Assembly (NCBI GenBank): GCA_014526335.1
Contig: JACTAT010000273.1
Coordinates: forward strand, 434,001-498,000
From: Chrysaora quinquecirrha
Lineage: Eukaryota > Cnidaria > Scyphozoa > Semaeostomeae > Pelagiidae
Length of the DNA stretch: 64,000 bases
Reading direction: 5' to 3'
Part shown: positions 1-64,000 of the stretch, in pieces
Position numbering within the stretch: position 1 is the first letter of the stretch
How the letters are laid out: every line of letters begins with the position of its first letter
Position numbers and translations under genes: made by a program
The notes under the pieces: generated by a model
Told to the model about the DNA's origin: nothing
Database searches by the model: none
What the model saw: only the letters and a program-made list of their open reading frames with translations

Positions 1-880
1 GAAGTCTTCGCATGTAGCATGCTCAGATTAGCTTTGATTTGATTTCATCAATTTGAGCTATTTATTTAAACGCCCTTCCCACCCTCCCTCTGCACTGTTT
101 TCCTTCTTTTCTAATTTCTTCTTTTACTCCTCTTTCTCACCGCCTCCTTCCGCGGTGGGACAGGTGCGTTAGCCATTGTTAGCCACCGACCTTAAAATCA
201 CTGTCTTAGTCAGGCAGTTCATGGGTTTGCAGAGGCTAGAGTGCCGGGGGGTATCCGTTTGAGCACAGGGGCCGGAAATTCTTTCCCTGTTCCAGGCACT
301 GACTATAAGGGCAGTTGATCCCTGTATCAGGCTAAGGGGCTGTAGCCAACAGGCTTAGCATGTGCTCGTTCGGCCCCTTGGAGGCTACTCGTTGTGGCTG
401 ATGCACTAACGCCCAACTTCCTGACATTCCATCACGAGTTGGAGGATTAACATTTTGATTATACAATACAGATAGGTTATCTTTTGTCTCTCTGCTATTC
501 TGTCAAAAATGCACTGGGACTACTGGACTTTGAAATTACCCTTGCTTAAGCCTAAACATTGAATAAACTCCCAGCAAAAAATTCTTTTTTTCACTCAAGC
601 TCCTGTGATGATATGTGTAGAGTGGTGGTGTATTGACAATAATCTGTTGCTAGTGTAGGTGGTGTTTAAAGGTCAATAATCAGTTGTGATGTTTGAAGTG
701 CCTATTTTTCAGCTAGTTTTGTTACCCAGTCATTATGATATCAAGTCCGAACGTCAGATACAGGGGGATGACTCCATTTCATTTAAGGTGGCAATTTCAG
801 GTCTTGTATTAGTGGTGTGTAAATCTTATATATTATCTTGTTCAGTTAGTGGAATCATGGTGAACACAGTCGTTATCCCT
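1..880. other. no gene seen; anonymous AT-rich sequence
   Basis: No open frame here has a recognisable domain. A pyrimidine-rich stretch lies near 70-150 and a moderately GC-rich block near 200-430. An AATAAA motif occurs near 561, so the block could be the tail of a transcribed repeat, but nothing identifies its family. Confidence 0.4.
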
Positions 881-882
881 CA

Positions 883-1790
883 ATGAACATTGCCCGTTTA
901 TTATCGAAACAAAGCCTTTGTCCCCAAAAAACATTTCCCGTTAATTACAATATGGATAAAAATTCCGTTGCCCTGCAACGACTATTGCCCGTTTATTAAA
1001 GGATGGAAACAAAGCCTGTACTTCCAACAAACTTTCCCCGTTTATTAAAAGATTGAATGGCACTTGTTACCCCTCAATGAATATTGCCCGTTTATCAAAG
1101 GGTGGAAACAAAGCCTTTACCTCCAAACAAACATTCCCCGTATTAGAAGATGGATAAAACTCGAATATTGCCCGTTTATCTGAAGCATCGAAACAAAGCC
1201 TTTACCTCCAACAAACATTCCCCGTTGATTAATAGATTGGAACACACTTGTTACCCCTCAAGGAATATTGCTCCGTTTATCAAAGGGTGGAAACAAAGTC
1301 TTTACTCCCAACAAACAGTCCCAGTTCATTAGAAGATTGCCAGTCACTTGTCACCCCTCAACGAATATTGCCCGTCTATTAACGGATGGCAACACAGCCT
1401 TTACCCCTAACAAGTATTCCCCGTTTATCAACAGATTGAAAGACACTTGTTACCCCTCAACGAATATTTTCCGTTTATTAAAGGATTGAAACAGAGTCCA
1501 CCCCCAACAGACTTTCCCTGTTTATCGAAGGATTGGAACACACTTGTTACCCCTCACAGAATATTGCCCGTTTTTTAAAGGATGAAAACAAAGCCTTTAC
1601 TCCCACCAAACATTCCCCGTTTATTAAAAGATTTCAAGACACTTGTTACCCCTCAACCAATATTGCCCGTTTATTAAAGGATGGAAACACAGCCTTTAAC
1701 CCTAACAAGCATTCCCCGTTTATCAAAAGATCGCAGGACACTTGTTGCCCCTGATATTATCCGCTCATTAAAAGATGGAAACAAAGGCTT
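883..1790. repeat. degenerate ~98-bp tandem repeat array
   Basis: A unit built from the phrases CACTTGTTACCCCTCAA, GAATATTGCCCGTTTATTAA and ACAAACATTCCCCGTTTAT recurs. The CACTTG phrase starts at 1061, 1245, 1345, 1444, 1541, 1640 and about 1738, so the spacing settles near 98 bp with strong divergence at the left end. Each unit holds two related half-units (GCCCGTTTAT and CCCCGTTTAT). The open frames crossing it are repeat artefacts. Confidence 0.85.
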
Positions 1791-1814
1791 TACCCCCAAC
1801 AGATAACACGCCTA

Positions 1815-2440
1815 CATAGTTATGCTGTAGATTCTGGGTTGTACGTCGTAGGTCGTCGGTTCGCCGGAAAACATAGGTACTTAGGTATGCTGTAGGTTGT
1901 AGGCTGTAGGTCGTAGGTGGTAGGTTGGCCGAAAAACATAGGTACATAGGTATGCTGCAGGTTGTAGCTTGTAGGTCGTAGGTGGTAGGTTGGCCGAAAA
2001 ACATAGGTACATAGGTATGCTGCAGGTTGTAGCTTGTAGGTCGTAGGTGGTAGGTTGGCCGAAAAACATAGGTACATAGGTATGCTGCAGGTTGTAGCTT
2101 GTAGGTCGTAGGTGGTAGGTTGGCCGAAAAACATAGGTACATAGGTATGCTGCAGGTTGTAGCTTGTAGGTCGTAGGTGGTAGGTTGGCCGAAAAACATA
2201 GGTGCATAGGTATGCTGCAGGTTGTAGCTTGTAGGTCGTAGGTGGTAGGTTGGCCGAAAAACATAGGTACATAGGTATGCTGCAGGTTGTAGCTTGTAGG
2301 TCGTAGGTGGTAGGTTGGCCGAAAAACATAGGTGCATAGGTATGCTGCAGGTTGTAGCTTGTAGGTCGTAGGTTATAGGTTCGCCAGAAAGCATAGCTAC
2401 ATAGGTATGCTGTAGGTTGTCGGTCGTAGGTCGTAGCATC
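1815..2440. repeat. 65-bp tandem repeat array, about nine copies
   Basis: The unit contains GGTAGGTTGGCCGAAAAACA followed by TAGGTACATAGGTATGCTGC. The phrase TAGGTTGGCC starts at 1921 and again at 1986, giving a period of exactly 65 bp. Inner copies are nearly identical and the edges decay. The sub-motif GTAGGT repeats within each unit. The array starts within 30 bp of the end of the 98-bp array. Long minus-strand open frames here are by-products, because 65 is not a multiple of three and stop codons are rare in the unit. Confidence 0.92.
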
Positions 2441-2730
2441 CCTACAACATATACCTACCTATGATATAGGTCCCACGTTGCAGGTGACCCGTCGGGAGCA
2501 TGACATATCCACAGACCTATCGCCGGACGCGTCGCCGTTCGACCTCCTACACAGACCTGTACGCTGCTACTTCACAGTTGCTAGTGCACAGTGACATATT
2601 ACCTTCCTACAACTACTAGTGCAGTGCCGTAGGTTGTTGGCCCACTACTTACAGGGTACATCTTTGATGTGGACCTGCATTCTATAGCTACTCCGATTTG
2701 GATTCAGCAATAAAACGTAAAGAACAATAA

Positions 2731-3212
2731 AATTTACATGGAAAATGGGAGGTGGCATTAGTGGAAATGGTCTACAAACTGAGCGATAGATTTGTATTTA
2801 ATCCAACAGAATTCAAATATGGGAAATATGAACCCTGGGAATGATGGGATTTTTCCAAATTGGTACCGACAAGGTTGGTTTTGAAGATTTGAATGTGAGA
2901 TTGGTAATATCTGATGAATATACAAAGAAATGGAATGAAGCTGCTGATAAGCGTGAGTATTATGTACATCTTAGCCACTTTATTGGTGTAATCTCAGAGG
3001 GAGAAATTGTTTAAATTATGAATAAAGACATTCGTGCGCAAGAGGGAAGAGTAAAATAATATGTAAAAGAATTAGGTTTGTCTTACAAAGGTCTGCCACA
3101 GTTTTCAATTGTAGATTCAAAAATGAAGATAAACTTTCCAACGTATGTTAAAAGAGTTGCATTGGGAAAAGATTTGTGTAAATTGTTTGGTTTCGTTAAA
3201 GCTACAGAAAAA
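2731..3212 (+). pseudogene. Polinton/Maverick-like structural protein fragment
   Basis: Reading on the plus strand, broken frames give a segment near 2740-2770 with the short pattern KWEVALVEM, then a stretch near 2880-3010, then one near 3080-3200 ending in a LCKLFGF pattern. A 'WEV-x-L-x-E' segment followed by a C-terminal 'L-x-x-LGF' segment resembles small capsid-related proteins of Polinton/Maverick elements, as I remember that family. Several stops and frame changes separate the parts, so this is a dead fragment. The family call is tentative and no other Polinton gene is visible nearby. Confidence 0.4.
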
Positions 3213-3240
3213 TATAATAATAACATGAATAATGTTAGTA

Positions 3241-3410
3241 GTATATATAGGGTCACGAGCAAATTCCAGATTTTTGTTTGAATAATTTTGAAAATTTTTT
3301 TGGGGTATAGGGTCGGGACGTTGAATCGAGCAAATTCCTCGTTTTTGCCGAATAATTTTTCTAAGTCTTTTGCTAGCGCCGTTGAATCGAGCATTCTCGA
3401 ATAATTAAAA
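3241..3410. repeat. short degenerate direct repeats (TCGAGCAAATTCC...GAATAATTTT)
   Basis: The phrases GAGCAAATTCC and GAATAATTTT recur about 75 bp apart, and GTTGAATCGAGCA appears twice. This is a short decayed tandem array. Confidence 0.55.
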
Positions 3411-4083
3411 AGTTTTAAAATGTAAAAACGTTTGAGGGGTTTCCTCTGTAATTATTTTTAACAAAATGTAACAAGAGAAGCCTTTCTATTTCGATTGTAA
3501 CAAAAAACCAGCGAATTTGAGTAAAAAGTAATACGATAAACCACTAGTCTAGTAGAAAAGATTATTTTACAGATTAGAGGTTAACCCAAAGAAGTAATAT
3601 GACAAATGTATCCCAGATGTATCCCATATGATGAAAGATGAATGCATCCCATACGAACAAAAAAACAAGGTATAGAATTACTGTTGCTAGAAAGTCATAT
3701 GACAAGGTAAGAGAGTTTTTATTTCATAAGTTTGAAGAAGGTGAAGAAGACGGACGTGCTTCATTTTGTGCAAGTAAGTAACTATTTCTGTTATATTTTA
3801 GTTGGAAAAATCTTATATTTGATTATTATTAATAGTTTTAATAATTAATTTATAGCTTTTATATTAAAATGTTATTACTTTTTACAATTATATCGCAGTT
3901 TATTTTCAAAACTCGCAACCTTGTTTTTAGAACCTTCGTTCATTTTGTTCTATTTTAGTTTATGTTTTTAGTTACTTAAATAGGATTAGTAGTTTGACCT
4001 TTTTATTTTTTTCTATTTATGTTCGACTTTTTATTTTATCTATGCAACTCTATTTTTCCATTTTCAAATTACTGGTAACACAA

Positions 4084-4360
4084 GCGATACTGCAATTACT
4101 GACGAAGTTAGAAATTTGAAAAAACGTGTCATTCGCAGTCATACCAGCTTCTCTAGTACTCGTCTGTCGAAACTAGCATATTCTGACTTTCGTCTTTGTG
4201 AAAAGGGGTTGAACTGGCAATTCTAGTAATTCTAATTCTGCGCTTTTTCTACTAGGAAAACTAGCGATACTGCAATTCCTGGCGAAGTCAGAAACTTGAA
4301 AAAACGTGTCACTCGCAGTCGTACCAGCTTGTCTAGTACTCGTCTGTCGAAACTAGCATA
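4084..4360. repeat. 97-bp direct repeat, two copies 180 bp apart
   Basis: Copies at 4084-4180 and 4264-4360 share the start GCGATACTGCAATT and the end CGTCTGTCGAAACTAGCATA, with only a few substitutions. The second copy runs into the 3' end of the transposase-like pseudogene on the minus strand. Confidence 0.85.
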
Positions 4361-5170
4361 AATGACAAAGTTTTCGGCCTTTTGGAAAGTTGACACTTTG
4401 AAAAGAAGTCCTTATTCTCAGTGAGTAGGTATGAAGTGCTATGTGATGATGTCATTGAAACTTGGTTTTCTTGATATCTTGCATCTGCATTGGCTGAAAC
4501 TCCAATGCCAAACCTTTTGCGGCTTTTGTTAATTGAGCTGTCATCAGTTCTGCTGAATATACTTTTATAAATAGTCTTGCTTCCCCTTTCGATAGATGGT
4601 TTCAGTTCCATACATAAAAAAGCGTTACTAAATTGAGCGCTAACTCTGGTCCCATTTTCATCCCGTTAAATATTTTATCCAGAAACTTGTGTATATTTTC
4701 ATTCATTCCTGTGGAATAGCCTGCTGGAATTTCTGACAAGCACCCTCTCCTTGCATGTTTCTTTAAATTCAGCACGGCTGCATTGAATTTACTGTTCATA
4801 ATTGAAGTCGTGCCTAGTATGCCCTCCACTGCCTTCCAATTTTCTATTAAAGAGTCAATGGTACGAATGATTTTTTCTCTTTTTTGTGTTGGTTTTGTTC
4901 TGACATCCCCGTTGTCACCTGTCTCTCTAAGTACACAACACAAGTTCTCGCAGAACCTTTTTCGATATCTAAGGTTGAGGTCAGTATTTGGACTGCGTGA
5001 AATATGTCCAATTTTACTTCAATTTGGTTTCCGAACAATTCTTTTATTTTCTTTTCCCACTTGCAACAGTTGTCAATGACAAATAACGATTGATTAATGC
5101 CATTTCTCTTTGTAAGGTTCCTTAAATGATCTAACGTTGAATTTTTCCATTTTACTAAGCTGCCACAAAA
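4333..5170 (-). pseudogene. broken transposase-like (RNase-H-like) multicopy gene
   Basis: Three minus-strand frames line up in order. The upstream one (to 4847) contains DNCCKWEKKIKELFG and then LDIFHAVQ. The next (4943-4602) contains GCLSEIPAGYSTGMNENIHK. The last (4611-4333) is basic. An Asp-Asn-Cys-Cys motif followed by 'LD-x-FHA-x-Q' and later 'G-N-E-x-x-H' is typical of an abundant transposase-derived family in invertebrate genomes that I cannot name with certainty. The frames overlap, so at least two frameshifts have killed it. Its 5' side is cut at about 5170 by the Penelope-like element. Confidence 0.5.
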
Positions 5171-5420
5171 AATCGTTTCAATATTTGAAAATACAAAAGG
5201 TAACAATATAAAATAGTAGCTAATGACAAACTAACCAATAGTAAAAGACACATTATTTGTACAAGGCACATGACGAACAACACAAAAACAACACACGGAG
5301 GAAAATTAAAAGTTATTACCTAAATTGACAGGAAACAATTGTTTATTTAAATCCGGCTTTTCCCAGAGAATATGGAGAGCTTCTTTGATCTTAAGTTGGT
5401 AAAAGGTTTCTGCAAAACCT
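5171..5420 (-). repeat. left inverted copy of the Penelope-like element's 3' end
   Basis: This arm is the reverse complement of 7302-7583 with a few indels. It carries an antisense copy of the end of the element's own coding region (antisense TGGGAAAAGCCGGATTTAAA) plus about 180 bp of 3' untranslated sequence. The apparent start codon at 5372 lies inside this antisense arm, so the first residues of that frame are not true protein. Penelope-like elements are known for terminal repeats that can be direct or inverted. Confidence 0.85.
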
Positions 5421-7410
5421 TTTCGAATACAATTTCGAATACAATTTCGAATATTTCAACCTACAAACTCACTGATGAAGAACAAGAAGCTCTGAAACTT
5501 GGTTTGACACACTCAATCGTCCCTCCTAGCATAAATAAAACTGACATTTTTGCATGTTTCGAAGATGTTCACCGGTCAATGCGTAGTCATCTTATTGATA
5601 AGGAACGAGAAGGAAGATTGAAAGCTGACCTATCCCATCTGGCTCATCTTTATGTGGCATCATATCGTCCCACTGTTACCAATCTCAAGAAACACAAAGT
5701 GCTGAAGAACCTCAGAAGAAATAAGGACATTGTCATTCTCAACCCGGATAAAGGAAATGGTGTAGTGGTGTTAAGCAGGAACAATTATGATAACGGTATT
5801 TTTCAAATTATAAACAATGCTAGTAAATTTAAGAAACTTGATGTCGACCCTACTATCACTAGAGAAGGCCAATTGCAGCGCTTTCTTAGGAATCTTAAAA
5901 ACAAAGGTAAATTGGAAACAGAAATATATGATAAGGTTTATCCGTCAGGTTCACAACCAGCTAGGATTTATGGTCTCCCTAAAATGCATAAAACTAGGCC
6001 CCCCAACAGTGTTCCTCCTTTTAGTCCCATAGTATCCTCTGTAAGGACTTATAATTATGAGCTTGCTAAATTTCTTTGTAGTCTTTTGCAACCTCTTTTA
6101 CCAATGCGTACACTGTTTCAGATACATTTTCTTTTGTAGAAGAGCTTAATACTTTAGACACTGCTAATAAGTTCATGGTTTCTTTCGATGTAGAAAGCCT
6201 TTTTACTAATATACCTCTTGACGAGTCTATAGATATCGAAGTCACTTATATTCTTGAAGGTATCTCTAATCTTAGGCTGCCTAAGGATGATCTTACTAAA
6301 CTTTTCTCATTTGCCACAGCACAAACGCATTTTTTATTTAAGGGAGTCTTTTATGCCCAGGTAGATAGGGTATCAATGGGCTCGCCCCTTGCCCCTGTTC
6401 TAGCTAATCTTTTCATGGGGCACCAAGAAAAGGCTTGGCTTGACAGGTACAAGGGCCCTCCTGTGTTTTGTTATCGTAGATACGTGGATGACACTTTTTG
6501 TCTATTTAATTCAGAACAGGATGCTTCTCTGTTTTTTAATTATATTAACAACCAACACCCCAACATAAGATTTACCATAGAGAAAGAGGTGAATAAGAAG
6601 TTAGCTTTCTTTGATGTTTTAATCGACAACAAGGACTCCGGGGATTCCTCCACTCCCATAACATTTATTTACCGTAAGAAAACCTACACGGGCTTGTTAA
6701 CTAACAATTTTGGTTTCACTTCTTCTTCCTACAAATTGGGTCTTATTCGCACCTTGGTGGACAGAACGTATAAGATAAATAATACTTGGTTAGGCTTCGA
6801 TGAGGATTTAAAGAAACTTAAATCTATTTTACAAAAGAAACTTTTCCCTACTAGATTAATTGATAAAGTCGTTAACAAGTATTTGGATAAAGTTCAAGTC
6901 TCCGAGCAAATGGCTATGCCTCCTCAAAATTCTGAAAGAACCACTCTTTATTTCAAGTTACCATATTTGAATTTGTCTAGCTTTGCTAAGGGTAAAATTC
7001 GTAAATTACTCAGAGATTATTGTAAGAACTTGGATATGAGGCTAGTTTTTTCTTGTTATAAGGTTAGGAACTTGTTTACAGTGAAGGATCCTATTCCTAA
7101 ATCGCTTCATTTTCGTGTTGTTTACAAATTTTCTGGTGCGGGATGTAATTCCGTTTACGTTGGTGAAACCAATCGTCATTTCTCCACATGAGTTCGTGAA
7201 CATTTATCTAGGGATAAGAATTCTCATGTATACAAGCATCTGCGGGGTTCTTAATCTTGTCGTAGTCTCTCAAACGAGAACTGCTTCAGTATTCTGGATT
7301 CTGCAGAAACGTTTTACCAACTTAAGATCAAAGAAGCTCTCCATACTCTCTGGGAAAAGCCGGATTTAAATAAACAATTGTTTCATGTCAATTTAGGTTT
7401 GAACTTTTAA
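5421..7410 (+). pseudogene. Penelope-like retroelement: RT + GIY-YIG endonuclease, disrupted
   Basis: The reverse transcriptase starts with NPDKGNGVVVLSRNNYD near 5740, then YGLPKMHK near 5970, FDVESLFTNIPLDES near 6185, SMGSPLAPVLANLFMG near 6376 and the catalytic YRRYVDDTFCLF near 6475. The C-terminal GIY-YIG domain shows GCNSVYVGETNRHFST and, after the stop, VREHL. This order is diagnostic of the GIY-YIG class of Penelope-like elements, which copy RNA and nick target DNA with one protein. Lesions: a one-base frameshift at about 6101-6105, a TGA at 7189-7191 that looks like a CGA-to-TGA change, and a TAA at 7252-7254. The natural stop is at 7408-7410. The copy cannot make full-length protein. 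Confidence 0.93.
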
Positions 7411-7583
7411 TTTTCCTCCGTGTGTTGTTTTCGTGTTGTTCATCATGTGCCTTGTACAAATAATGTGTCTTTTACTATTGGTTAGTTTGTCATTAGCTAC
7501 AATTGTATTTTTAAACTTTCAAATTTCAAATTTTAAGTTACCTTTTGTATTTTCAAATATTTTAACGATTTTTTGTAAATTTG
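7302..7583 (+). repeat. right inverted arm of the Penelope-like element
   Basis: It comprises the last ~36 codons of the GIY-YIG reading frame and the 3' untranslated region to about 7583. It matches the left arm 5171-5420 in inverted orientation. The match ends at ACGATTTTTTGT on both sides, after which the flanks differ. Confidence 0.85.
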
Positions 7584-7631
7584 CCAATTAATTTTGTTAT
7601 AAATAATCACACAGTGTAAACGTTAATTTAA

Positions 7632-7662
7632 CTGAAGATGGATGATGAATCCGAAACATGTC
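7632..7662 (+). ncRNA. hammerhead-ribozyme-like core downstream of the Penelope-like ORF
   Basis: CTGAAGA (7632-7638) fits the CUGANGA box. It is followed by a small hairpin GGAT-GATGA-ATCC, then GAAAC (7653-7657) and a GTC triplet (7660-7662), where cleavage would fall after the C. A two-base-pair stem III (A-C with G-U) is possible. Penelope-like elements are known to carry minimal type I hammerheads of this layout at their ends. Stem I pairing is weak (TTAA against TTTTAA) and an extra U sits before stem II, so this copy is probably degenerate. Confidence 0.45.
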
Positions 7663-7669
7663 TTTTAAG

Positions 7670-9178
7670 GTAAAATCTGTTGTCGTTTTATTGAAACTGA
7701 TCTCAAGTCTCATAGTGCTGAGAAATTTTGGTAATTCAAGAATAGCACTGAGTGAAGTTGAAGAAACTGATGATCTGCAAGCTCTTTTTAACACATACAG
7801 AAATGAAGTTTTGCCGTTTGCTTCAATGCCCATAGAATCACATACTATGAAGCACTGGCTGAATTTGTTGGAGGTGATGAGCTACCCTGGGTGCCAGAGT
7901 CTCTAAGAAAAAAGTAAAGAAAGGGGAAGGGAGAGACAGAGGGAAGAGAGTATGAGACTCTGGTTTGAAGAGAACCTAATCTCGTTCTGAAAAAAAAGGG
8001 CTGCACTTCCGCCTATGGTTTATGAGCCATGACCACGGCGAACGCGGTCAGAAAGCCTGTGTGGAATGGTGTTGAATCAGTTGCAGATCAAATGAAATGA
8101 CTAAAACACTTGAGAAAGCTGTGAAATGAAAGATTCATCCAGGCCAAGCAATTTCGATGAGGCTCTGAAGAAGGTATCTATACTTGTCGATTATTTCCTA
8201 GTTCGATGAGAGGAGGTAAATGATAATAGATTGAAGCTTTGAAATCCATATTCTTGCTGAACAGTTCTCTTTTATTTTCCAATATGGCTCTGTTGCCCGT
8301 TGGTTTTGACAGAAACTGGTGCTGCCAACCTAGGCCTTCACCTTTCTAGATTGACATTGAATCAATATTCTCATAATGCAAGTCGCCACTAGGCCGTCGC
8401 CATTTAGGGACAAAACGTGCTACAGTCATCTCTTCTAAATTTGGAAAATATTCAACAAGTACCTTCTTCAGAACCTCATCGAAATTGCTTGTCCTAGTTT
8501 ACTTGTTTTCTTGTACCTATCTAATCTCGCCATATTTGTCAGCCATTTCTTTAGGCCAATGAATTGTTCTTCGCAGCTTTTTCAGAAGTGAACAGTTAAA
8601 TTGGAAAGGCTGACCCCACAGCCCCATTACAACAGAGTATCGCTGATTATCCAATCACAACCATGATACACGTTCGTGTATCTTCAATTTGATTGGCGAA
8701 TGAAAAACAATAAAAGAACGCATTTGACCAGAGCCTTCCTTTTCTCTTCTCCTGTCACTTTTTCTTTTTTTTCTCTTTTTTTATTCTTGAAGGCTCTGGC
8801 ACCCAGGGTAGTGATGAGCATACAAATACAGCAAAACCTCTGAAAATGGTGAGTAGGATATCTTCAACAAAGAAGCAGAAGTATATTGGAAAAATGTTAC
8901 TGGCTATGAGATAAGCAGACATATATCAAATATTGAATCTGCTTCATCACACATTTTCTGTTTAAAGATTTGCTGGACATGTTGTATGGTTATTACCCGC
9001 CATTCCTAACAGTTGAAAAACAATCTACAATTTGCCTATATGCTGATGGAGACGAAAAAGAAATTCATTTCAAACTGTATGGTTTAATAGATGACTGTTT
9101 AGATAGACGTTCTTTATATTGTTATACTCCTGGATTGTACTGTGAATGAATACCAACATAGTCGAGAATGGGATGGAA
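7670..9178 (+). pseudogene. unrecognised broken gene interrupted by a small transposon
   Basis: Coding-like pieces on the plus strand read ALSEVEETDDLQALFNTY near 7750, YEALAEFVGGDE up to the insertion at 7882, and a 62-codon open piece at about 8965-9150 with DMLYGYYPPFLTVEKQ and RRSLYCYTPGLYC. Excising the insertion 7883-8810 and one target copy keeps the GGDE frame open for about 25 further codons. I do not recognise the protein. Frame changes occur outside the insertion too, so the gene was already decaying or is split by introns I cannot place. Confidence 0.35.
7883..8810. mobile_element. 928-bp nonautonomous DNA transposon (MULE-like MITE) with 9-bp TSD
   Basis: The ends are perfect 17-bp inverted repeats: TACCCTGGGTGCCAGAG at 7883-7899 and its complement at 8794-8810, followed by imperfect A-rich complementarity. 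Both sides carry the same 9-bp target duplication GTGATGAGC (7874-7882 and 8811-8819). A 9-bp duplication is usual for Mutator-like elements. An inner inverted repeat (8148-8176 against 8460-8488, containing GAGG and CTGAAGAAGGTA) gives further self-complementarity. No coding capacity is visible, so it needs a transposase from elsewhere. Confidence 0.88.
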
Positions 9179-9440
9179 TGGCTCAGTGCGATTGTTTTAG
9201 AAATGCAGAGACAGAAGATTCAGACGTTGAGATGAGCAAAGATAATGTAACAGTATAACGTTAATAGTACTGTTGGTGTTTAGAAATTAAACTGTACGAA
9301 TATTTCATGTTAAGAAAATGTTATTGTTGATAATAAATGAATTGTCAGCTAGCTAATACATTGTTGCTTGCCATCTGTCTTAACCTCTGATATCATATAA
9401 TGCCTGTGTGCTCCGATGTCTCTGCTTTCCCGTGTCTCTT

Positions 9441-9726
9441 GAAAATGAGGTTGGAGAAACCATTGCTCTAGATTAAAACCATTGCACTATAGCGTGATGA
9501 CGTCACTAGAGTTGAGAGACTTTTGAAAATGAGGATGGAGAAACCATCGCTCTAGATTAAAACCATCACACTATAGTGTGATGACGTCACTAGGGTTGAG
9601 AGACTCTTGAAAACGAGGTTGTAGAAACCACCGCACTAGATAAAAATCCGTCGCACTATAGCACGGCCTGATGAAATCACTGATAGTCGGATCATCACTG
9701 ATAGTCGGACCACCACTGATAGTCGG
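9441..9726. repeat. three 84-bp tandem units, then three 18-bp units
   Basis: GAAAATGAGG (or GAAAACGAGG) starts at 9441, 9525 and 9609, a period of 84 bp. Each unit includes an ATAG-type palindrome next to TGATGACGTCAC, a CRE-like TGACGTCA in the first two units. The third unit runs into CACTGATAGTCGG repeated three times at 18-bp spacing (9675-9726). Confidence 0.85.
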
Positions 9727-9734
9727 ACTATCGC

Positions 9735-10019
9735 TTTGCAACCTACTAGTAAGACACTTTGTCCCACAAAGAGTATTACTAAACATATACAATGCGTTTG
9801 TACTTCCAAAATATTCTTTACGGTCTATTAAATTGGGGAAATGCATCCAAAACCGCTCTTGACCCACTTAATAGAAAATTAAAAAAGCCGTAAGATTAAT
9901 AACATTTAAAAGTAGAACTGAGCACAGTAAACCTCTTTTTAAATATCTAAACTCTCTGGATCTTGAAGATTGTTATAAACATGAATGTGCTAAATTTATG
10001 TATGATATAAAAAAGCATT
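9735..10019 (+). pseudogene. C-terminal fragment of a non-LTR reverse transcriptase
   Basis: Plus-strand frames contain SINWGNASKTALDPLNRK, then KKAVRLITFKSRTEHSKPLF and LEDCYKHECAKFMYD. This is the thumb/C-terminal region found in many Jockey/CR1/L2-like LINEs ('L-x-x-x-RAVRLI'). It is short, frameshifted near 9835, and has no start or catalytic core. The following ~390 bp to 10411 are AT-rich and hold no gene; they may be its old 3' untranslated region. Confidence 0.65.
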
Positions 10020-10683
10020 AGGCATTAGGCAAAATTATTAAGCTACAAAATTCAAAAGCATTCCCCCCTCTCCCCCTTATTCTTTATTTTATTTTTCTCT
10101 TATTGTAGACCTGATCGATTTTAAATTAATATTATTAGTGATTTAGAATTAATTAATTTTTATTCTTTAGATTTAGAAAATGGATTAATATACGTTGCTT
10201 GTGTATAGTTATTAACGATCAAATTCATGTACTAAAATGGCTAATGGCTCGAAAGCCCTTTCTGGGTTATTTCCATGAATCATTCAGCTTTGATTATTGA
10301 TGCAATTAGATGCTTGTCAAAAATAGAAATGAAATTTTATTGTATCCAATATATTAATTGTATCTAATTAAATGAGTTGTTAATCAGTATATTGTAATTA
10401 AGCTGAGAATTTTTTTTTTTTAAACAAAGGTATTAGGCCAAGAGGGCCTCTAACCTATTAACAGAACAAGTTAAAGTTAATTAGAAAATACAAAAAAATT
10501 AATCTACTACAAGGAACTACTGATAATAACTAGTAAAGAAGAAAGAAAGAAGCTACTGTACGTATGTCCAACACAGTTCGCAATTTAAAAGAAAGTGATC
10601 GATAAGAGTAACTAACGTATACAATACAATACAATAATTAAAACGAATACAATAATAGATGATAGGATAGTGGATAAAACTAT

Positions 10684-13600
10684 TTAAAATTTAAATTCCG
10701 ATTTCTTTTTTAGACTTTTCGTAACAAAAGATGAAACCAAAAGAAGACACTTAGTATCTTCTTGGTTAAGCAGCCATATAAATTTATTTCGAGTGCTTAA
10801 ATGACCTACGGATGGGTATGAGCGTTCAATTTTGATCAAAAGATCTCTTCTTTCATTCTCAAAAAGTGGGCATAACATAAGAAAATGAATTTCGTCACCC
10901 AGAATTTTATTTCCCATAGTGGTGCAGTATTTACAGTATCTTTCTGATCTTAGAATTTTATTTTTACCAAATCTTCCAGCCTCAATTTCTAAGTTATGTG
11001 CACTTAGTCTTAATTTTGACAAACATTGCCTTTTATTAAAGTCAGAAATTGCATCTAGATATCTTTCAAATTTGAAAACAGTTTTAACTTCAGCGTATGT
11101 ACACAGTTTTCTATTTTGTACCCGATGTTCGTGAAGATTGGACATGATTTGACTCAAAGTAATTGTAGACTTTTGATTTGATAATACAAGGAACATCAGA
11201 GGAAAGAATACCATATTTATCCCTTAAACTATTAGCTTTGGAGAGCCAATTTACTTTACCAGAAGCAGCGTCATTTAAAAGAAATCGAAAGCACTTTAAA
11301 ACATACCTATTTGACTCTACATTACTTAGTGATTCAAGGCGACGAAGAAATTTGAGAATGTTAACATGTCTATGCAACTGAAGCTTAATTCTTCCAAGTT
11401 CAGCATAAATTGCATCGGAATTAGTCGTCGATTTGACACCTAGTATATATTTGCAAGCAGATAAGTGAAGACGCTCTAAGGTTATGTAGTCATCGAATCC
11501 CCAAATTTCGGATGCATAATTGAGAATGGGTACAATTGTTTGATCAAAAAGGTACAGGAACAAGCTTGGTTGTAATCCGTCAAATTCCTTACATTTATTA
11601 ATTAATGCAAAATATGCTTTGCTAGCTTTCTCTTTAATAAGATCAACATGTTCATTGAAAGAGCCGTTTGATTGTATTGTTACACCGAGGTATTTATAAG
11701 ATTCACACTCTAATACATCTTTGCTGCCCAAATGCCATATCCTTTTATTTTTAGAAGCACGCTTGTTTTTCTTAATTACCATTACTTTCGTTTTTTTACA
11801 TTTACTTCCATTTGGATATTATTTGTAAAATTGTGTAATACATGGAGTTGATTTTGTAAATCTTCGGGAGTTTCTGCTAGAAGAACCAAATCATCAGCAT
11901 ACAATAGTGTGTTGAAAATATCATCACCTAGTCTTACACCATTTGATTCAGCACTAATTGTGTGATTTAAATCATTCAGAAATAGTTCGAAGAGCATTGG
12001 ACTTAAGATACAACCTTGACGAACTCCACGAGCACAACTGAAATAGTTAGTTAAGCCATCACTAGCACGAGCACAGGATTTTACTTTAGAGTACAGAGAT
12101 GAGATTATCTTATAAAAATTCCCCTTTATACCATTGGCAAGCAACTTTCTGAGTAACAAGGAGTGTGGAACAGAGTCAAATGCTTTCCTAAAATCAACAA
12201 AACAGACATAAAGACTTTTATTATTGTTAAAGGAGTTTCGAATCAGTGTATTAAGAGTTAATAGATGATCTGAAGTTTGATGCCCTTTTCGGTATGCAAT
12301 TTGATTTTCATCAAGAATGACATAGGTATCTAAAAAAGTGTTGAGTCTTTGCAAAAGAATTCCCAAAAAAAGTTTGCCAAAAATGCTTAAAAGAGTTATC
12401 CCTCTATAATTATCAAGATCTGACTTTTCACCACCTTTGAAAAGAAGAACAACAATACCCACAGCCCATTCCTCAGGAAATTCGCCCAAGTTTAAAATTT
12501 TGTTAAAAAGTTTGGTGAAGACAGATAAGAATGAATCATCTAAACTTTTCAGAAGTTCTGTAGTAATAAGATCAATTCCCGAGGCTTTGCCACTTTTAAG
12601 CTTTGCGATCATAGACTTGACCTCATCAAAAGTTATCTCAGAATTGAGAATGATGTTGACTTGATCAGCCTCGTCTTCAGGAAGAGGGTCGATCTCTACA
12701 CTGCTTTCAGTTTGAGCATTACTTGAATTGTTTGAATCCAGAAGATTACTAAAATAATCATACAGGGTGTTTTTATCAAACTTATCGTCATTTGATTTCC
12801 TTCGACTGCTTAACAACTTCCAAAAATCTTTTGGGGAAGACGATTTCAACATTCTGAGTTCTGATTTTCTACTTTCATTGTAGTTTTTCCGTTTCAATTT
12901 CAGCATTTTATTATAAATACTTCTTTCCGAAAAATATGCTTGACGCAAGGGTACCTTAGTTTCATTTAAATCATTTTTCAGTGCATTTTGATACTTTTGC
13001 GAGCCTTATTTAGTGATTTCTTTGCACTTGCACATTCGTTATCATACCAGGGACATGATTTACTCTTTCTATTGACACGTTTATGAGGATCTTTGAAAAT
13101 TTTTTTGGATTTCATAGACGAATTAGAAATTTCTACCAATTTACAACGTAGTTTTGCAACTGTTACTTCAACTGGGACTGCCGAGTTATCAAGTTCTTCA
13201 CTAACAAGGTTTAAAAATTCTTGGACTTTTTCATTCTGAATAGCTAGAATGATATTTTCATAGCTGTCTTCATCAGGAACGAAACGCTTAGTATAATCAT
13301 TTTTTAGTTTTTCAGTAGGGCTCAAGTGTTGTGCTTCATTTAATATTTCATTAGAACCAAAAGATGCTGATTTGTTTTCAGGTGTGCTACCTAGTTTCTC
13401 AGTTTTAATTGAAATCTGAACAGGGACATGGTCAGAGAACTCATTCAGATCTCCAACTACTAAATCACTTATATTTACCAGAAATTCCTGCTTACAAAGA
13501 GCATAATCAACTACACTATTTCCCTTAACAGTGAAACAAGTAAATTGATTTGATTTTTCTTTATTAATTCTGCCATTCAAAATACGAAATCCAGAAGATT

Positions 13601-14327
13601 TACAAAATGCCAGCAATTCCCTTCCATTTGAATTCAAATTACCAAGGTCTTGCGTATTACGTAAATCAAGAGCCTTATCAGGAACATAATCCTCGTCTAA
13701 TGGAAGAAAGTCATCATTTTCGTCATCGTAGATAAAATCATTATGATTGCTTGTTCTAGCATTCAAGTCACCCAAAATTAAACAATTTCCTAATTGATCA
13801 TACTCAGCACAATCCTCAAGCATGACATCAAAATTGAAACAAAGACCGCTTTTGAACCAATAAGAATCAGCAGGAGGAATATATGCCATACATATTAATA
13901 AATCTTCGGCAAAACCAAAGCTTTCCTTATCTAATTTGCACCATACTCTGTGAGAATTCGATGACAAGATGCTGAAATATTTCTCAATATTTTTACGAAC
14001 AAGAACGGAAATTCCCCCAGATGCTCTACCTCGTACACTTTGTCTAGCACCTAATTGGTTGAATTCACGAAATTCACAAGCCCAGTTAATATTCTCTAAA
14101 TCATGCTTCTCACGCCATGTTTCACTAAAACAAATTATATCATTTTTTTCTAGAATATCATTAAAATTACTATCATTTGAAAGTTTCGCAATTTTATGTT
14201 GTTTTAACCCATTAATATTCCAAAAACAGATGTTTAACCTATCATGATCCTTTATATTTCTTAAAATTTGATTTTCAGCTAAATTGATTTCCAGATCTAT
14301 AGGTTCGAGACCGCCTTGGCTAAGATC
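10684..14327 (-). pseudogene. LINE ORF2: APE endonuclease + reverse transcriptase, three frameshifts
   Basis: The frame opens straight after the ORF1 TAG and stays open. The endonuclease shows CFWNINGL, SETW, CLILGDLNART and FSDHVPVQI. The reverse transcriptase has GKASGIDLITTELLK, FVDFRKAFDSVPH, ARGVRQGCILSPMLF and the catalytic YADDLVLLAE. The C-terminal CX2C...HX4C knuckle reads RYCKYC and HFLMLCPLF. Frameshifts lie at an A run (plus-strand T run 12995-12998), at a second A run (11791-11797) and around 11110-11190. No in-frame ATG exists before the endonuclease core, so this protein seems to depend on ORF1 translation. Confidence 0.9.
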
Positions 14328-15122
14328 CTATTCATTTATTAAACCACGTATTAGATCATTGTAATCATTAAAAGAATTGACATGGAATACACTATCATTC
14401 CCTTGAAACTTACACCTTATTTTCCCATCGATGGTCCAGACTGATTCTATTCCCAGCTCCTCTTTTTTGTCTAGAATATTGTTAAAATATTCTAGAATGC
14501 CATGGGCGAGGTCTTCTCTGAAGGTGACATTCTTGGCCTTTCGCTTTTCTTTCATTACCTTTGCCTTTGTTTTGTGCGAAAGGCACTTTACCAGGATTGC
14601 TCGAGGCTTTCCATCACTCCTTCGCTTTCCTGTTCTGTGAACGATATCTATTTCTTGAGCATCAACCTCAACACCAATCTCTTCCTTTATTATGTTGATG
14701 CTCTTCTCTTCTACTGCTTCATCTGCTTCTTCTGCAACCCCAAAGAATCTAAAAGAGGCTTTACGGCTGTACTGCTCTTGCCTGTTTTGCTCAAATCTTA
14801 ATTCCTCAATCTCATCGGAGTGCTTCTCTAATTCTTCCCTCGCTACATTGATTTCGGCTGAGTTTTCTTCTCCGGCTTTTGAGACAGTATCGATTCTGTC
14901 CTTCAAATTCACCATATCATTCTCCATTCTATCAAGCCTATCTTTTATGAAATCTTGGTTCTCCAAGATCTTACTTTGACCATGCTGCAAACCTTTTATC
15001 ATAGCCACTAGTTCTCTGATGCCAGGAACTCCAATTTTATTTAGATCGATGTTAACAGGCATTTCCAATTTGTTTGAAACTCTTCTAGGTGTTACATAGA
15101 TAGTACTTTCCACACTTTCCAT
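14328..15122 (-). CDS. LINE ORF1 protein (coiled coil + RRM-like)
   Basis: This is a 264-residue nucleic-acid-binding protein of L1-ORF1 type. I chose the ATG at 15122 (MESVESTIYVTPRR) because the frame above it only offers a TTG. Residues ~35-125 are a long heptad-like coiled coil (DRMENDMVNLKDRID, EELEKHSDEIEELRFEQNR). Next comes an RRM-like segment (FRFFGVAEEAD, IDIVHRTGKRRSDGKPRAIL) and a C-terminal domain. Such proteins trimerise and coat the element RNA. It ends in TAG at 14328-14330, and ORF2 continues in the same frame directly afterwards. Confidence 0.85.
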   Translation of the reverse strand: MESVESTIYVTPRRVSNKLEMPVNIDLNKIGVPGIRELVAMIKGLQHGQSKILENQDFIKDRLDRMENDMVNLKDRIDTVSKAGEENSAEINVAREELEKHSDEIEELRFEQNRQEQYSRKASFRFFGVAEEADEAVEEKSINIIKEEIGVEVDAQEIDIVHRTGKRRSDGKPRAILVKCLSHKTKAKVMKEKRKAKNVTFREDLAHGILEYFNNILDKKEELGIESVWTIDGKIRCKFQGNDSVFHVNSFNDYNDLIRGLINE

Positions 15123-15341
15123 ATTAAAACTTCGATTAAATATATGATAAAACAAAAACTACGATTCAATTAACTATAACAGGAGCTTCGAAAAACACGT
15201 CCGCTCTCGAAAAAAGCGTATTTGATCTAAGTACAAGTCTATTAGTCTTCTCCAAATTTTTGCATAATGTTATAAAACTATCACACCATAGAGATTCTTT
15301 TGAACATACACACAAATTTATATGTGGAACAACGTTTTTAA

Positions 15342-15420
15342 TATAGCCTGCGTGCAGCTTCAACTCATCTAACCGAAAGAGTAGAGTCTGCGCAACAACG
15401 AACGAAAGCTTGTACAGCTG
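15342..15420 (+). repeat. ~75-bp segment shared with 48228-48306 (upstream flank A)
   Basis: The segment includes CATCTAACCGAAAGAGTAGA and then GTCTGCGCAACAA. The same sequence in inverted orientation lies at 48228-48306. It sits ~180 bp upstream of the DUF6589-like gene here and ~210 bp upstream of the RecQ-like gene there, on the sense strand of each. Homology stops sharply after GCTTGTACAG on one side and at AGCCTGC on the other. Confidence 0.85.
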
Positions 15421-15599
15421 AGTCAGCAAAACCTTACCCTCGTTTTCAAGCCAACCAGCCGCACGAGTGCCGCGGCGAGTTTTTAGCTGTCCGCTTCACA
15501 TTGAGGAACTGTTGAGCTTTGAGCTTTTGCTTTTGTCGACTGTTCTTCGTCAGCAGAAACGTGGTCGTAAAGTTTTCTCCGAGTTATTTGCCTTGAGAA

Positions 15600-18500
15600 A
15601 TGTCTTGCATTTTGTGTTCTGCTGCTATATCCAGAGATAAGCGCTGGGATTACAATCTAGTGAAAGATGGTGGAAAAAGAGGATTCGATGTGGAAGAGCT
15701 GCTGCTTGGATTAGGAGTAGCTGTTGTGAAGTCCTCAGCATCAAATTTTGACTACATATGTCAGGCATGCCTTCGTCTCTTGAGGAGAATAGATGGTGCT
15801 CGAAAGGAAGTAAAGGAGCTTGAAGAAGAAGCCATCGGCAAATATAGAGCTGCTTCCTTGAAGAAAGATCCTGCAGTGAAATCAACTTCATAAAAACGTG
15901 CTCTTTTTGCTGGAAATGAGGAGGCAGGGCCTAGCCGTAGTCTTGGAGACTCAAACATGGCCGACCTACAAACACCCTCGAAGACTATTCGTCTGGTTAA
16001 GGGAAGTGCACAGCGAAGACCTTCAATATTACAGCTTCCAAGTACTCCAACGTCTGGGGATGCCCCTGTATCTTTGCCTCCACCACCGTCGCCCATTACA
16101 GAAGCCAACAGTAGTACAAAGGTCTTTGTGAAAATGGTTTGGTCATCACAGACAAGGGAGAAAATACTTCCAGTTGAACTAAATTCTGTTGGCTCCATGC
16201 TTTTCCGAGGGACGTACAAACAGATTGTTGCAGCTGTGTGAAGTTAAGAGCAAACCTTGTTGAACTCTTTATGAAGGAGATTCACAAGGAATGTATTCGT
16301 CTTTGTGGCACAAGAAAAAATACGAGCCTTCTAACTCCAAACGTGCCCAGAAGATTGCTAGCAAGAGTCCAGCAAAGGTAAAGCCAGCTAATTCTACAGA
16401 GGTATCTCCAAGTTGTTTACGCCTAACGAAAAGGAAGATATCTTACAGTTCAAGCTGGAAAACCTTGACATAGAACTGAAAGAGCAGGCACCATTGATGA
16501 GATCGGCCCTCATGGCTATGAGCTGGCGAAGAAGTAAGCTGAAGGATTATGACGTGTTTCATGCCCCATCTATTTGCATGTCAGCAGCTGTTTGTCTGAA
16601 GAACAGGTCAACGAGAATGACTGTGATGCAGCTAATCATTTCTCTTATGCTGCAACACTCTGGATTTATGGTAAGTAACGGAAGTATGTATTACTGATGT
16701 CAAATTTGTCCAATTAAAGGTTTTGTGCAAATTTTCACTCATTAATCTTGGTCTCTTCAAACAGGCTGCACTGCTGAGAATGAGTTCTCTACGATTGGCT
16801 GTCTCTCATACATTTTTGTATAAGAAATTGGATGAGTTTGGGCTCGATCATCTTGAACACATCTTCGACAGTATCAAGAAGGAAGGTAAAGCATTGTCTC
16901 AAGCAACTTGTCCCTTGAATTCGAATCGCTAGAACAAGGTTGTCAACTGGGTGGGCTTGATGATAACTGAAAACCGAATATCAGGGGCATACCTGGATTC
17001 TGCCAAGCCTCCCTTAGAAAAGCTATTGGAAATGGAGAATGGTCTTTGTCTTCCTAGCAACATTGAACACTCCCATCAGCGCAGATATTATATTGCGCTT
17101 TGTCGAAGAATCGCAGTGAAGTACATGAAATGCCTGCAAAACTTTGACGACTGCACCTCTAAACACATCAAGCATCAATATTTCAGTCTGACATGTCAGC
17201 AGACAAAGACTGTAAGAAATTAAGCATACTTCTTTTTGTATCATTCTCTTTACTTTGAAACTTCTTGTATTGGATGCTAATGCTGGTTTTGCAGAGATGT
17301 ATTTGAAATCACTTTCTCTTAAAATGGCCTTCTAAAACGGAACCAAAAATGCTTGAAGCGCGGTTATATCATGCTCTTTTAGATGTTCATATCTGTTTAG
17401 TTGTTGCGGAATACGTTTTTATAATTTTTTTTTGACTTATGCATAATTATACATTTTTAATTTTCTTGATATTCAATAAGGTTTCAAACATTAATATTGA
17501 ATCAAATATATCTTTTTTCATTGCATTTGTAATAGTTTATTTACCCTTTATCAACTGTTTGTATTTCATTAAGATGTTTGCGGAAATGATATATGAGGAT
17601 GAGAATCAGGCCACTGGGATGCAGAATGTGATGACACATCTGCACAGTTATGTCCCATCTGTTCGTGAATCAGACAGTCTAGTCTTTGGAAAGCAAGGTG
17701 AGTAAATTGCTTGCTCCAGTTGGAAAATGGATTCACTCCAAGAGAGCGACTGGAAGGTATACATCTAGAGGTAGCAGATTTCCATAGTGGTATGAAGTTT
17801 TTGCAGGTATGTTTCACATTTTAAAGTTTTTCTAGTTCCAAATTTCCAGCATCTGAAAACGGCAAGACCATGTTCCTCCACTGCAATACTTGACCTTAGA
17901 AGTTAGCAGTAACAATTGATCTGCAGTACTCACTTTTCTATTTGCATGGTACTGCTCATTGTCTTTGGTAAAATTAAAAATACAGCACCTTCATTTAGCA
18001 AGTTATCAGTTGCTGGAAGTTTGAATAAAGATTTTTACAGATCATGAAAGCTGCCTTGTTGAAATTAGAAAGAATTCATTGAAAACTTTTTTATTTCCAG
18101 CTTGTGTATGACAACTTCTACAATCCAAAGGCTACAACAGACAAGTGTACTTTGTTCTCTGACAAAGTGCTGATAAACAGGAGAAATCTTAATACAGATG
18201 TCAGCAAAAATGTCGATGGCTGCAAAAAGTTTTTCTTGCTTGAAGTTCATGCCAGGATTGTAGCAGGTTTCTGCAAGGTTCTTGGACTCAGCAGCCCTGA
18301 CCAGATGTTTGTGAGTAAGGAGTTTGAGGCTCTAACATGTGCTGGCAAGGAAGATCAACAGAAGTTTCTTGACACAATTTCCGCTGAAGTTGTAGATAAA
18401 TTTATTGTAAGATCAGAGGCAATGGAAAGCATGGTTAAGAGCAAGTCTTATGAAGACTGGTTGCTTTCCAGCAACAGGAGAAATGAAGAAGGTCACTTCC

Positions 18501-19279
18501 TGTATAGATCTGAGGGATGTCACAGGACATTCAAATTTGATGGGAAGAGAAGAGTAGAGCATGAGAAGGGTCACAGGCTGCATAAGGAAATTGATATCAT
18601 TCCTCCAAGCCAAGTTACAGATGACATGTTCAGTTATCAGTGTTCACTTTTGAACATAGGAATGGTGATCCTCAACTTCTTTGATGCAGTCTCAGAGGGA
18701 GATGGCCAGCGAGTTGTAAGATGCTGGAAGTTTATGCTTCCTTACCTTAAACATGATGGTGCTCGTAGTAGAAAATATGCGTTGGAAGCACTTTTCATTT
18801 TCTGCCAAATTTATGCCATCTTGTCTCCCAGAGAGGCCCACAGGCTAATCTGGAATCGTTTCCACAAGAACAAAACAGGACATGGTGGCAATATTCCATT
18901 GGATCTTGCTTTGGAGCATTATAACAATTTGCTGAAAACAATTGTCAAACACCTTGGTCCAAATGCAACAAATCCTAAGGTCCTTGAGCGCTACTGCAAA
19001 GCTCTCACTGTTAACAAGGCACTTCTTCAGAACTTTGACAGCAGTTGCGGTGTAATAAGAAGATCTGGCAAGCATGTTGAGGCTAATGTTTCAAATGATT
19101 TGCAGAAGATAGTTAAGGAGGTGATGAAGAATGAAGCCCTTTTTTTAAAGCCAGGTAGAAGCTACCAGTCATTTGCTGGCATGGACGCAACATTGCTTAA
19201 GAACTTCAGTGTGGATGACATGCACCAGTGGATTGATGAGCACAAGAAATACATCAGACTCCATAAATCTGGACGTTAA
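15600..19279 (+). pseudogene. DUF6589-like multicopy gene, disrupted
   Basis: Exon 1 (ATG 15600) has a zinc-binding pattern CILC...YICQAC. In-frame TAA at 15891-15893 precedes a continuing frame to 16239 (KVFVKMVWSSQTREKILP, RGTYKQIVAAV). Next are ANLVELFMKEIHKEC (to a donor near 16378), an exon to about 16670 (SICMSAAVCLKNRST, donor GTAAGT) and an exon near 16765-16887. The piece 16936-17215 reads LDSAKPPLEKLLEME and SHQRRYYIALC. The pieces near 17578-17805 give HLHSYVPSV and RERLEGIHLEVADFHSGM. The last exon (~18103-19279) stays open for 391 codons. 'HLH-YVP', 'ERLEG' and 'DFH' fit the DUF6589 family, which is repeat-associated and of unknown biochemistry. The stop, several frame changes and a probable internal deletion near 16930 make it a pseudogene. 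Confidence 0.72.
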
Positions 19280-19829
19280 CTTTTGGTAAGTTTGAGAAAT
19301 ATAACCTTTAAAAAAGGCTTGTTAATTAATTGAAAAAAAGTGACAGTGCCGTTAGGAAAAGCATGATTCTGCGTTTTCAAATTTGTTTTAAGATAAACAA
19401 ACGGACTGATATATTTCCTGGAAGATTTAAGATTTCTGAACTTGTTTTTTTAAATGATAGGAAAAATGGATAAGGCCATCAACTTGATTTTTGGGTCCAC
19501 CATTAAACCAAATTTGAAACATTGAATGCATGTTTCCAAGAAGGGAATTGTCGCAATACTAATGTACCATATATATAACATTGTCTTTAATATTTCTCTG
19601 CATTGTTTGAGAAACAAAACAAGTTCTCAGCGAAAATTCTCATACTTTTTATGCTTACCAATGAGTTTTGGTCTCTGTACCAATTTTACTCTAGTCACTA
19701 ATGAAACTCCTCTACCACAACAGCTACCTAAAGCTAACATAACTAACAGGTATAATATAAAGTTCTGGTTTCGAGAAATACTCATACCATAGAATAGATG
19801 TAGTTTGTTCCTTGTAGTAGTTTTCTACA
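19280..19829. other. no gene seen between the DUF6589-like gene and the shared 3' segment
   Basis: AT-rich sequence without a supported reading frame. It probably contains the 3' untranslated region of the upstream gene. The corresponding interval behind the RecQ-like gene (45490-46011) is not similar to it. Confidence 0.4.
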
Positions 19830-20476
19830 GTTCAGTCATTTGGTTGCTAGTGGTATTTTTAGTCAGTGATTAGTGTAATTTAGTTTTTCTTAGGAGTGCA
19901 CCTTATGTAGCATTTCTTTTAGTTACTTGCTTCTTTATCTTTTAAGGTGAACATGTCACTTGTAGAGGTTGAAGGATTTTCAATATGTTTTTGAAAGTTG
20001 AATTTAGTTGGTTCTGCAGATTTGATGACTTGTATTTCATGACAGACACTGAGTCTCATGGAAATGTTTCTGTTTTGTAACTGTTTTGAAGAGCTTGATT
20101 TCCATTTCTTTTTATTTGTATAGATTTCATCACTTTGCTGTTCTTGCAATGTTTCCCCTGTATTTTTATATGCCAGATAGATAGGGTAAATGTTTGGGTG
20201 GGTGTAGAGGTTGTTTGGGAGGGGGGAGTGAAAGTGATAGTAGGGTAAGGGGGTTGGGGGTTAGGGGATCAAGGGGTTGCAGGAGTAGGTAAGGGGTTTT
20301 AAACTGGATGCATTGCTCTGTTTTCTTGTAGGCTGTTCTCCATATGGTTATAGCAAGGAGGCTATCAGTCTTTGTGATATAATGGTGCAATTTATGTACA
20401 GTAGCATTAAAATTGTACATTAGATAGACTTTGTAATAGCCATTGATTAGACTCTAGTGATTTAAGCCATTTATGT
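19830..20476 (+). repeat. ~640-bp segment shared with 44876-45490 (downstream flank A)
   Basis: It matches 44876-45490 in inverted orientation. Landmarks are GTGCACCTTATG, AAGGTGAACATGTCAC, TCATGACAGACACTGAGT and GGTTATAGCAAGGAGGCTAT. Identity is high with small indels, and a purine-rich stretch near 20,200-20,300 differs most. On the sense strand it follows the DUF6589-like gene here and the RecQ-like gene there. Confidence 0.88.
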
Positions 20477-20484
20477 GTAATGTT

Positions 20485-22436
20485 TTATAAATCCACAAAG
20501 GACACTTACCTGAACTACCAGTGACTTATTTATGACTGAAAACTGAAGGGATTATACAGTAATATAGTACAAGATTGCTATGCTCATTCTTTTTGGGCAT
20601 CTGCTCTGTAGAAATTCTATGTTAAATTCTTTGTCATTTTAATTTGCAATAACTTTCATGTCATATTGTTTCTACATTGCTGATTGCTAATAATAGCAAT
20701 GTGTCAAGTAAGTGCATGTCACAACATTTACTCATTGGCTCATAGCACTATTTCAATCTGAATCTAACTGCAGTCAGTATTTTTAGATGTCAACAGGAAC
20801 CATGACATGTGCTTTGATATTCATCTGCTTGAATTGTGTGTAGATTAGAATTAGTATGTAGTGAAGATTCTTGTACACATGCTTGGAGTGCCTGGCAATT
20901 GTCTATTATTGGAAATTCATCAAAGATGTTTTCTTTTATGCTGTTCTCAATATTGGTCCCATTTTTCCACTCCACAATCATGCTTATCATAAGAAGTCTT
21001 AGGAACTTACCCTGAAATGCAGGCACATGTTAGGTCTTGTGACAGAATCTATTTCTAAAAACTGTCGAGCAATCCTACACAACCAGATCAAGTTGTCAGC
21101 TCTAAGTTCATAACTCCCCAGCTTTTTGACTAACTATATCCTTATGTCAATTCATGGTAATGACAACTAACAACTTGTTTGTAGAATTGGTCAAGGGTTT
21201 CCAGGTTCTTTTACAGCATTTTTAGCTTAGTTAGTATTTCTAAGCACTGCATTGTATCACGAAGACTGACATGCTGATATGGGCTTATGGTAAGTATGAG
21301 ATGTTATGTTAATTATGGTTAGTAGCAAATGTGCCATATCATTGTAAAATTATTAGAGTTATTTAATTTTTTTGCAAAGCAGTAGATTCTCAAAGTGAAA
21401 CGAAGTTTACAATTTTGTATTGCCTTTGACTGTACTTTTTACAATTTCTTTGTGTGCTTCTTGGGTCTTTAATATGTTTCATGGTATTTCCTATGTAAGA
21501 AAAGCCTTTCCAAGTCATTTACAGGAGCATAATATCAGTCGGAGGTGGCAATTAAACAGATGTAATAGAAGAAACACTTCCACAAATAGCATACCTATTT
21601 CATTTACACATCCTGATACCTTGAGAAAACTGCCTTAAATAAATTACCTTGTATACATGTATGTATTATGATTTAAATATTGCAACATTATGAATATTAA
21701 TTTAATTACTAAAAGCTTACCATCACCAAAAGAGCCTTCATGATATAATGGTGCTAAATACATAATTCTATAAGGGCTACTTTGAATATCTACTTTCAAA
21801 ACTTGAAAAAATACCCTTGACCAATTCTACAGACAAGCTGTTTATCTCATTACAGTCATGCATTTGACAAAATAACACACTGATGAGAAAGCAGGGAATC
21901 AAAAAGTATAACAAACAGTGTTACCTGTAGCATTGCTCAACAGATTTGAAAAATACAAAGATTCCGGTAAAAGGTCTGCTAAATGTCTGGAGTTTTTTTG
22001 GGTGGTGTAGACCATGAAATCTTAAATAACAATTTATCAAAGGTACTGTCAGGAAACATGCCTACTAGAATCTCTGCAAATGTATTCATCAACAAACAAT
22101 CTAAAATACAACCACCACATGCAAATCGCAACATGCTCCATGGTCACTGCATACAATCTCAAATACAAAGACTTGCTTTTGTTTGAAAACAAATTTTTGC
22201 ATTAACCACCGAGTTCATGCTGTAACATACATTGAAATGCACATTTCTCAAACAGTAATGAGGTAACAAGCACTTTCATGGGGTAACAAGCAATTTCATG
22301 ACACAGTGAAAAAATAACTAAATAAGGAATTTCCAATATGCAGTCTGCATGATGCTAAATTTTTTTTTACATAAAACCTTAAATGAGATAATCTTAAGTG
22401 AGAAAGTTCAGGTAAGTGTCCTTAATGAATTTATAA
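20485..22436. repeat. old, diverged inverted-repeat structure
   Basis: The outer ends match in inverted orientation: AAGGACACTTACCTGAACT near 20,500 against its complement near 22,415. The inner ends match as TGTAGAATTGGTCAAGGGT (21,182 on) against its complement near 21,815-21,833. GAGCAATCCTACA near 21,068 and GAGCAATGCTACA in the other arm are intermediate matches. Arms of about 0.6-0.7 kb around a ~0.6-kb centre suggest the remains of a large inverted-repeat element. No gene was seen inside. Confidence 0.5.
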
Positions 22437-22444
22437 TACAACAA

Positions 22445-22582
22445 GCGCGGCTCAGGCAAAGGGTCCAGGCTAGATAAGCCCTGCTTTTCCTGGATTGTAT
22501 AGGGTAGCTACCATTGCAATTTGTATGAATTTGTAAGTTAGTTATATCCTATGAATAATATTGAATTGAATTGAATTGAAAA
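22445..22582 (+). mobile_element. 3' end of a LINE with (AATTG)n tail
   Basis: The segment ends in four to five copies of the 5-mer TTGAA after TATCCTATGAATAATATTG. A conserved-looking block (AAGCCCTGCTTTTCCTGGATTG) precedes a short 5-bp microsatellite tail. LINEs of CR1/L2 type end in short tandem tails of this kind. No coding part remains. Confidence 0.5.
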
Positions 22583-23460
22583 TTGTTCCCAACTCTGGTT
22601 ATGCATCATTCTTCTTGCATCGATAACTGAGAGTCTGGTCGATTCTGAAAGCAAGGCTCTATAAAAACATCCATCCATCTTTATAAACACACTAGCCCTG
22701 GCCCCGAGGCGCGCTGCGGGTCACCTTGGACCCCCGCCTTGGAATGGTTTATGAACGGGGTCATTCTAAATAACAAATTAGTTTGATTAGAGGACACGAT
22801 CACTGCTAGAAAAGTATGAGGCAAAACTGCTTCAGTGGTATCTTGTGTTGCTTTTAGCGTAGAAGAAAGCTCCACTGTTATAAAAAGTGACATGAATGAG
22901 ATTTGCAAAGTATGCACGGGAAATTTGTATGGTTTGATTGTATGCAATGGTTTGGGGAAGTATTTTATCACCAAAGTATTGCATGAACGGTTGGAAGCTG
23001 GTTAGTCTTAACTTAGTTTCATTGACTGTCTGCACGAATGGCTTAATCTTGAAGTTGAAAGAAGCTTTAGCGTTAACAGTGCTTTAAGTGGAGAAGGACG
23101 TTTGTGTCTGTGAATCATGGACAGGGCAGTCTTTTAACGTTCTATACATGGCAGGTAAAAAGCACTGTTAGTGACCGTAACGATACTAATTTTCAAAAGA
23201 CCTTTGTATGGAAGGGAGATTAGTGACAATGAGGTAACATGGCACCAGTAAATCTGCGACTGAGAACGGAATTTTAGAAAACGGTTTCCAGAGTGGAATG
23301 TTTTGAAAACGGAACTTTGTTAAAACGTATCCATGTAGACGTTGCCCCTTAGAAATGGAAAGAAATTCTTCGACCATTATTTGCAGCTGGTTCCCAGGTC
23401 CCCGACCTCGGTTGTACTTTAGTACAGTTGGTTTACCCTTGGTCCATTAATGCCTGACTG
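22583..23460. other. no gene seen
   Basis: Mixed-composition sequence with a short GC-rich block near 22,690-22,735. Frames of up to 97 codons occur but match nothing I recognise and have no repeat structure. Confidence 0.35.
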
Positions 23461-23465
23461 ACTTC

Positions 23466-23723
23466 AGGTGTGGATTGCAAAGCACGTAAACTTTAGTCCC
23501 AATGACAGTAAGTATGGGTCGCTTTGTGTTTTGAGTGCTTAGTATGCAAGATAACCTTATTCCTTATTTTGCAGCAGCTTTTAAGTCCTTCCATAGGCGT
23601 GGATAGCGGAAAACCTTAGTGTAAACGACAATATCTTGACTGTAGGTATTCGTCGGTTAGTGTTTTCTGTGCTTCGTTTGCAAGGAAACCTTCGCGTCAT
23701 AGGCGTGGATTGCGAAATAGTCG
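23466..23723. repeat. degenerate ~110-130-bp tandem units
   Basis: The phrase AGGCGTGGAT(T/A)GCG, or AGGTGTGGATTGC, recurs near 23,466, 23,595 and 23,701. It is followed by related sequence ending in TATGCAAGA- or TTTGCAAGG-type words. The last unit leads into the longer direct repeat that starts at 23,724. Confidence 0.55.
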
Positions 23724-25113
23724 TCAGTGTGACCAATAGATTATTCTTTTCGATGCTCTTGTATGCAAGAGAAAGTAATCTTTAGTCCTTCAAGTTCTTA
23801 GACCCTCGTCCTCAGTTGTACTTCAGTTGAGAAGCTCTTCCTAGGGGGTACATGACTTATTGATGAAGGGGGGGTGGAACAGATTTTTCGAACGCACCCA
23901 CATATAATGAGACATTAGCAAAAAGAAACCCTGAATAATGAGAAGAAAAACAGAGGATGAGAGGAATGAGTTTTTGGATCTCATTTTATCAAAAGCTTTA
24001 AATTGTACTAGGAACATCTTTTTCCTATTCCTCAGTCCTATTCCTCGATACTGTGGTCGTAAATCCATGTTTTGTGAGCAGTGCCAGGTGATGAAAAGAA
24101 CATGTCAACCTCCCGTGCTGTCTACTTCCTTGTGGAATATGTAAATACTCGAACCCAAAGCTCAGCACGTGCTCTCACTAGTGCTCTCACTACTTCTAAC
24201 CTCATTGGGAGGCTCATCTGTGCAGATAGCAGTCGGCTTTGCAAGAAATAAGGTGACTGATGTCATACACAGGCGGGATTTTAGTTGCGATGATCGTTGG
24301 TAAAGTAAAAAGTATCAAGTGAACATCCGACGTGAATGCGAATTTCATACAGAAAGAATGGGAATCTAGAGTGACGTCACATACCAGGGGAATTTTCTTT
24401 GGAAACATTGTTGTTGATGGTAAAAAGGATCGTGTGACCTATGCACCTGAGTGGGAATCTCATAAGAAGGAAATAAGAATCTAGACAGGCGTCATGCACC
24501 GGGGGATTTAAAATAGAAACCGTTTTCCTTAGGGTGAAAAGAGCAACGTGAAAGTCACGTGAATTGTGGATGATATGGGAATTGCCTCAATGCTCTGGTT
24601 GTCCAGTTGGTCAGCTGGGCATTTGCCAAGTTCTTCAGTTCCCCATTGCTTGGTTACCGCCTTACTCGTTAGTGTGACCAATAGATTATTCTTTTCGATG
24701 CTCTTGTATGCAAGAGAAAGTAATCTTTAGTCCTTCAAGTTCTTAGACCCTCGTCCTCAGTTGTACTTCAGTTAAGAAGCTCTTCCTAGGGGGTACATGA
24801 CTTATTGATGAAGGGGGGGGGGGGGTGTGGAACAGATTTTTCGAACGCACCCACATATAATGAGACATTAGCAAAAAGAAACCCTGAATAATGAGAAGAA
24901 AAACAGAGGATGAGAGGAATGAGTTTTTGGATCTCATTTTATCAAAAGCTTTAAATTGTACTACGAACATCTTTTTCCTATTCCTCAGTCCTATTCCTCG
25001 ATACTGTGGTCGTAAATCCATGTTTTGTGAGCAGTGCCAGGTGATGAAAAGAACATGTCAACCTCCCGTGCTGTCTACTTCCTTGTGGAATATGTAAATA
25101 CTCGAACCCAAAG
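23724..25113. repeat. ~440-bp direct repeats flanking a 504-bp segment (X-Y-X)
   Basis: X occurs at 23724-24160 and 24669-25113, offset 945 bp. The two copies are almost identical except for a G run near 24,818 that is 8 bp longer in the second copy. Between them lies Y (24165-24668), which recurs at 42111-42614. X has no TG...CA ends and Y codes for nothing, so an LTR element is not supported; a tandem duplication or nested insertion fits better. Confidence 0.85.
24165..24668 (+). repeat. 504-bp segment Y, near-identical copy at 42111-42614
   Basis: Both copies are exactly 504 bp, in direct orientation, with only a few substitutions seen by eye (for example CACCGGGGG against CACTGGGGG). This copy lies ~1.3 kb outside the left end of the KDZ element; the other lies ~100 bp outside its right end. 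Confidence 0.9.
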
Positions 25114-25550
25114 TGTTTTTTCAGCGACATTCGTGCAATTGGAAATTGTTGATATAAATGAAATATCATGGATAAGTTACAGAACAAAAATCTTGTATAA
25201 TAACTTGAAAGTAATAATCAAAGTATAACTTGGCAGTTATTTTCAAAATAAACTTTATACTTTAGTCTGCCATACATTCAAGATGTGCGGCTGACTTTAA
25301 GAAAAGAATACTGTACAAATCTTGCTCCAATCACGGGATTCCCATTGATTTCCAAAGCCTTATTCTGTCAATTTGATTCTACTGGAGGAAATAAATTGGG
25401 ATGACACATATACGAAATGGAATGATTTTTAATGTTCTTTTGGGGAAGAGAATTATAGGAAACAAACGATTTTAGTCTTCTTGACTTGCCTTTCCTTTGT
25501 ACAGAATTTTTTGTCAATAAAATCAAAGAAATAAAGAAAAATAAAAATCA
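25114..25550. other. no gene seen
   Basis: AT-rich sequence with no supported frame, motif or repeat. Confidence 0.35.
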
Positions 25551-25552
25551 AC

Positions 25553-25650
25553 CATACTCTCTTGAAGGGAATCGATCCCCTGACCTCGTTGTTTCCAAAC
25601 AGTTGGACAAACACGCCGCGCTAATCAAAGTGTCGAGGTGTGAAGAAAAA
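25553..25650 (-). repeat. tRNA-like (SINE head?) sequence
   Basis: On the minus strand TTAGCGCGGCGTG resembles an A box. About 45 bp later GGGGATCGATTCCC resembles a T-arm and B box. A cloverleaf can be only partly drawn, and the acceptor stem does not pair well. It could be a decayed tRNA or the tRNA-derived head of a SINE. Confidence 0.3.
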
Positions 25651-25718
25651 CAGATTAATGCCGCAGCGAACACCTCGTTCTTTTGTTTTAGGTGGCACCA
25701 GACTGACCAGATCAAAGA

Positions 25719-25895
25719 AGGGTTAGCCCCAATTACCCCAGAAACGATAGCAGAAACGGGAAAAAGAAGGTTCGATGGCAAAACTACAGCAGGGGCGGCA
25801 GGGAAAGGTGCAAGAGCACTGGATCATGAAAACCCTAGGAGGATGATCTCGGACAAAATCGGTCTCCATGACTACTACTACTTTAGTATATAAGA
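25719..25895 (+). repeat. SINE-like unit, relative at 60426-60607
   Basis: It begins with GTTAGCCCCAATTACCC and ends with CTACTTTAGTATATAAG. The unit at 60426-60607 begins GTGAGCCCCAATTACCC and ends with the same 17 bp. The interior is diverged. Shared ends at similar spacing (~180 bp) indicate copies of one short interspersed family. Confidence 0.5.
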
Positions 25896-25970
25896 CTAGC
25901 TCGGCCGCTCGCGCTACGCGCGAGGCGGCCATCGCTAGCTCCTGCGGCAAGTATTTTTTTGAACCAAATC

Positions 25971-26025
25971 GGTACCTCAACTGCGGTTGAATTTCTTCTT
26001 ACTGAACAGCAGCAACAACACGTTT
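25971..26025 (+). repeat. left terminal inverted repeat of the KDZ element
   Basis: The first 25 bp match the right end with two mismatches (T/G at position 12, A/G at position 21). The following ~30 bp match loosely around AGCAGCAACAACA. Confidence 0.8.
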
Positions 26026-26213
26026 GACGGACGGCCTCTAACAGTTTCTATGGCAACGAAGGTCTAAACCGGCCTAGCCTGGTATAGTTGTAGTAGTAGT
26101 GTACTAGTAGTAGTAGCCTGTGTGATTTCGTTTGTTTTTAAATTTGGGTCCAAAATTTGCGCTTGTTTGCTGATTTGCACTTCAGTTAAGGTTACTGGAA
26201 TAACTCGAGAGAG

Positions 26214-29200
26214 ATGGCTCCAAAAAAGCAGCAATCAGAATACCAAAAGTACAAAAAGGCGTACAAAAGATCATGCAAGAAAAATGTACGCAAGGTAAGT
26301 AAGTACCTACTTAGTAGGTAGGCCTAAAGCTTGGTTGCCATATCACAAGATAGACTAGAGCTTTCCTTGATGATGTCCGGGCCACTAGAGCTATCCATGC
26401 AAGTTCAAATTGAGATCCTGGCTTAAAATTTGATACCTATTTTACTAATACCTTGGCCAAAAAAGTCTAGGTTATTGAACCGTAGTTTGGTGCTTTCCTA
26501 TTTTTGACATTTACTTTAGTCTAGGACTAGGCTGGCTATCTAGGCCTACCTATATATATCTACATACATAGTATCAAGTATGCATGCATGGTAGGCTTTA
26601 AACTTAAAAGCCTGAATCCTATTCATAAATATGGACAGGTGTAATTCTCTGCCTGTACAACTCACATAATAAGTGACGAGACTGACTGATTCAGCCATCA
26701 ACAAGGGTAAGTATGAATAATATGGGTTCCAAAGTTACCTATACATTGCTGCAATCAAGCTGTAGATTGGCACTTAAAAATCTAGAGCAGAAACCAAAAT
26801 TTTAAAAATCTACACTGCTATGCAGAATTTTGGATTGGCTGCCCCCAACTACCAGGGTGTATTCAGTGTTGCGGCAATGCTGGAGAAAGGTTGACCAAAT
26901 CAGACTACACGCCAAAAAAACAATAGATCTATTGTTCTATTGAAATAATAGTCTAGGCTATTATTTTTCTGAAAGATCCACACCAGTACGCCAATAAAGT
27001 TTCAAACTCCACGTAAGGCTACATGGAATGCACACTGGCCCAACTATTGAAGGCTAATTAACATTGCTGGTACAAAGGGACCGCTTGTCTGTGAACCCAT
27101 CTAGAGAACCCATTTCAGCTTATGGTAAAGCATATTTATAAGCCTTTGGATACTTAACTGTGCTACCGCATTGCCTGCCTTCTGGCTTGTCAACAGGTTT
27201 TTGCTCACAGGGATATATCAACATATCAATGCACTCAAAAAACTAATAGAAATGCTAATAATAAGACAAAAAAGCTAATAAGAATGAAACAAATCACAAT
27301 TTTTAAGAATAGTCTTGAAATGCTGTAGATATGTCAGTATATCTTGTATCCTTAACTTCAAGATCTATTTCATCTGGTTAAAGTCATTTATCCTGGTGCA
27401 TACTTCTTGAAGGGGTTCCAGAGGAATATGCTTGCTATGTTGCATTGCTTTTGCTCAGTATGTCAAAGGTGAATCATGGTTTCTGAATCATGGTTTCTAA
27501 ATTATACTTATACTTATGCCATAAATAACTTTTGAAATTTCTAAATTCAGTTTCATAAGTGGATACAGAAGGCCAAAGACAAGAAGCAGTCATTACCGCC
27601 AGTCCTATTCATGTATATGGACAAAGATAAATTAAAATTCTGTGGTAAGTAAATGAATGATTTTTCCGAAAATATTTACAGCCATATTTAATAATCTTAA
27701 TTATTTTATGGCTTTATTTATTAGGTCACCCAGCAATCGTAAAAAAATTCAGTGTGTCATCAGATATAATAAGACCACTGGTTGATGCAGCACTTAAAGA
27801 AAATGAAAAGGGTGACTGTTCATCAAGTGTTGGTTTGGGAGCAGATGGTAGAAAGCCCAAGTCACAGCTTAAGACTCCTTTTCTGGAGCGCTTAATGGGT
27901 AAGCATTGGTACTTTATGTTTAACTTATGGTAAAAATTATAATGTGATAGTGAAATTGAAAATAAAATATAATTCTTTGACACAACAATTAAGTCTTGAG
28001 TGCCTCAAATCATGAGAATGATAAAAATTAATTAAAGTTATACAGTTTTAACCCAGGATAGCCAGTGAAATACAAAAAATTGTTTAAATTTGCCAAAAAC
28101 AAAATAAATATTGTCTACTTTTGTCAAAAATCTAATTGAGATTTTTCCTAGATGTGCATATATCAATTTGCAAATCATTACAACGTTTTGTAGCAGCATG
28201 TAGGGGAAATTCTTTTTTCAAAGTGTTGAATTAAATTTTTGGCAAGTTGAGGATAAGGTTGGTGTTTCTTTTATTTTCTGATGATTGTTAATCATCATGG
28301 GAAAATGTTGTAAAATAATTCGATAATTTCAACCAATGCACTTAATTACTGGCAAGTCGAATTGTTTTGCAAATCAGATGCACCTTGACATTTTAACCAT
28401 AGCATCTATATCTCTTTTCAAAGTAATATAGCTTTGCTTTTATGAGTTTTGAATTCATTTTAGCACATGGAGTTAATGCTGTCAACATTGACAATCTGAA
28501 GCAGGCTATCGCAAATGTTGCCAACAATGGTCAGCATGTGCAATATTTTTGGAGAGACCCTGCAAACCAGCCATCTTGGTGGCCCACAGATATCCCTTTT
28601 ATCTCACCCAACAGTCGCCCTGCCCATGGTCAGTAAATTTCATGGTTTTATTCGTTAGTTGATAATAAGAAGTAATGTGTGTTTGTATGTAGAAGATATG
28701 TCGAAAACTATATAGGGTATATGAACAATATAGACTATATGTTTTTCCTTGCGGAAAGCGTGCAGTATGCTAAGGGAATGATCATAGGGAGTACAGTAGT
28801 TAAGTCATTGGATGTATATCTGTGGACAATTTCTGTATTTCAAAGAGCTAGTATCAGATATACATTGTGAAAAAAAGACAATCATCTTATTTAAGATGAA
28901 CCATTGTTTGCAACAACGTAGATATGAATCAGTTACTGTCATTTTGTACTTTTTAAGCAATATCCATTTGTTTCCATAGGAAATTATCTGAAACCCGAAC
29001 AGATTCGTATTTTGGGTGAATGTCTGAGAGCCTTTCTGTTGGATGAAAAGAAGTCACCTGGTCTGGAGTAAGTAAATGACAGTCGTTGTTGTTGTCCTGC
29101 TAGTGAAGAGTCTGAAGCGCCTTTGCTGCCTGCAAAGTTGAACTAAATTCAATTTCTACGGCACCGCAAACATCATGCCGCAGGCAACACAGATACTTGT

Positions 29201-32200
29201 TTCCATTAGATGTAAAAATACCCGCGACTGCCGCAGGCTGTGCGATGGAAACCAGCCTTAACGTATCAATAATGCGCAACTCGACAAAATGTTTTTCAAA
29301 ATATAACTATTAGAAGTTTATCATACCGAAGCTTTCTTTACCAATATGGAATTCCAGTATTGAGGCTGTCATACGTTCGACAAATAGATCGATTTACCCT
29401 TAGTATTATTGTTACAACTCTCTTATCGAAACAAGCGGAAACGACCATATTCTGGAATATCCCAATTTGTAACACCTCACCTGAGAAGCGGTAAAAATGT
29501 TTTAATGTCCTTACTATTGTCAATGCAGCAGATACGCAATTATAGGTAACCTGTCCTAACCCCCTCCTCTCGTCTGGAGAAGGAAAACAGAATAAAGATT
29601 TGAGGATATAAATATAAATACGTATTTTAGCAATTTGAGGTTTATCTTCTAAATATATTGTTGACGAAATTATTCTATGATCAATTGCTAGGTCTGATAA
29701 TTCAGTAGAGAAAATTGATAGCAAAGAAGAAAACATCAGCTGTGGTGACGAGGAAGTAAGTGTTAGTCAAATACAGCTTGTACATATGTTTCAAATTTTG
29801 TAATCGGTTAAATATACCTTTAAAGGGTACCTTTAAAGAAAACCGTTACTTGCAGAGAGAAACTCCGAAAAAGAAAGTAAAATTTCAAGAACCAAAATCG
29901 ACCCCAGTCCATGAGAAAAAAGAAACTAATGAGGTATGTTTCACTTATTCGTGGATGTCAGCTATTTTACCCCCATTTATATTTTCATTTGACTGAAATA
30001 TACAATGCATCTGGTATCCTTGTTAAAATTGCTGTTTTTCTCCTTAGAAATTCGTTAACTCCGAGTCACCAAACACTGGCTATGGTGATACGATTACACA
30101 GTTGGTAAGTACGTGTAAAGGTAAATTTAGAACATCTTTTGTGCATTTTTTTATGAACTACTTATTCCGTATCATACCCCCAACTGAATTTTAATTTTTC
30201 CAGGCAACTCGGTGCAACAACTTCTTGAGTGTATTTAGCACTTTGAATGCTTCTGCAACAAAAGAACTGACAGACTTGATAAAGACAGACGACATCATGT
30301 CAAGCATACGAATAGCCATCGACGGCATGAAACAAAATTTTACAATTGACAAATTGCCCGATGAAGTTAATCAGGAAGACAAAAGGTTTGCATTATTGCA
30401 TATATGCCCAAACCTAGTCTTGATTTTAAAAGACGGTTTTTATTTTAATTTACTGGTATACGTGTGAGTCATTCTTACATACTACTACTTTCAGATTCAC
30501 AAAAATTAAAAGTATCCCGAGAGGAATGAGCCCATTAAAATCAACAGGGGATGGAGACTGTCTCTTCAATTCTGTTGGAGTTTCGCTTTTTGGAACGGAA
30601 AGGTTTGCTCCCGTTTTGCGGCTGGGAAGTGCTTTGTCTGCTATTCAGCACATTGAACATTATGCAGATGACGTAAGTTACATGTTGCTTTTAAATTTAA
30701 GATACTATTTCTACATCATGCACATATTGACTCACATCTGCAAATACAGTAATGTTATGTCAATTTCAATGATATTATTTCGTGAGATAGTGACATATTG
30801 CAATCGTTCCATGGACATTTTTCATACCTCTTATCATCAATACGTTGTTACTAGAGGGGGCGCTTAAGAAAATATGCACTAACTAGAGACAATATTGTAG
30901 CAACAATAAGAGTAGAAATTCATGTATGACCCTGTATAACCCTGTCAATGAACAATTTACAGTGCATGTAAATAACGATATGAAGAGCTTCTCCACTACA
31001 TGTCTTCTTTCCTGTAGTACACAGCTGTATTATCCACTGCAGAAGATGCGATGCAGTTCATTTATAACGTATCAACCGAACAAATATTGTCCAGAATAGT
31101 TCGTAGCGAAAGAAAAGACGTAAGATCAATGATACTCATGATGCTGGAGGCAGAAATATTGGAAACAATGAAGGCGAAAAGCTTTTCAGGTTGAGTATTA
31201 TTAATCGCTCCAACCACAAATTTTGGTACCTCAACTGGACAATGTGACTAAGCAGTAATACGGGTTGATATGTAGGAGACTTCTTATAAGAAGATGCGAT
31301 CAACTTGTCTGATTTGATTCTTGACAGTATTTACCTCAACTGTACTACTTAGACCTCAACCGTACTAAAAGTAACCATTTTGGTACCTCAACTGGACAAT
31401 GTCACTAAGCAGTAATACGGGTTGATATGTAAGAGACTTCTTATAAGAAGATGCGATCAACTTGTCTTATTTGATTCTTGACAGTATTTACCTCAACTGT
31501 ACTACTTAGACCTCAACCGTACTAAAAGTAACCATTTTGGTACCTCAACTGGACAATGTCACTAAGCAGTAATACGGGTTGATATGTAAGAGACTTCTTA
31601 TAAGAAGATGCGATCAACTTGTCTTATTTGATTCTTGACAGTATTTACCTCAACTGTACTACTTAGACCTCAACCGTACTAAAAGTAACCATTTTGGTAC
31701 CTCAACTGGACAATGTAACTAAGCAGTAATACGGGTTGATATGTAAGAGACTTCTTATAAGAAGATGCGATCAACTTGTCTTATTTGATTCTTGACAGTA
31801 TTTACCTCAACTGTACTACTTAGACCTCAACCGTACTAAAAGTAACCATTTTGGTACCTCAACTGTACAATGTGACTAAGCAGTAATACGGGTTGATATG
31901 TAAGAGACTTCTTATAAGAAGATGCGATCAACTTGTCTTATTTGATTCTTGACAGTATTTACCTCAACTGTACTACTTAGACCTCAACCGTACTAAAAGT
32001 AACCATTTTGGTACCTCAACTGGACAATGTGACTAAGCAGTAATACGGGTTGATATGTAAGAGACTTCTTATAAGAAGATGCGATCAATATGTCTGATTT
32101 GATTCTTGACAGTATTTACCTCAACTGTACTACTTAGACCTCAACCGTACTAAAAGTAACCATTTTGGTACCTCAACTGGACAATGTGACTAAGCAGTAA

Positions 32201-35200
32201 TACGGGTTGATATGTAAGAGACTTCTTATAAGAAGATGCGATCAACTTGTCTTATTTGATTCTTGACAGTATTTACCTCAACTGTACTACTTAGACCTCA
32301 ACCGTACTAAAAGTAACCATTTTGGTACCTCAACTGGACAATGTGACTAAGCAGTAATACGGGTTGATATGTAAGAGACTTCTTATAAGAAGATGCGATC
32401 AACTTGTCTTATTTGATTCTTGACAGTATTTACCTCAACTGTACTACTTAGACCTCAACCGTACTAAAAGTAACCATTTTGGTACCTCAACTGGACAATG
32501 TCACTAAGCAGTAATACGGGTTGATATGTAAGAGACTTCTTATAAGAAGATGCGATCAACTTGTCTTATTTGATTCTTGACAGTATTTACCTCAACTGTA
32601 CTACTTAGACCTCAACCGTACTAAAAGTAACCATTTTGGTACCTCAACTGGACAATGTGACTAAGCAGTAATACGGGTTGATATGTAAGAGACTTCTTAT
32701 AAGAAGATGCGATCAATATGTCTGATTTGATTCTTGACAGTATTTACCTCAACTGTACTACTTAGACCTCAACCGTACTAAAAGTAACCATTTTGGTACC
32801 TCAACTGGACAATGTGACTAAGCAGTAATACGGGTTGATATGTAAGAGACTTCTTATAAGAAGATGCGATCAACTTGTCTTATTTGATTCTTGACAGTAT
32901 TTACCTCAACTGTACTACTTAGACCTCAACCGTACTAAAAGTAACCATTTTGGTACCTCAACTGGACAATGTCACTAAGCAGTAATACGGGTTGATATGT
33001 AAGAGACTTCTTATAAGAAGATGCGATCAACTTGTCTCATTTGATTCTTGACAGTATTTACCTCAACTGTACTACTTAGACCTCAACCGTACTAAAAGTA
33101 ACCATTTTGGTACCTCAACTGGACAACTTTGCAACAGCAAAAGTAGGAGAACTTCAACTTGACAACTTTCTTTGGTTTGTAATTTCCCATTTTTTGTTTG
33201 CAGGATTGATGCAGATAAGATTTTTAGCAAGCGTTTTGAAGGAGGTTATTAACCTTCATAACGAAGAGGACATATTCTTTTTCACGGGGATGATCCCACC
33301 TTGTCGCTGCATCCTACCTTCGGACTTCAACTGTCACGTCTTGGCTGTGAAGTCCACAGTTAGTGGACAGTACAACCATTTTGTTCCATTGCTTCATAAA
33401 AGAGGTATGATTATTTTGATGCAGTTTATTTTCAGCATGTTCCAGTTTTTGTTTCTTTTTGCCCTTAAGTGCTTTACTTTTGTGCAATAATTATGGAAAC
33501 AGAACAATTTTCTCTTTGAACATTTTAGCAACAAGAACACAAAAACAGGCTTCGGTTGAGCCACGCCTTGATGTTCATGCAGGGAAAAGGATCTGTGCTG
33601 GCAATAAGAGATTTGGTTGCTTTGTCAAGGATAATGCTGAAAGTAGGAGTTGGATAAAGTGTAGAAGGTGCTGTTTATTCTACCATGCCCAATGCGCGGG
33701 AATCAAGTCTTCTTTCAGCCAAGTAGCTGAATTTCAATGCTGCTGTGACATTCAGTCAACATCAGTAGACTTCAACGATGAGAACTGTGCAGCTAGTACG
33801 TTCCTGAAAACAAGGTAAGTATAAAAAAGGAATAGAATCCGTAGCTGTATATGAGAAGATATGTCTGTTAGTTTAATAATTCCTAAATCTTATCCTTAGA
33901 ATATTTGAGTGGCCAAAGTCCTCAGCTAAGAAACCCAGGCAAAGGGGATTTACCGAATATGCCTCCGTCGGTTTGTTTGACTTGTTCTGCCTACACTGCC
34001 ACGGGATCACAGCCGAAATAGTGACTCTTTTTATCAGGTGAGAAATTCATTTTCGAGCATTGTCACTTATTTGTATCTTTCGCACACCTCGAATAGAAAT
34101 CTCGTAGAAACATTTCCTGTAAGCAAGGTTGCATGAAACAATGTACTTATTTTACAGGCAAATCCAGCTCGTTGTCCTACCCGATATAAATGATTCAACT
34201 TTCATTGGATCGTATGTCATCTGGGAGAGCATCAGCTCGAAAAACTCTGTTGATGAAATGACTGTCGTTCATCGAAAGCTTCTGAGAAAAGACCGTCTCA
34301 TGGATAAGGAAATGTTGATTTTTCCATGTCACCTAAGGTAAGTTCAATTTTCAAAAGGTCTATTTTTATTGTGAAATGTAGACTTTTTATGCGAAGTGTT
34401 TCACACAATCTTAGAAAGGTTGTATTACTATCTTCCGAATTATTTTTTTACAAACTGTAAAGATGAACAACTTACTTTTTTTCTTCAAGATCTACGTGGC
34501 ACTGGGTATGCATTGCAGTTTCATTGAAGGACAATTGGTAAGTATAGACAACATTAATCCTCTTCAGCAAGCAACCAGTAGAAATGCAATCACTAAACGG
34601 TAATATAAACTTTATTTGAATCTTCCATCTATTAAGGGCAGCTCCAATCTACAATCCACTAAGGAACTGCAGGTCATCTTCTTTTTCTTCGCAATAGTAG
34701 CTGGCGTAAGCCGAAGCCTATGTTTGCAAACGAGTTGTGTTGATTGTGATCCCTTTGTGATTACAAGAAAAATGAATAAGAAGAACAGCAGTCAACAGCA
34801 TCTTTTAAAGCAGCCCTGTAGCCCTTCGATATAGGGCTATAGTGCTCAGGGAAAAATACACCCCTCATTTGGGGAACGAGTGGAACACAACACTTACATA
34901 ATTTCTTTTGAATCCGGTCCACGCCGTGGACTGACTTGGAGCTGAATCGAAAAAGGGCTGTAAGAAAATAGCGAAACATAGAAAGCGCATTGGAGTGATG
35001 TATGCTGTCATTCAAATGGATGCTTCATTTATTTCTCTTAAGCAATTGAAACCTTAGCGTCTAAATGTAAATTGTACATGAATATATTTACGATTAACAA
35101 TGTTATATCTCCAGGGTATCTGTTTTCGACTCAATGGGATCGACACACATTCAACTCATTGAAAAAATTAAAACTTATATGGCAGCAGTAACAAAATTCG

Positions 35201-35886
35201 AGCAGTTGCAAGAGTTGCCTGAATTGAGAAGCATCGAATCAAAGGTCAGCACGGATAATTTTCTTGTCATGATTTTCTCTCCACTCCTTTCCCGTTGTCC
35301 TTTAGCCAAGTGAGCTGAAACACAATAGTATGTAGATATGAAATAGAAAAAATACATAAACGTGCATTATATCTTAATATTTGGATGAAACAACCACGAT
35401 GATCGTACTGGACATCAAAGTAAAAGCTTGATATCGTGATACTGGTGCAGCATTAGTTTATTTTCTCGTGCAAATGATTTTTGCGCAAATTTTTCTTTCA
35501 TGGTGCAAATATCAAATATCAGTATTCATTCACCGCCACATACCATGCCTTCTTTCTTCTAGGTACCCTTGCAGAGTAATAGCATTGACTGTGGCCCGAT
35601 GATGCTGAACAATATCTTGTGCCTCGCTCGACGGGTATTTATCCACCTGTTTTGTATTATATACTTTTATAGTTGTCCGTAAAAGGTCTAGTTAAATTTG
35701 TAACTTGATAGGGTCTATCTGAAATCCCCTTTAAGACGGTTACATTGAAACACTATTAAAAAAGACATCCTTTTTTCTCCTAAGGAATTTAAAATTGAAC
35801 TAGACACGATCGAAATAGCTGGTGATTTCACTATTGCAGACGAGACGAGGTCAGAAATTATTCAGCAAATGTTCGCCTTGCAGTAA
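26214..35886 (+). CDS. OTU + PHD-like zinc finger + ULP1 (C48) protease protein, 19 exons
   Basis: Exons: 26214-26294, 27551-27644, 27725-27898, 28464-28628, 28980-29067, 29692-29755, 29856-29933, 30048-30104, 30204-30385, 30495-30672, 31018-31189, 33204-33404, 33529-33814, 33900-34037, 34158-34337, 34490-34537, 35115-35244, 35563-35634, 35785-35886. All introns are GT-AG and phases agree, giving 829 residues with no stop. The N-terminus is Lys-rich. The OTU cysteine protease has TGDGDCLFNSV (Cys ~350) and NHFVPLL (His ~503). Residues ~512-607 hold a Cys/His zinc finger (CRRCCLFYHAQCAGI). The ULP1 protease shows STWHWVCIAV (His ~717), VFDSMGS (Asp ~734) and PLQSNSIDCGPMM (Gln ~776, Cys ~782), a complete triad. 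OTU enzymes cleave ubiquitin and ULP1 enzymes cleave SUMO-type conjugates. It probably serves the transposon; a domesticated host gene is the alternative. Confidence 0.9.
31221..33120. repeat. 157-bp tandem array, 12 copies, in intron 11 of the OTU-ULP1 gene
   Basis: TTTTGGTACC starts at 31221, 31378, 31535 and so on to 33105, which is exactly 12 x 157 bp. Copies are nearly identical, differing at single sites (TGTGAC/TGTCAC/TGTAAC, AACTTGTCTT/AATATGTCTG). Each unit holds TGGTACCTCAACTGGAC, ACCTCAACTGTACT and ACCTCAACCGTACT, which resemble the first 13 bp of the element's TIR, plus the perfect palindrome CTTCTTATAAGAAG flanked by GTTGAT/ATCAAC. Confidence 0.97.
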
Positions 35887-36103
35887 GAGTAATGCTGAAT
35901 ATCCCGAATACTCAAAAAGCAAAGAGACAGAATGTTATGTTGAAAAATTGACAATATAAAGTTTAAAAGTAATTAATTGTTTAAAAGGAGTAGTCACCCC
36001 ATGTAATGTGTGTACAGACTCAACGATTGTTGCCAAAACAGACAATAATTGACACCCGTGTTTGATTTACGATGATTCATTTGAGAACAACATCATATTT
36101 CAC

Positions 36104-36166
36104 CCTACCGTACTGCACATCCGCCACTGTACTGCATACCCCCCAACGTACTGCACATACATTACA
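36104..36166. repeat. three short CGTACTGCACAT repeats between the converging KDZ genes
   Basis: CCGTACTGCACAT, ACTGTACTGCATA and ACGTACTGCACAT lie in 60 bp, ~220 bp after the OTU-ULP1 stop and ~45 bp before the KDZ stop on the other strand. The CGTACT core recalls the CCGTACT word in the 157-bp array. Confidence 0.6.
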
Positions 36167-36211
36167 TGGGGTGGTATTTGGTTTCTAATTCTCACCTTAT
36201 GATATTCAAAA

Positions 36212-39200
36212 TTATTCTGGCTTGAAGCCTTTTCGTTCTTTCGTCAGTCGATTCCTGAACCACAGGAATAATTTACAATGGTCCATGAAATTTTTCTGGG
36301 TCATGTAGGACAGTTGTGGCTTGATCCTTTTTAGACAAGCATTCATTTGCTCGTTGATCTGGCTGTTGATATCTTTCAGCTGAGGATAATTTGCCATATT
36401 GTACCCAAAACTGCAACCTAAAAATAAATCAACCCTCAATTAGTTCAGTGGTTCTCATTGGTAATGCTGATAATTTCATCGCACTTGATCCAAAAGGGTT
36501 TAGGGCTGGGCAATATTTAAGTCTCAAAATAAGTTTCAATACATGAATCAAGAACATTTTTCATGTGGACTCTTCCAATAACATGCGAATAATTGTCTGT
36601 AAATAGGAGCATGACAAACCCGTTTATGAGTATACGAACACTATTCAAAGAAATATAATGTTATGTAATATGAAAAAGAAGAGGTTTCTTAGACGAAAGG
36701 TTACCTACTTGTTCTTGTATATGAAGAAAAAAGAGTTATTTCACTGTTCTTTACTTGCCTGTATGATTTTTCCAGTGAAAACGGTCGACAAGAAACCTCG
36801 TATGTTTGAAAAATGATGGTTGACGATTAAGACAATAATCATGCAGATTACAGGCATTGTCATAGATGCAGATATCAGGAGCTAGACACCAGGAAAGAAA
36901 TGCTGAATAAATTTAACATCTTGCCTAATGGATTTGTATTTAAGCTTACATTCGTACAAGTCTTACGACAAAGATCTTGCTCTGCAAATCATTTGAAATC
37001 AATTCTTGCTGGGATTCTGTGGTTTGTTATTGGCATTGCTCACTTTGAAAAAAGTTGTGTTCCTAAAAATGATTTCCAATATGTTTTCATCCTGTCTCGT
37101 CGTAATTTAATAAATAGAGAATTTGCAGAGCAGGATCAATGTTTTATTTATGATTTCTGGCTGCGCTGTATCCTGTTAGTTGGTTGATGTTTAAAGCGAA
37201 ATCAAAATCTAGCTACGTTTTTCTCATTGGAGAGTACAGAGCTGCTAGAGAACATACAAAGCCTTTTTTGCAATAGAAATATAGCACCAAAACATTCACC
37301 TTGCTGGAAGCGGCTGAAAATGACTGCAAACGGAACGTCTGGTGATTCTTTTGAAAGCATTACTTCGAATCCATAGCATATCTCTAAAATTTTATTGTAA
37401 GACAAATTAATGATGTCGCTAAGTTTTCGAACGTGATTAAAGTGTTGTTGCACTTTCAAAACTTAGACAAAAAACTTACCATGTTCACAGAACATTGTAA
37501 ATATTCCAGACAACAACGATGGATGGCCTTTGCTAATTTTTTTGCAGTTAAATATTTCCTGATGTTTTGTGTGTTTATCTATTCGATATACTCCTCGTGA
37601 TCTTTTTGCTGGTAGCTGCGGCCAGTGTGCAAACGAATTATCTACAGAAGCTGTTTGGCGAGGCAACTCTGATAAGATTCGAAACGGGGCTTGCGATAAT
37701 TTTACCATTTGCCGTAAAACAGGAGATACCTCATGCGGTAATTTACCATTCGGGAATGCCATGATCAGGTCATACAGCAAAGGGAATTCATTTCTTAAGA
37801 GAGTGAGGCTCTGTTCACTTGGTGGCTGGTCTTTCAAGATCCCATTTGCCAATTCGTTAATGGCCGAATGCAACATATTGCAGTTATGCAGCAAACCACA
37901 AATTGGTGATGCACGTGAGATTGCCTTGAAGAAAGGTCTCCAAACCACCGGACAACTGTAGACTGATGGTGAAGATTTTGTTCCTAATTTATTGTCTGCT
38001 GCGTAAATGTGATCTTCTAAAACCAACTCACGATTTACCATGGAGAATAGGTCAAACAGCTCCGGATGATTATCATTAAGGAAGGTAGTAAGTTCTTCAA
38101 ATTCAATGACATCTAATGCTTTCATTTTCTTTGTTTTGCCCATGGCATACCCTTGTAGCAAGCTTTGATATCTTTTCTCTCTTATATAAACCCGATCTTT
38201 GAATAAACTGTGAACGAATTGTATAAAAATGTTTTCATTTTAAGATTTTGAGCATGCTGATTAAGGCATGCGTTGAAAGAGAGCTAGCATAACTTACCTC
38301 ACCCGCCGGATTGCGTCTACCTTTCCCGTTTTAGTTCTTTGCAAAAATGAATCCCATGTCAGCACCATTTCTTTTCTGAAAGAAACTGAAGTGGCATCCA
38401 TTATGACTATTTTCGGCGTATCTCTGCATATTTCACAATGAAATCCTTTCTCTAAATCGATCTCCAGCAGCGCCAGATACGAGTACCACGAATCTTTAAA
38501 CTTATTGTATGTGAACAACCTTGGGTCCATCCCCATGCTCTTGATTTCAGCACAATAAACAGTATGGTAAGTGTACATCGGCATCCTGAATAAGTCATGC
38601 AAACATCATTTAGCTTGAAAAGATGTATGCTGTGCTGATTTAGATACATGCGATGTGTATGTTAATGAACAGATGTTGTTAAATGTACTCACCGGCCATA
38701 CAGAAAATGGTACATGAAATTTCTTAGCAAGTTATGGCTAACTAAAAATGTGCCCATATTCAACATTCCGTCCTCCAAACCATCGTAGTCTACGTTCGAT
38801 TGACAGGTTTCGCAGATGAAACTGGGAACTAGAAAATCAATCAAGAAACATATTTCAGTAAACTGAAAAGAATACCTAGGTCATTGTTAAACGATGCGAA
38901 AAAAGCGAAAATCCATTCATGGATGGTGGCAGCCGTCCAGTAATTGCTCTACACCAGCCAAACCAAGTAATATTTCTTGCTTTCTCAACTTTCATCCAAT
39001 TACGACTCTAGCCTCTTACCACTTTGGAGTTTTTATTTTGTTATTGTATATAAAATTACAGACATACGGCAGATTCTACTTTTATTCAACAGACCTTTGG
39101 CGGTATAAATTCCAAATTTCAGAAATAGTGGGACATCAATTGACATGGACATATGCATCATATTTTTACAATTCTGGCAAATAGTATTTTGCAATCCAAG

Positions 39201-41923
39201 ACTTATACTTCCAGCTGACATGTTTTGCAATAAAAGCAGCTCCTTATTACCATTTTCCGAATTAAATTGATGTGGTATCTTATCTTTTGAAAGTGACTTG
39301 AAATGCTGAGTAGGTATCTGCTCCATACTTTCAGAAAACAATAGTTTCGCACCATCTGGGAGAGATTCACAATCTTTGTGGCTCTGAAGTACCGTTATGT
39401 GTGAGCAACTTGACATGCTGCAGGTTTTACACTGTAATAACGATCTTGATTTTGCAAGAATACCATACGATTCCCTTTCGATATCCCAAACAACAATCTG
39501 CGATGTTCTTGGTAACGAGAAGACTGGGCAGTGCATTTCACAATAGTCTTCTATGGAAGATAAAATGTAAATACAACATAACATGTCCAATGTTTAAGAA
39601 TTATAGAGTGATACTCCAACTGCCTTAAAGAAGCACCAAATTCAATATATTAACAATAACTGAATGCCGAATGTTATCATCCTACAGTCTACAGAGTATG
39701 AACAGAGTATGAACATTGGAAAAATTTGGTTATTCTAGACGAAATACTACTGTATTACCTAAAAGAAGAGAGAACTGAAACTGTGCGAAGTTAACTTGCG
39801 TAAATAAAGACTAAAACAAGTTAGCAAAGACCCATACTACGCGGAGATTGGTTGAAATGGCTAATCAAAGTATAAAGCAGAATTGTCATTTTTTCTGTCT
39901 ATTCTAGGCAGAATTTTGTCTGCGGATGGTCTAGCAAAATCGCTGAAACCATAGAGCACAAAAGAACCCTACTTTATTGTCTTAGTGCTTGCTTTATTGT
40001 CTTAGTGCCTGCACAATTTTACTGTCTTAGTGTTTGCATTATTGATTTTATGAATGTTCAAAGATTATGATTTTATAATGACTCAGTCAAAGCCCTTGGA
40101 TCAGGAACTTTGTGCACTTACAAAATCAATGGTAAAAGTGCTAGTTCAGTGAAACTTAGCAGCTAGACTAAGATTTGGATGCTCTATACAATTTTAGGAT
40201 TGAAAACATCTTCAAAGTTTGAAAATTTCAGTCGTGGTGGCATTTTGTTGTAAAGTTCTATAACAGAAAAGCCTAAATACAATGTGCCCTCCCAGTTATC
40301 ACCATAGTAGATATATGGCAATTCATGCACTTGGGACACATGAAGTATGGTTACACATTGTTGGCATTCAACTAACATACAACATAGAGTTCTCAAGTCA
40401 CTACCAGAGTAACAAGAAAAATAACAATTGTCCAATGTTTCCGCTGTCTATCACCATCAAGTGCCAAAGGGAAACTCTAACACCTCACACAAACAATGTA
40501 TGGTCAAACAAAACTGATTATCCCCTAATCACAACAAACCTTATCAAAATACAACACAGGGCTTACCAGCAGATGTATCAACAAAACGTGAAGGTTCAAT
40601 GTAATTAATATTGTCAAATTCTTCAAGGACAATAGAAGCAGCTAGACAATGATGACAGGGATCCTGTAGTTTCTTAAATTCTAGAAAATCAAAAATCATT
40701 AGAGCAAGTCAGGTTATGAATATCTTTGTGCAGCTAACTAGACAAATAAAAACTCTTTAAGGACAATCGCTTTGAAAATAAGATATGGTCAATGATAATG
40801 ATTCTCTAAATATATTAGTTACCTGATTGGGTAAGGTGAGTTTCATTTGATGTTTTACCAATTTCCATTTGATGTCTACAAGAATCACATTGGTATATCC
40901 AACTCCAGATATGATTTTGAAACTTCAGAGGCTTTCTTGTTACAATAACAAAACTGTTCTCCTAGAAAATATTGTCTTCATTACCAGACATGCAGAAAAA
41001 GGACAGTAATGTTTACTTACCCTAATATGCAATACCAGAAAATACCTTCAAGCTTCTCTTGTTAGGATCTATATCCATGAGGCAAAATGCTGTTAATAAA
41101 GTATTTACAGGTGTAATTCCATCCACTGTATTTAACTCATAAACATAGTTTGAAACAATGTCTATTCCAGTGATGTTTGTCTGAAAGAAAGTTAAGCAAA
41201 AGTATTGAGATATGAACACATCTTATGAACACTGCGCACCACAGGCTATTGTGTTATGAACAATAGGGGTTTTATTTGCTACTGTTTTAGCCAAAATTGC
41301 GCACTAAAGTCCTTTGGTGCACACAACAAAGTCTCCACCCTGACAAATGCAAAAGGCTCCCTAGATTTACTTGCAGCACAGGTCCATCAGCCATTTTCAT
41401 CACTTTGGCAACGATCAAATCAACTCCGAATTAACTTAGGTTGAACATCTTGTCCATTGCTGATTCTATAATTTCTGCATTACACTACAGCGACGAGTGT
41501 CAAGCAGAACATACTTACTTTATCTCCTTCTTCATGTTCATCATCATCTGTTCCCTCATCAATGCTTATGCTGTCCATTTCATAAGGCATATCATCACCT
41601 TTATCATCTGCTGCATCTTTGAATGAAATTTCTGTTATCCCCCTATCCATGAATTTTCCGTGTTGGTATTTACTATCAAAACAAGTATCGTCAGCCATCA
41701 TGACGACTGGTGCACCATCATCATCATTTCTCCTTTTTGATTTCTTTCTTTTTCGCACCCCTTTGGCACCGAGAAGCTCTAATCCTGCAGCCTTAAATTT
41801 CTCAGTGTCTGTAGCTGTAGATAGCTCCTCCTTACCTGCTATAATAACTTGACGGGATTGTCGCTGACACTCTCGTCTCCTCTCTATTTTCTTGAAAGCA
41901 ATATGCTCCCTCCAATCCGCCAT
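36212..41923 (-). CDS. KDZ-type transposase, about 12 exons
   Basis: Supported exons, in sense order: 41923-41519, 41180-41046, 40961-40823, 40680-40567, 40443 to ~40190, 39550-39068, 38828-38693, 38585-38303, ~38150-37480, 37383-37300, 36881-36759, 36417-36212. The N-terminus is charged. The middle has Cys/His clusters (CDSCRHQ, DPCHHC) and a SWIM-like CKTCSMSSCSH. The transposase core shows FHCEICRDTPKIVIMDATS (first Asp), GIFTMFCEHG, ICIYDNACNLHDYC (second Asp), LVDRFHWKNHTGCSFGYN and INEQMNACLKRI (probable Glu). These match the KDZ/HMGXB3-like family as I know it. The exon 11 donor is GCAAGT, a GC-AG intron. Two junctions (after ~40190 and before ~38150) do not keep phase in my reading, so either a small exon is missed or the gene has one or two lesions. 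Confidence 0.8.
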
Positions 41924-41959
41924 GATGATGCGAGTGGTCACCAGCAAGTAAACCAGCAA

Positions 41960-42012
41960 TTAGCGTTGTTGTTGTTGCTAGTCCTATTGAAACTCAACCG
42001 CCGTTGAGGTAC
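41960..42012 (-). repeat. right terminal inverted repeat of the KDZ element
   Basis: Read on the minus strand from 42012 it starts GGTACCTCAACGGCGGTTGA. It ends ~37 bp before the transposase start codon at 41923, so the promoter must lie in or next to the TIR. Confidence 0.8.
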
Positions 42013-42110
42013 CTTTGTGGTAATGAAATATAAATGCCTGCGGAGGGCTTCTTGCCGCTTCGCGGCTCGCGGACGACGCCTCGCGGCAACCTCTCGGGGA
42101 CACGTGCTCC

Positions 42111-42614
42111 GCACGTGCTCTCACTAGTGCTCTCACTACTTCTAACCTCATTGGGAGGCTCATCTGTGCAGATAGCAGTCGGCTTTGCAAGAAATAAGGT
42201 GACTGATGTCATACACAGGCGGGATTTTAGTTGCGATGATCGTTGGTAAAGTAAAAAGTATCAAGTGAACATCCGACGTGAATGCGAATTTCATACAGAA
42301 AGAATGGGAATCTAGAGTGACGTCACATACCAGGGGAATTTTCTTTGGAAACATTGTTGTTGATGGTAAAAAGGATCGTGTGACCTATGCACCTGAGTGG
42401 GAATCTCATAAGAAGGAAATAAGAATCTAGACAGGCGTCATGCACTGGGGGATTTAAAATAGAAACCGTTTTCCTTAGGGTGAAAAGAGCAACGTGAAAG
42501 TCACGTGAATTGTGGATGATATGGGAATTGCCTCAATGCTCTGGTTGTCCAGTTGGTCAGCTGGGCATTTGCCAAGTTCTTCAGTTCCCCATTGCTTGGT
42601 TACCACGTTACTCG
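42111..42614 (+). repeat. second copy of the 504-bp segment Y
   Basis: Near-identical to 24165-24668 in the same orientation. Here it runs on into the CAGTTGC-type satellite, whose first words are already present at the end of Y (TTGTCCAGTTGGTCAGCTGG). Confidence 0.9.
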
Positions 42615-43330
42615 GTTGCTTGGTATCCCAGTTGCCAAAATTGTCAAGTTGCTCAGTGGCTCACTTGCCCAATTGCTTGGTTGCCCTCTTGCTGATTTGC
42701 TGGTTTGCTTGGTTTCCAGTTGCTCGGTTTCCCAGTTGCCCAGTTGCTCGGTTTCCCAGTTGCCCTGCTGCTCAATTTTCCAGTTGCCCAATTGGTCGGT
42801 TGGCCAGTTGCCTTATTGCTCTGGTTGTCCAGTTGGTCAGCTGGGCATTTGCCAAGTTCTTCACTTCTCCATTGGTTGGTCACCTTGTTGCTCCGTTTCT
42901 TGGTATCCCAGTTGCCAAAATTGTCAAGTTGCTCAGTGGCTGACTTGCCGAATTGCTTGGTTGCCGTGTCGCTGATTTGCTCGTTTGCTTGTTTCCCAGT
43001 TGCTCGGTTTCCCAGTTGCCCAGTTGCTCGGTTTCCCAGTTGCCCTGCTGCTCAATTTTCCAGTTGCCCAATTGGTCGGTTGGCCAGTTGCCTTATTGCT
43101 CTGGTTGTCCAGTTGGTCAGCTGGGCATTTGCCAAGTTCTTCACTTCTTTATTGGTTGGTCACCTTGTTGCTCCGTTTCTTGGTATCCCAGTTGCCAAAA
43201 TTGTCAAGTTGCTCAGTGGCTGACTTGCCGAATTGCTTGGTTGCCGTGTCGCTGATTTGCTCGTTTGCTTGGTTCCCAGTTGCTCGGTTTCCCAGTTGCC
43301 CAGTTGCTCGGTTTCCCAGTTGCCCTGCTA
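42529..43330. repeat. higher-order satellite, ~280-bp units of CAGTTGC(T/C)CGGTT monomers
   Basis: TGCTCTGGTTGTCCAGTTGG recurs at ~42,537, ~42,818 and ~43,098, giving ~280-bp units. Each is built from ~12-13-bp monomers such as CAGTTGCTCGGTTTCC and CAGTTGCCCAATTGG. Open frames of up to 172 codons in three plus-strand frames and on the minus strand arise from the lack of stop words in the monomer and are not genes. Confidence 0.93.
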
Positions 43331-43925
43331 CAATGCCTAAATATAATTGCACTGCCTTAATAGATGTCAAAGAAAAAAACTAAATTTTTACACGCTGTAA
43401 ATGTGATGCATTACCTTAATACAAGGCCTTAATAGCACTGTACCCCTTAATACAAGTCAAAGAATCAACCAAGACGGTATTGCTAAAGCCTTGACATGCT
43501 GTACTACCTCAATACACCATGTCTTTATGCTATGGTTCCTCTTCAATTCAAATCAAAGAAAAGAACGAACACGTGCTTCAATTTTATTTATCTGATGTAC
43601 CCCCTTAATACAATTCCTTAATATCATTGAGCCCCTAAATTCAAGTCAGGGGGTAACGCCCCCTTAATACAATTCCTAAATACCCTTGGATTCAATTAAT
43701 ATGACGTCATGTTCGCAATCCTTCGATTCCCTAATTCATCTGATCTACCAAATTAATATATGTCATTATTACCATTGCACCCCCTTAATTCAAGTCAAGG
43801 GGTCATGTCCCCTTAAAACAATGCCTAAATACCCTAAAATTCCCCTTTATATGAAGTTACGTTCCCGATTCCTTGATTCCCTAATTCCCCGTTCCCACTC
43901 TTACACACTCAGAGCCATTTAGGGT
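43331..43925. repeat. degenerate CCCTTAATACAA-type repeats
   Basis: The words CCCCTTAATACAA, CCTTAATACAATTCC, AATTCAAGTCA(A/G)GGG and CCTAAATACCCT recur irregularly. No gene was seen. Confidence 0.55.
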
Positions 43926-44112
43926 CGTTAACATAAAATTGCTTGAAGGACATGGTCGAATGAATTGAAACGACGCAACAGTTGCAATTAAACAAAAATA
44001 AGTGTATTCACTCTATCATTCACTCTATTTGAAATCGAACTTCATTCCATAAATTTAATAAGACATACCATAAATCAATAAGACATAAATTCGCACTGAC
44101 CTTGAACAAGGT

Positions 44113-44213
44113 GACAGTTTACTCAAGTCAACTGAAATGACGCAACAAAATCACGTAAACAAACAGTTTACTCCAGTCAATTGAGATGATGCAACCAGAT
44201 CACGTAAACAAAC
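44113..44213. repeat. two ~50-bp direct repeats
   Basis: CAGTTTACTC(A/C)AGTCAA is followed by TGA(A/G)ATGA and ATCACGTAAACAAACA. The sequence occurs twice in tandem. The 150 bp before it hold no gene. Confidence 0.75.
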
Positions 44214-44349
44214 ATCGACAGAGCCGAGAATATTCTCAAAAAAATTCTTAATTCTCTTCTTACGTTCACTGTTTGTTGCGATTGTGAAACGTAACAAATA
44301 CAAAAGAAATGAACAAATGATAAACGCCTTCATCGATTTCCAACAGCAC

Positions 44350-44870
44350 TCGCACTTTTAAGAAATATAATCCTTGTTTCTTGTGGATGCACGGGTGGAT
44401 GTGCCACGAAACACGGCGATCGTTCTAGACGCTTCGAAACCCCGTGACGCCGCACCGAAATGGATTTTACCCCGTGACCGGACGTACCCCACGATTGGTT
44501 GCGCGAACGAGGCCGATTGTTCCCAGAGCGTGGCGAATTGCCAACGGGGAGCTCGCGGCGTTCGTGCCTGAAATGTTTTCGAAGGGCGGGGGAATGCTGC
44601 CTAAGTGTACACAACGTACGCTCTTTTGTTTTCTTTTGTTTTTTCGCGTGACATTAGACCAATATCGAGAAGAATAATCGGTATTTGCCAAGCTGTGTCG
44701 CAGCTGGCAGCAGCCTGGCCCGAACGAGGCGACGATGACAAGGTATCACGTTGGTGGCTCGATCACGCATGGGAGTTGGCGAACCGGGGAGCGGCCGAAC
44801 TTCGGATCGAACTCTTACAAGGAAACGCGCGTGCCAAGACCACCGCCTCCTTGGCGTATTAGTATAGAGA
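44350..44870. other. GC-rich island of unknown origin
   Basis: The composition shifts abruptly to GC-rich with many CpGs (CGGCGATCGTTC, GTGCCTGAAATG, GCGCGTGCCAAG). Plus-strand open frames at 44374-44571, 44444-44677 and 44605-44862 overlap in different frames and match nothing I know. It adjoins the end of the shared 3' segment at ~44,876. It could be a CpG-island promoter or a foreign insertion. Confidence 0.35.
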
Positions 44871-44875
44871 TACTA

Positions 44876-45490
44876 TAAATGGGTTAACCACTAGAGTCTA
44901 CATCAATGGCTATTACAAAGTCTATCTAATTAATAATTTTAATGCAACATAAATTGCACCATTATATCACAAAGACTGATAGCCTCCTTGCTATAACCAT
45001 ATGGAGAACAGCCTACAAGAAAACAGAGCAATGCATCCAGTTTAAAACCCCCCAACCCCCTTCCCCTACTATCACTTTCCCTTCACCCTCTCCAAAACCC
45101 TTCCCCCACCCAATTTTTTACCCTGTCTCTGTGGCATAAAAAAATACAGGGGAAACATTGCAAAAACAGCAAAGTGATGAAATCTATACAAATAAAAAGA
45201 AATGGAAATCAAGCTCTTCAAAACAGTTACATAAAACAGAAACAGTTTTCATGACACTCAGTGTCTGTCATGAAATACAAGTCATCAAATCTGCAGAATC
45301 AACCAAATTCAACATTCAAAAACATATTGAAAATCCTCCAACCTCTACGTGTGACATGTTCACCTTAAAAGATAAAAAAGCGAGTAACTAAAAGAAATGC
45401 TTCATAAGGTGCACTCTTAAGTAAACTAGACTACACTAGTTACTGAATAAAAATACCACTACCAACTAAATGACTCAAATATTGAAAGCT
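44876..45490 (-). repeat. ~615-bp segment shared with 19830-20476 (downstream flank B)
   Basis: Inverted relative to 19830-20476. On the minus strand it lies ~520 bp after the natural stop of the RecQ-like gene. The interval 45490-46011 between them holds no gene; a run of A's lies near 45,800. Confidence 0.88.
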
Positions 45491-46011
45491 ACCACAGTAA
45501 ATTAACTTAACTACGAATTTAACACAACTACTGACTATTACTACTGAGTATGACTTTTCCTTGAAACCAAAACTTTAAAATAAAATCTTTCCATAATGTC
45601 AAGTGCAACAATACAAACATCTAACTCCCACTAAATGTGGAATTTATCAGTTTTTGAAAAGTTTCATGCTTCTCTTTTGTGCTAATTGAAAAAGTTTATC
45701 CACTGACAGAGCTCAACTAAATCTATAAACAGAAAGTCTGTAGAGCTGATCCAAATGTCAATTACAGTCAACTATACAAAAATGCTTCTTTTCATAAAAA
45801 AAAAAATAAAAAACAGAAGAGATTGTAAATAAATTACTTTAAGCATTGGACTGATTGAACAAAATTTAATGAAACCACCAAGAAGCTACACCATGCTATT
45901 TTTGTATCTGCACCTTCAATTTTGAATTTTAATGAATCCAATGCTTAAATTATGAATAATAGAGCATATACTTACCATACCACAAACTCCAGACAGTGGC
46001 TAAAAAAATAA

Positions 46012-48015
46012 TCATTCATCCATTGGCTGATTGTCTTCTTCTAAAACAGGTAATACAACTGGAAAATCAATAACAGCACCAAGTCACTGATTTTGATTTC
46101 CTGACTCATCAATTTCTTCCAGGGCCTCGTCGAACTGTTGAATCTGATAAAAATCTCCCAAGATACTGATTTCAGAATCATCTCTGACATTCATCCACTG
46201 CTCTTCCAGTTTGTCTTCTAGGTTCTGCACAGACATTGAGGCTAACTCCAACATTTCATTTTCATCAACGTCATGAAAGACATCCCTGATTGCCATCAAC
46301 ATGTTGACTGCATGTTACATCCTCAAAATTTCAATTCTTGACAAAATATTGTCAATTGTGAAAAGATAATGGATATTTTGAAGAATCTGACTGATGTGAA
46401 AACCAGTGAACTCCAATACCACATTTGGAAATGAAACAGTAGTGCAATTCTGTAACGAATTCTGGTGCTGAACCATATACTGAGTGAGTTTTACTTTGAG
46501 CTATTCAGCTTGCTCATTGGTAAAACTCCTTGTCTTCATGCCTTGGCTAGGCTGCTCTTTCATTCCAAACTGAAGAGGTATCAGCTGGCAAGAAGGATCG
46601 CATGTGCACTTCTTCATACAGCAACTGCAACAATTCCATAGACTAGGGCTTACTGGATGTTTACCAGGAAAGCTCTGTTCAAAAAATTGCGGCCTGCAGG
46701 TCTCCAATGAAACATACTGCTTCATTTCTGCTTGACAGTTACTGGCAAGAAAACCATTGTACAGAAGGTAGCAGTGGCTCTGGGTTTTGTCTCTGCCTGC
46801 TCTTCCACACTCCTGCAAGTATAACTCAAGGGATTTTGATGGCCCAAAGTGAACGATTCGGTTGACACCCTTGCAGTCAACTCCCATCCCAAATGCAATA
46901 GTTGCAACAAGAATGCGCAAATTACTATCATTCTTTCTTATTTCTGCAAGGACATGATCTTTGACTGATACTGGTGTGCCAGCATGGAACATTTCAATAA
47001 TTCTTGCTGAAGGATCTACAAGGTCGCCAGGGTAAAACTTGGATTTCAAATTTAGCTCAAACATCTTCCATATCAACGCACACTGTGTTCTTGTTTGACA
47101 AAATATTATTGTCCTGTTGGTATTCCTCCCTTCAATCCTAACTTCTTGTAAAAGGCTATAAAAGAAGTTTTTTGTCATTGCCAATATACACAGCATGGAA
47201 AACAAGGTTACCTTTGACTGGACTTTTCTCAACAACATATGTTGATATGGCTCTGAGATACAGTTTGCTGAAAATAGCTGCCTTGGTCGCTGCAGATGCA
47301 GTAGCTGTAAACACTGCCAATTTGACAGAAGGATGAAGCAGTGCTCTGATCTCTCCAACCTGCCCATACCACTTTCTGAATGGAGTTCCTTGTGTTGTAT
47401 CAATACCCCTACAAAAAAAGACCAAACACTTTTAGTTATTTGTCAAATGAAAGACAAAAGCATTACATTGATAATAAACATAAAAGTTTACTTACCATTG
47501 TGAAATACAATGAGCCTCATCAAAAGCAACACCAACGCAATGTTCTGCGAAAGTTTCCAATGAGAGGAACCTTCTCCAACGGTCTGTGGCTAGCATCGAT
47601 TCTGGGGAAGTGAAGATGACAGTGTGTATCCCTCCAGTTGCAATTTCTTCCAAGACCTCCTTCGTTTGATCCACATAGATACCAGCAGCACTGATACCCT
47701 TCTCTCGCAACAGTTGAATCTGGTCTAGCATCAGAGATTGCAGAGGAGAGACGACTAGGATGCAGCTAGTTATTGTCGCCTGTTCCAACAAGAAGTCGGC
47801 TACTGAGGGAATAGCTTCAAAAACCAACGATTTTCCATACCCTGTTGGTGCACTGAATTACACGTCTTTGCCCTTGGAGAAGCCGCAAAGGCTTTTTCCT
47901 GTTCTACAAACAGCTCTTCCATATCGAAATAATGTTTCACATATGCAAGAGCTTCGCGAAATCTTTCTTCATTCCAGGGAATATTTCTCACAGCAAAAGC
48001 AGATGCACACGCCAT
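46012..48015 (-). pseudogene. RecQ-like DNA helicase, disrupted
   Basis: Exon 1 runs 48015-47496 (donor GTAAGT) and exon 2 runs 47408-46012. Motif I APTGYGKS lies near 47,840, the DEAH box with the RecQ signature DEAHCISQW at the exon 1 end, then FTATAS, IIFCQTRTQC, ILVATIAFGMGVD and QECGRAGRD (motif VI). A Cys-rich segment NCCSCCMKKCTC follows. RecQ helicases unwind DNA 3'-to-5'. Lesions: frameshifts at A runs (plus-strand T runs 47893-47897 and 47168-47173), an in-frame TAA just before motif I, and in-frame TAG 46501-46503, TAA 46315-46317 and TGA 46084-46086. The frame resumes each time and ends with EEDNQPMDE and TGA at 46012. It is a relic of a multicopy family. Confidence 0.88.
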
Positions 48016-48117
48016 TTTGTTTCAGCACAGAGTAAGATACTTTCCCGCCTACCGCGCGATAAATTCTCCAGCAACTCACACGAGGAACGACGATGGATAA
48101 AACAATTAAATTAGCAT

Positions 48118-48168
48118 TTGACCAATCAGCTCTGGTTGGCAGTTTTTTGCCAACCGGAGCTGATTGGT
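48118..48168. repeat. strong hairpin (inverted repeat) upstream of the RecQ-like gene
   Basis: ACCAATCAGCTCTGGTTGGC and its complement (one mismatch) are separated by a loop of about 8 bases with a T run. It lies ~105 bp upstream of the RecQ-like start, in the promoter region. It could be a tiny foldback element or a structured 5' untranslated region; ATTGG also matches a CCAAT box in both arms. Confidence 0.85.
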
Positions 48169-48227
48169 TAATAAACAATAGACAAACAAAAGATTTACCG
48201 CTTTGGTTCGTTTGAAAAAGAGGCCTG

Positions 48228-48306
48228 TACAAGCTTTCATTCATTGTTGCGCAGACTCTACTCTTTCGGTTAGATGAGTTGAGGCTGCGGGCAGGCTATT
48301 TTAATA
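48228..48306 (-). repeat. ~75-bp segment shared with 15342-15420 (upstream flank B)
   Basis: Inverted relative to 15342-15420, about 95% alike by eye. It is upstream of the RecQ-like gene on its sense strand. Confidence 0.85.
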
Positions 48307-48528
48307 TAGCTCAATACAATTGTTTCAACTTTCCTTCTTCCCATCTTTACACTAATCATATAAAAATCACCAATTTAATATTTCTAGTCATTTTCAAAAA
48401 ATATAATTCTAGATTCAATTTTTTGTACAAAATATATCAAAAGCTTTTAGTCCATATCTAGCAATTAGTTCACTTTGCAGTTCTCTCTTCATCAATTCTC
48501 TCTTTTCAACAGCTTCATATGTTGTTTG

Positions 48529-48831
48529 TTACTTCAACATTCCCAGCGTATTTTCATTTGTTACTTCATATTCGTAAATATAGTTGAATCTCCTAATCTG
48601 CTCTCTCAAATCCTTGTACTTATCTTCTTCTTTCTTCAAGTCATTGACTATATTTACCAATCTTGCATCTGTCGTATTATACCATATCTCATCTTGCCCA
48701 TATTCCAAAATCAACTTGTTCCTAACCTCCAAAACTCCATACATGCATACTACCTTTCTTGTACATTTGTTAATTCTCTCGTTTAATTCATCCTGAGTTG
48801 GAATTTCGACTTTCTTGACTAATCCAGGCAT
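48529..48831 (-). CDS. hypothetical 100-residue charged protein
   Basis: An ATG-started frame at 48831 with mixed charge and helical character (TQDELNERINKC, DLKKEEDKYKDLREQIRR). No domain was recognised. It is upstream of, and on the same strand as, the RecQ-like gene. It may be a chance frame in AT-rich DNA. Confidence 0.3.
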   Translation of the reverse strand: MPGLVKKVEIPTQDELNERINKCTRKVVCMYGVLEVRNKLILEYGQDEIWYNTTDARLVNIVNDLKKEEDKYKDLREQIRRFNYIYEYEVTNENTLGMLK

Positions 48832-49154
48832 TTTCTATATGATTAAAATCTAACTAATCTATCCACTCTGTTTTATAAACCTACTTTCCAAGGTCAACAA
48901 GGTCAAAGTCCTTCTTTTCTTCTAAGTCCTACTCACTTTTCATTTTCCCAAAAAGGACCAGTTAAATTGCATCTGATACGACTCCTATATATACTACTGT
49001 CTAGACGACCTTCACAAGTTAACTTTCAAGCAGTTAAAGATGTTTCTTCTTGCTTACAAAGAGAAAACATCTCATTCGAAGGCGGATCTAATCCTATGGG
49101 CCTTCGCAATTTTCTCTCGCTTGAAACAGGAAGTTTGATGTCTCCTCTCTGCAG

Positions 49155-49891
49155 TTGCTTGCAACAGCTGATGAAGTGAACTGTAGGTATGACGACATGT
49201 TCAAGTCAAAGTGTAGCCACTTGCCATGGACATCAGATCTTCGAGGAACTCCAGTCTTCACCTTCGTTCAACTATATGTCTACCTTGTTCTTCGCACCAC
49301 CACAAAGCTCAAGCATATCAAGTTGAAAAGTAACGCCTACAAGAAGCTCAAATCCTTCCAATTATTTTACGAGGGATACATAAAGAATTCTTCTGTGGCA
49401 AGAGATGACAATAACCCTTTTTTTGATGTTCGTATGAAAGTGTCAATGAAGTCTACCAAGTATAAAGTGCTGTTGGTCCTTGACAATAGTTCTGGTGATG
49501 TTTGCAATGCTGCATGTACTTGTCCTGCTGGTTCTGGTGTATCTGGTCTTGGAAATTGCAATCATGTTCGTGGTGTTCTTTTTGCAATGGAAGATTTCTA
49601 TAGGAAAGGCTACCAAAAATGCCCTGAACCTGTCTCCTGCACTTCAAAGCTTTCAGCCTGGAATTTCCCTGCTTCTTTTGTATCTGTTTCTCATGCAACT
49701 ATTGATGAAGTTGTAATCAAGAAAATTAGATTTGGGAAGAATCAAGGAAAGCAATGAAGAATTTTTGTCATGATCTAATTAGATCTTTACAACGAGGGTT
49801 AAATGCAGAAAGGCTTCAAGAACTGAAGCAGTCACTTGACTCTTCTACACCATTTAGCTGTTTCTTTGCTTTTTACTCAAAGCAAAGGTAG
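49155..49891 (+). pseudogene. SWIM zinc-finger protein, 3' part of a multicopy gene
   Basis: The frame 49155-49757 carries a SWIM finger: CTCPAG, then GLGNCNHVRGVLFAMEDF, a complete C-x-C...C-x-H set. Conserved-looking segments LPWTSDLRGTPVF and KLKSFQLFYEGYI precede it. A one-base frameshift near 49,745 leads into a second frame (HDLIRSLQRGLNAERLQEL, SCFFAFYSKQR) ending in TAG at 49889-49891. The finger resembles that of the SWIM-YqaJ-PHD protein at 54-56 kb, but no YqaJ domain follows. The 5' part is not recognisable. Confidence 0.65.
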
Positions 49892-50341
49892 CAATTGTAA
49901 TATAATTTGATTTGTCCAAGTAGCTCAGCCAATTTCTCACGGGTAGCAAGGAAATGGCTACAAATGTAAGATAAAAATGATTTATCTGACAAATATTGAC
50001 CACAAATTGCAATCACAATGGCACAAATCTGACAATGGTCAGTCTAAATTAGAATTAGTTGAAGAAAACCAATTTGCAACAAACTAAGGTTTCAGAAAAT
50101 ACACACATGGCGGCACAAAGAAAGCACAGAACATAGGTATCACCAAGGAAAAAGCAGAGGAAAATTACTACTGGTGTCTAAATGGGGACAAAAGTTAAAG
50201 TTCGAAAGAAAGCATGATTGTCTTCACTTCCTCACAACCATTGTAATAAGAGATGTTCCTCATAATTTGATGAAACCATCCTGTTTACAACAAAAAGACA
50301 TACAGATAGAAAAGCAATAGATTTCATATTATGTTGTGTTA
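49892..50341. other. no gene seen
   Basis: AT-rich intergenic sequence between converging gene remnants; no repeat or motif stands out. Confidence 0.35.
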
Positions 50342-51066
50342 TACATACTTGAAAATGAATTCAATGAGTGATTCTTTATTTTTTCTGACAGATAGAACCT
50401 TCTTGAATTGCCTGGGCATCCTTTGATTAGCTCCACATATCTTTACAACAGTAGATCCATCACACGCTCTCTTGTCTCGCTCAAGATTTGTTGTGCTGAT
50501 GGCAGGGTATAAATCAGAGACGAAATCTACGTGTGACGCATTGCATATGTTTGAGGCACTTAAAATCCGGTTAAAAACATCCTCTGCATAGGCACCAAAT
50601 GTTTGCGGCAAATTCTTCTGCATCTGAATCAACGCCATTCCATCTAACATCAAGGTGCCGTTTGTTAGAGCTCTGTCGACTGAAACATCTGAACAATGGC
50701 TTTCGATGGCATGCATCAGCTTCACCTTAGGTGTCTTTATCAGCTTTCCTTCGTAAGTAGCAAATGAGAATATTTTCACAAGCTGTATGTCATGATTGCC
50801 TCCACATCAAGTTTCCTCGACTGACCTATAGCTAGCTTGCGGGCAACGAACTTGCAATCATTTTTCAGAGCCACAACATTTCCTCCCCCTGTCTTCGTCT
50901 TCACAGCTGTTTTGCTTCCCAAGAAAGACTTCAGTTTCGTTGCCTTGACGGGTGAGAAGATATTAGGTGTATCGCGCAGAACTTTTGCTTCCAGATATTT
51001 TGCCAATTTTTCTTCACCTGTTGACTCTGCAGCAAGGGGATCGATCTTGACTAGAGTAGTTGCCAC
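50342..51066 (-). pseudogene. unrecognised repeat-associated protein with DGMALIQ motif
   Basis: Two minus-strand frames, 51066-50776 and 50779-50339, meet with a one-base shift at about 50,777. The first is basic (VRDTPNIFSPVKATKL-type). The second contains TLMLDGMALIQMQ, NLPQTFGAYAEDVFNRIL, VDFVSDLYPAIS, NLERDKRA and MPRQFKKVLSVRKNKESL. I recall this signature from multicopy invertebrate proteins of unknown function. The spaced acidic residues (LDG, VSD, ERD) would be compatible with a PIN/FEN-like nuclease, but that is a guess. A C-terminal continuation may lie below 50,339. Confidence 0.45.
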
Positions 51067-51099
51067 TTACCGATTCACAATGTTGACAAGGTCTTGTTG

Positions 51100-51690
51100 A
51101 CAAGGCATTCAAATTTGTTGACAACGGGTTAATCATTGAAGATATCTTCTACTACAGCAGCAACTTCAGTATGATGGTTTCTTATGTGTGTTTTGTCCAA
51201 GTCTTTGCGCTTCCTATCCGAACAAAAGATTCATGTCATCAATGTTGTTATCAAATGGAAAAATAACTAGAAGGTGAACTATGTTACGTCTGCACCCGAT
51301 AGGCTACATGTCTCTGCTTGAGTATTTTGTTGCAATCTAAAAAGAGTTTGAATAACATTTCTTATCCACAAAGGACTGTTGGCCAGAATGGTTTATGATT
51401 CATCTAACTTTCATAATTTCATACATCATAAACGAGTAACAAATGACTGCTTGTTTTAACTGATAATGGGCTTATATTGAAGAGGAACCATATTTACTTT
51501 TATCAGTGTCAAGGTGTTGTAAACATCCTCAATCTCCCATGGATCAACTTCATTGTTTACACTGAAGTTGTTTTACATGTAGAAAAAGAATCTTCAAGGA
51601 TGTATCACTTTGGGAAAATATTATGGTACCAGAAGTAACTAGATTCTTCCAAGAACATATCTTAAAGAAACTTTTAGGATAAATATACTA
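51100..51690. other. no gene seen
   Basis: AT-rich sequence without supported frames. It may include the 3' side of the decayed THAP-DDE element that ends near 51,696. Confidence 0.35.
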
Positions 51691-51695
51691 TATGT

Positions 51696-53374
51696 TTAGT
51701 AAACAATAGAGAGAAACAACATTTTTTGCAAATGGGAATAATTATCATCATCTTTAATTAAGAGAGGCAAACAATTTGTTAGATAGCAACATATTATCCG
51801 AATTTTGTTAAGATCATGATGCATTGTTATAGGAAATAAAGAGTTAAAAAGTCTAGAAGTTTTTATTCTTGATATGGCACTTTCAACATGAATGCGTACT
51901 GATGCTATGTTCCTTGTTTCAAACTCTTCATCAATGCTCAAGTGCTATTTTCCTCTTAAAAATGGTGGAATATTTAAAGTTACACCACTTGATAATTCAT
52001 TTTCCATATCGAACCCTTTGTCTGTCATTAAAGAGTTTCCCTTTCCGAGTTGACGAATGCCACTCTGTATAGTTACATGTTGATCACTTGCTCTGCCAGT
52101 AAATAAGTCTGCAACAAATGATATTGTTCCTGAAGGCGAAATTCCTACAAGCCCTTTTGCTGTATTATGGTGCTTGTAGCTTGAATATGTGACACTTTGT
52201 GATCTGATAGAGCTTGCCTTCTGAATGAAGATCTCAGTGCAGTCTATCACAGTTCTAGTTGATGGATATGTTTCCTTGAAGCATTTTGGCATTGTTTTGT
52301 CAACGCAAGATCTTGTTGGCCATATTGGTATTTGCTGCGAAAAACTCTGCAGGAAATCAAACCAAGTGATGCAGATTGTAGACATGTGTTGGACAGAAAT
52401 ATCTGCTCTGTTTGCAAGATCTTCTTCAGGCAAACCCAACCTCAGTTGAACCAAAACCAGGAAAAACTCTTTTTTCGGTAGGAGGTTTGGTTTTGGACCT
52501 AGCTTCTGATGATTTGGGTTCTTCAGTTTGTCAGAGTTGGTACCAGAGTCGTAATAAATAAGCTTCTCAACTGTATTTCCAAATGCAAGAAACAATACTC
52601 TGAAAATTCCATAATTTGGTAAACCAGTGTTAAGTTTAAACATTTTGTTATCATCCTGAAAACTTTCCAAGCTGAATGAACAACTTTTCCTTTCCAAACA
52701 AAAGGGTATTTTCCTTTCTTAGCTCTTCATTTTGAACTTTTAGTGCCCTGTTTTCTTCTTCTAACTGTTGTACTCTCTCTTTCAAACTAAATTCATTATT
52801 TGCACATGGTTGCTCTTCCTGTTGCTCTGCTGCCTCTTCATATTCCATTTCAGGAGTGAGAGCAACATCATTTCGAAAGTCATCCTCAAGTTCATCATTA
52901 TGAAACCGAACGTCTTTGTTCCTTGACTTCGTTGTTTTTCTAGGAATTATTGGTTTTTCCCTTTTCAGTTTTTCGGGTAATTGTTGGCACATTGTTCATA
53001 TACGTTTTCTTCCCAACCAGAAAATACTTTGAACGAACTCTGTGCCCTGTAGTTGGTTTGAAGTCCTTCCTACATACAATATGAATCCACCTTTTTCTCA
53101 AGAGTTGCTTTTCCTTCGATTTTCCTTCAGGGAAGCTGTATAAAGACAACTCTTTATCTCTTTTGCTGTTGCTGAAGCAGTCAGGGACACAGCAAGTGTA
53201 CCCTCCACATCCTCCAGACTTACAGAAGTTAGGCCATTCGACATGAACTACATTGCCTTCTTCCATTTCATTTGTCTCCAGAATGTCATGTTCTGAGGCT
53301 GCTTTGTCTTCTGATATGAAACCATTTCCCAAGCAAGAGTTTTTAAGAAAACTACAGCAATGGTTTGTGTTCAA
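51696..53374 (-). pseudogene. decayed THAP-DDE (DDE_Tnp_4) transposase
   Basis: The N-terminal THAP domain reads GGYTCCVPDCFSNSKRD, LYSFPEG and RKRWIHIVCRKDF. Its last zinc pair is damaged: VRSKYF stands where families have CSxHF, so Cys became Arg and His became Tyr. A coiled coil follows (LEEENRALKVQNEELRKEN). The DDE domain has VIDCTEIFI (Asp), LMTDKGFD (Asp) and VRIHVESAIS (Glu). Lesions: frameshifts near 52,990 and 52,680 and an in-frame TAG at 51945-51947. The catalytic residues survive but the protein cannot be made. It is a distant paralogue of the transposase at 56-58 kb. Confidence 0.85.
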
Positions 53375-53544
53375 AACATCTTCATTCTTATCATTAATGG
53401 ACAGGTTGAAAGTGATTTCAGCGCAAATTCAGTATGGTTACTAATGAAAACAGGTTTGTTGCTGAAAAGTGTGACCAAAACTACCAGAATTCATTGTGCG
53501 TGTGCGGCTCTGTGACGTAATGACGTAAAGGTCTATTTAGACTA

Positions 53545-53938
53545 TGATAGAAGTGTATTGAACAACTATAAAACCAATCCTTCTTTACGGCTCTGAATTG
53601 TGGGGATATCAATCAAAAGAGGATAATAAAATTCAAAGAGTGCAAAAAATGTTTGCAAAACATATTGTTAGAGTTAACAGTAAAGCATAAAATGGAGAAG
53701 TACTAGGTGAACTCAGCTTACAAACTCTTCAAATGGACATGAAAATCAACGCACTAAAATTCTATGACTACATAGAGCAAAATTAAAATGACCTACTCAA
53801 GGAAACATTAGCAGAATATAAAATAAACAATAACACTTGGTCAAGTTATTTAGAAAATATAATGAATGATGTCGATGTTGACATTATCCCAAAGCTTGAT
53901 CAAACAAATTTTAACAATGATCAAACATATAAGAAAAA
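53545..53938 (+). pseudogene. LINE reverse-transcriptase C-terminal fragment
   Basis: Plus-strand frames read KPILLYGSELWGYQSK and QRVQKMFAKHIVRVNSK, then LGELSLQTLQMDMKINALKF. This is the region after the RT core in CR1/Jockey-like LINEs ('LLYGSE-x-WG'). Two stops interrupt it. The ISL2EU-like element begins where it ends. Confidence 0.7.
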
Positions 53939-54059
53939 TTCTTGGTTCCGGGCTGACGTCACCTTCTCGAATTTTGAGCATGCTATAAAGATGCGAAGTT
54001 GCTGCAGTGAAAACAAACCCTCGCGACCGCGTGTTAGTGTTTCACTGCGGCGGTTAGAT

Positions 54060-56020
54060 ATGGCGTCCTACAACTTTCAGGCACTTGATCATGATGCAAA
54101 AGAGCGATATTTGAAAAAGCTGAAGATATCTGGTCAAGACAAATGTCCTTACCAAATTCCAGCGGACTGCTGGTTGAATGAGCCAACGCAATGGCCGTCA
54201 TTAGAATGGCCTGAGGTTTACGAATATCTCATAAACACTCCTGGAGTTTACACACGCGAATCTATGAAGAATCGAAAGAGTTTAGAGGCTCACAATCAGT
54301 TCGTGAGTGGATGGGTAAGAACCATTTTCAGTTATCAGAAGCCTGCATCATCTATCATCATTTTAAAAGCTGAAGTCACCCCATCTCAGAGGCTTAACGA
54401 CAACCCACATGTCCCATGGATTGCAATGAACAAGAAGAACGAGTCTGTTATCGCTGCACATTGCACTTGCATGGCTGGGTAAGTAGGAGTAAATGAATTC
54501 AAATAATAATGATTCTTTTGCCCATTTATTTTAATCTTTGTAATTTTTTTTAGCTAAAGCATTTAGGGTCGAAGGTTAACAATTTTTATTCTAATGAATT
54601 TTATTCTAATCAGATTTTATGTCAAATATGTAAATGTTACTTTCTTCCACAGGCTTGGTGAATCATGCTCTCATGTTGGAGCACTCCTTTTCAAGCTCGA
54701 AGCAGCAGTAAGGGCAGGTTATACTAAGAGAGCCTGCACAGAGGAGGCATGTGCATGGAACAATGATTTTGTAAAGAAGGTTCAGCCAGCCCCAATTGCT
54801 AACATACACTTTTATTCAACCAAGGCTGTTAATGAAAGTAAGCGAAAAAAAGCATCAAAATCATCAGACCTGACAAGCAGTCCATCAGCAAGTGAAAAGG
54901 AGGAATTGTTGCAACAACTATCCTTACTAAAAGACAAGTCTGTTGTATTGCATTCTTTCTCTGGCTATGCAGACAGCTTTGTTCCAAAGAATGTTCCCCC
55001 AAAGAGAGCAAAGCTACCAGACACATTACGGAGCCTTTATTCATCAAGTCATTCATCCTTAAATCCTGCTGAATTTGAAAGGCTTGTGAAGAGGACCTTC
55101 GAAAACATGCTTGTCACACAGGAGGTTGCTGATTATGTATTTGCCACTACCAAAAAGCAAGCTGCATGTAATGCCTGGCATGAAGTGCGAACAGGGAGAA
55201 TAACAGCATCAAGTGCTCATGATGTTCTTCACACCAATTTCCTTCAACCTTCAACAAGCCTTGTGAAGCGAATTTGCAAAGAATCATGCATCAATGCTGT
55301 ATATGCACCCTCCCTTCAATGGGGAATTGATCATGAAAAGACAGCTTTGAAGGAGCTCGAGTTGTATCTTGGCAACATCCATAGTTCATTTGAACTAAAT
55401 GAATGTGGCATGAAGCTTTGCCTTGACCATTCATTTATTGGTGCTACCCCAGATGGTATGTTTTCTTGTAAATGTCACAACTTGCAATGTTTGATTGAAA
55501 TAAAATGCCCATTCACAGCTCGTGAATCTAAAAATCTTGAAGAAATGATCAGGAGTCCTGGGTTTTTTATTGATGCAACAGGAAAGTTGAAACAAAACAA
55601 CAGGTATTACACCCAAGTGCAATTGCAGCTTCATGTTTTTGACTATGAAACATGCTATTTTGTTGTCTGGGCACCAAACTGGATGTATTTGACTGAAATT
55701 ACAAGAGAAGACAACTTCATTAAAACTATGACATCAAGAATTGTATCGTTCTATAAAAGTCACATAATTCCAGAGTTGCTGACACGGTCTTTAGAGAATT
55801 CAGGGAGCAGTGCTTCTGCTGCTTCAAATTCAATAAAAGATGCCAACAAAAGTACTGTTTCTGCCAGAGTGAGCACGATGACACAGAATCATGGATTGGG
55901 TGTGATTCTGCAGATTGCAAATATGAATGGTTCCACCTGTCTTGCCTAAAGATGAAACGGATTCCTAAAGGTACTTGGTATTGTCAAGTTTGTAAGAAGA
56001 ACAAACAAAAAAAGAAATGA
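54060..56020 (+). CDS. SWIM zinc finger + YqaJ nuclease + PHD finger protein (one frameshift)
   Basis: Exon 1 is 54060-54478 and exon 2 is 54653-56020. The 174-bp intron (GTAAGT...CCACAG) splits the SWIM finger, CTCMAG | LGESCSHVGALLF. The YqaJ-type recombinase/exonuclease domain covers about residues 330-540: WHEVRTGRITASSAHDVL, LQWGIDHEKTALKELE, FIGATPDGMF (Asp) and CLIEIKCPF (Glu-x-Lys), the usual catalytic set. A C-terminal PHD finger (YCFCQSE, WIGCDSADC, WFHLSCL, WYCQVC) is in another frame. Exon lengths sum to 1787, one short of a multiple of three, and the shift maps to the A run at 55848-55851. With that base the protein would have 595 residues. It probably processes DNA ends during transposition. 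Confidence 0.85.
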
Positions 56021-56157
56021 ACTGTACATGAAAATCTTTGACTTTTTTTAAAGATCAACTTTTATCTAACTCATATATAGTAACTAGATGTTTACAAATG
56101 CTTTTGATAAGAGTATCAAGTAATGAAAACAGATAGATATTATGTTTATTTCTCACA

Positions 56158-57881
56158 CTATTGTTCAGGTTTTTCTTTATACACGATACTATCACCAAGG
56201 TTTGTTAAAACTGCACAAACTGTAACAATCTTATCGAGGCTAGAAAATTCAGAGTTATCTTTTTCGTCAGAGCGAGATTTGATCATTGTTATTGGTAGTG
56301 GTCCCCTGAGTATTGTAAATCTCTTCTTTATTAAGCCAATGACTCTTTCAATGTGAATTCTGATTGAAGCGATTTGTCGAGTCGTTTCTACCTCTTTTGC
56401 TGAAAGTTGGTTTTTACCCTTGGTGAAACTGGGTATTATTAACTCCACTCCACAGCCTGCTGCAAATTCATCTACTAACGTAAACCCACGGTCAGCAAGA
56501 ATTTGATCCCTGTGATGATGGAACTTTTGGGAAATGAGTCCTGAATTCTTTACCAATTCAACATCTGACACACGACCACCCCAAGCCTTTGATAGAAATG
56601 AAATTGAACCATGAGGTGTACAGGCAATAAGAAACTTGGCAGTTGAGTGCTTTTTATAATTCGAATACACTTGAGCTCGAGCCTTCAAGTTCTTAGGTCT
56701 ATGTATAAAGATTTCTGTGCAGTCAATAATACCAGTCAATCTTGGGAAGTACTGACTAAAAACAGGGGGCAAGGTTTTCATACTTGCTTCATGGTCTGGC
56801 CATGCAATTAAGAATGACATCTTGAAATAAATGACATCAACCCACTTCCAAAACATAGAATGTAAAGTTGTTTTAGATGCATTAAAGAGATCTGCAAGTG
56901 TTGTAAATTGCAAATCTAATCGAAGTTTTATAAGAGTCATCAGCAGTTGATTTTCAGGAGAGAGTTTTTCCTTTGATGTCTCTTGCAGAAACCTTTTGGA
57001 AAAATTAAAAACTACAGTAAATTTCTCTGGTGTTATTCCAGTATAATAAATGAACTTCTCAGGCTTTGTTTGGAGAGAGTTACAGTTGAAAAATTTTTCA
57101 TTCAATTTTTTCACTTCCTGTGTGAGTTTTTCTTTCTCTCTCTTTAAGTTTTCTATTTCAACCACATATCTCTGCTCCATTGTCAATTCTTCAATATCCT
57201 CATCCTTGGGCTCAGTTGTTTGCAGATTCTCTTCACTTGAATTTTGATCATTTGTTGGAATGCAATCCATATTCTCTTCAAGTGACGTGCTATTTGTTCT
57301 TTTCTTTTTACATGGTTTTTCAAGGCTTTCTTTTTGCTTTTCATTCCTTCTTTTTGCTGCATTAAAGCGGGATAATTTCCGTTTGTCCTTCTCTGAGTTG
57401 CCTTGGACATAAACAAATATCGAAGGAACATAGTCTGGATGTTGAGGATCTCTAACAGCTCTCCCTAAAATTGAGGAAAATTTGCACTAATGTTTTAAAC
57501 CTGCTGTGCTTCAGAAATTCTTCACTTCTCCTTTAATGACCATCATGATGCACGAAAGTAAGTTTAGTTGTAGCTTTTCGTGAAAACAGATACCCGAGAG
57601 TAGCCTTGGAAAAGTAGGACTAAGTTAAAATAAAATCAAGTAGGACTGAGTAAAAGTAAAAGTAGGATCAAGTAAAGCAAACCTGTTATAAAATGTTTCC
57701 CACAAAGATAGACGTTCTTGCCTTTAGGAATCCAAGGAGATCCATCTTTGTTCTGCCGCTTGCATGCATTTATCCATCGCTGTCGGCGAGCAGGATCATT
57801 ATTTGGGAAGCGGAAAAAACCTGGTTTATCCTCCATTCGGTTGTGGTTTGTGCAACCATATGCAGCACAGCTAAGAGGCAT
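56158..57881 (-). CDS. intact THAP-DDE (DDE_Tnp_4) transposase, two exons
   Basis: Exon 1 is 57881-57683 and exon 2 is 57464-56158. The 218-bp GT-AG intron falls inside the THAP domain. Total 1506 nt give 501 residues with no lesion. THAP: CAAYGC, GFFRFPNND, RQRWINACKR, LCGKHFITG, then YVPSIF, with all four zinc ligands present. A basic and coiled-coil linker follows (EIENLKREKEKLTQEVKKL). DDE core: GIIDCTEIFIH (Asp), ILADRGFTLVDEF (Asp) and IRIHIERVIGLIKKRF (Glu). The THAP domain would bind the element ends and the DDE core would cut and join DNA. It converges tail to tail with the YqaJ gene, ~137 bp between the stops. Confidence 0.92.
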
Positions 57882-58026
57882 AATTATATACGAGAAATTC
57901 GCGAAAGAAGGGCTCTTTCCTGCAGTTTGTCACTCAAGGCTGACGGAGATCGCAAGGTTGTTTTCACTGCAGTTGGTGTTGCATGGCAACAGTTAGATAT
58001 GCGCGCGCGCATCTCGGAACCAAGAA

Positions 58027-58565
58027 GAGGGGTTTCTCCCAGTTAATATGTAGAGCTTCCTTAATTTTTAACTGAAAAGTGGTGTTAGAAGTATCTAAAA
58101 TTTTAAAACAGTCTAAGCTACAAAGAGGTCGGCAAGATGGGGACTCTTGCAGATGCTTAAAGATGCGAGGATTTCTATCCTGGGATAGATGTTCACGGAC
58201 ACGTGCTGCAAAATGTCAGATGGTTTCACCCAAATCCGATGCAGAATTACATCCTGCGCAAACAAATATGTAAACAACTCGTGCCTTTAGTAATCCAGGG
58301 ATAGAATCCTTAACCCCAAACAAGTTACGAATTTTAAAAGAAGTAAAAACAATCCGTATATCTAAATCTTTACAGTAACTATTAATTAAAGTTCTTATTT
58401 TACGCTGAGTTATATTAGAGTATGGTCCTATGGAAGGTAACTTAAAATAGCTATTAGCGATGTTCTGTGAGGCAGCTGGATGTTGTGATGATGGAGAAGA
58501 GTTATGGACCTTATTAATGCAGTTGCTAACTACCCTATCAATAAGATAAGGTGGAAAAAGATTTC
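58027..58565 (-). pseudogene. Penelope-like fragment: RT C-terminus and GIY-YIG domain
   Basis: On the minus strand it reads PPYLIDRVVSNCINKV, ANSYFKLPSIG, VKDSIPGLLKARVVYIF, then GCNSA, GET, ARVREHLSQDRN and TTFQLKIKEALHI up to WEKP. This is the same C-terminal layout as the element at 5.4-7.4 kb but clearly diverged, so it is a different family. It has a stop between GETI and HFAARV and a frame change in the YIG part. It abuts the right TIR of the ISL2EU-like element. Confidence 0.85.
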
Positions 58566-59990
58566 AATATAAATATATAATATATTATAAATCATATACT
58601 CTGGATCTAAGCAATACAGGCAACTTGTGCCTTGTAGAACCTATATACGCTATATCTTTGCAAAAGCTACATCTCTCTAGCAACAATCAAAATTTGAAGA
58701 CAATGGCAATTAAATTGCTTCACCTTCCAAAATGCACTATTTTCACAAATATCTGTACACTATACACCAAACCTACCTTATAAAAAACTATACAAGGGGT
58801 CTTTCAAATGACGCCAATTAAAGCGCCTACAGAACATTTCCCCCTATATCAATCTTTTCATATTGCAGTACTATGATGATGACAACTTCATCTATATCAG
58901 AAGGTATGATTTTGTAAACTTAGCATTTGCAATTATTTCACACTTGTGCAACACTGGTAGCACGCTCGCCTCTTCAAATACATGGTGGACACAGATTTAC
59001 AAATAACTAGGTACACGCTCTGGCAATATCATGGAAACATATACATCTCAGGTCACATGGGACGTGCAGCTTGTAGTGCTCATGTGTGAAGAAATGCATT
59101 GTGAAGAAAAGTACATGAGATTGATGGAAAACATTTCTTAAGGAAAGCAGAGTAAGGAGATAAAGGAATGGGAGTTGGGTTGAATGAGAAGGTTGAATTC
59201 AGATTAGTGCTTCCTGTCCCCCGAAGGTTTCCTCGAATACTGGAAATGCGGAAATTGTGCGCAGATGGGAGAAGTTGCCGAACAGCAGATTATTCTTTGA
59301 AAAGAGGGGTTGCACTGATATTCTGTTTGGAGTATGTTGTAGTAATATTTGTTGAGAAGGGTAAGTGTGATTTGTTTTGTTTCGAATGGAAGAGAATGTC
59401 GGGAGTAGCAATGATGCATCTGGGAAAGTAACTTGAATACGTAAGTTGCAATCATAGCCGCAGGTATGCTTCCAGATACAGTGAAGCAATAAATCAATAC
59501 CACTTCGTCATAGTGGAAGGTAGTGCATGTCTCTTGCAGACACATCTGTTAGCATATGTTAGGCACAATATTAGGTACAATAGATGATATTCATTTAAAA
59601 GAGGAGGTGCTTTAAGGCGAATAAGAGTAAACGGTTGCCATTGAATAAGAGTTTGTTGTTGGTGTAGGGAAAGATTTTTTGGATGAGAAACAAATAGAAG
59701 AGGCGGACGCCATTGTTTATAGCACTTGAATGCGTAAATAACAATCCTAGAGGAACCATTGTTGAATATTTCCGATAGGGTGCTGCTAGAGCTATGCTGT
59801 GGGAGAAAGTGGAGGATGGGTGTGGCATGGAATGGTTGATGTTGAAAGAATAATTTTCTGCAGTTGTCTTTTGGCTGGAAAGTGCTGTTGATGCAGAGGA
59901 AACCTTCGTATTAGCTGCTCTGTGACCAGTAGGAAAGTCAGAAATACTGATCTGGCAGGGGTATCATGGGGTGCGCCCGCTCACTGTAGC
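58566..59990. other. no gene seen
   Basis: An AT-rich TATA-type stretch lies near 58,566-58,600. Frames of up to 113 codons (59,168-59,545, both strands) overlap each other and show no domain. Nothing was recognised. Confidence 0.35.
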
Positions 59991-59995
59991 AGGTT

Positions 59996-60365
59996 GTGTT
60001 CGTTCAAAAAGACGAACCAAGAATTCTTTCCTTCGATTATCGAAAAAACAGAAACTATACACAACCAAGCTATACGAATAGTTGAAGGATTTTTTCGCTT
60101 TGGCTGATTGTTATAAACAGAACTATTGCCCTGCCTTTCAGTCCTGGGGAAGGGTTAAGGAAAGGGTCCCCGAATGTGTTCGTTCAAAGAAACAAACCAA
60201 GAATTTTCTCCTTCGAATATCGTAAAAACAAACAGAAATTATACACAACCAAGCAAAACGAATAATCTTAATAGCTAAAGGACTTTTCCCCTAAAGCTGA
60301 TTGTAAAAAGCAGAACTATTGCCCTGTCTTTCAGTATTTCAGGAGGGATTAGGAAAGGGGATTAT
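59996..60365. repeat. two ~180-190-bp tandem units
   Basis: TGTGTTCGTTCAAA is followed by ACCAAGAATT, TTATCG-type words, ACTATACACAACCAAGC and GAACTATTGCCCTG. The set occurs at 59,996-60,173 and again at 60,174-60,365, with indels and ~15% differences. Confidence 0.85.
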
Positions 60366-60425
60366 TCCCGCTGGGAAAACAACAGATCCATTGTTCTTCA
60401 TGGCACGAAATTCTAGATCATAGAA

Positions 60426-60607
60426 GGGTGAGCCCCAATTACCCTAGAAGCGGGAGCACGTTTGACAAGAATGATTTGCAACTCTACGCCTACCCCACAG
60501 GCGGCAACTTTAGGTGTAAGCGCCAGCACCGTAGCTTCTACGGTGAGAGAGGAGTTAGCGTGACAAAACGGTGTCATGATCCCCTTACTACTTTAGTATA
60601 TAAGAAG
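60426..60607 (+). repeat. SINE-like unit, relative of 25719-25895
   Basis: Begins GTGAGCCCCAATTACCCT and ends CTACTTTAGTATATAAG, as in the unit beside the KDZ element. It contains a small foldback, GCACCGTAGCTTCTACGGTG. Confidence 0.5.
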
Positions 60608-60662
60608 AGAGGATGTGGAAGACTCGTAAATAAGATTGAAAGTTAGGGGCAGCTCAGTATAA

Positions 60663-61065
60663 CAGGATGTCAAGCTTAAGCTTGACCGAATAAAAACATC
60701 TCTTAAGGATGGATTTGTAAAATTTATTTTTGTTGCCGAGTCTGCTGTTGATGAGGGTGGTCCCAAAAGAGAGCTGTTCAATCTGATAAACCAGGAAATT
60801 TTGTCATCATCACTTTTTATTGGTCAAGAAGGCAGAGCATTTGCTCAAAACTTGCCAGCTTTTGCAAAAAAAGGAGTAATATACATATGGTCTCTGTTGT
60901 GGCCTGGAGCCAAGGTCCCTAAGCATTCTCGTCTCCAATTGTTCAGTACATTCTGAATGAAAACCTAGACCTGGTTACATGCCCTATATCATGAATTCCA
61001 AATACAATTGTCAAAGACAATTTGCAAGCTATTGAAAGTATGACAGATGCTGATATGTATTTATC
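60663..61065 (+). pseudogene. HECT ubiquitin-ligase domain fragment
   Basis: The frame 60678-60956 contains FVAESAVDEGGPKRELFNLI and EILSSSLFIGQ, the N-lobe hallmark of HECT E3 domains ('DEGGPRRE-F'), most like G2E3-type multicopy invertebrate ligases. A frameshift near 60,930 leads to ILNENLDLVTCP and KDNLQAIESMTDADMY. The C-lobe with the catalytic Cys is absent, so the copy is a dead exon-sized fragment. Confidence 0.75.
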
Positions 61066-61278
61066 ATGTATTTCTAAGTCCCTGTTTATATGAGGCGGGT
61101 TGACTCGGCTAGGCGGGTTGGCACATTGCAGGCATTTACATGGGAAGATACTGGCAAGGTAATTCATGTCCCGCTGCGCCATGTTGGCCTCTTTATCCGT
61201 ATCGTTCATGAGACTAACGAAATTTCGGCGCCAAAATTATGATAATTCAGATTTATTCAGCTCAGCAGCGATCAGTTT

Positions 61279-62623
61279 TTCCAACATTTTTCAACAAGAT
61301 GTCACACAACACCTCGACAACTCGTTTAATCGCTTTATTGATTACACAATTAACTGGTTTCTTCGCCCTTGTACTTCATCTTCAAGGCTTGTTGATCTTG
61401 TGGGTGATACATCAAAAACAAATGAATGACAAATTTCTTGCTCTCCAAGCAAGAAATCGAAGCAGATATCTTCAGAGAGCAAGGAAATATCGAGAAAGAA
61501 ATCTGAACCGAAAAAAGAGATTGCGATGGTACAATCCTGGGAGGACAGAAGACTGGTGGAGAAAAATTTTTGGAGGAGAAGCACCAGAAAATTGTATGGA
61601 GAAAAAATTTTCGCATCACAAGGGAAAATTTTTTTCTCCTCTTGGAAGAATTGCAGCCATATTTGACACCAGATCCAAAATCTCCCAACTATCGAGCCTT
61701 GAGCGCAGAAAAGAAACTTGCTGTGACTTTATATTATTTGAAAGACACTGGGTCATTGCAGATGACAGCAAATACATTTGGGCTTGCAGTACCAACTGTT
61801 TCAAATGTTCTGTTTCAAGTGTGCAAAACAATTGCAACTATACTTGGTCCCAAATACATTTCTTTACCAAAGAATGAAGATGAAATGAGAAGAAAAGTTG
61901 CAGAATTTGAAGGGAAATTTGGCATGATCCAGGCATTTGGATGCATTGATGGGACTCATGTGGCTGTAAAAAAGCCACTTGAACATTCACAAGATTTTTA
62001 CTCATACGAAGGGTATCATTCTTTAAATGTGCAAGCTGTTTGCGATTTCAAGGGCATGTTTATGGACGTAGACTGTCGTTGGCCAGGCAGTGTGCATGAT
62101 GCAAAAGTTTTCTCAAATTCTCAAATCAGCAGGAAATTGAGAGATGCAACACTGCCTGGAACTTTTCAAACAGTGATTCCAGGATTTGTGAAAGTTCCTA
62201 ACTATCTAATCGGTGATCCAGCATATCCACTGTTGCCTCATTGCATGAAAGAATTTGATTCATGTGACAGTAATGATAAAGTGGTTTTCAACAACTTGCT
62301 CCGGTCTGCCAGAAACCCAATTGAGTGTGCTTTTGGTCGCCTCAAAGCAAGATGGGCAGTTCTTACCAAAAAAATTGATTTAAACCTAACAATAGTTCCA
62401 ACTGTAATTTTTTCTTGTTTTATAGTACACAATTTTTGCGAAAAAAAACAAGACATATATTGATGAAGAAACTGTCAAATCCCAAATTCAAGTAGCAAGA
62501 GTAACAGAGGAAAAGAGCTTGCCTGACCCAATATATTCATGTGACAATAGTGAAGGTGAACTTGTCAGAGACATTCTAACAAAGTATGTGGCACTCAACC
62601 TTCCTGTTTACCTGGTACCTTGA
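61279..62623 (+). pseudogene. Harbinger transposase (HARBI1-like nuclease), two frameshifts
   Basis: I take the start at ATG 61279 (MSHNTSTTRLIALLITQLTG) or 61422; the N-terminus has a hydrophobic stretch and then an Arg-rich one (RKYRERNLNRKKRLRWY). A one-base shift near 61,595 moves to the main frame: TRENFFLLLEEL, FGCIDGTHVAVKKP (Asp), DCRWPGSVHDAKVF, YLIGDPAYPLLPH (Asp) and RNPIECAFGRLKARW (Glu), a complete DDE core. A second shift at the A8 run 62441-62448 truncates the apparent end. Beyond it the frame continues (DEETVKSQIQVARVTEE) to TGA at 62621-62623. The family normally cuts and pastes with a 3-bp target. Confidence 0.88.
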
Positions 62624-62731
62624 GGGTAATAGAAGCATGAACTTTTTTGATTGAGTTAATAAGTGCTATTTAAAGAGGTTGTTTGAAATTTTATTATTTA
62701 TTGATCTTTTTTGAAACCTGACTAAGAAAAT

Positions 62732-63869
62732 TCACAGGGTTGTAGCACAGTGTGTGTTAAGTAAGGAATAAGTAAGAATGTTCAAAAGTTTTTCACATTT
62801 GGTAAAAGTCTTTGTCAGCAGTCCCTGCACTTGGTCCCATGCATTATTTCCATAAATTCCAGGTACAGGCTGTACAGCTATGGCACCATGATTTTGGTAA
62901 AATAAGTTTTGATGCACTGGCTGATTTTGATTTGGCATATTTGCAGAAATCATGGCATGTGCAAGCATTTCAATGGATTTACAAATGCTGTTACCCAGCT
63001 GATTCATGGATGAACTTACATTCCCATGAGCTGTGTTGAATATTTCTGATGATTGGCGGACAGAATTGGCTAATTCACGGCGAATATCTTTGTCTTCCCT
63101 TGATTCAGCAAGAAAAATTTGGTCTCTTTGGGCAGACCACAATGTTTTCTCCAGATATTTTCTTTTATTGTCAATCAAACGAGGCACTGTACTGGCAGAA
63201 GCTGGCCTTTTTCTTGTTTTTAATGGGTCGGCATCTGTTTCACTTGCTTTTGGTGAATCTCTTTCTGGTGTTGCTTGCTCTTCATCCTCATCATTGTAAA
63301 GAGAAGAATTTTCATCCTGAACTGGAGACTCACTTAATTCTGGTAAGTTTTCTATCACTTCAAGTTCAGGAGGTGCCAAGGAGCTCACTCCAAAGCCAAG
63401 GGGCTCTGTTGCAGCAGAACCACCCCAAATACTAACCAAATCATCATAAAACTCGTATACAAATTTACCACTACCACTCCTGGTTCCAGCTGTAACTGCT
63501 TTCGAGAAATTCTTACGAATTTGCTTCAATTTTTCAACAATTCGATTGTGACCCTTCTTTATACTGTTTGCTTCCGCTTTTGCTTTTTTCGAAAAATCTT
63601 CCCTCCTCCTTCGTTAATTCGCCTAGTGGTATTAGTGATATCGAGATCTCTTTAGGCCCGAAATACTCTCTTTCAACATAAATTCTTGCCATGTCTTCTC
63701 TTACTGCTGGATATAAAGCAGGCCGGTCACTATCAAAATCCAGACCTTGAAACTCCGATTTGATTTTGTACTCCTTCAAACACTTTATTAGATCGCCCAC
63801 CATTTGTGAGGTCCACTTAAATTGCTTGCTTGTTGATGATTCAAGAGAACTATTGGAGTTGGTCGCCAT
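62732..63869 (-). pseudogene. SANT/Myb-like Harbinger accessory DNA-binding protein, one frameshift
   Basis: ATG at 63869 begins MATNSNSSLESS. The SANT-like segment FKWTSQMVGDLIKCLKEYK follows, then RPALYPAVREDMARIYVE and FGPKEIS. After a shift at the A6 run (plus-strand T run 63584-63589) the second frame gives KQIRKNFSKAVTAGTRSGSG, FVYEFYDDLVSIWGGS, an acidic linker, KRKYLEKTLWSAQRDQIF and a Gln/Asn-rich tail. Harbinger Myb-like proteins carry the transposase to the nucleus and to the element ends. It converges with the transposase. Confidence 0.78.
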
Positions 63870-64000
63870 TTTGTGAAGTAAGGTGGTGTTGTTGAGTAGC
63901 GTGCCAAAAAGGCTTTGTAAGGGATACATACATCAACGTTTTGAAATCTGCACAGATGGTATAATCTTGAGAAAATGGGTACAAAATCCGAACTTTTATT

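Follow-up and report, generated by a model that had tools for sequence, protein, structure and literature searches.

The KDZ superfamily of DNA transposons (Kyakuja-Dileera-Zisupton, PF18758/PF18717) is little tested, and its target duplications are 7-8 bp long. Zisupton elements are large and multi-exon and have inverted ends; their target duplications are 8 bp (PMC12730594), and Zisupton families of Pristionchus have 18 and 31 exons (PMC9297572). The fungal Kyakuja elements show 7-bp target duplications and CA...TG tips and are described as lacking terminal inverted repeats (PMC12730594). Transposon-borne OTU, ULP1 and PHD domains occur in Ginger1 and Mutator-like elements. Ginger1 carries OTU, or Ulp1, or Ulp1 with PHD, on the transposase itself, and a role of domains of this type in transposition has been proposed (PMC2836005). 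Galileo foldback elements contain tandem units with extra transposase sites, Tetris foldback elements show repeat growth into satellite, and piggyBat has palindromes in its end and an extra end site which restrains its own transposon.

Here we describe a KDZ-superfamily DNA transposon of 16,089 bp at positions 25948-42036 of the window, the 64,000-nucleotide stretch of Chrysaora quinquecirrha DNA under analysis (contig C272). It reads 5'-CAAGTATT...TATAAATG-3', with its ends set at the divergence points of three left and four right ends in the genome. In the 328-Mb assembly (740 contigs), the left 330 bases of the element as first delimited are found in at least three places (the window, C320 and C102) and the right 337 bases in at least four (the window, C320 and two on C102). 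The right end at C102:2317515 is counted as a segmental duplicate and not as a fourth insertion, since its flank is similar to that of the other C102 copy. In the aligned copies (window, C320, C102) the flanks of the three insertions are unrelated. The shared sequence begins at CAAGTATT and stops on the right at ...AATG, the right end being TATAAATG in three places and AATAAATG in one C102 place. Each of the three insertions has its own perfect 7-bp target duplication, CCTGCGG in the window (25941-25947 and 42037-42043), AAAAATC on C320 and AAATAGT at C102:2734040-2754708; an eighth duplicated base finds no match in two of the three. Searched with up to two mismatches, ACCTCAACNGCGGTTGA matches the element's two ends exclusively (three rows, two of them one right-end site on both strands) and gives no match in 100 shuffles, so that the end motifs of the element are not due to chance.

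A preliminary description, made from the letters of the window, had proposed a ~16-kb KDZ transposon with matching inverted ends at 25971 and 42012. The transposon itself is borne out by further copies that share its ends and have target duplications of their own, and the inverted ends do exist, but not at these positions: no fitting target duplication lies there, the other copies begin 23 bp further out on the left, ahead of the GGTACC taken as the start, and 25971 and 42012 mark a subterminal motif 23-24 bp inside the true termini. It was the alignment with other genomic copies, a check which that description had itself suggested, that gave the termini 25948 and 42036 together with the 7-bp duplications. 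The lack of any further copy with the same ends, which it had named as evidence against a transposon, is not what the genome holds, as the counts of left and right ends above attest. The 7-bp duplications at three insertions fall within the range of the superfamily. With Kyakuja the element shares this length and the CA...TG tips, a likeness of description and not of tree placement, but it differs in having palindrome-bearing inverted ends. Like Zisupton it is large and multi-exon with inverted ends; unlike Zisupton its family makes 7-bp duplications, whereas a single relative on C124 fits 8.

The transposase gene lies on the minus strand (36212-41923) and encodes 937 aa in 11 exons (41923-41519, 41180-41046, 40961-40823, 40680-40567, 39550-39095, 38828-38693, 38585-38298, 38207-37480, 37383-37300, 36881-36759 and 36417-36212), as read by splice joining, relatives and DDE conservation. 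Nine introns are GT-AG and one, after exon 10, is GC-AG; the reading is free of lesions. We found 31 related proteins, among whose named hosts are Rhopilema, Clytia, Argopecten, Mytilus, Ostrea and Branchiostoma. The catalytic residues are D525, kept in all 31 relatives, D836 (28 of the 28 without a gap there) and E892 (27 of 27). We take D525-D836-E892 to be the DDE triad, from this conservation and from the motifs typical of the family. Concerning the family assignment, the Pfam KDZ model does not match the element's own transposase at E<=1, in which it departs from the superfamily, yet several of the 31 relatives carry precomputed PF18758 or PF18717. Nine proteins were rescanned with Pfam, eight of them transposase relatives. 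Three of these eight (P0003, P0009 and P0013, 35-37% identical to the transposase) pass the PF18758 cut-off, and P0001, at 47% identity, falls just short of it. Homology of the transposase to KDZ (PF18758) is therefore indicated through its relatives, although the profile check suggested at the outset fails on the protein itself. In KDZ proteins a CxC cysteine cluster lies N-terminal to the catalytic core; Cys-rich stretches are present in this transposase, and PF18717 matches occur in the relatives alone, one above the cut-off on rescan. The relatives with KDZ and CxC4 domains, the DDE triad and the intron-rich gene are all traits shared with the superfamily. The KDZ type, the open reading and the Asp-Asp-(Glu) motifs of the preliminary description stand up; its count of ~12 exons is corrected to 11.

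On the plus strand, converging with the transposase gene, lies an OTU-PHD-ULP1 gene of 19 exons and 829 aa (26214-35886), read by splice joining and by Pfam and solved-structure matches. Its exons are 26214-26294, 27551-27644, 27725-27898, 28464-28628, 28980-29067, 29692-29755, 29856-29933, 30048-30104, 30204-30385 and 30495-30672 (exons 1-10), and 31018-31189, 33204-33404, 33529-33814, 33900-34037, 34158-34337, 34490-34537, 35115-35244, 35563-35634 and 35785-35886 (exons 11-19). All 18 introns are GT-AG and no lesion was found, in agreement with the 19 exons and 829 residues first proposed. The protein matches the C48 peptidase family (PF02902, E 5.8e-14) in Pfam and, among solved structures, SENP5 (E 6.5e-8). 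The region that aligns with SENP5 and with a Ulp1-like protease contains HW, FDS and Q..DCG-type residues, presumably the His-Asp-Gln-Cys catalytic residues of C48. By these matches the accessory protein is classed as a ULP1/C48 peptidase with a predicted His-Asp-Gln-Cys fold. A PHD finger is added by a match to the BPTF PHD (E 0.0014, solved structures). The OTU match (PF02338) is weak, with an E of 0.047 below the Pfam cut-off; hence of the two peptidase families initially named, C48 is upheld by its profile and OTU falls short. As to the Asp-Cys-His of OTU deubiquitinases, a weak alignment to VCPIP1 (E 0.24) takes in GDGDC and NHFVPL. The protein collection gave one OTU homologue, a death-domain protein from amphioxus that includes an OTU-like stretch, and a second search of it with the OTU region gave no match. 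By this second gene and by internal arrays matched to its ends, the element differs from the KDZ superfamily. It differs from Ginger1 in carrying all three domains in one separate, converging gene.

The window copy and the copy on C320 are separated by 95 substitutions in 14,484 aligned bases (0.66%) and by 17 gaps. Outside the array, coding (33/5162, 0.0064) and non-coding (56/8828, 0.0063) divergence are equal, so that the two copies taken together give no sign of selection. On C320 both genes are broken. The transposase has a premature stop, has lost a splice acceptor and suffers from a deletion of 134 bp into its last exon; in the OTU gene a 29-bp deletion runs across a splice donor. With C102 as outgroup, 7,019 sites of the right half place 21 changes on the window branch and 32 on the C320 branch. 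Coding changes, for the right half only, are 3 replacement and 4 silent on the window branch versus 14 and 2 on that of C320 (Fisher p 0.045, from small numbers), which is compatible with constraint on the lineage of the window copy until recently. The window copy, although it has changed, is open in both genes, and decay seems less advanced on its branch than on that of C320. The interior of the copy at C102:2734040-2754708 is filled by other mobile DNA; open frames inside it look Polinton/Maverick-like (polymerase, integrase), together with what looks like a small DDE transposase. These data are best explained by a complete, two-gene, cut-and-paste transposon that has moved in the recent past. 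The apparent intactness noted beforehand is borne out by the two lesion-free genes; the end positions and the ~12 transposase exons are corrected.

A 374-aa transposase-core query gave at least 124 exon-level matches in the genome (110 of 238 candidates scored), and an OTU-ULP1 query at least 85 (103 of 148 candidates scored). Matches of both genes lie within 15 kb of each other at 11 places, on C272, C320, C102, C124, C294, C354, C193, C379, C146 (two) and C157, and converge in all 11, with gaps of 1.7-6.4 kb; these places are copies of a few families and not 11 independent events. The DNA of C157 and of one C146 place is identical over the stretch compared (C146:2033001-2038500 versus C157:1553141-1558640, 100% over 5.5 kb), which may mean that the assembly contains this stretch of contig twice or that it was duplicated very recently; because of this identity, C157 and C146 (2.03 Mb) are of no use in fixing ends. 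OTU-ULP1-like matches without a scored transposase match near were seen on C298, C439, C576 and C386 (2.14 Mb), in weak form on C290 and C279, and in clusters of many matches on C199 (15-123 kb) and C424 (684-849 kb). The clusters possibly represent a host gene family or another mobile family and are a candidate donor or descendant of the transposon gene. Many transposase matches, among those scored, likewise have no OTU match near. Evidence from an absent partner is soft either way, scoring having covered 110 of the 238 transposase candidates and 103 of the 148 OTU candidates. Because all 11 pairs converge and matches of both genes also occur singly, convergent pairing seems to be characteristic of one KDZ lineage, with the OTU-ULP1 gene existing apart as well. 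Occurrence of the two genes apart from each other, raised beforehand for related species as a point against the transposon, is partly seen within this genome, among the scored matches.

Two readings of the locus other than a complete two-gene transposon can be weighed on these data. A dead or domesticated two-gene locus, with no mobile element, would agree with the low copy number (three insertions found) and with the broken or filled state of the other copies. It is very improbable in view of separate insertions with perfect target duplications and of a copy elsewhere that lies so few substitutions away. The OTU-ULP1 gene may, alternatively, belong to a host family captured by the transposon, or donated from it, and be dispensable for transposition. 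The clusters on C199 and C424 and the many KDZ matches without an OTU match nearby, both among the matches scored, are what one would expect of such a gene, which we regard as possible but somewhat doubtful, as the pair converges at every co-located place, in families whose transposases are ~33-81% alike.

A new observation is that a 14-bp palindrome, TCMAC-N4-GTKGA, is present in both inverted ends, at a distance of 29 bp from the tip. The left palindrome is TCAACTGCGGTTGA (25977-25990, plus strand), the right one TCAACGGCGGTTGA as read on the minus strand (41994-42007). Both are terminal and are the only two in the 64-kb window, versus 0.23 expected (60 shuffles). New as well is a tandem array of 12.1 units of 157 bp (31220-33126, plus strand) within intron 11 (31190-33203) of the OTU gene, 5.2 kb from the nearer end of the element, and it does not figure in the preliminary description. 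Against an expectation of 0.19, the window has 38 occurrences of the left-end core ACCTCAACYG: one is at the left end, and the other 37 lie in the array, at 31228-33121 and on one strand. The units are 98% alike (7 distinct among 12), contain three ACCTCAACYG each, all on the plus strand, and agree with the left-end stretch AACCA..T.GGTACCTCAACTG at 19 of 22 bases. On C320 the array has nine units fewer and 10 motifs, and the left-end core of that copy is altered.

For the match between array and end, three families were compared, those of the window, C124 and C379; the transposases of the paired families are ~33-81% alike exon by exon at the loci compared. At C124:8163456-8187382 the transposase is 36-72% alike by exon, with OTU-ULP1 converging. 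One array (174 bp x 17.4) lies just 3' of this transposase and another (170 bp x 11.3) between OTU-gene matches. The ends carry TCCACCCTGGTGGA and TCCACCATGGTGGA, the sole such palindromes in 26 kb (2 versus 0 in shuffles), each 30 bp from tips flanked by the 8-bp GGTTTTTG; this is a single copy, and its ends were recognised through the palindrome pair, a blind duplication search having failed to single them out. On C379, one array of 360 bp x 9.9 and another of 351 bp x 2.1 lie in the interval that separates the two converging gene matches. A palindrome, TCCACAGCTGTGGA, stands at the transposase-side end, the one end seen for this family. C146:5.74 Mb was considered as a fourth, array-less family and rejected: it belongs to the C379 family, at 97-99% identity and with the single palindrome of that family (1 versus 0.07 expected), and has lost its array, along with a 3' portion of its transposase, to a deletion. 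C294 and C354 have a 174-bp array 3' of the transposase. Arrays with units of at least 40 bp were found in 8 of 16 partly overlapping loci of ~2-4 kb, all 8 in the C124 and C379 groups.

All palindromes of the three families fit the 14-bp TCMAC-N4-GTKGA. Half-sites per unit were counted against 1000 dinucleotide shuffles, with p-values that are guides only, the motif having been chosen after seeing the ends. The 157-bp unit of the window has five TCAAC (0.44 expected, p 0.001) and no TCCAC. Conversely, TCCAC occurs twice in the 174-bp unit of C124 (0.15 expected, p 0.005) and three times in the 360-bp unit of C379 (0.50 expected, p 0.009), both small counts, and TCAAC in neither. The 170-bp unit of C124 lacks its own half-site TCCAC and has one TCAAC (p 0.29), which leaves three of the four tested units with a match to their own end. 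C124 and C379 share the five-base half TCCAC and can be told apart only by its extensions; the longer halves CCTCAAC, TCCACC and TCCACAG occur 3, 2 and 2 times in their own unit and in none of the other units tested. Otherwise the similarity among the four units is about that of shuffles (best scores 22-37 versus 95th percentiles of 33-37), and only the 174/360-bp pair slightly exceeds its 95th percentile, below the shuffle maximum. At the level of sequence, these comparisons show that array and end co-vary across three families in units that are otherwise seemingly unrelated. Internal arrays matched to the ends of a KDZ element look new: among the matches listed from the open-licence literature, none concerned KDZ with OTU/ULP1 or with such arrays or combined OTU with Zisupton, and the terms OTU and ULP1 are absent from PMC12730594. 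In Galileo, Tetris and piggyBat the comparable features sit in terminal regions, whereas the array of this element lies in an intron of the accessory gene and those of its relatives between the genes.

We consider it probable, from the sequences compared, that this is a complete two-gene KDZ element whose transposase reads the palindrome, whose accessory protein strips ubiquitin and SUMO and whose arrays are extra transposase sites. A dimer of the DDE transposase would read TCMAC-N4-GTKGA 29 bp from each tip and, by what is known of the family, would cut at the tip and insert by DDE strand transfer with a 7-bp stagger. The OTU-PHD-ULP1 protein would clear the transposition complex, or chromatin silencing factors, of ubiquitin and SUMO. 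The arrays, we infer, are sites to which transposase binds, and they would serve to regulate transposition or to assist it. As extra binding sites they could titrate transposase, a form of self-limitation; gathering transposase near the ends would be a less likely role. There is precedent in piggyBat, where an extra transposase site restrains its own transposon, and in Galileo, with extra sites in its tandem units. Tentatively, and as a conjecture that could well fail, we propose for this KDZ lineage that internal arrays of its own terminal half-site re-evolve with the palindrome, as a copy-number-tunable transposase sink or sensor by which an element sets its own activity.

It is quite possible, though we lean slightly the other way, that the arrays have no role and are selfish minisatellites, a terminal stretch copied inward and grown by unequal exchange. 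DNA transposons can seed satellites (PMC4079207 and PMC12628747), copy number differs between near-identical copies (12.1 units in the window, nine fewer on C320), one C379-family copy has no array, and the second C124 array lacks its own half-site. Such a passive origin from the terminus must, however, recur each time: each of three families that differ in unit sequence and array position carries its own terminal half-site, and the longer halves of the other families are absent from each unit. Control of the accessory gene offers a further role for the arrays that is not a sink, bound transposase blocking or enhancing the splicing or transcription of OTU-ULP1. The window array does lie inside an intron of that gene, and on C124 and C379 arrays lie beyond the 3' end of the transposase, in the interval between the two converging gene matches; such control is nevertheless unlikely, since array position is not conserved. 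With transposase-binding arrays as the preferred reading, the locus provides a large two-gene KDZ element open in both genes, with exact ends, a target duplication and a candidate transposase recognition site. KDZ transposition, the role of the deubiquitinase/deSUMOylase and self-regulation by internal arrays of candidate binding sites now become directly testable.

The window contains further repeats and mobile DNA. Just right of the element, at 42528-43329, is a minisatellite of 280 bp x 2.9 with short TTGCCCAGTTGCTCGG-like units. Reverse transcriptase frames, each split over frames, are found at 5351-7191, which look Penelope-like, and at 11111-14327, a LINE with an endonuclease frame. A 391-aa frame with DUF6589 (E 5.3e-26) lies at 18104-19279 (plus strand), a 451-aa frame with a YqaJ/viral alkaline exonuclease-type recombinase domain at 54594-55949 (plus strand), and two DDE_Tnp_4 transposase frames at 56158-57270 (minus strand) and 61570-62463 (plus strand).
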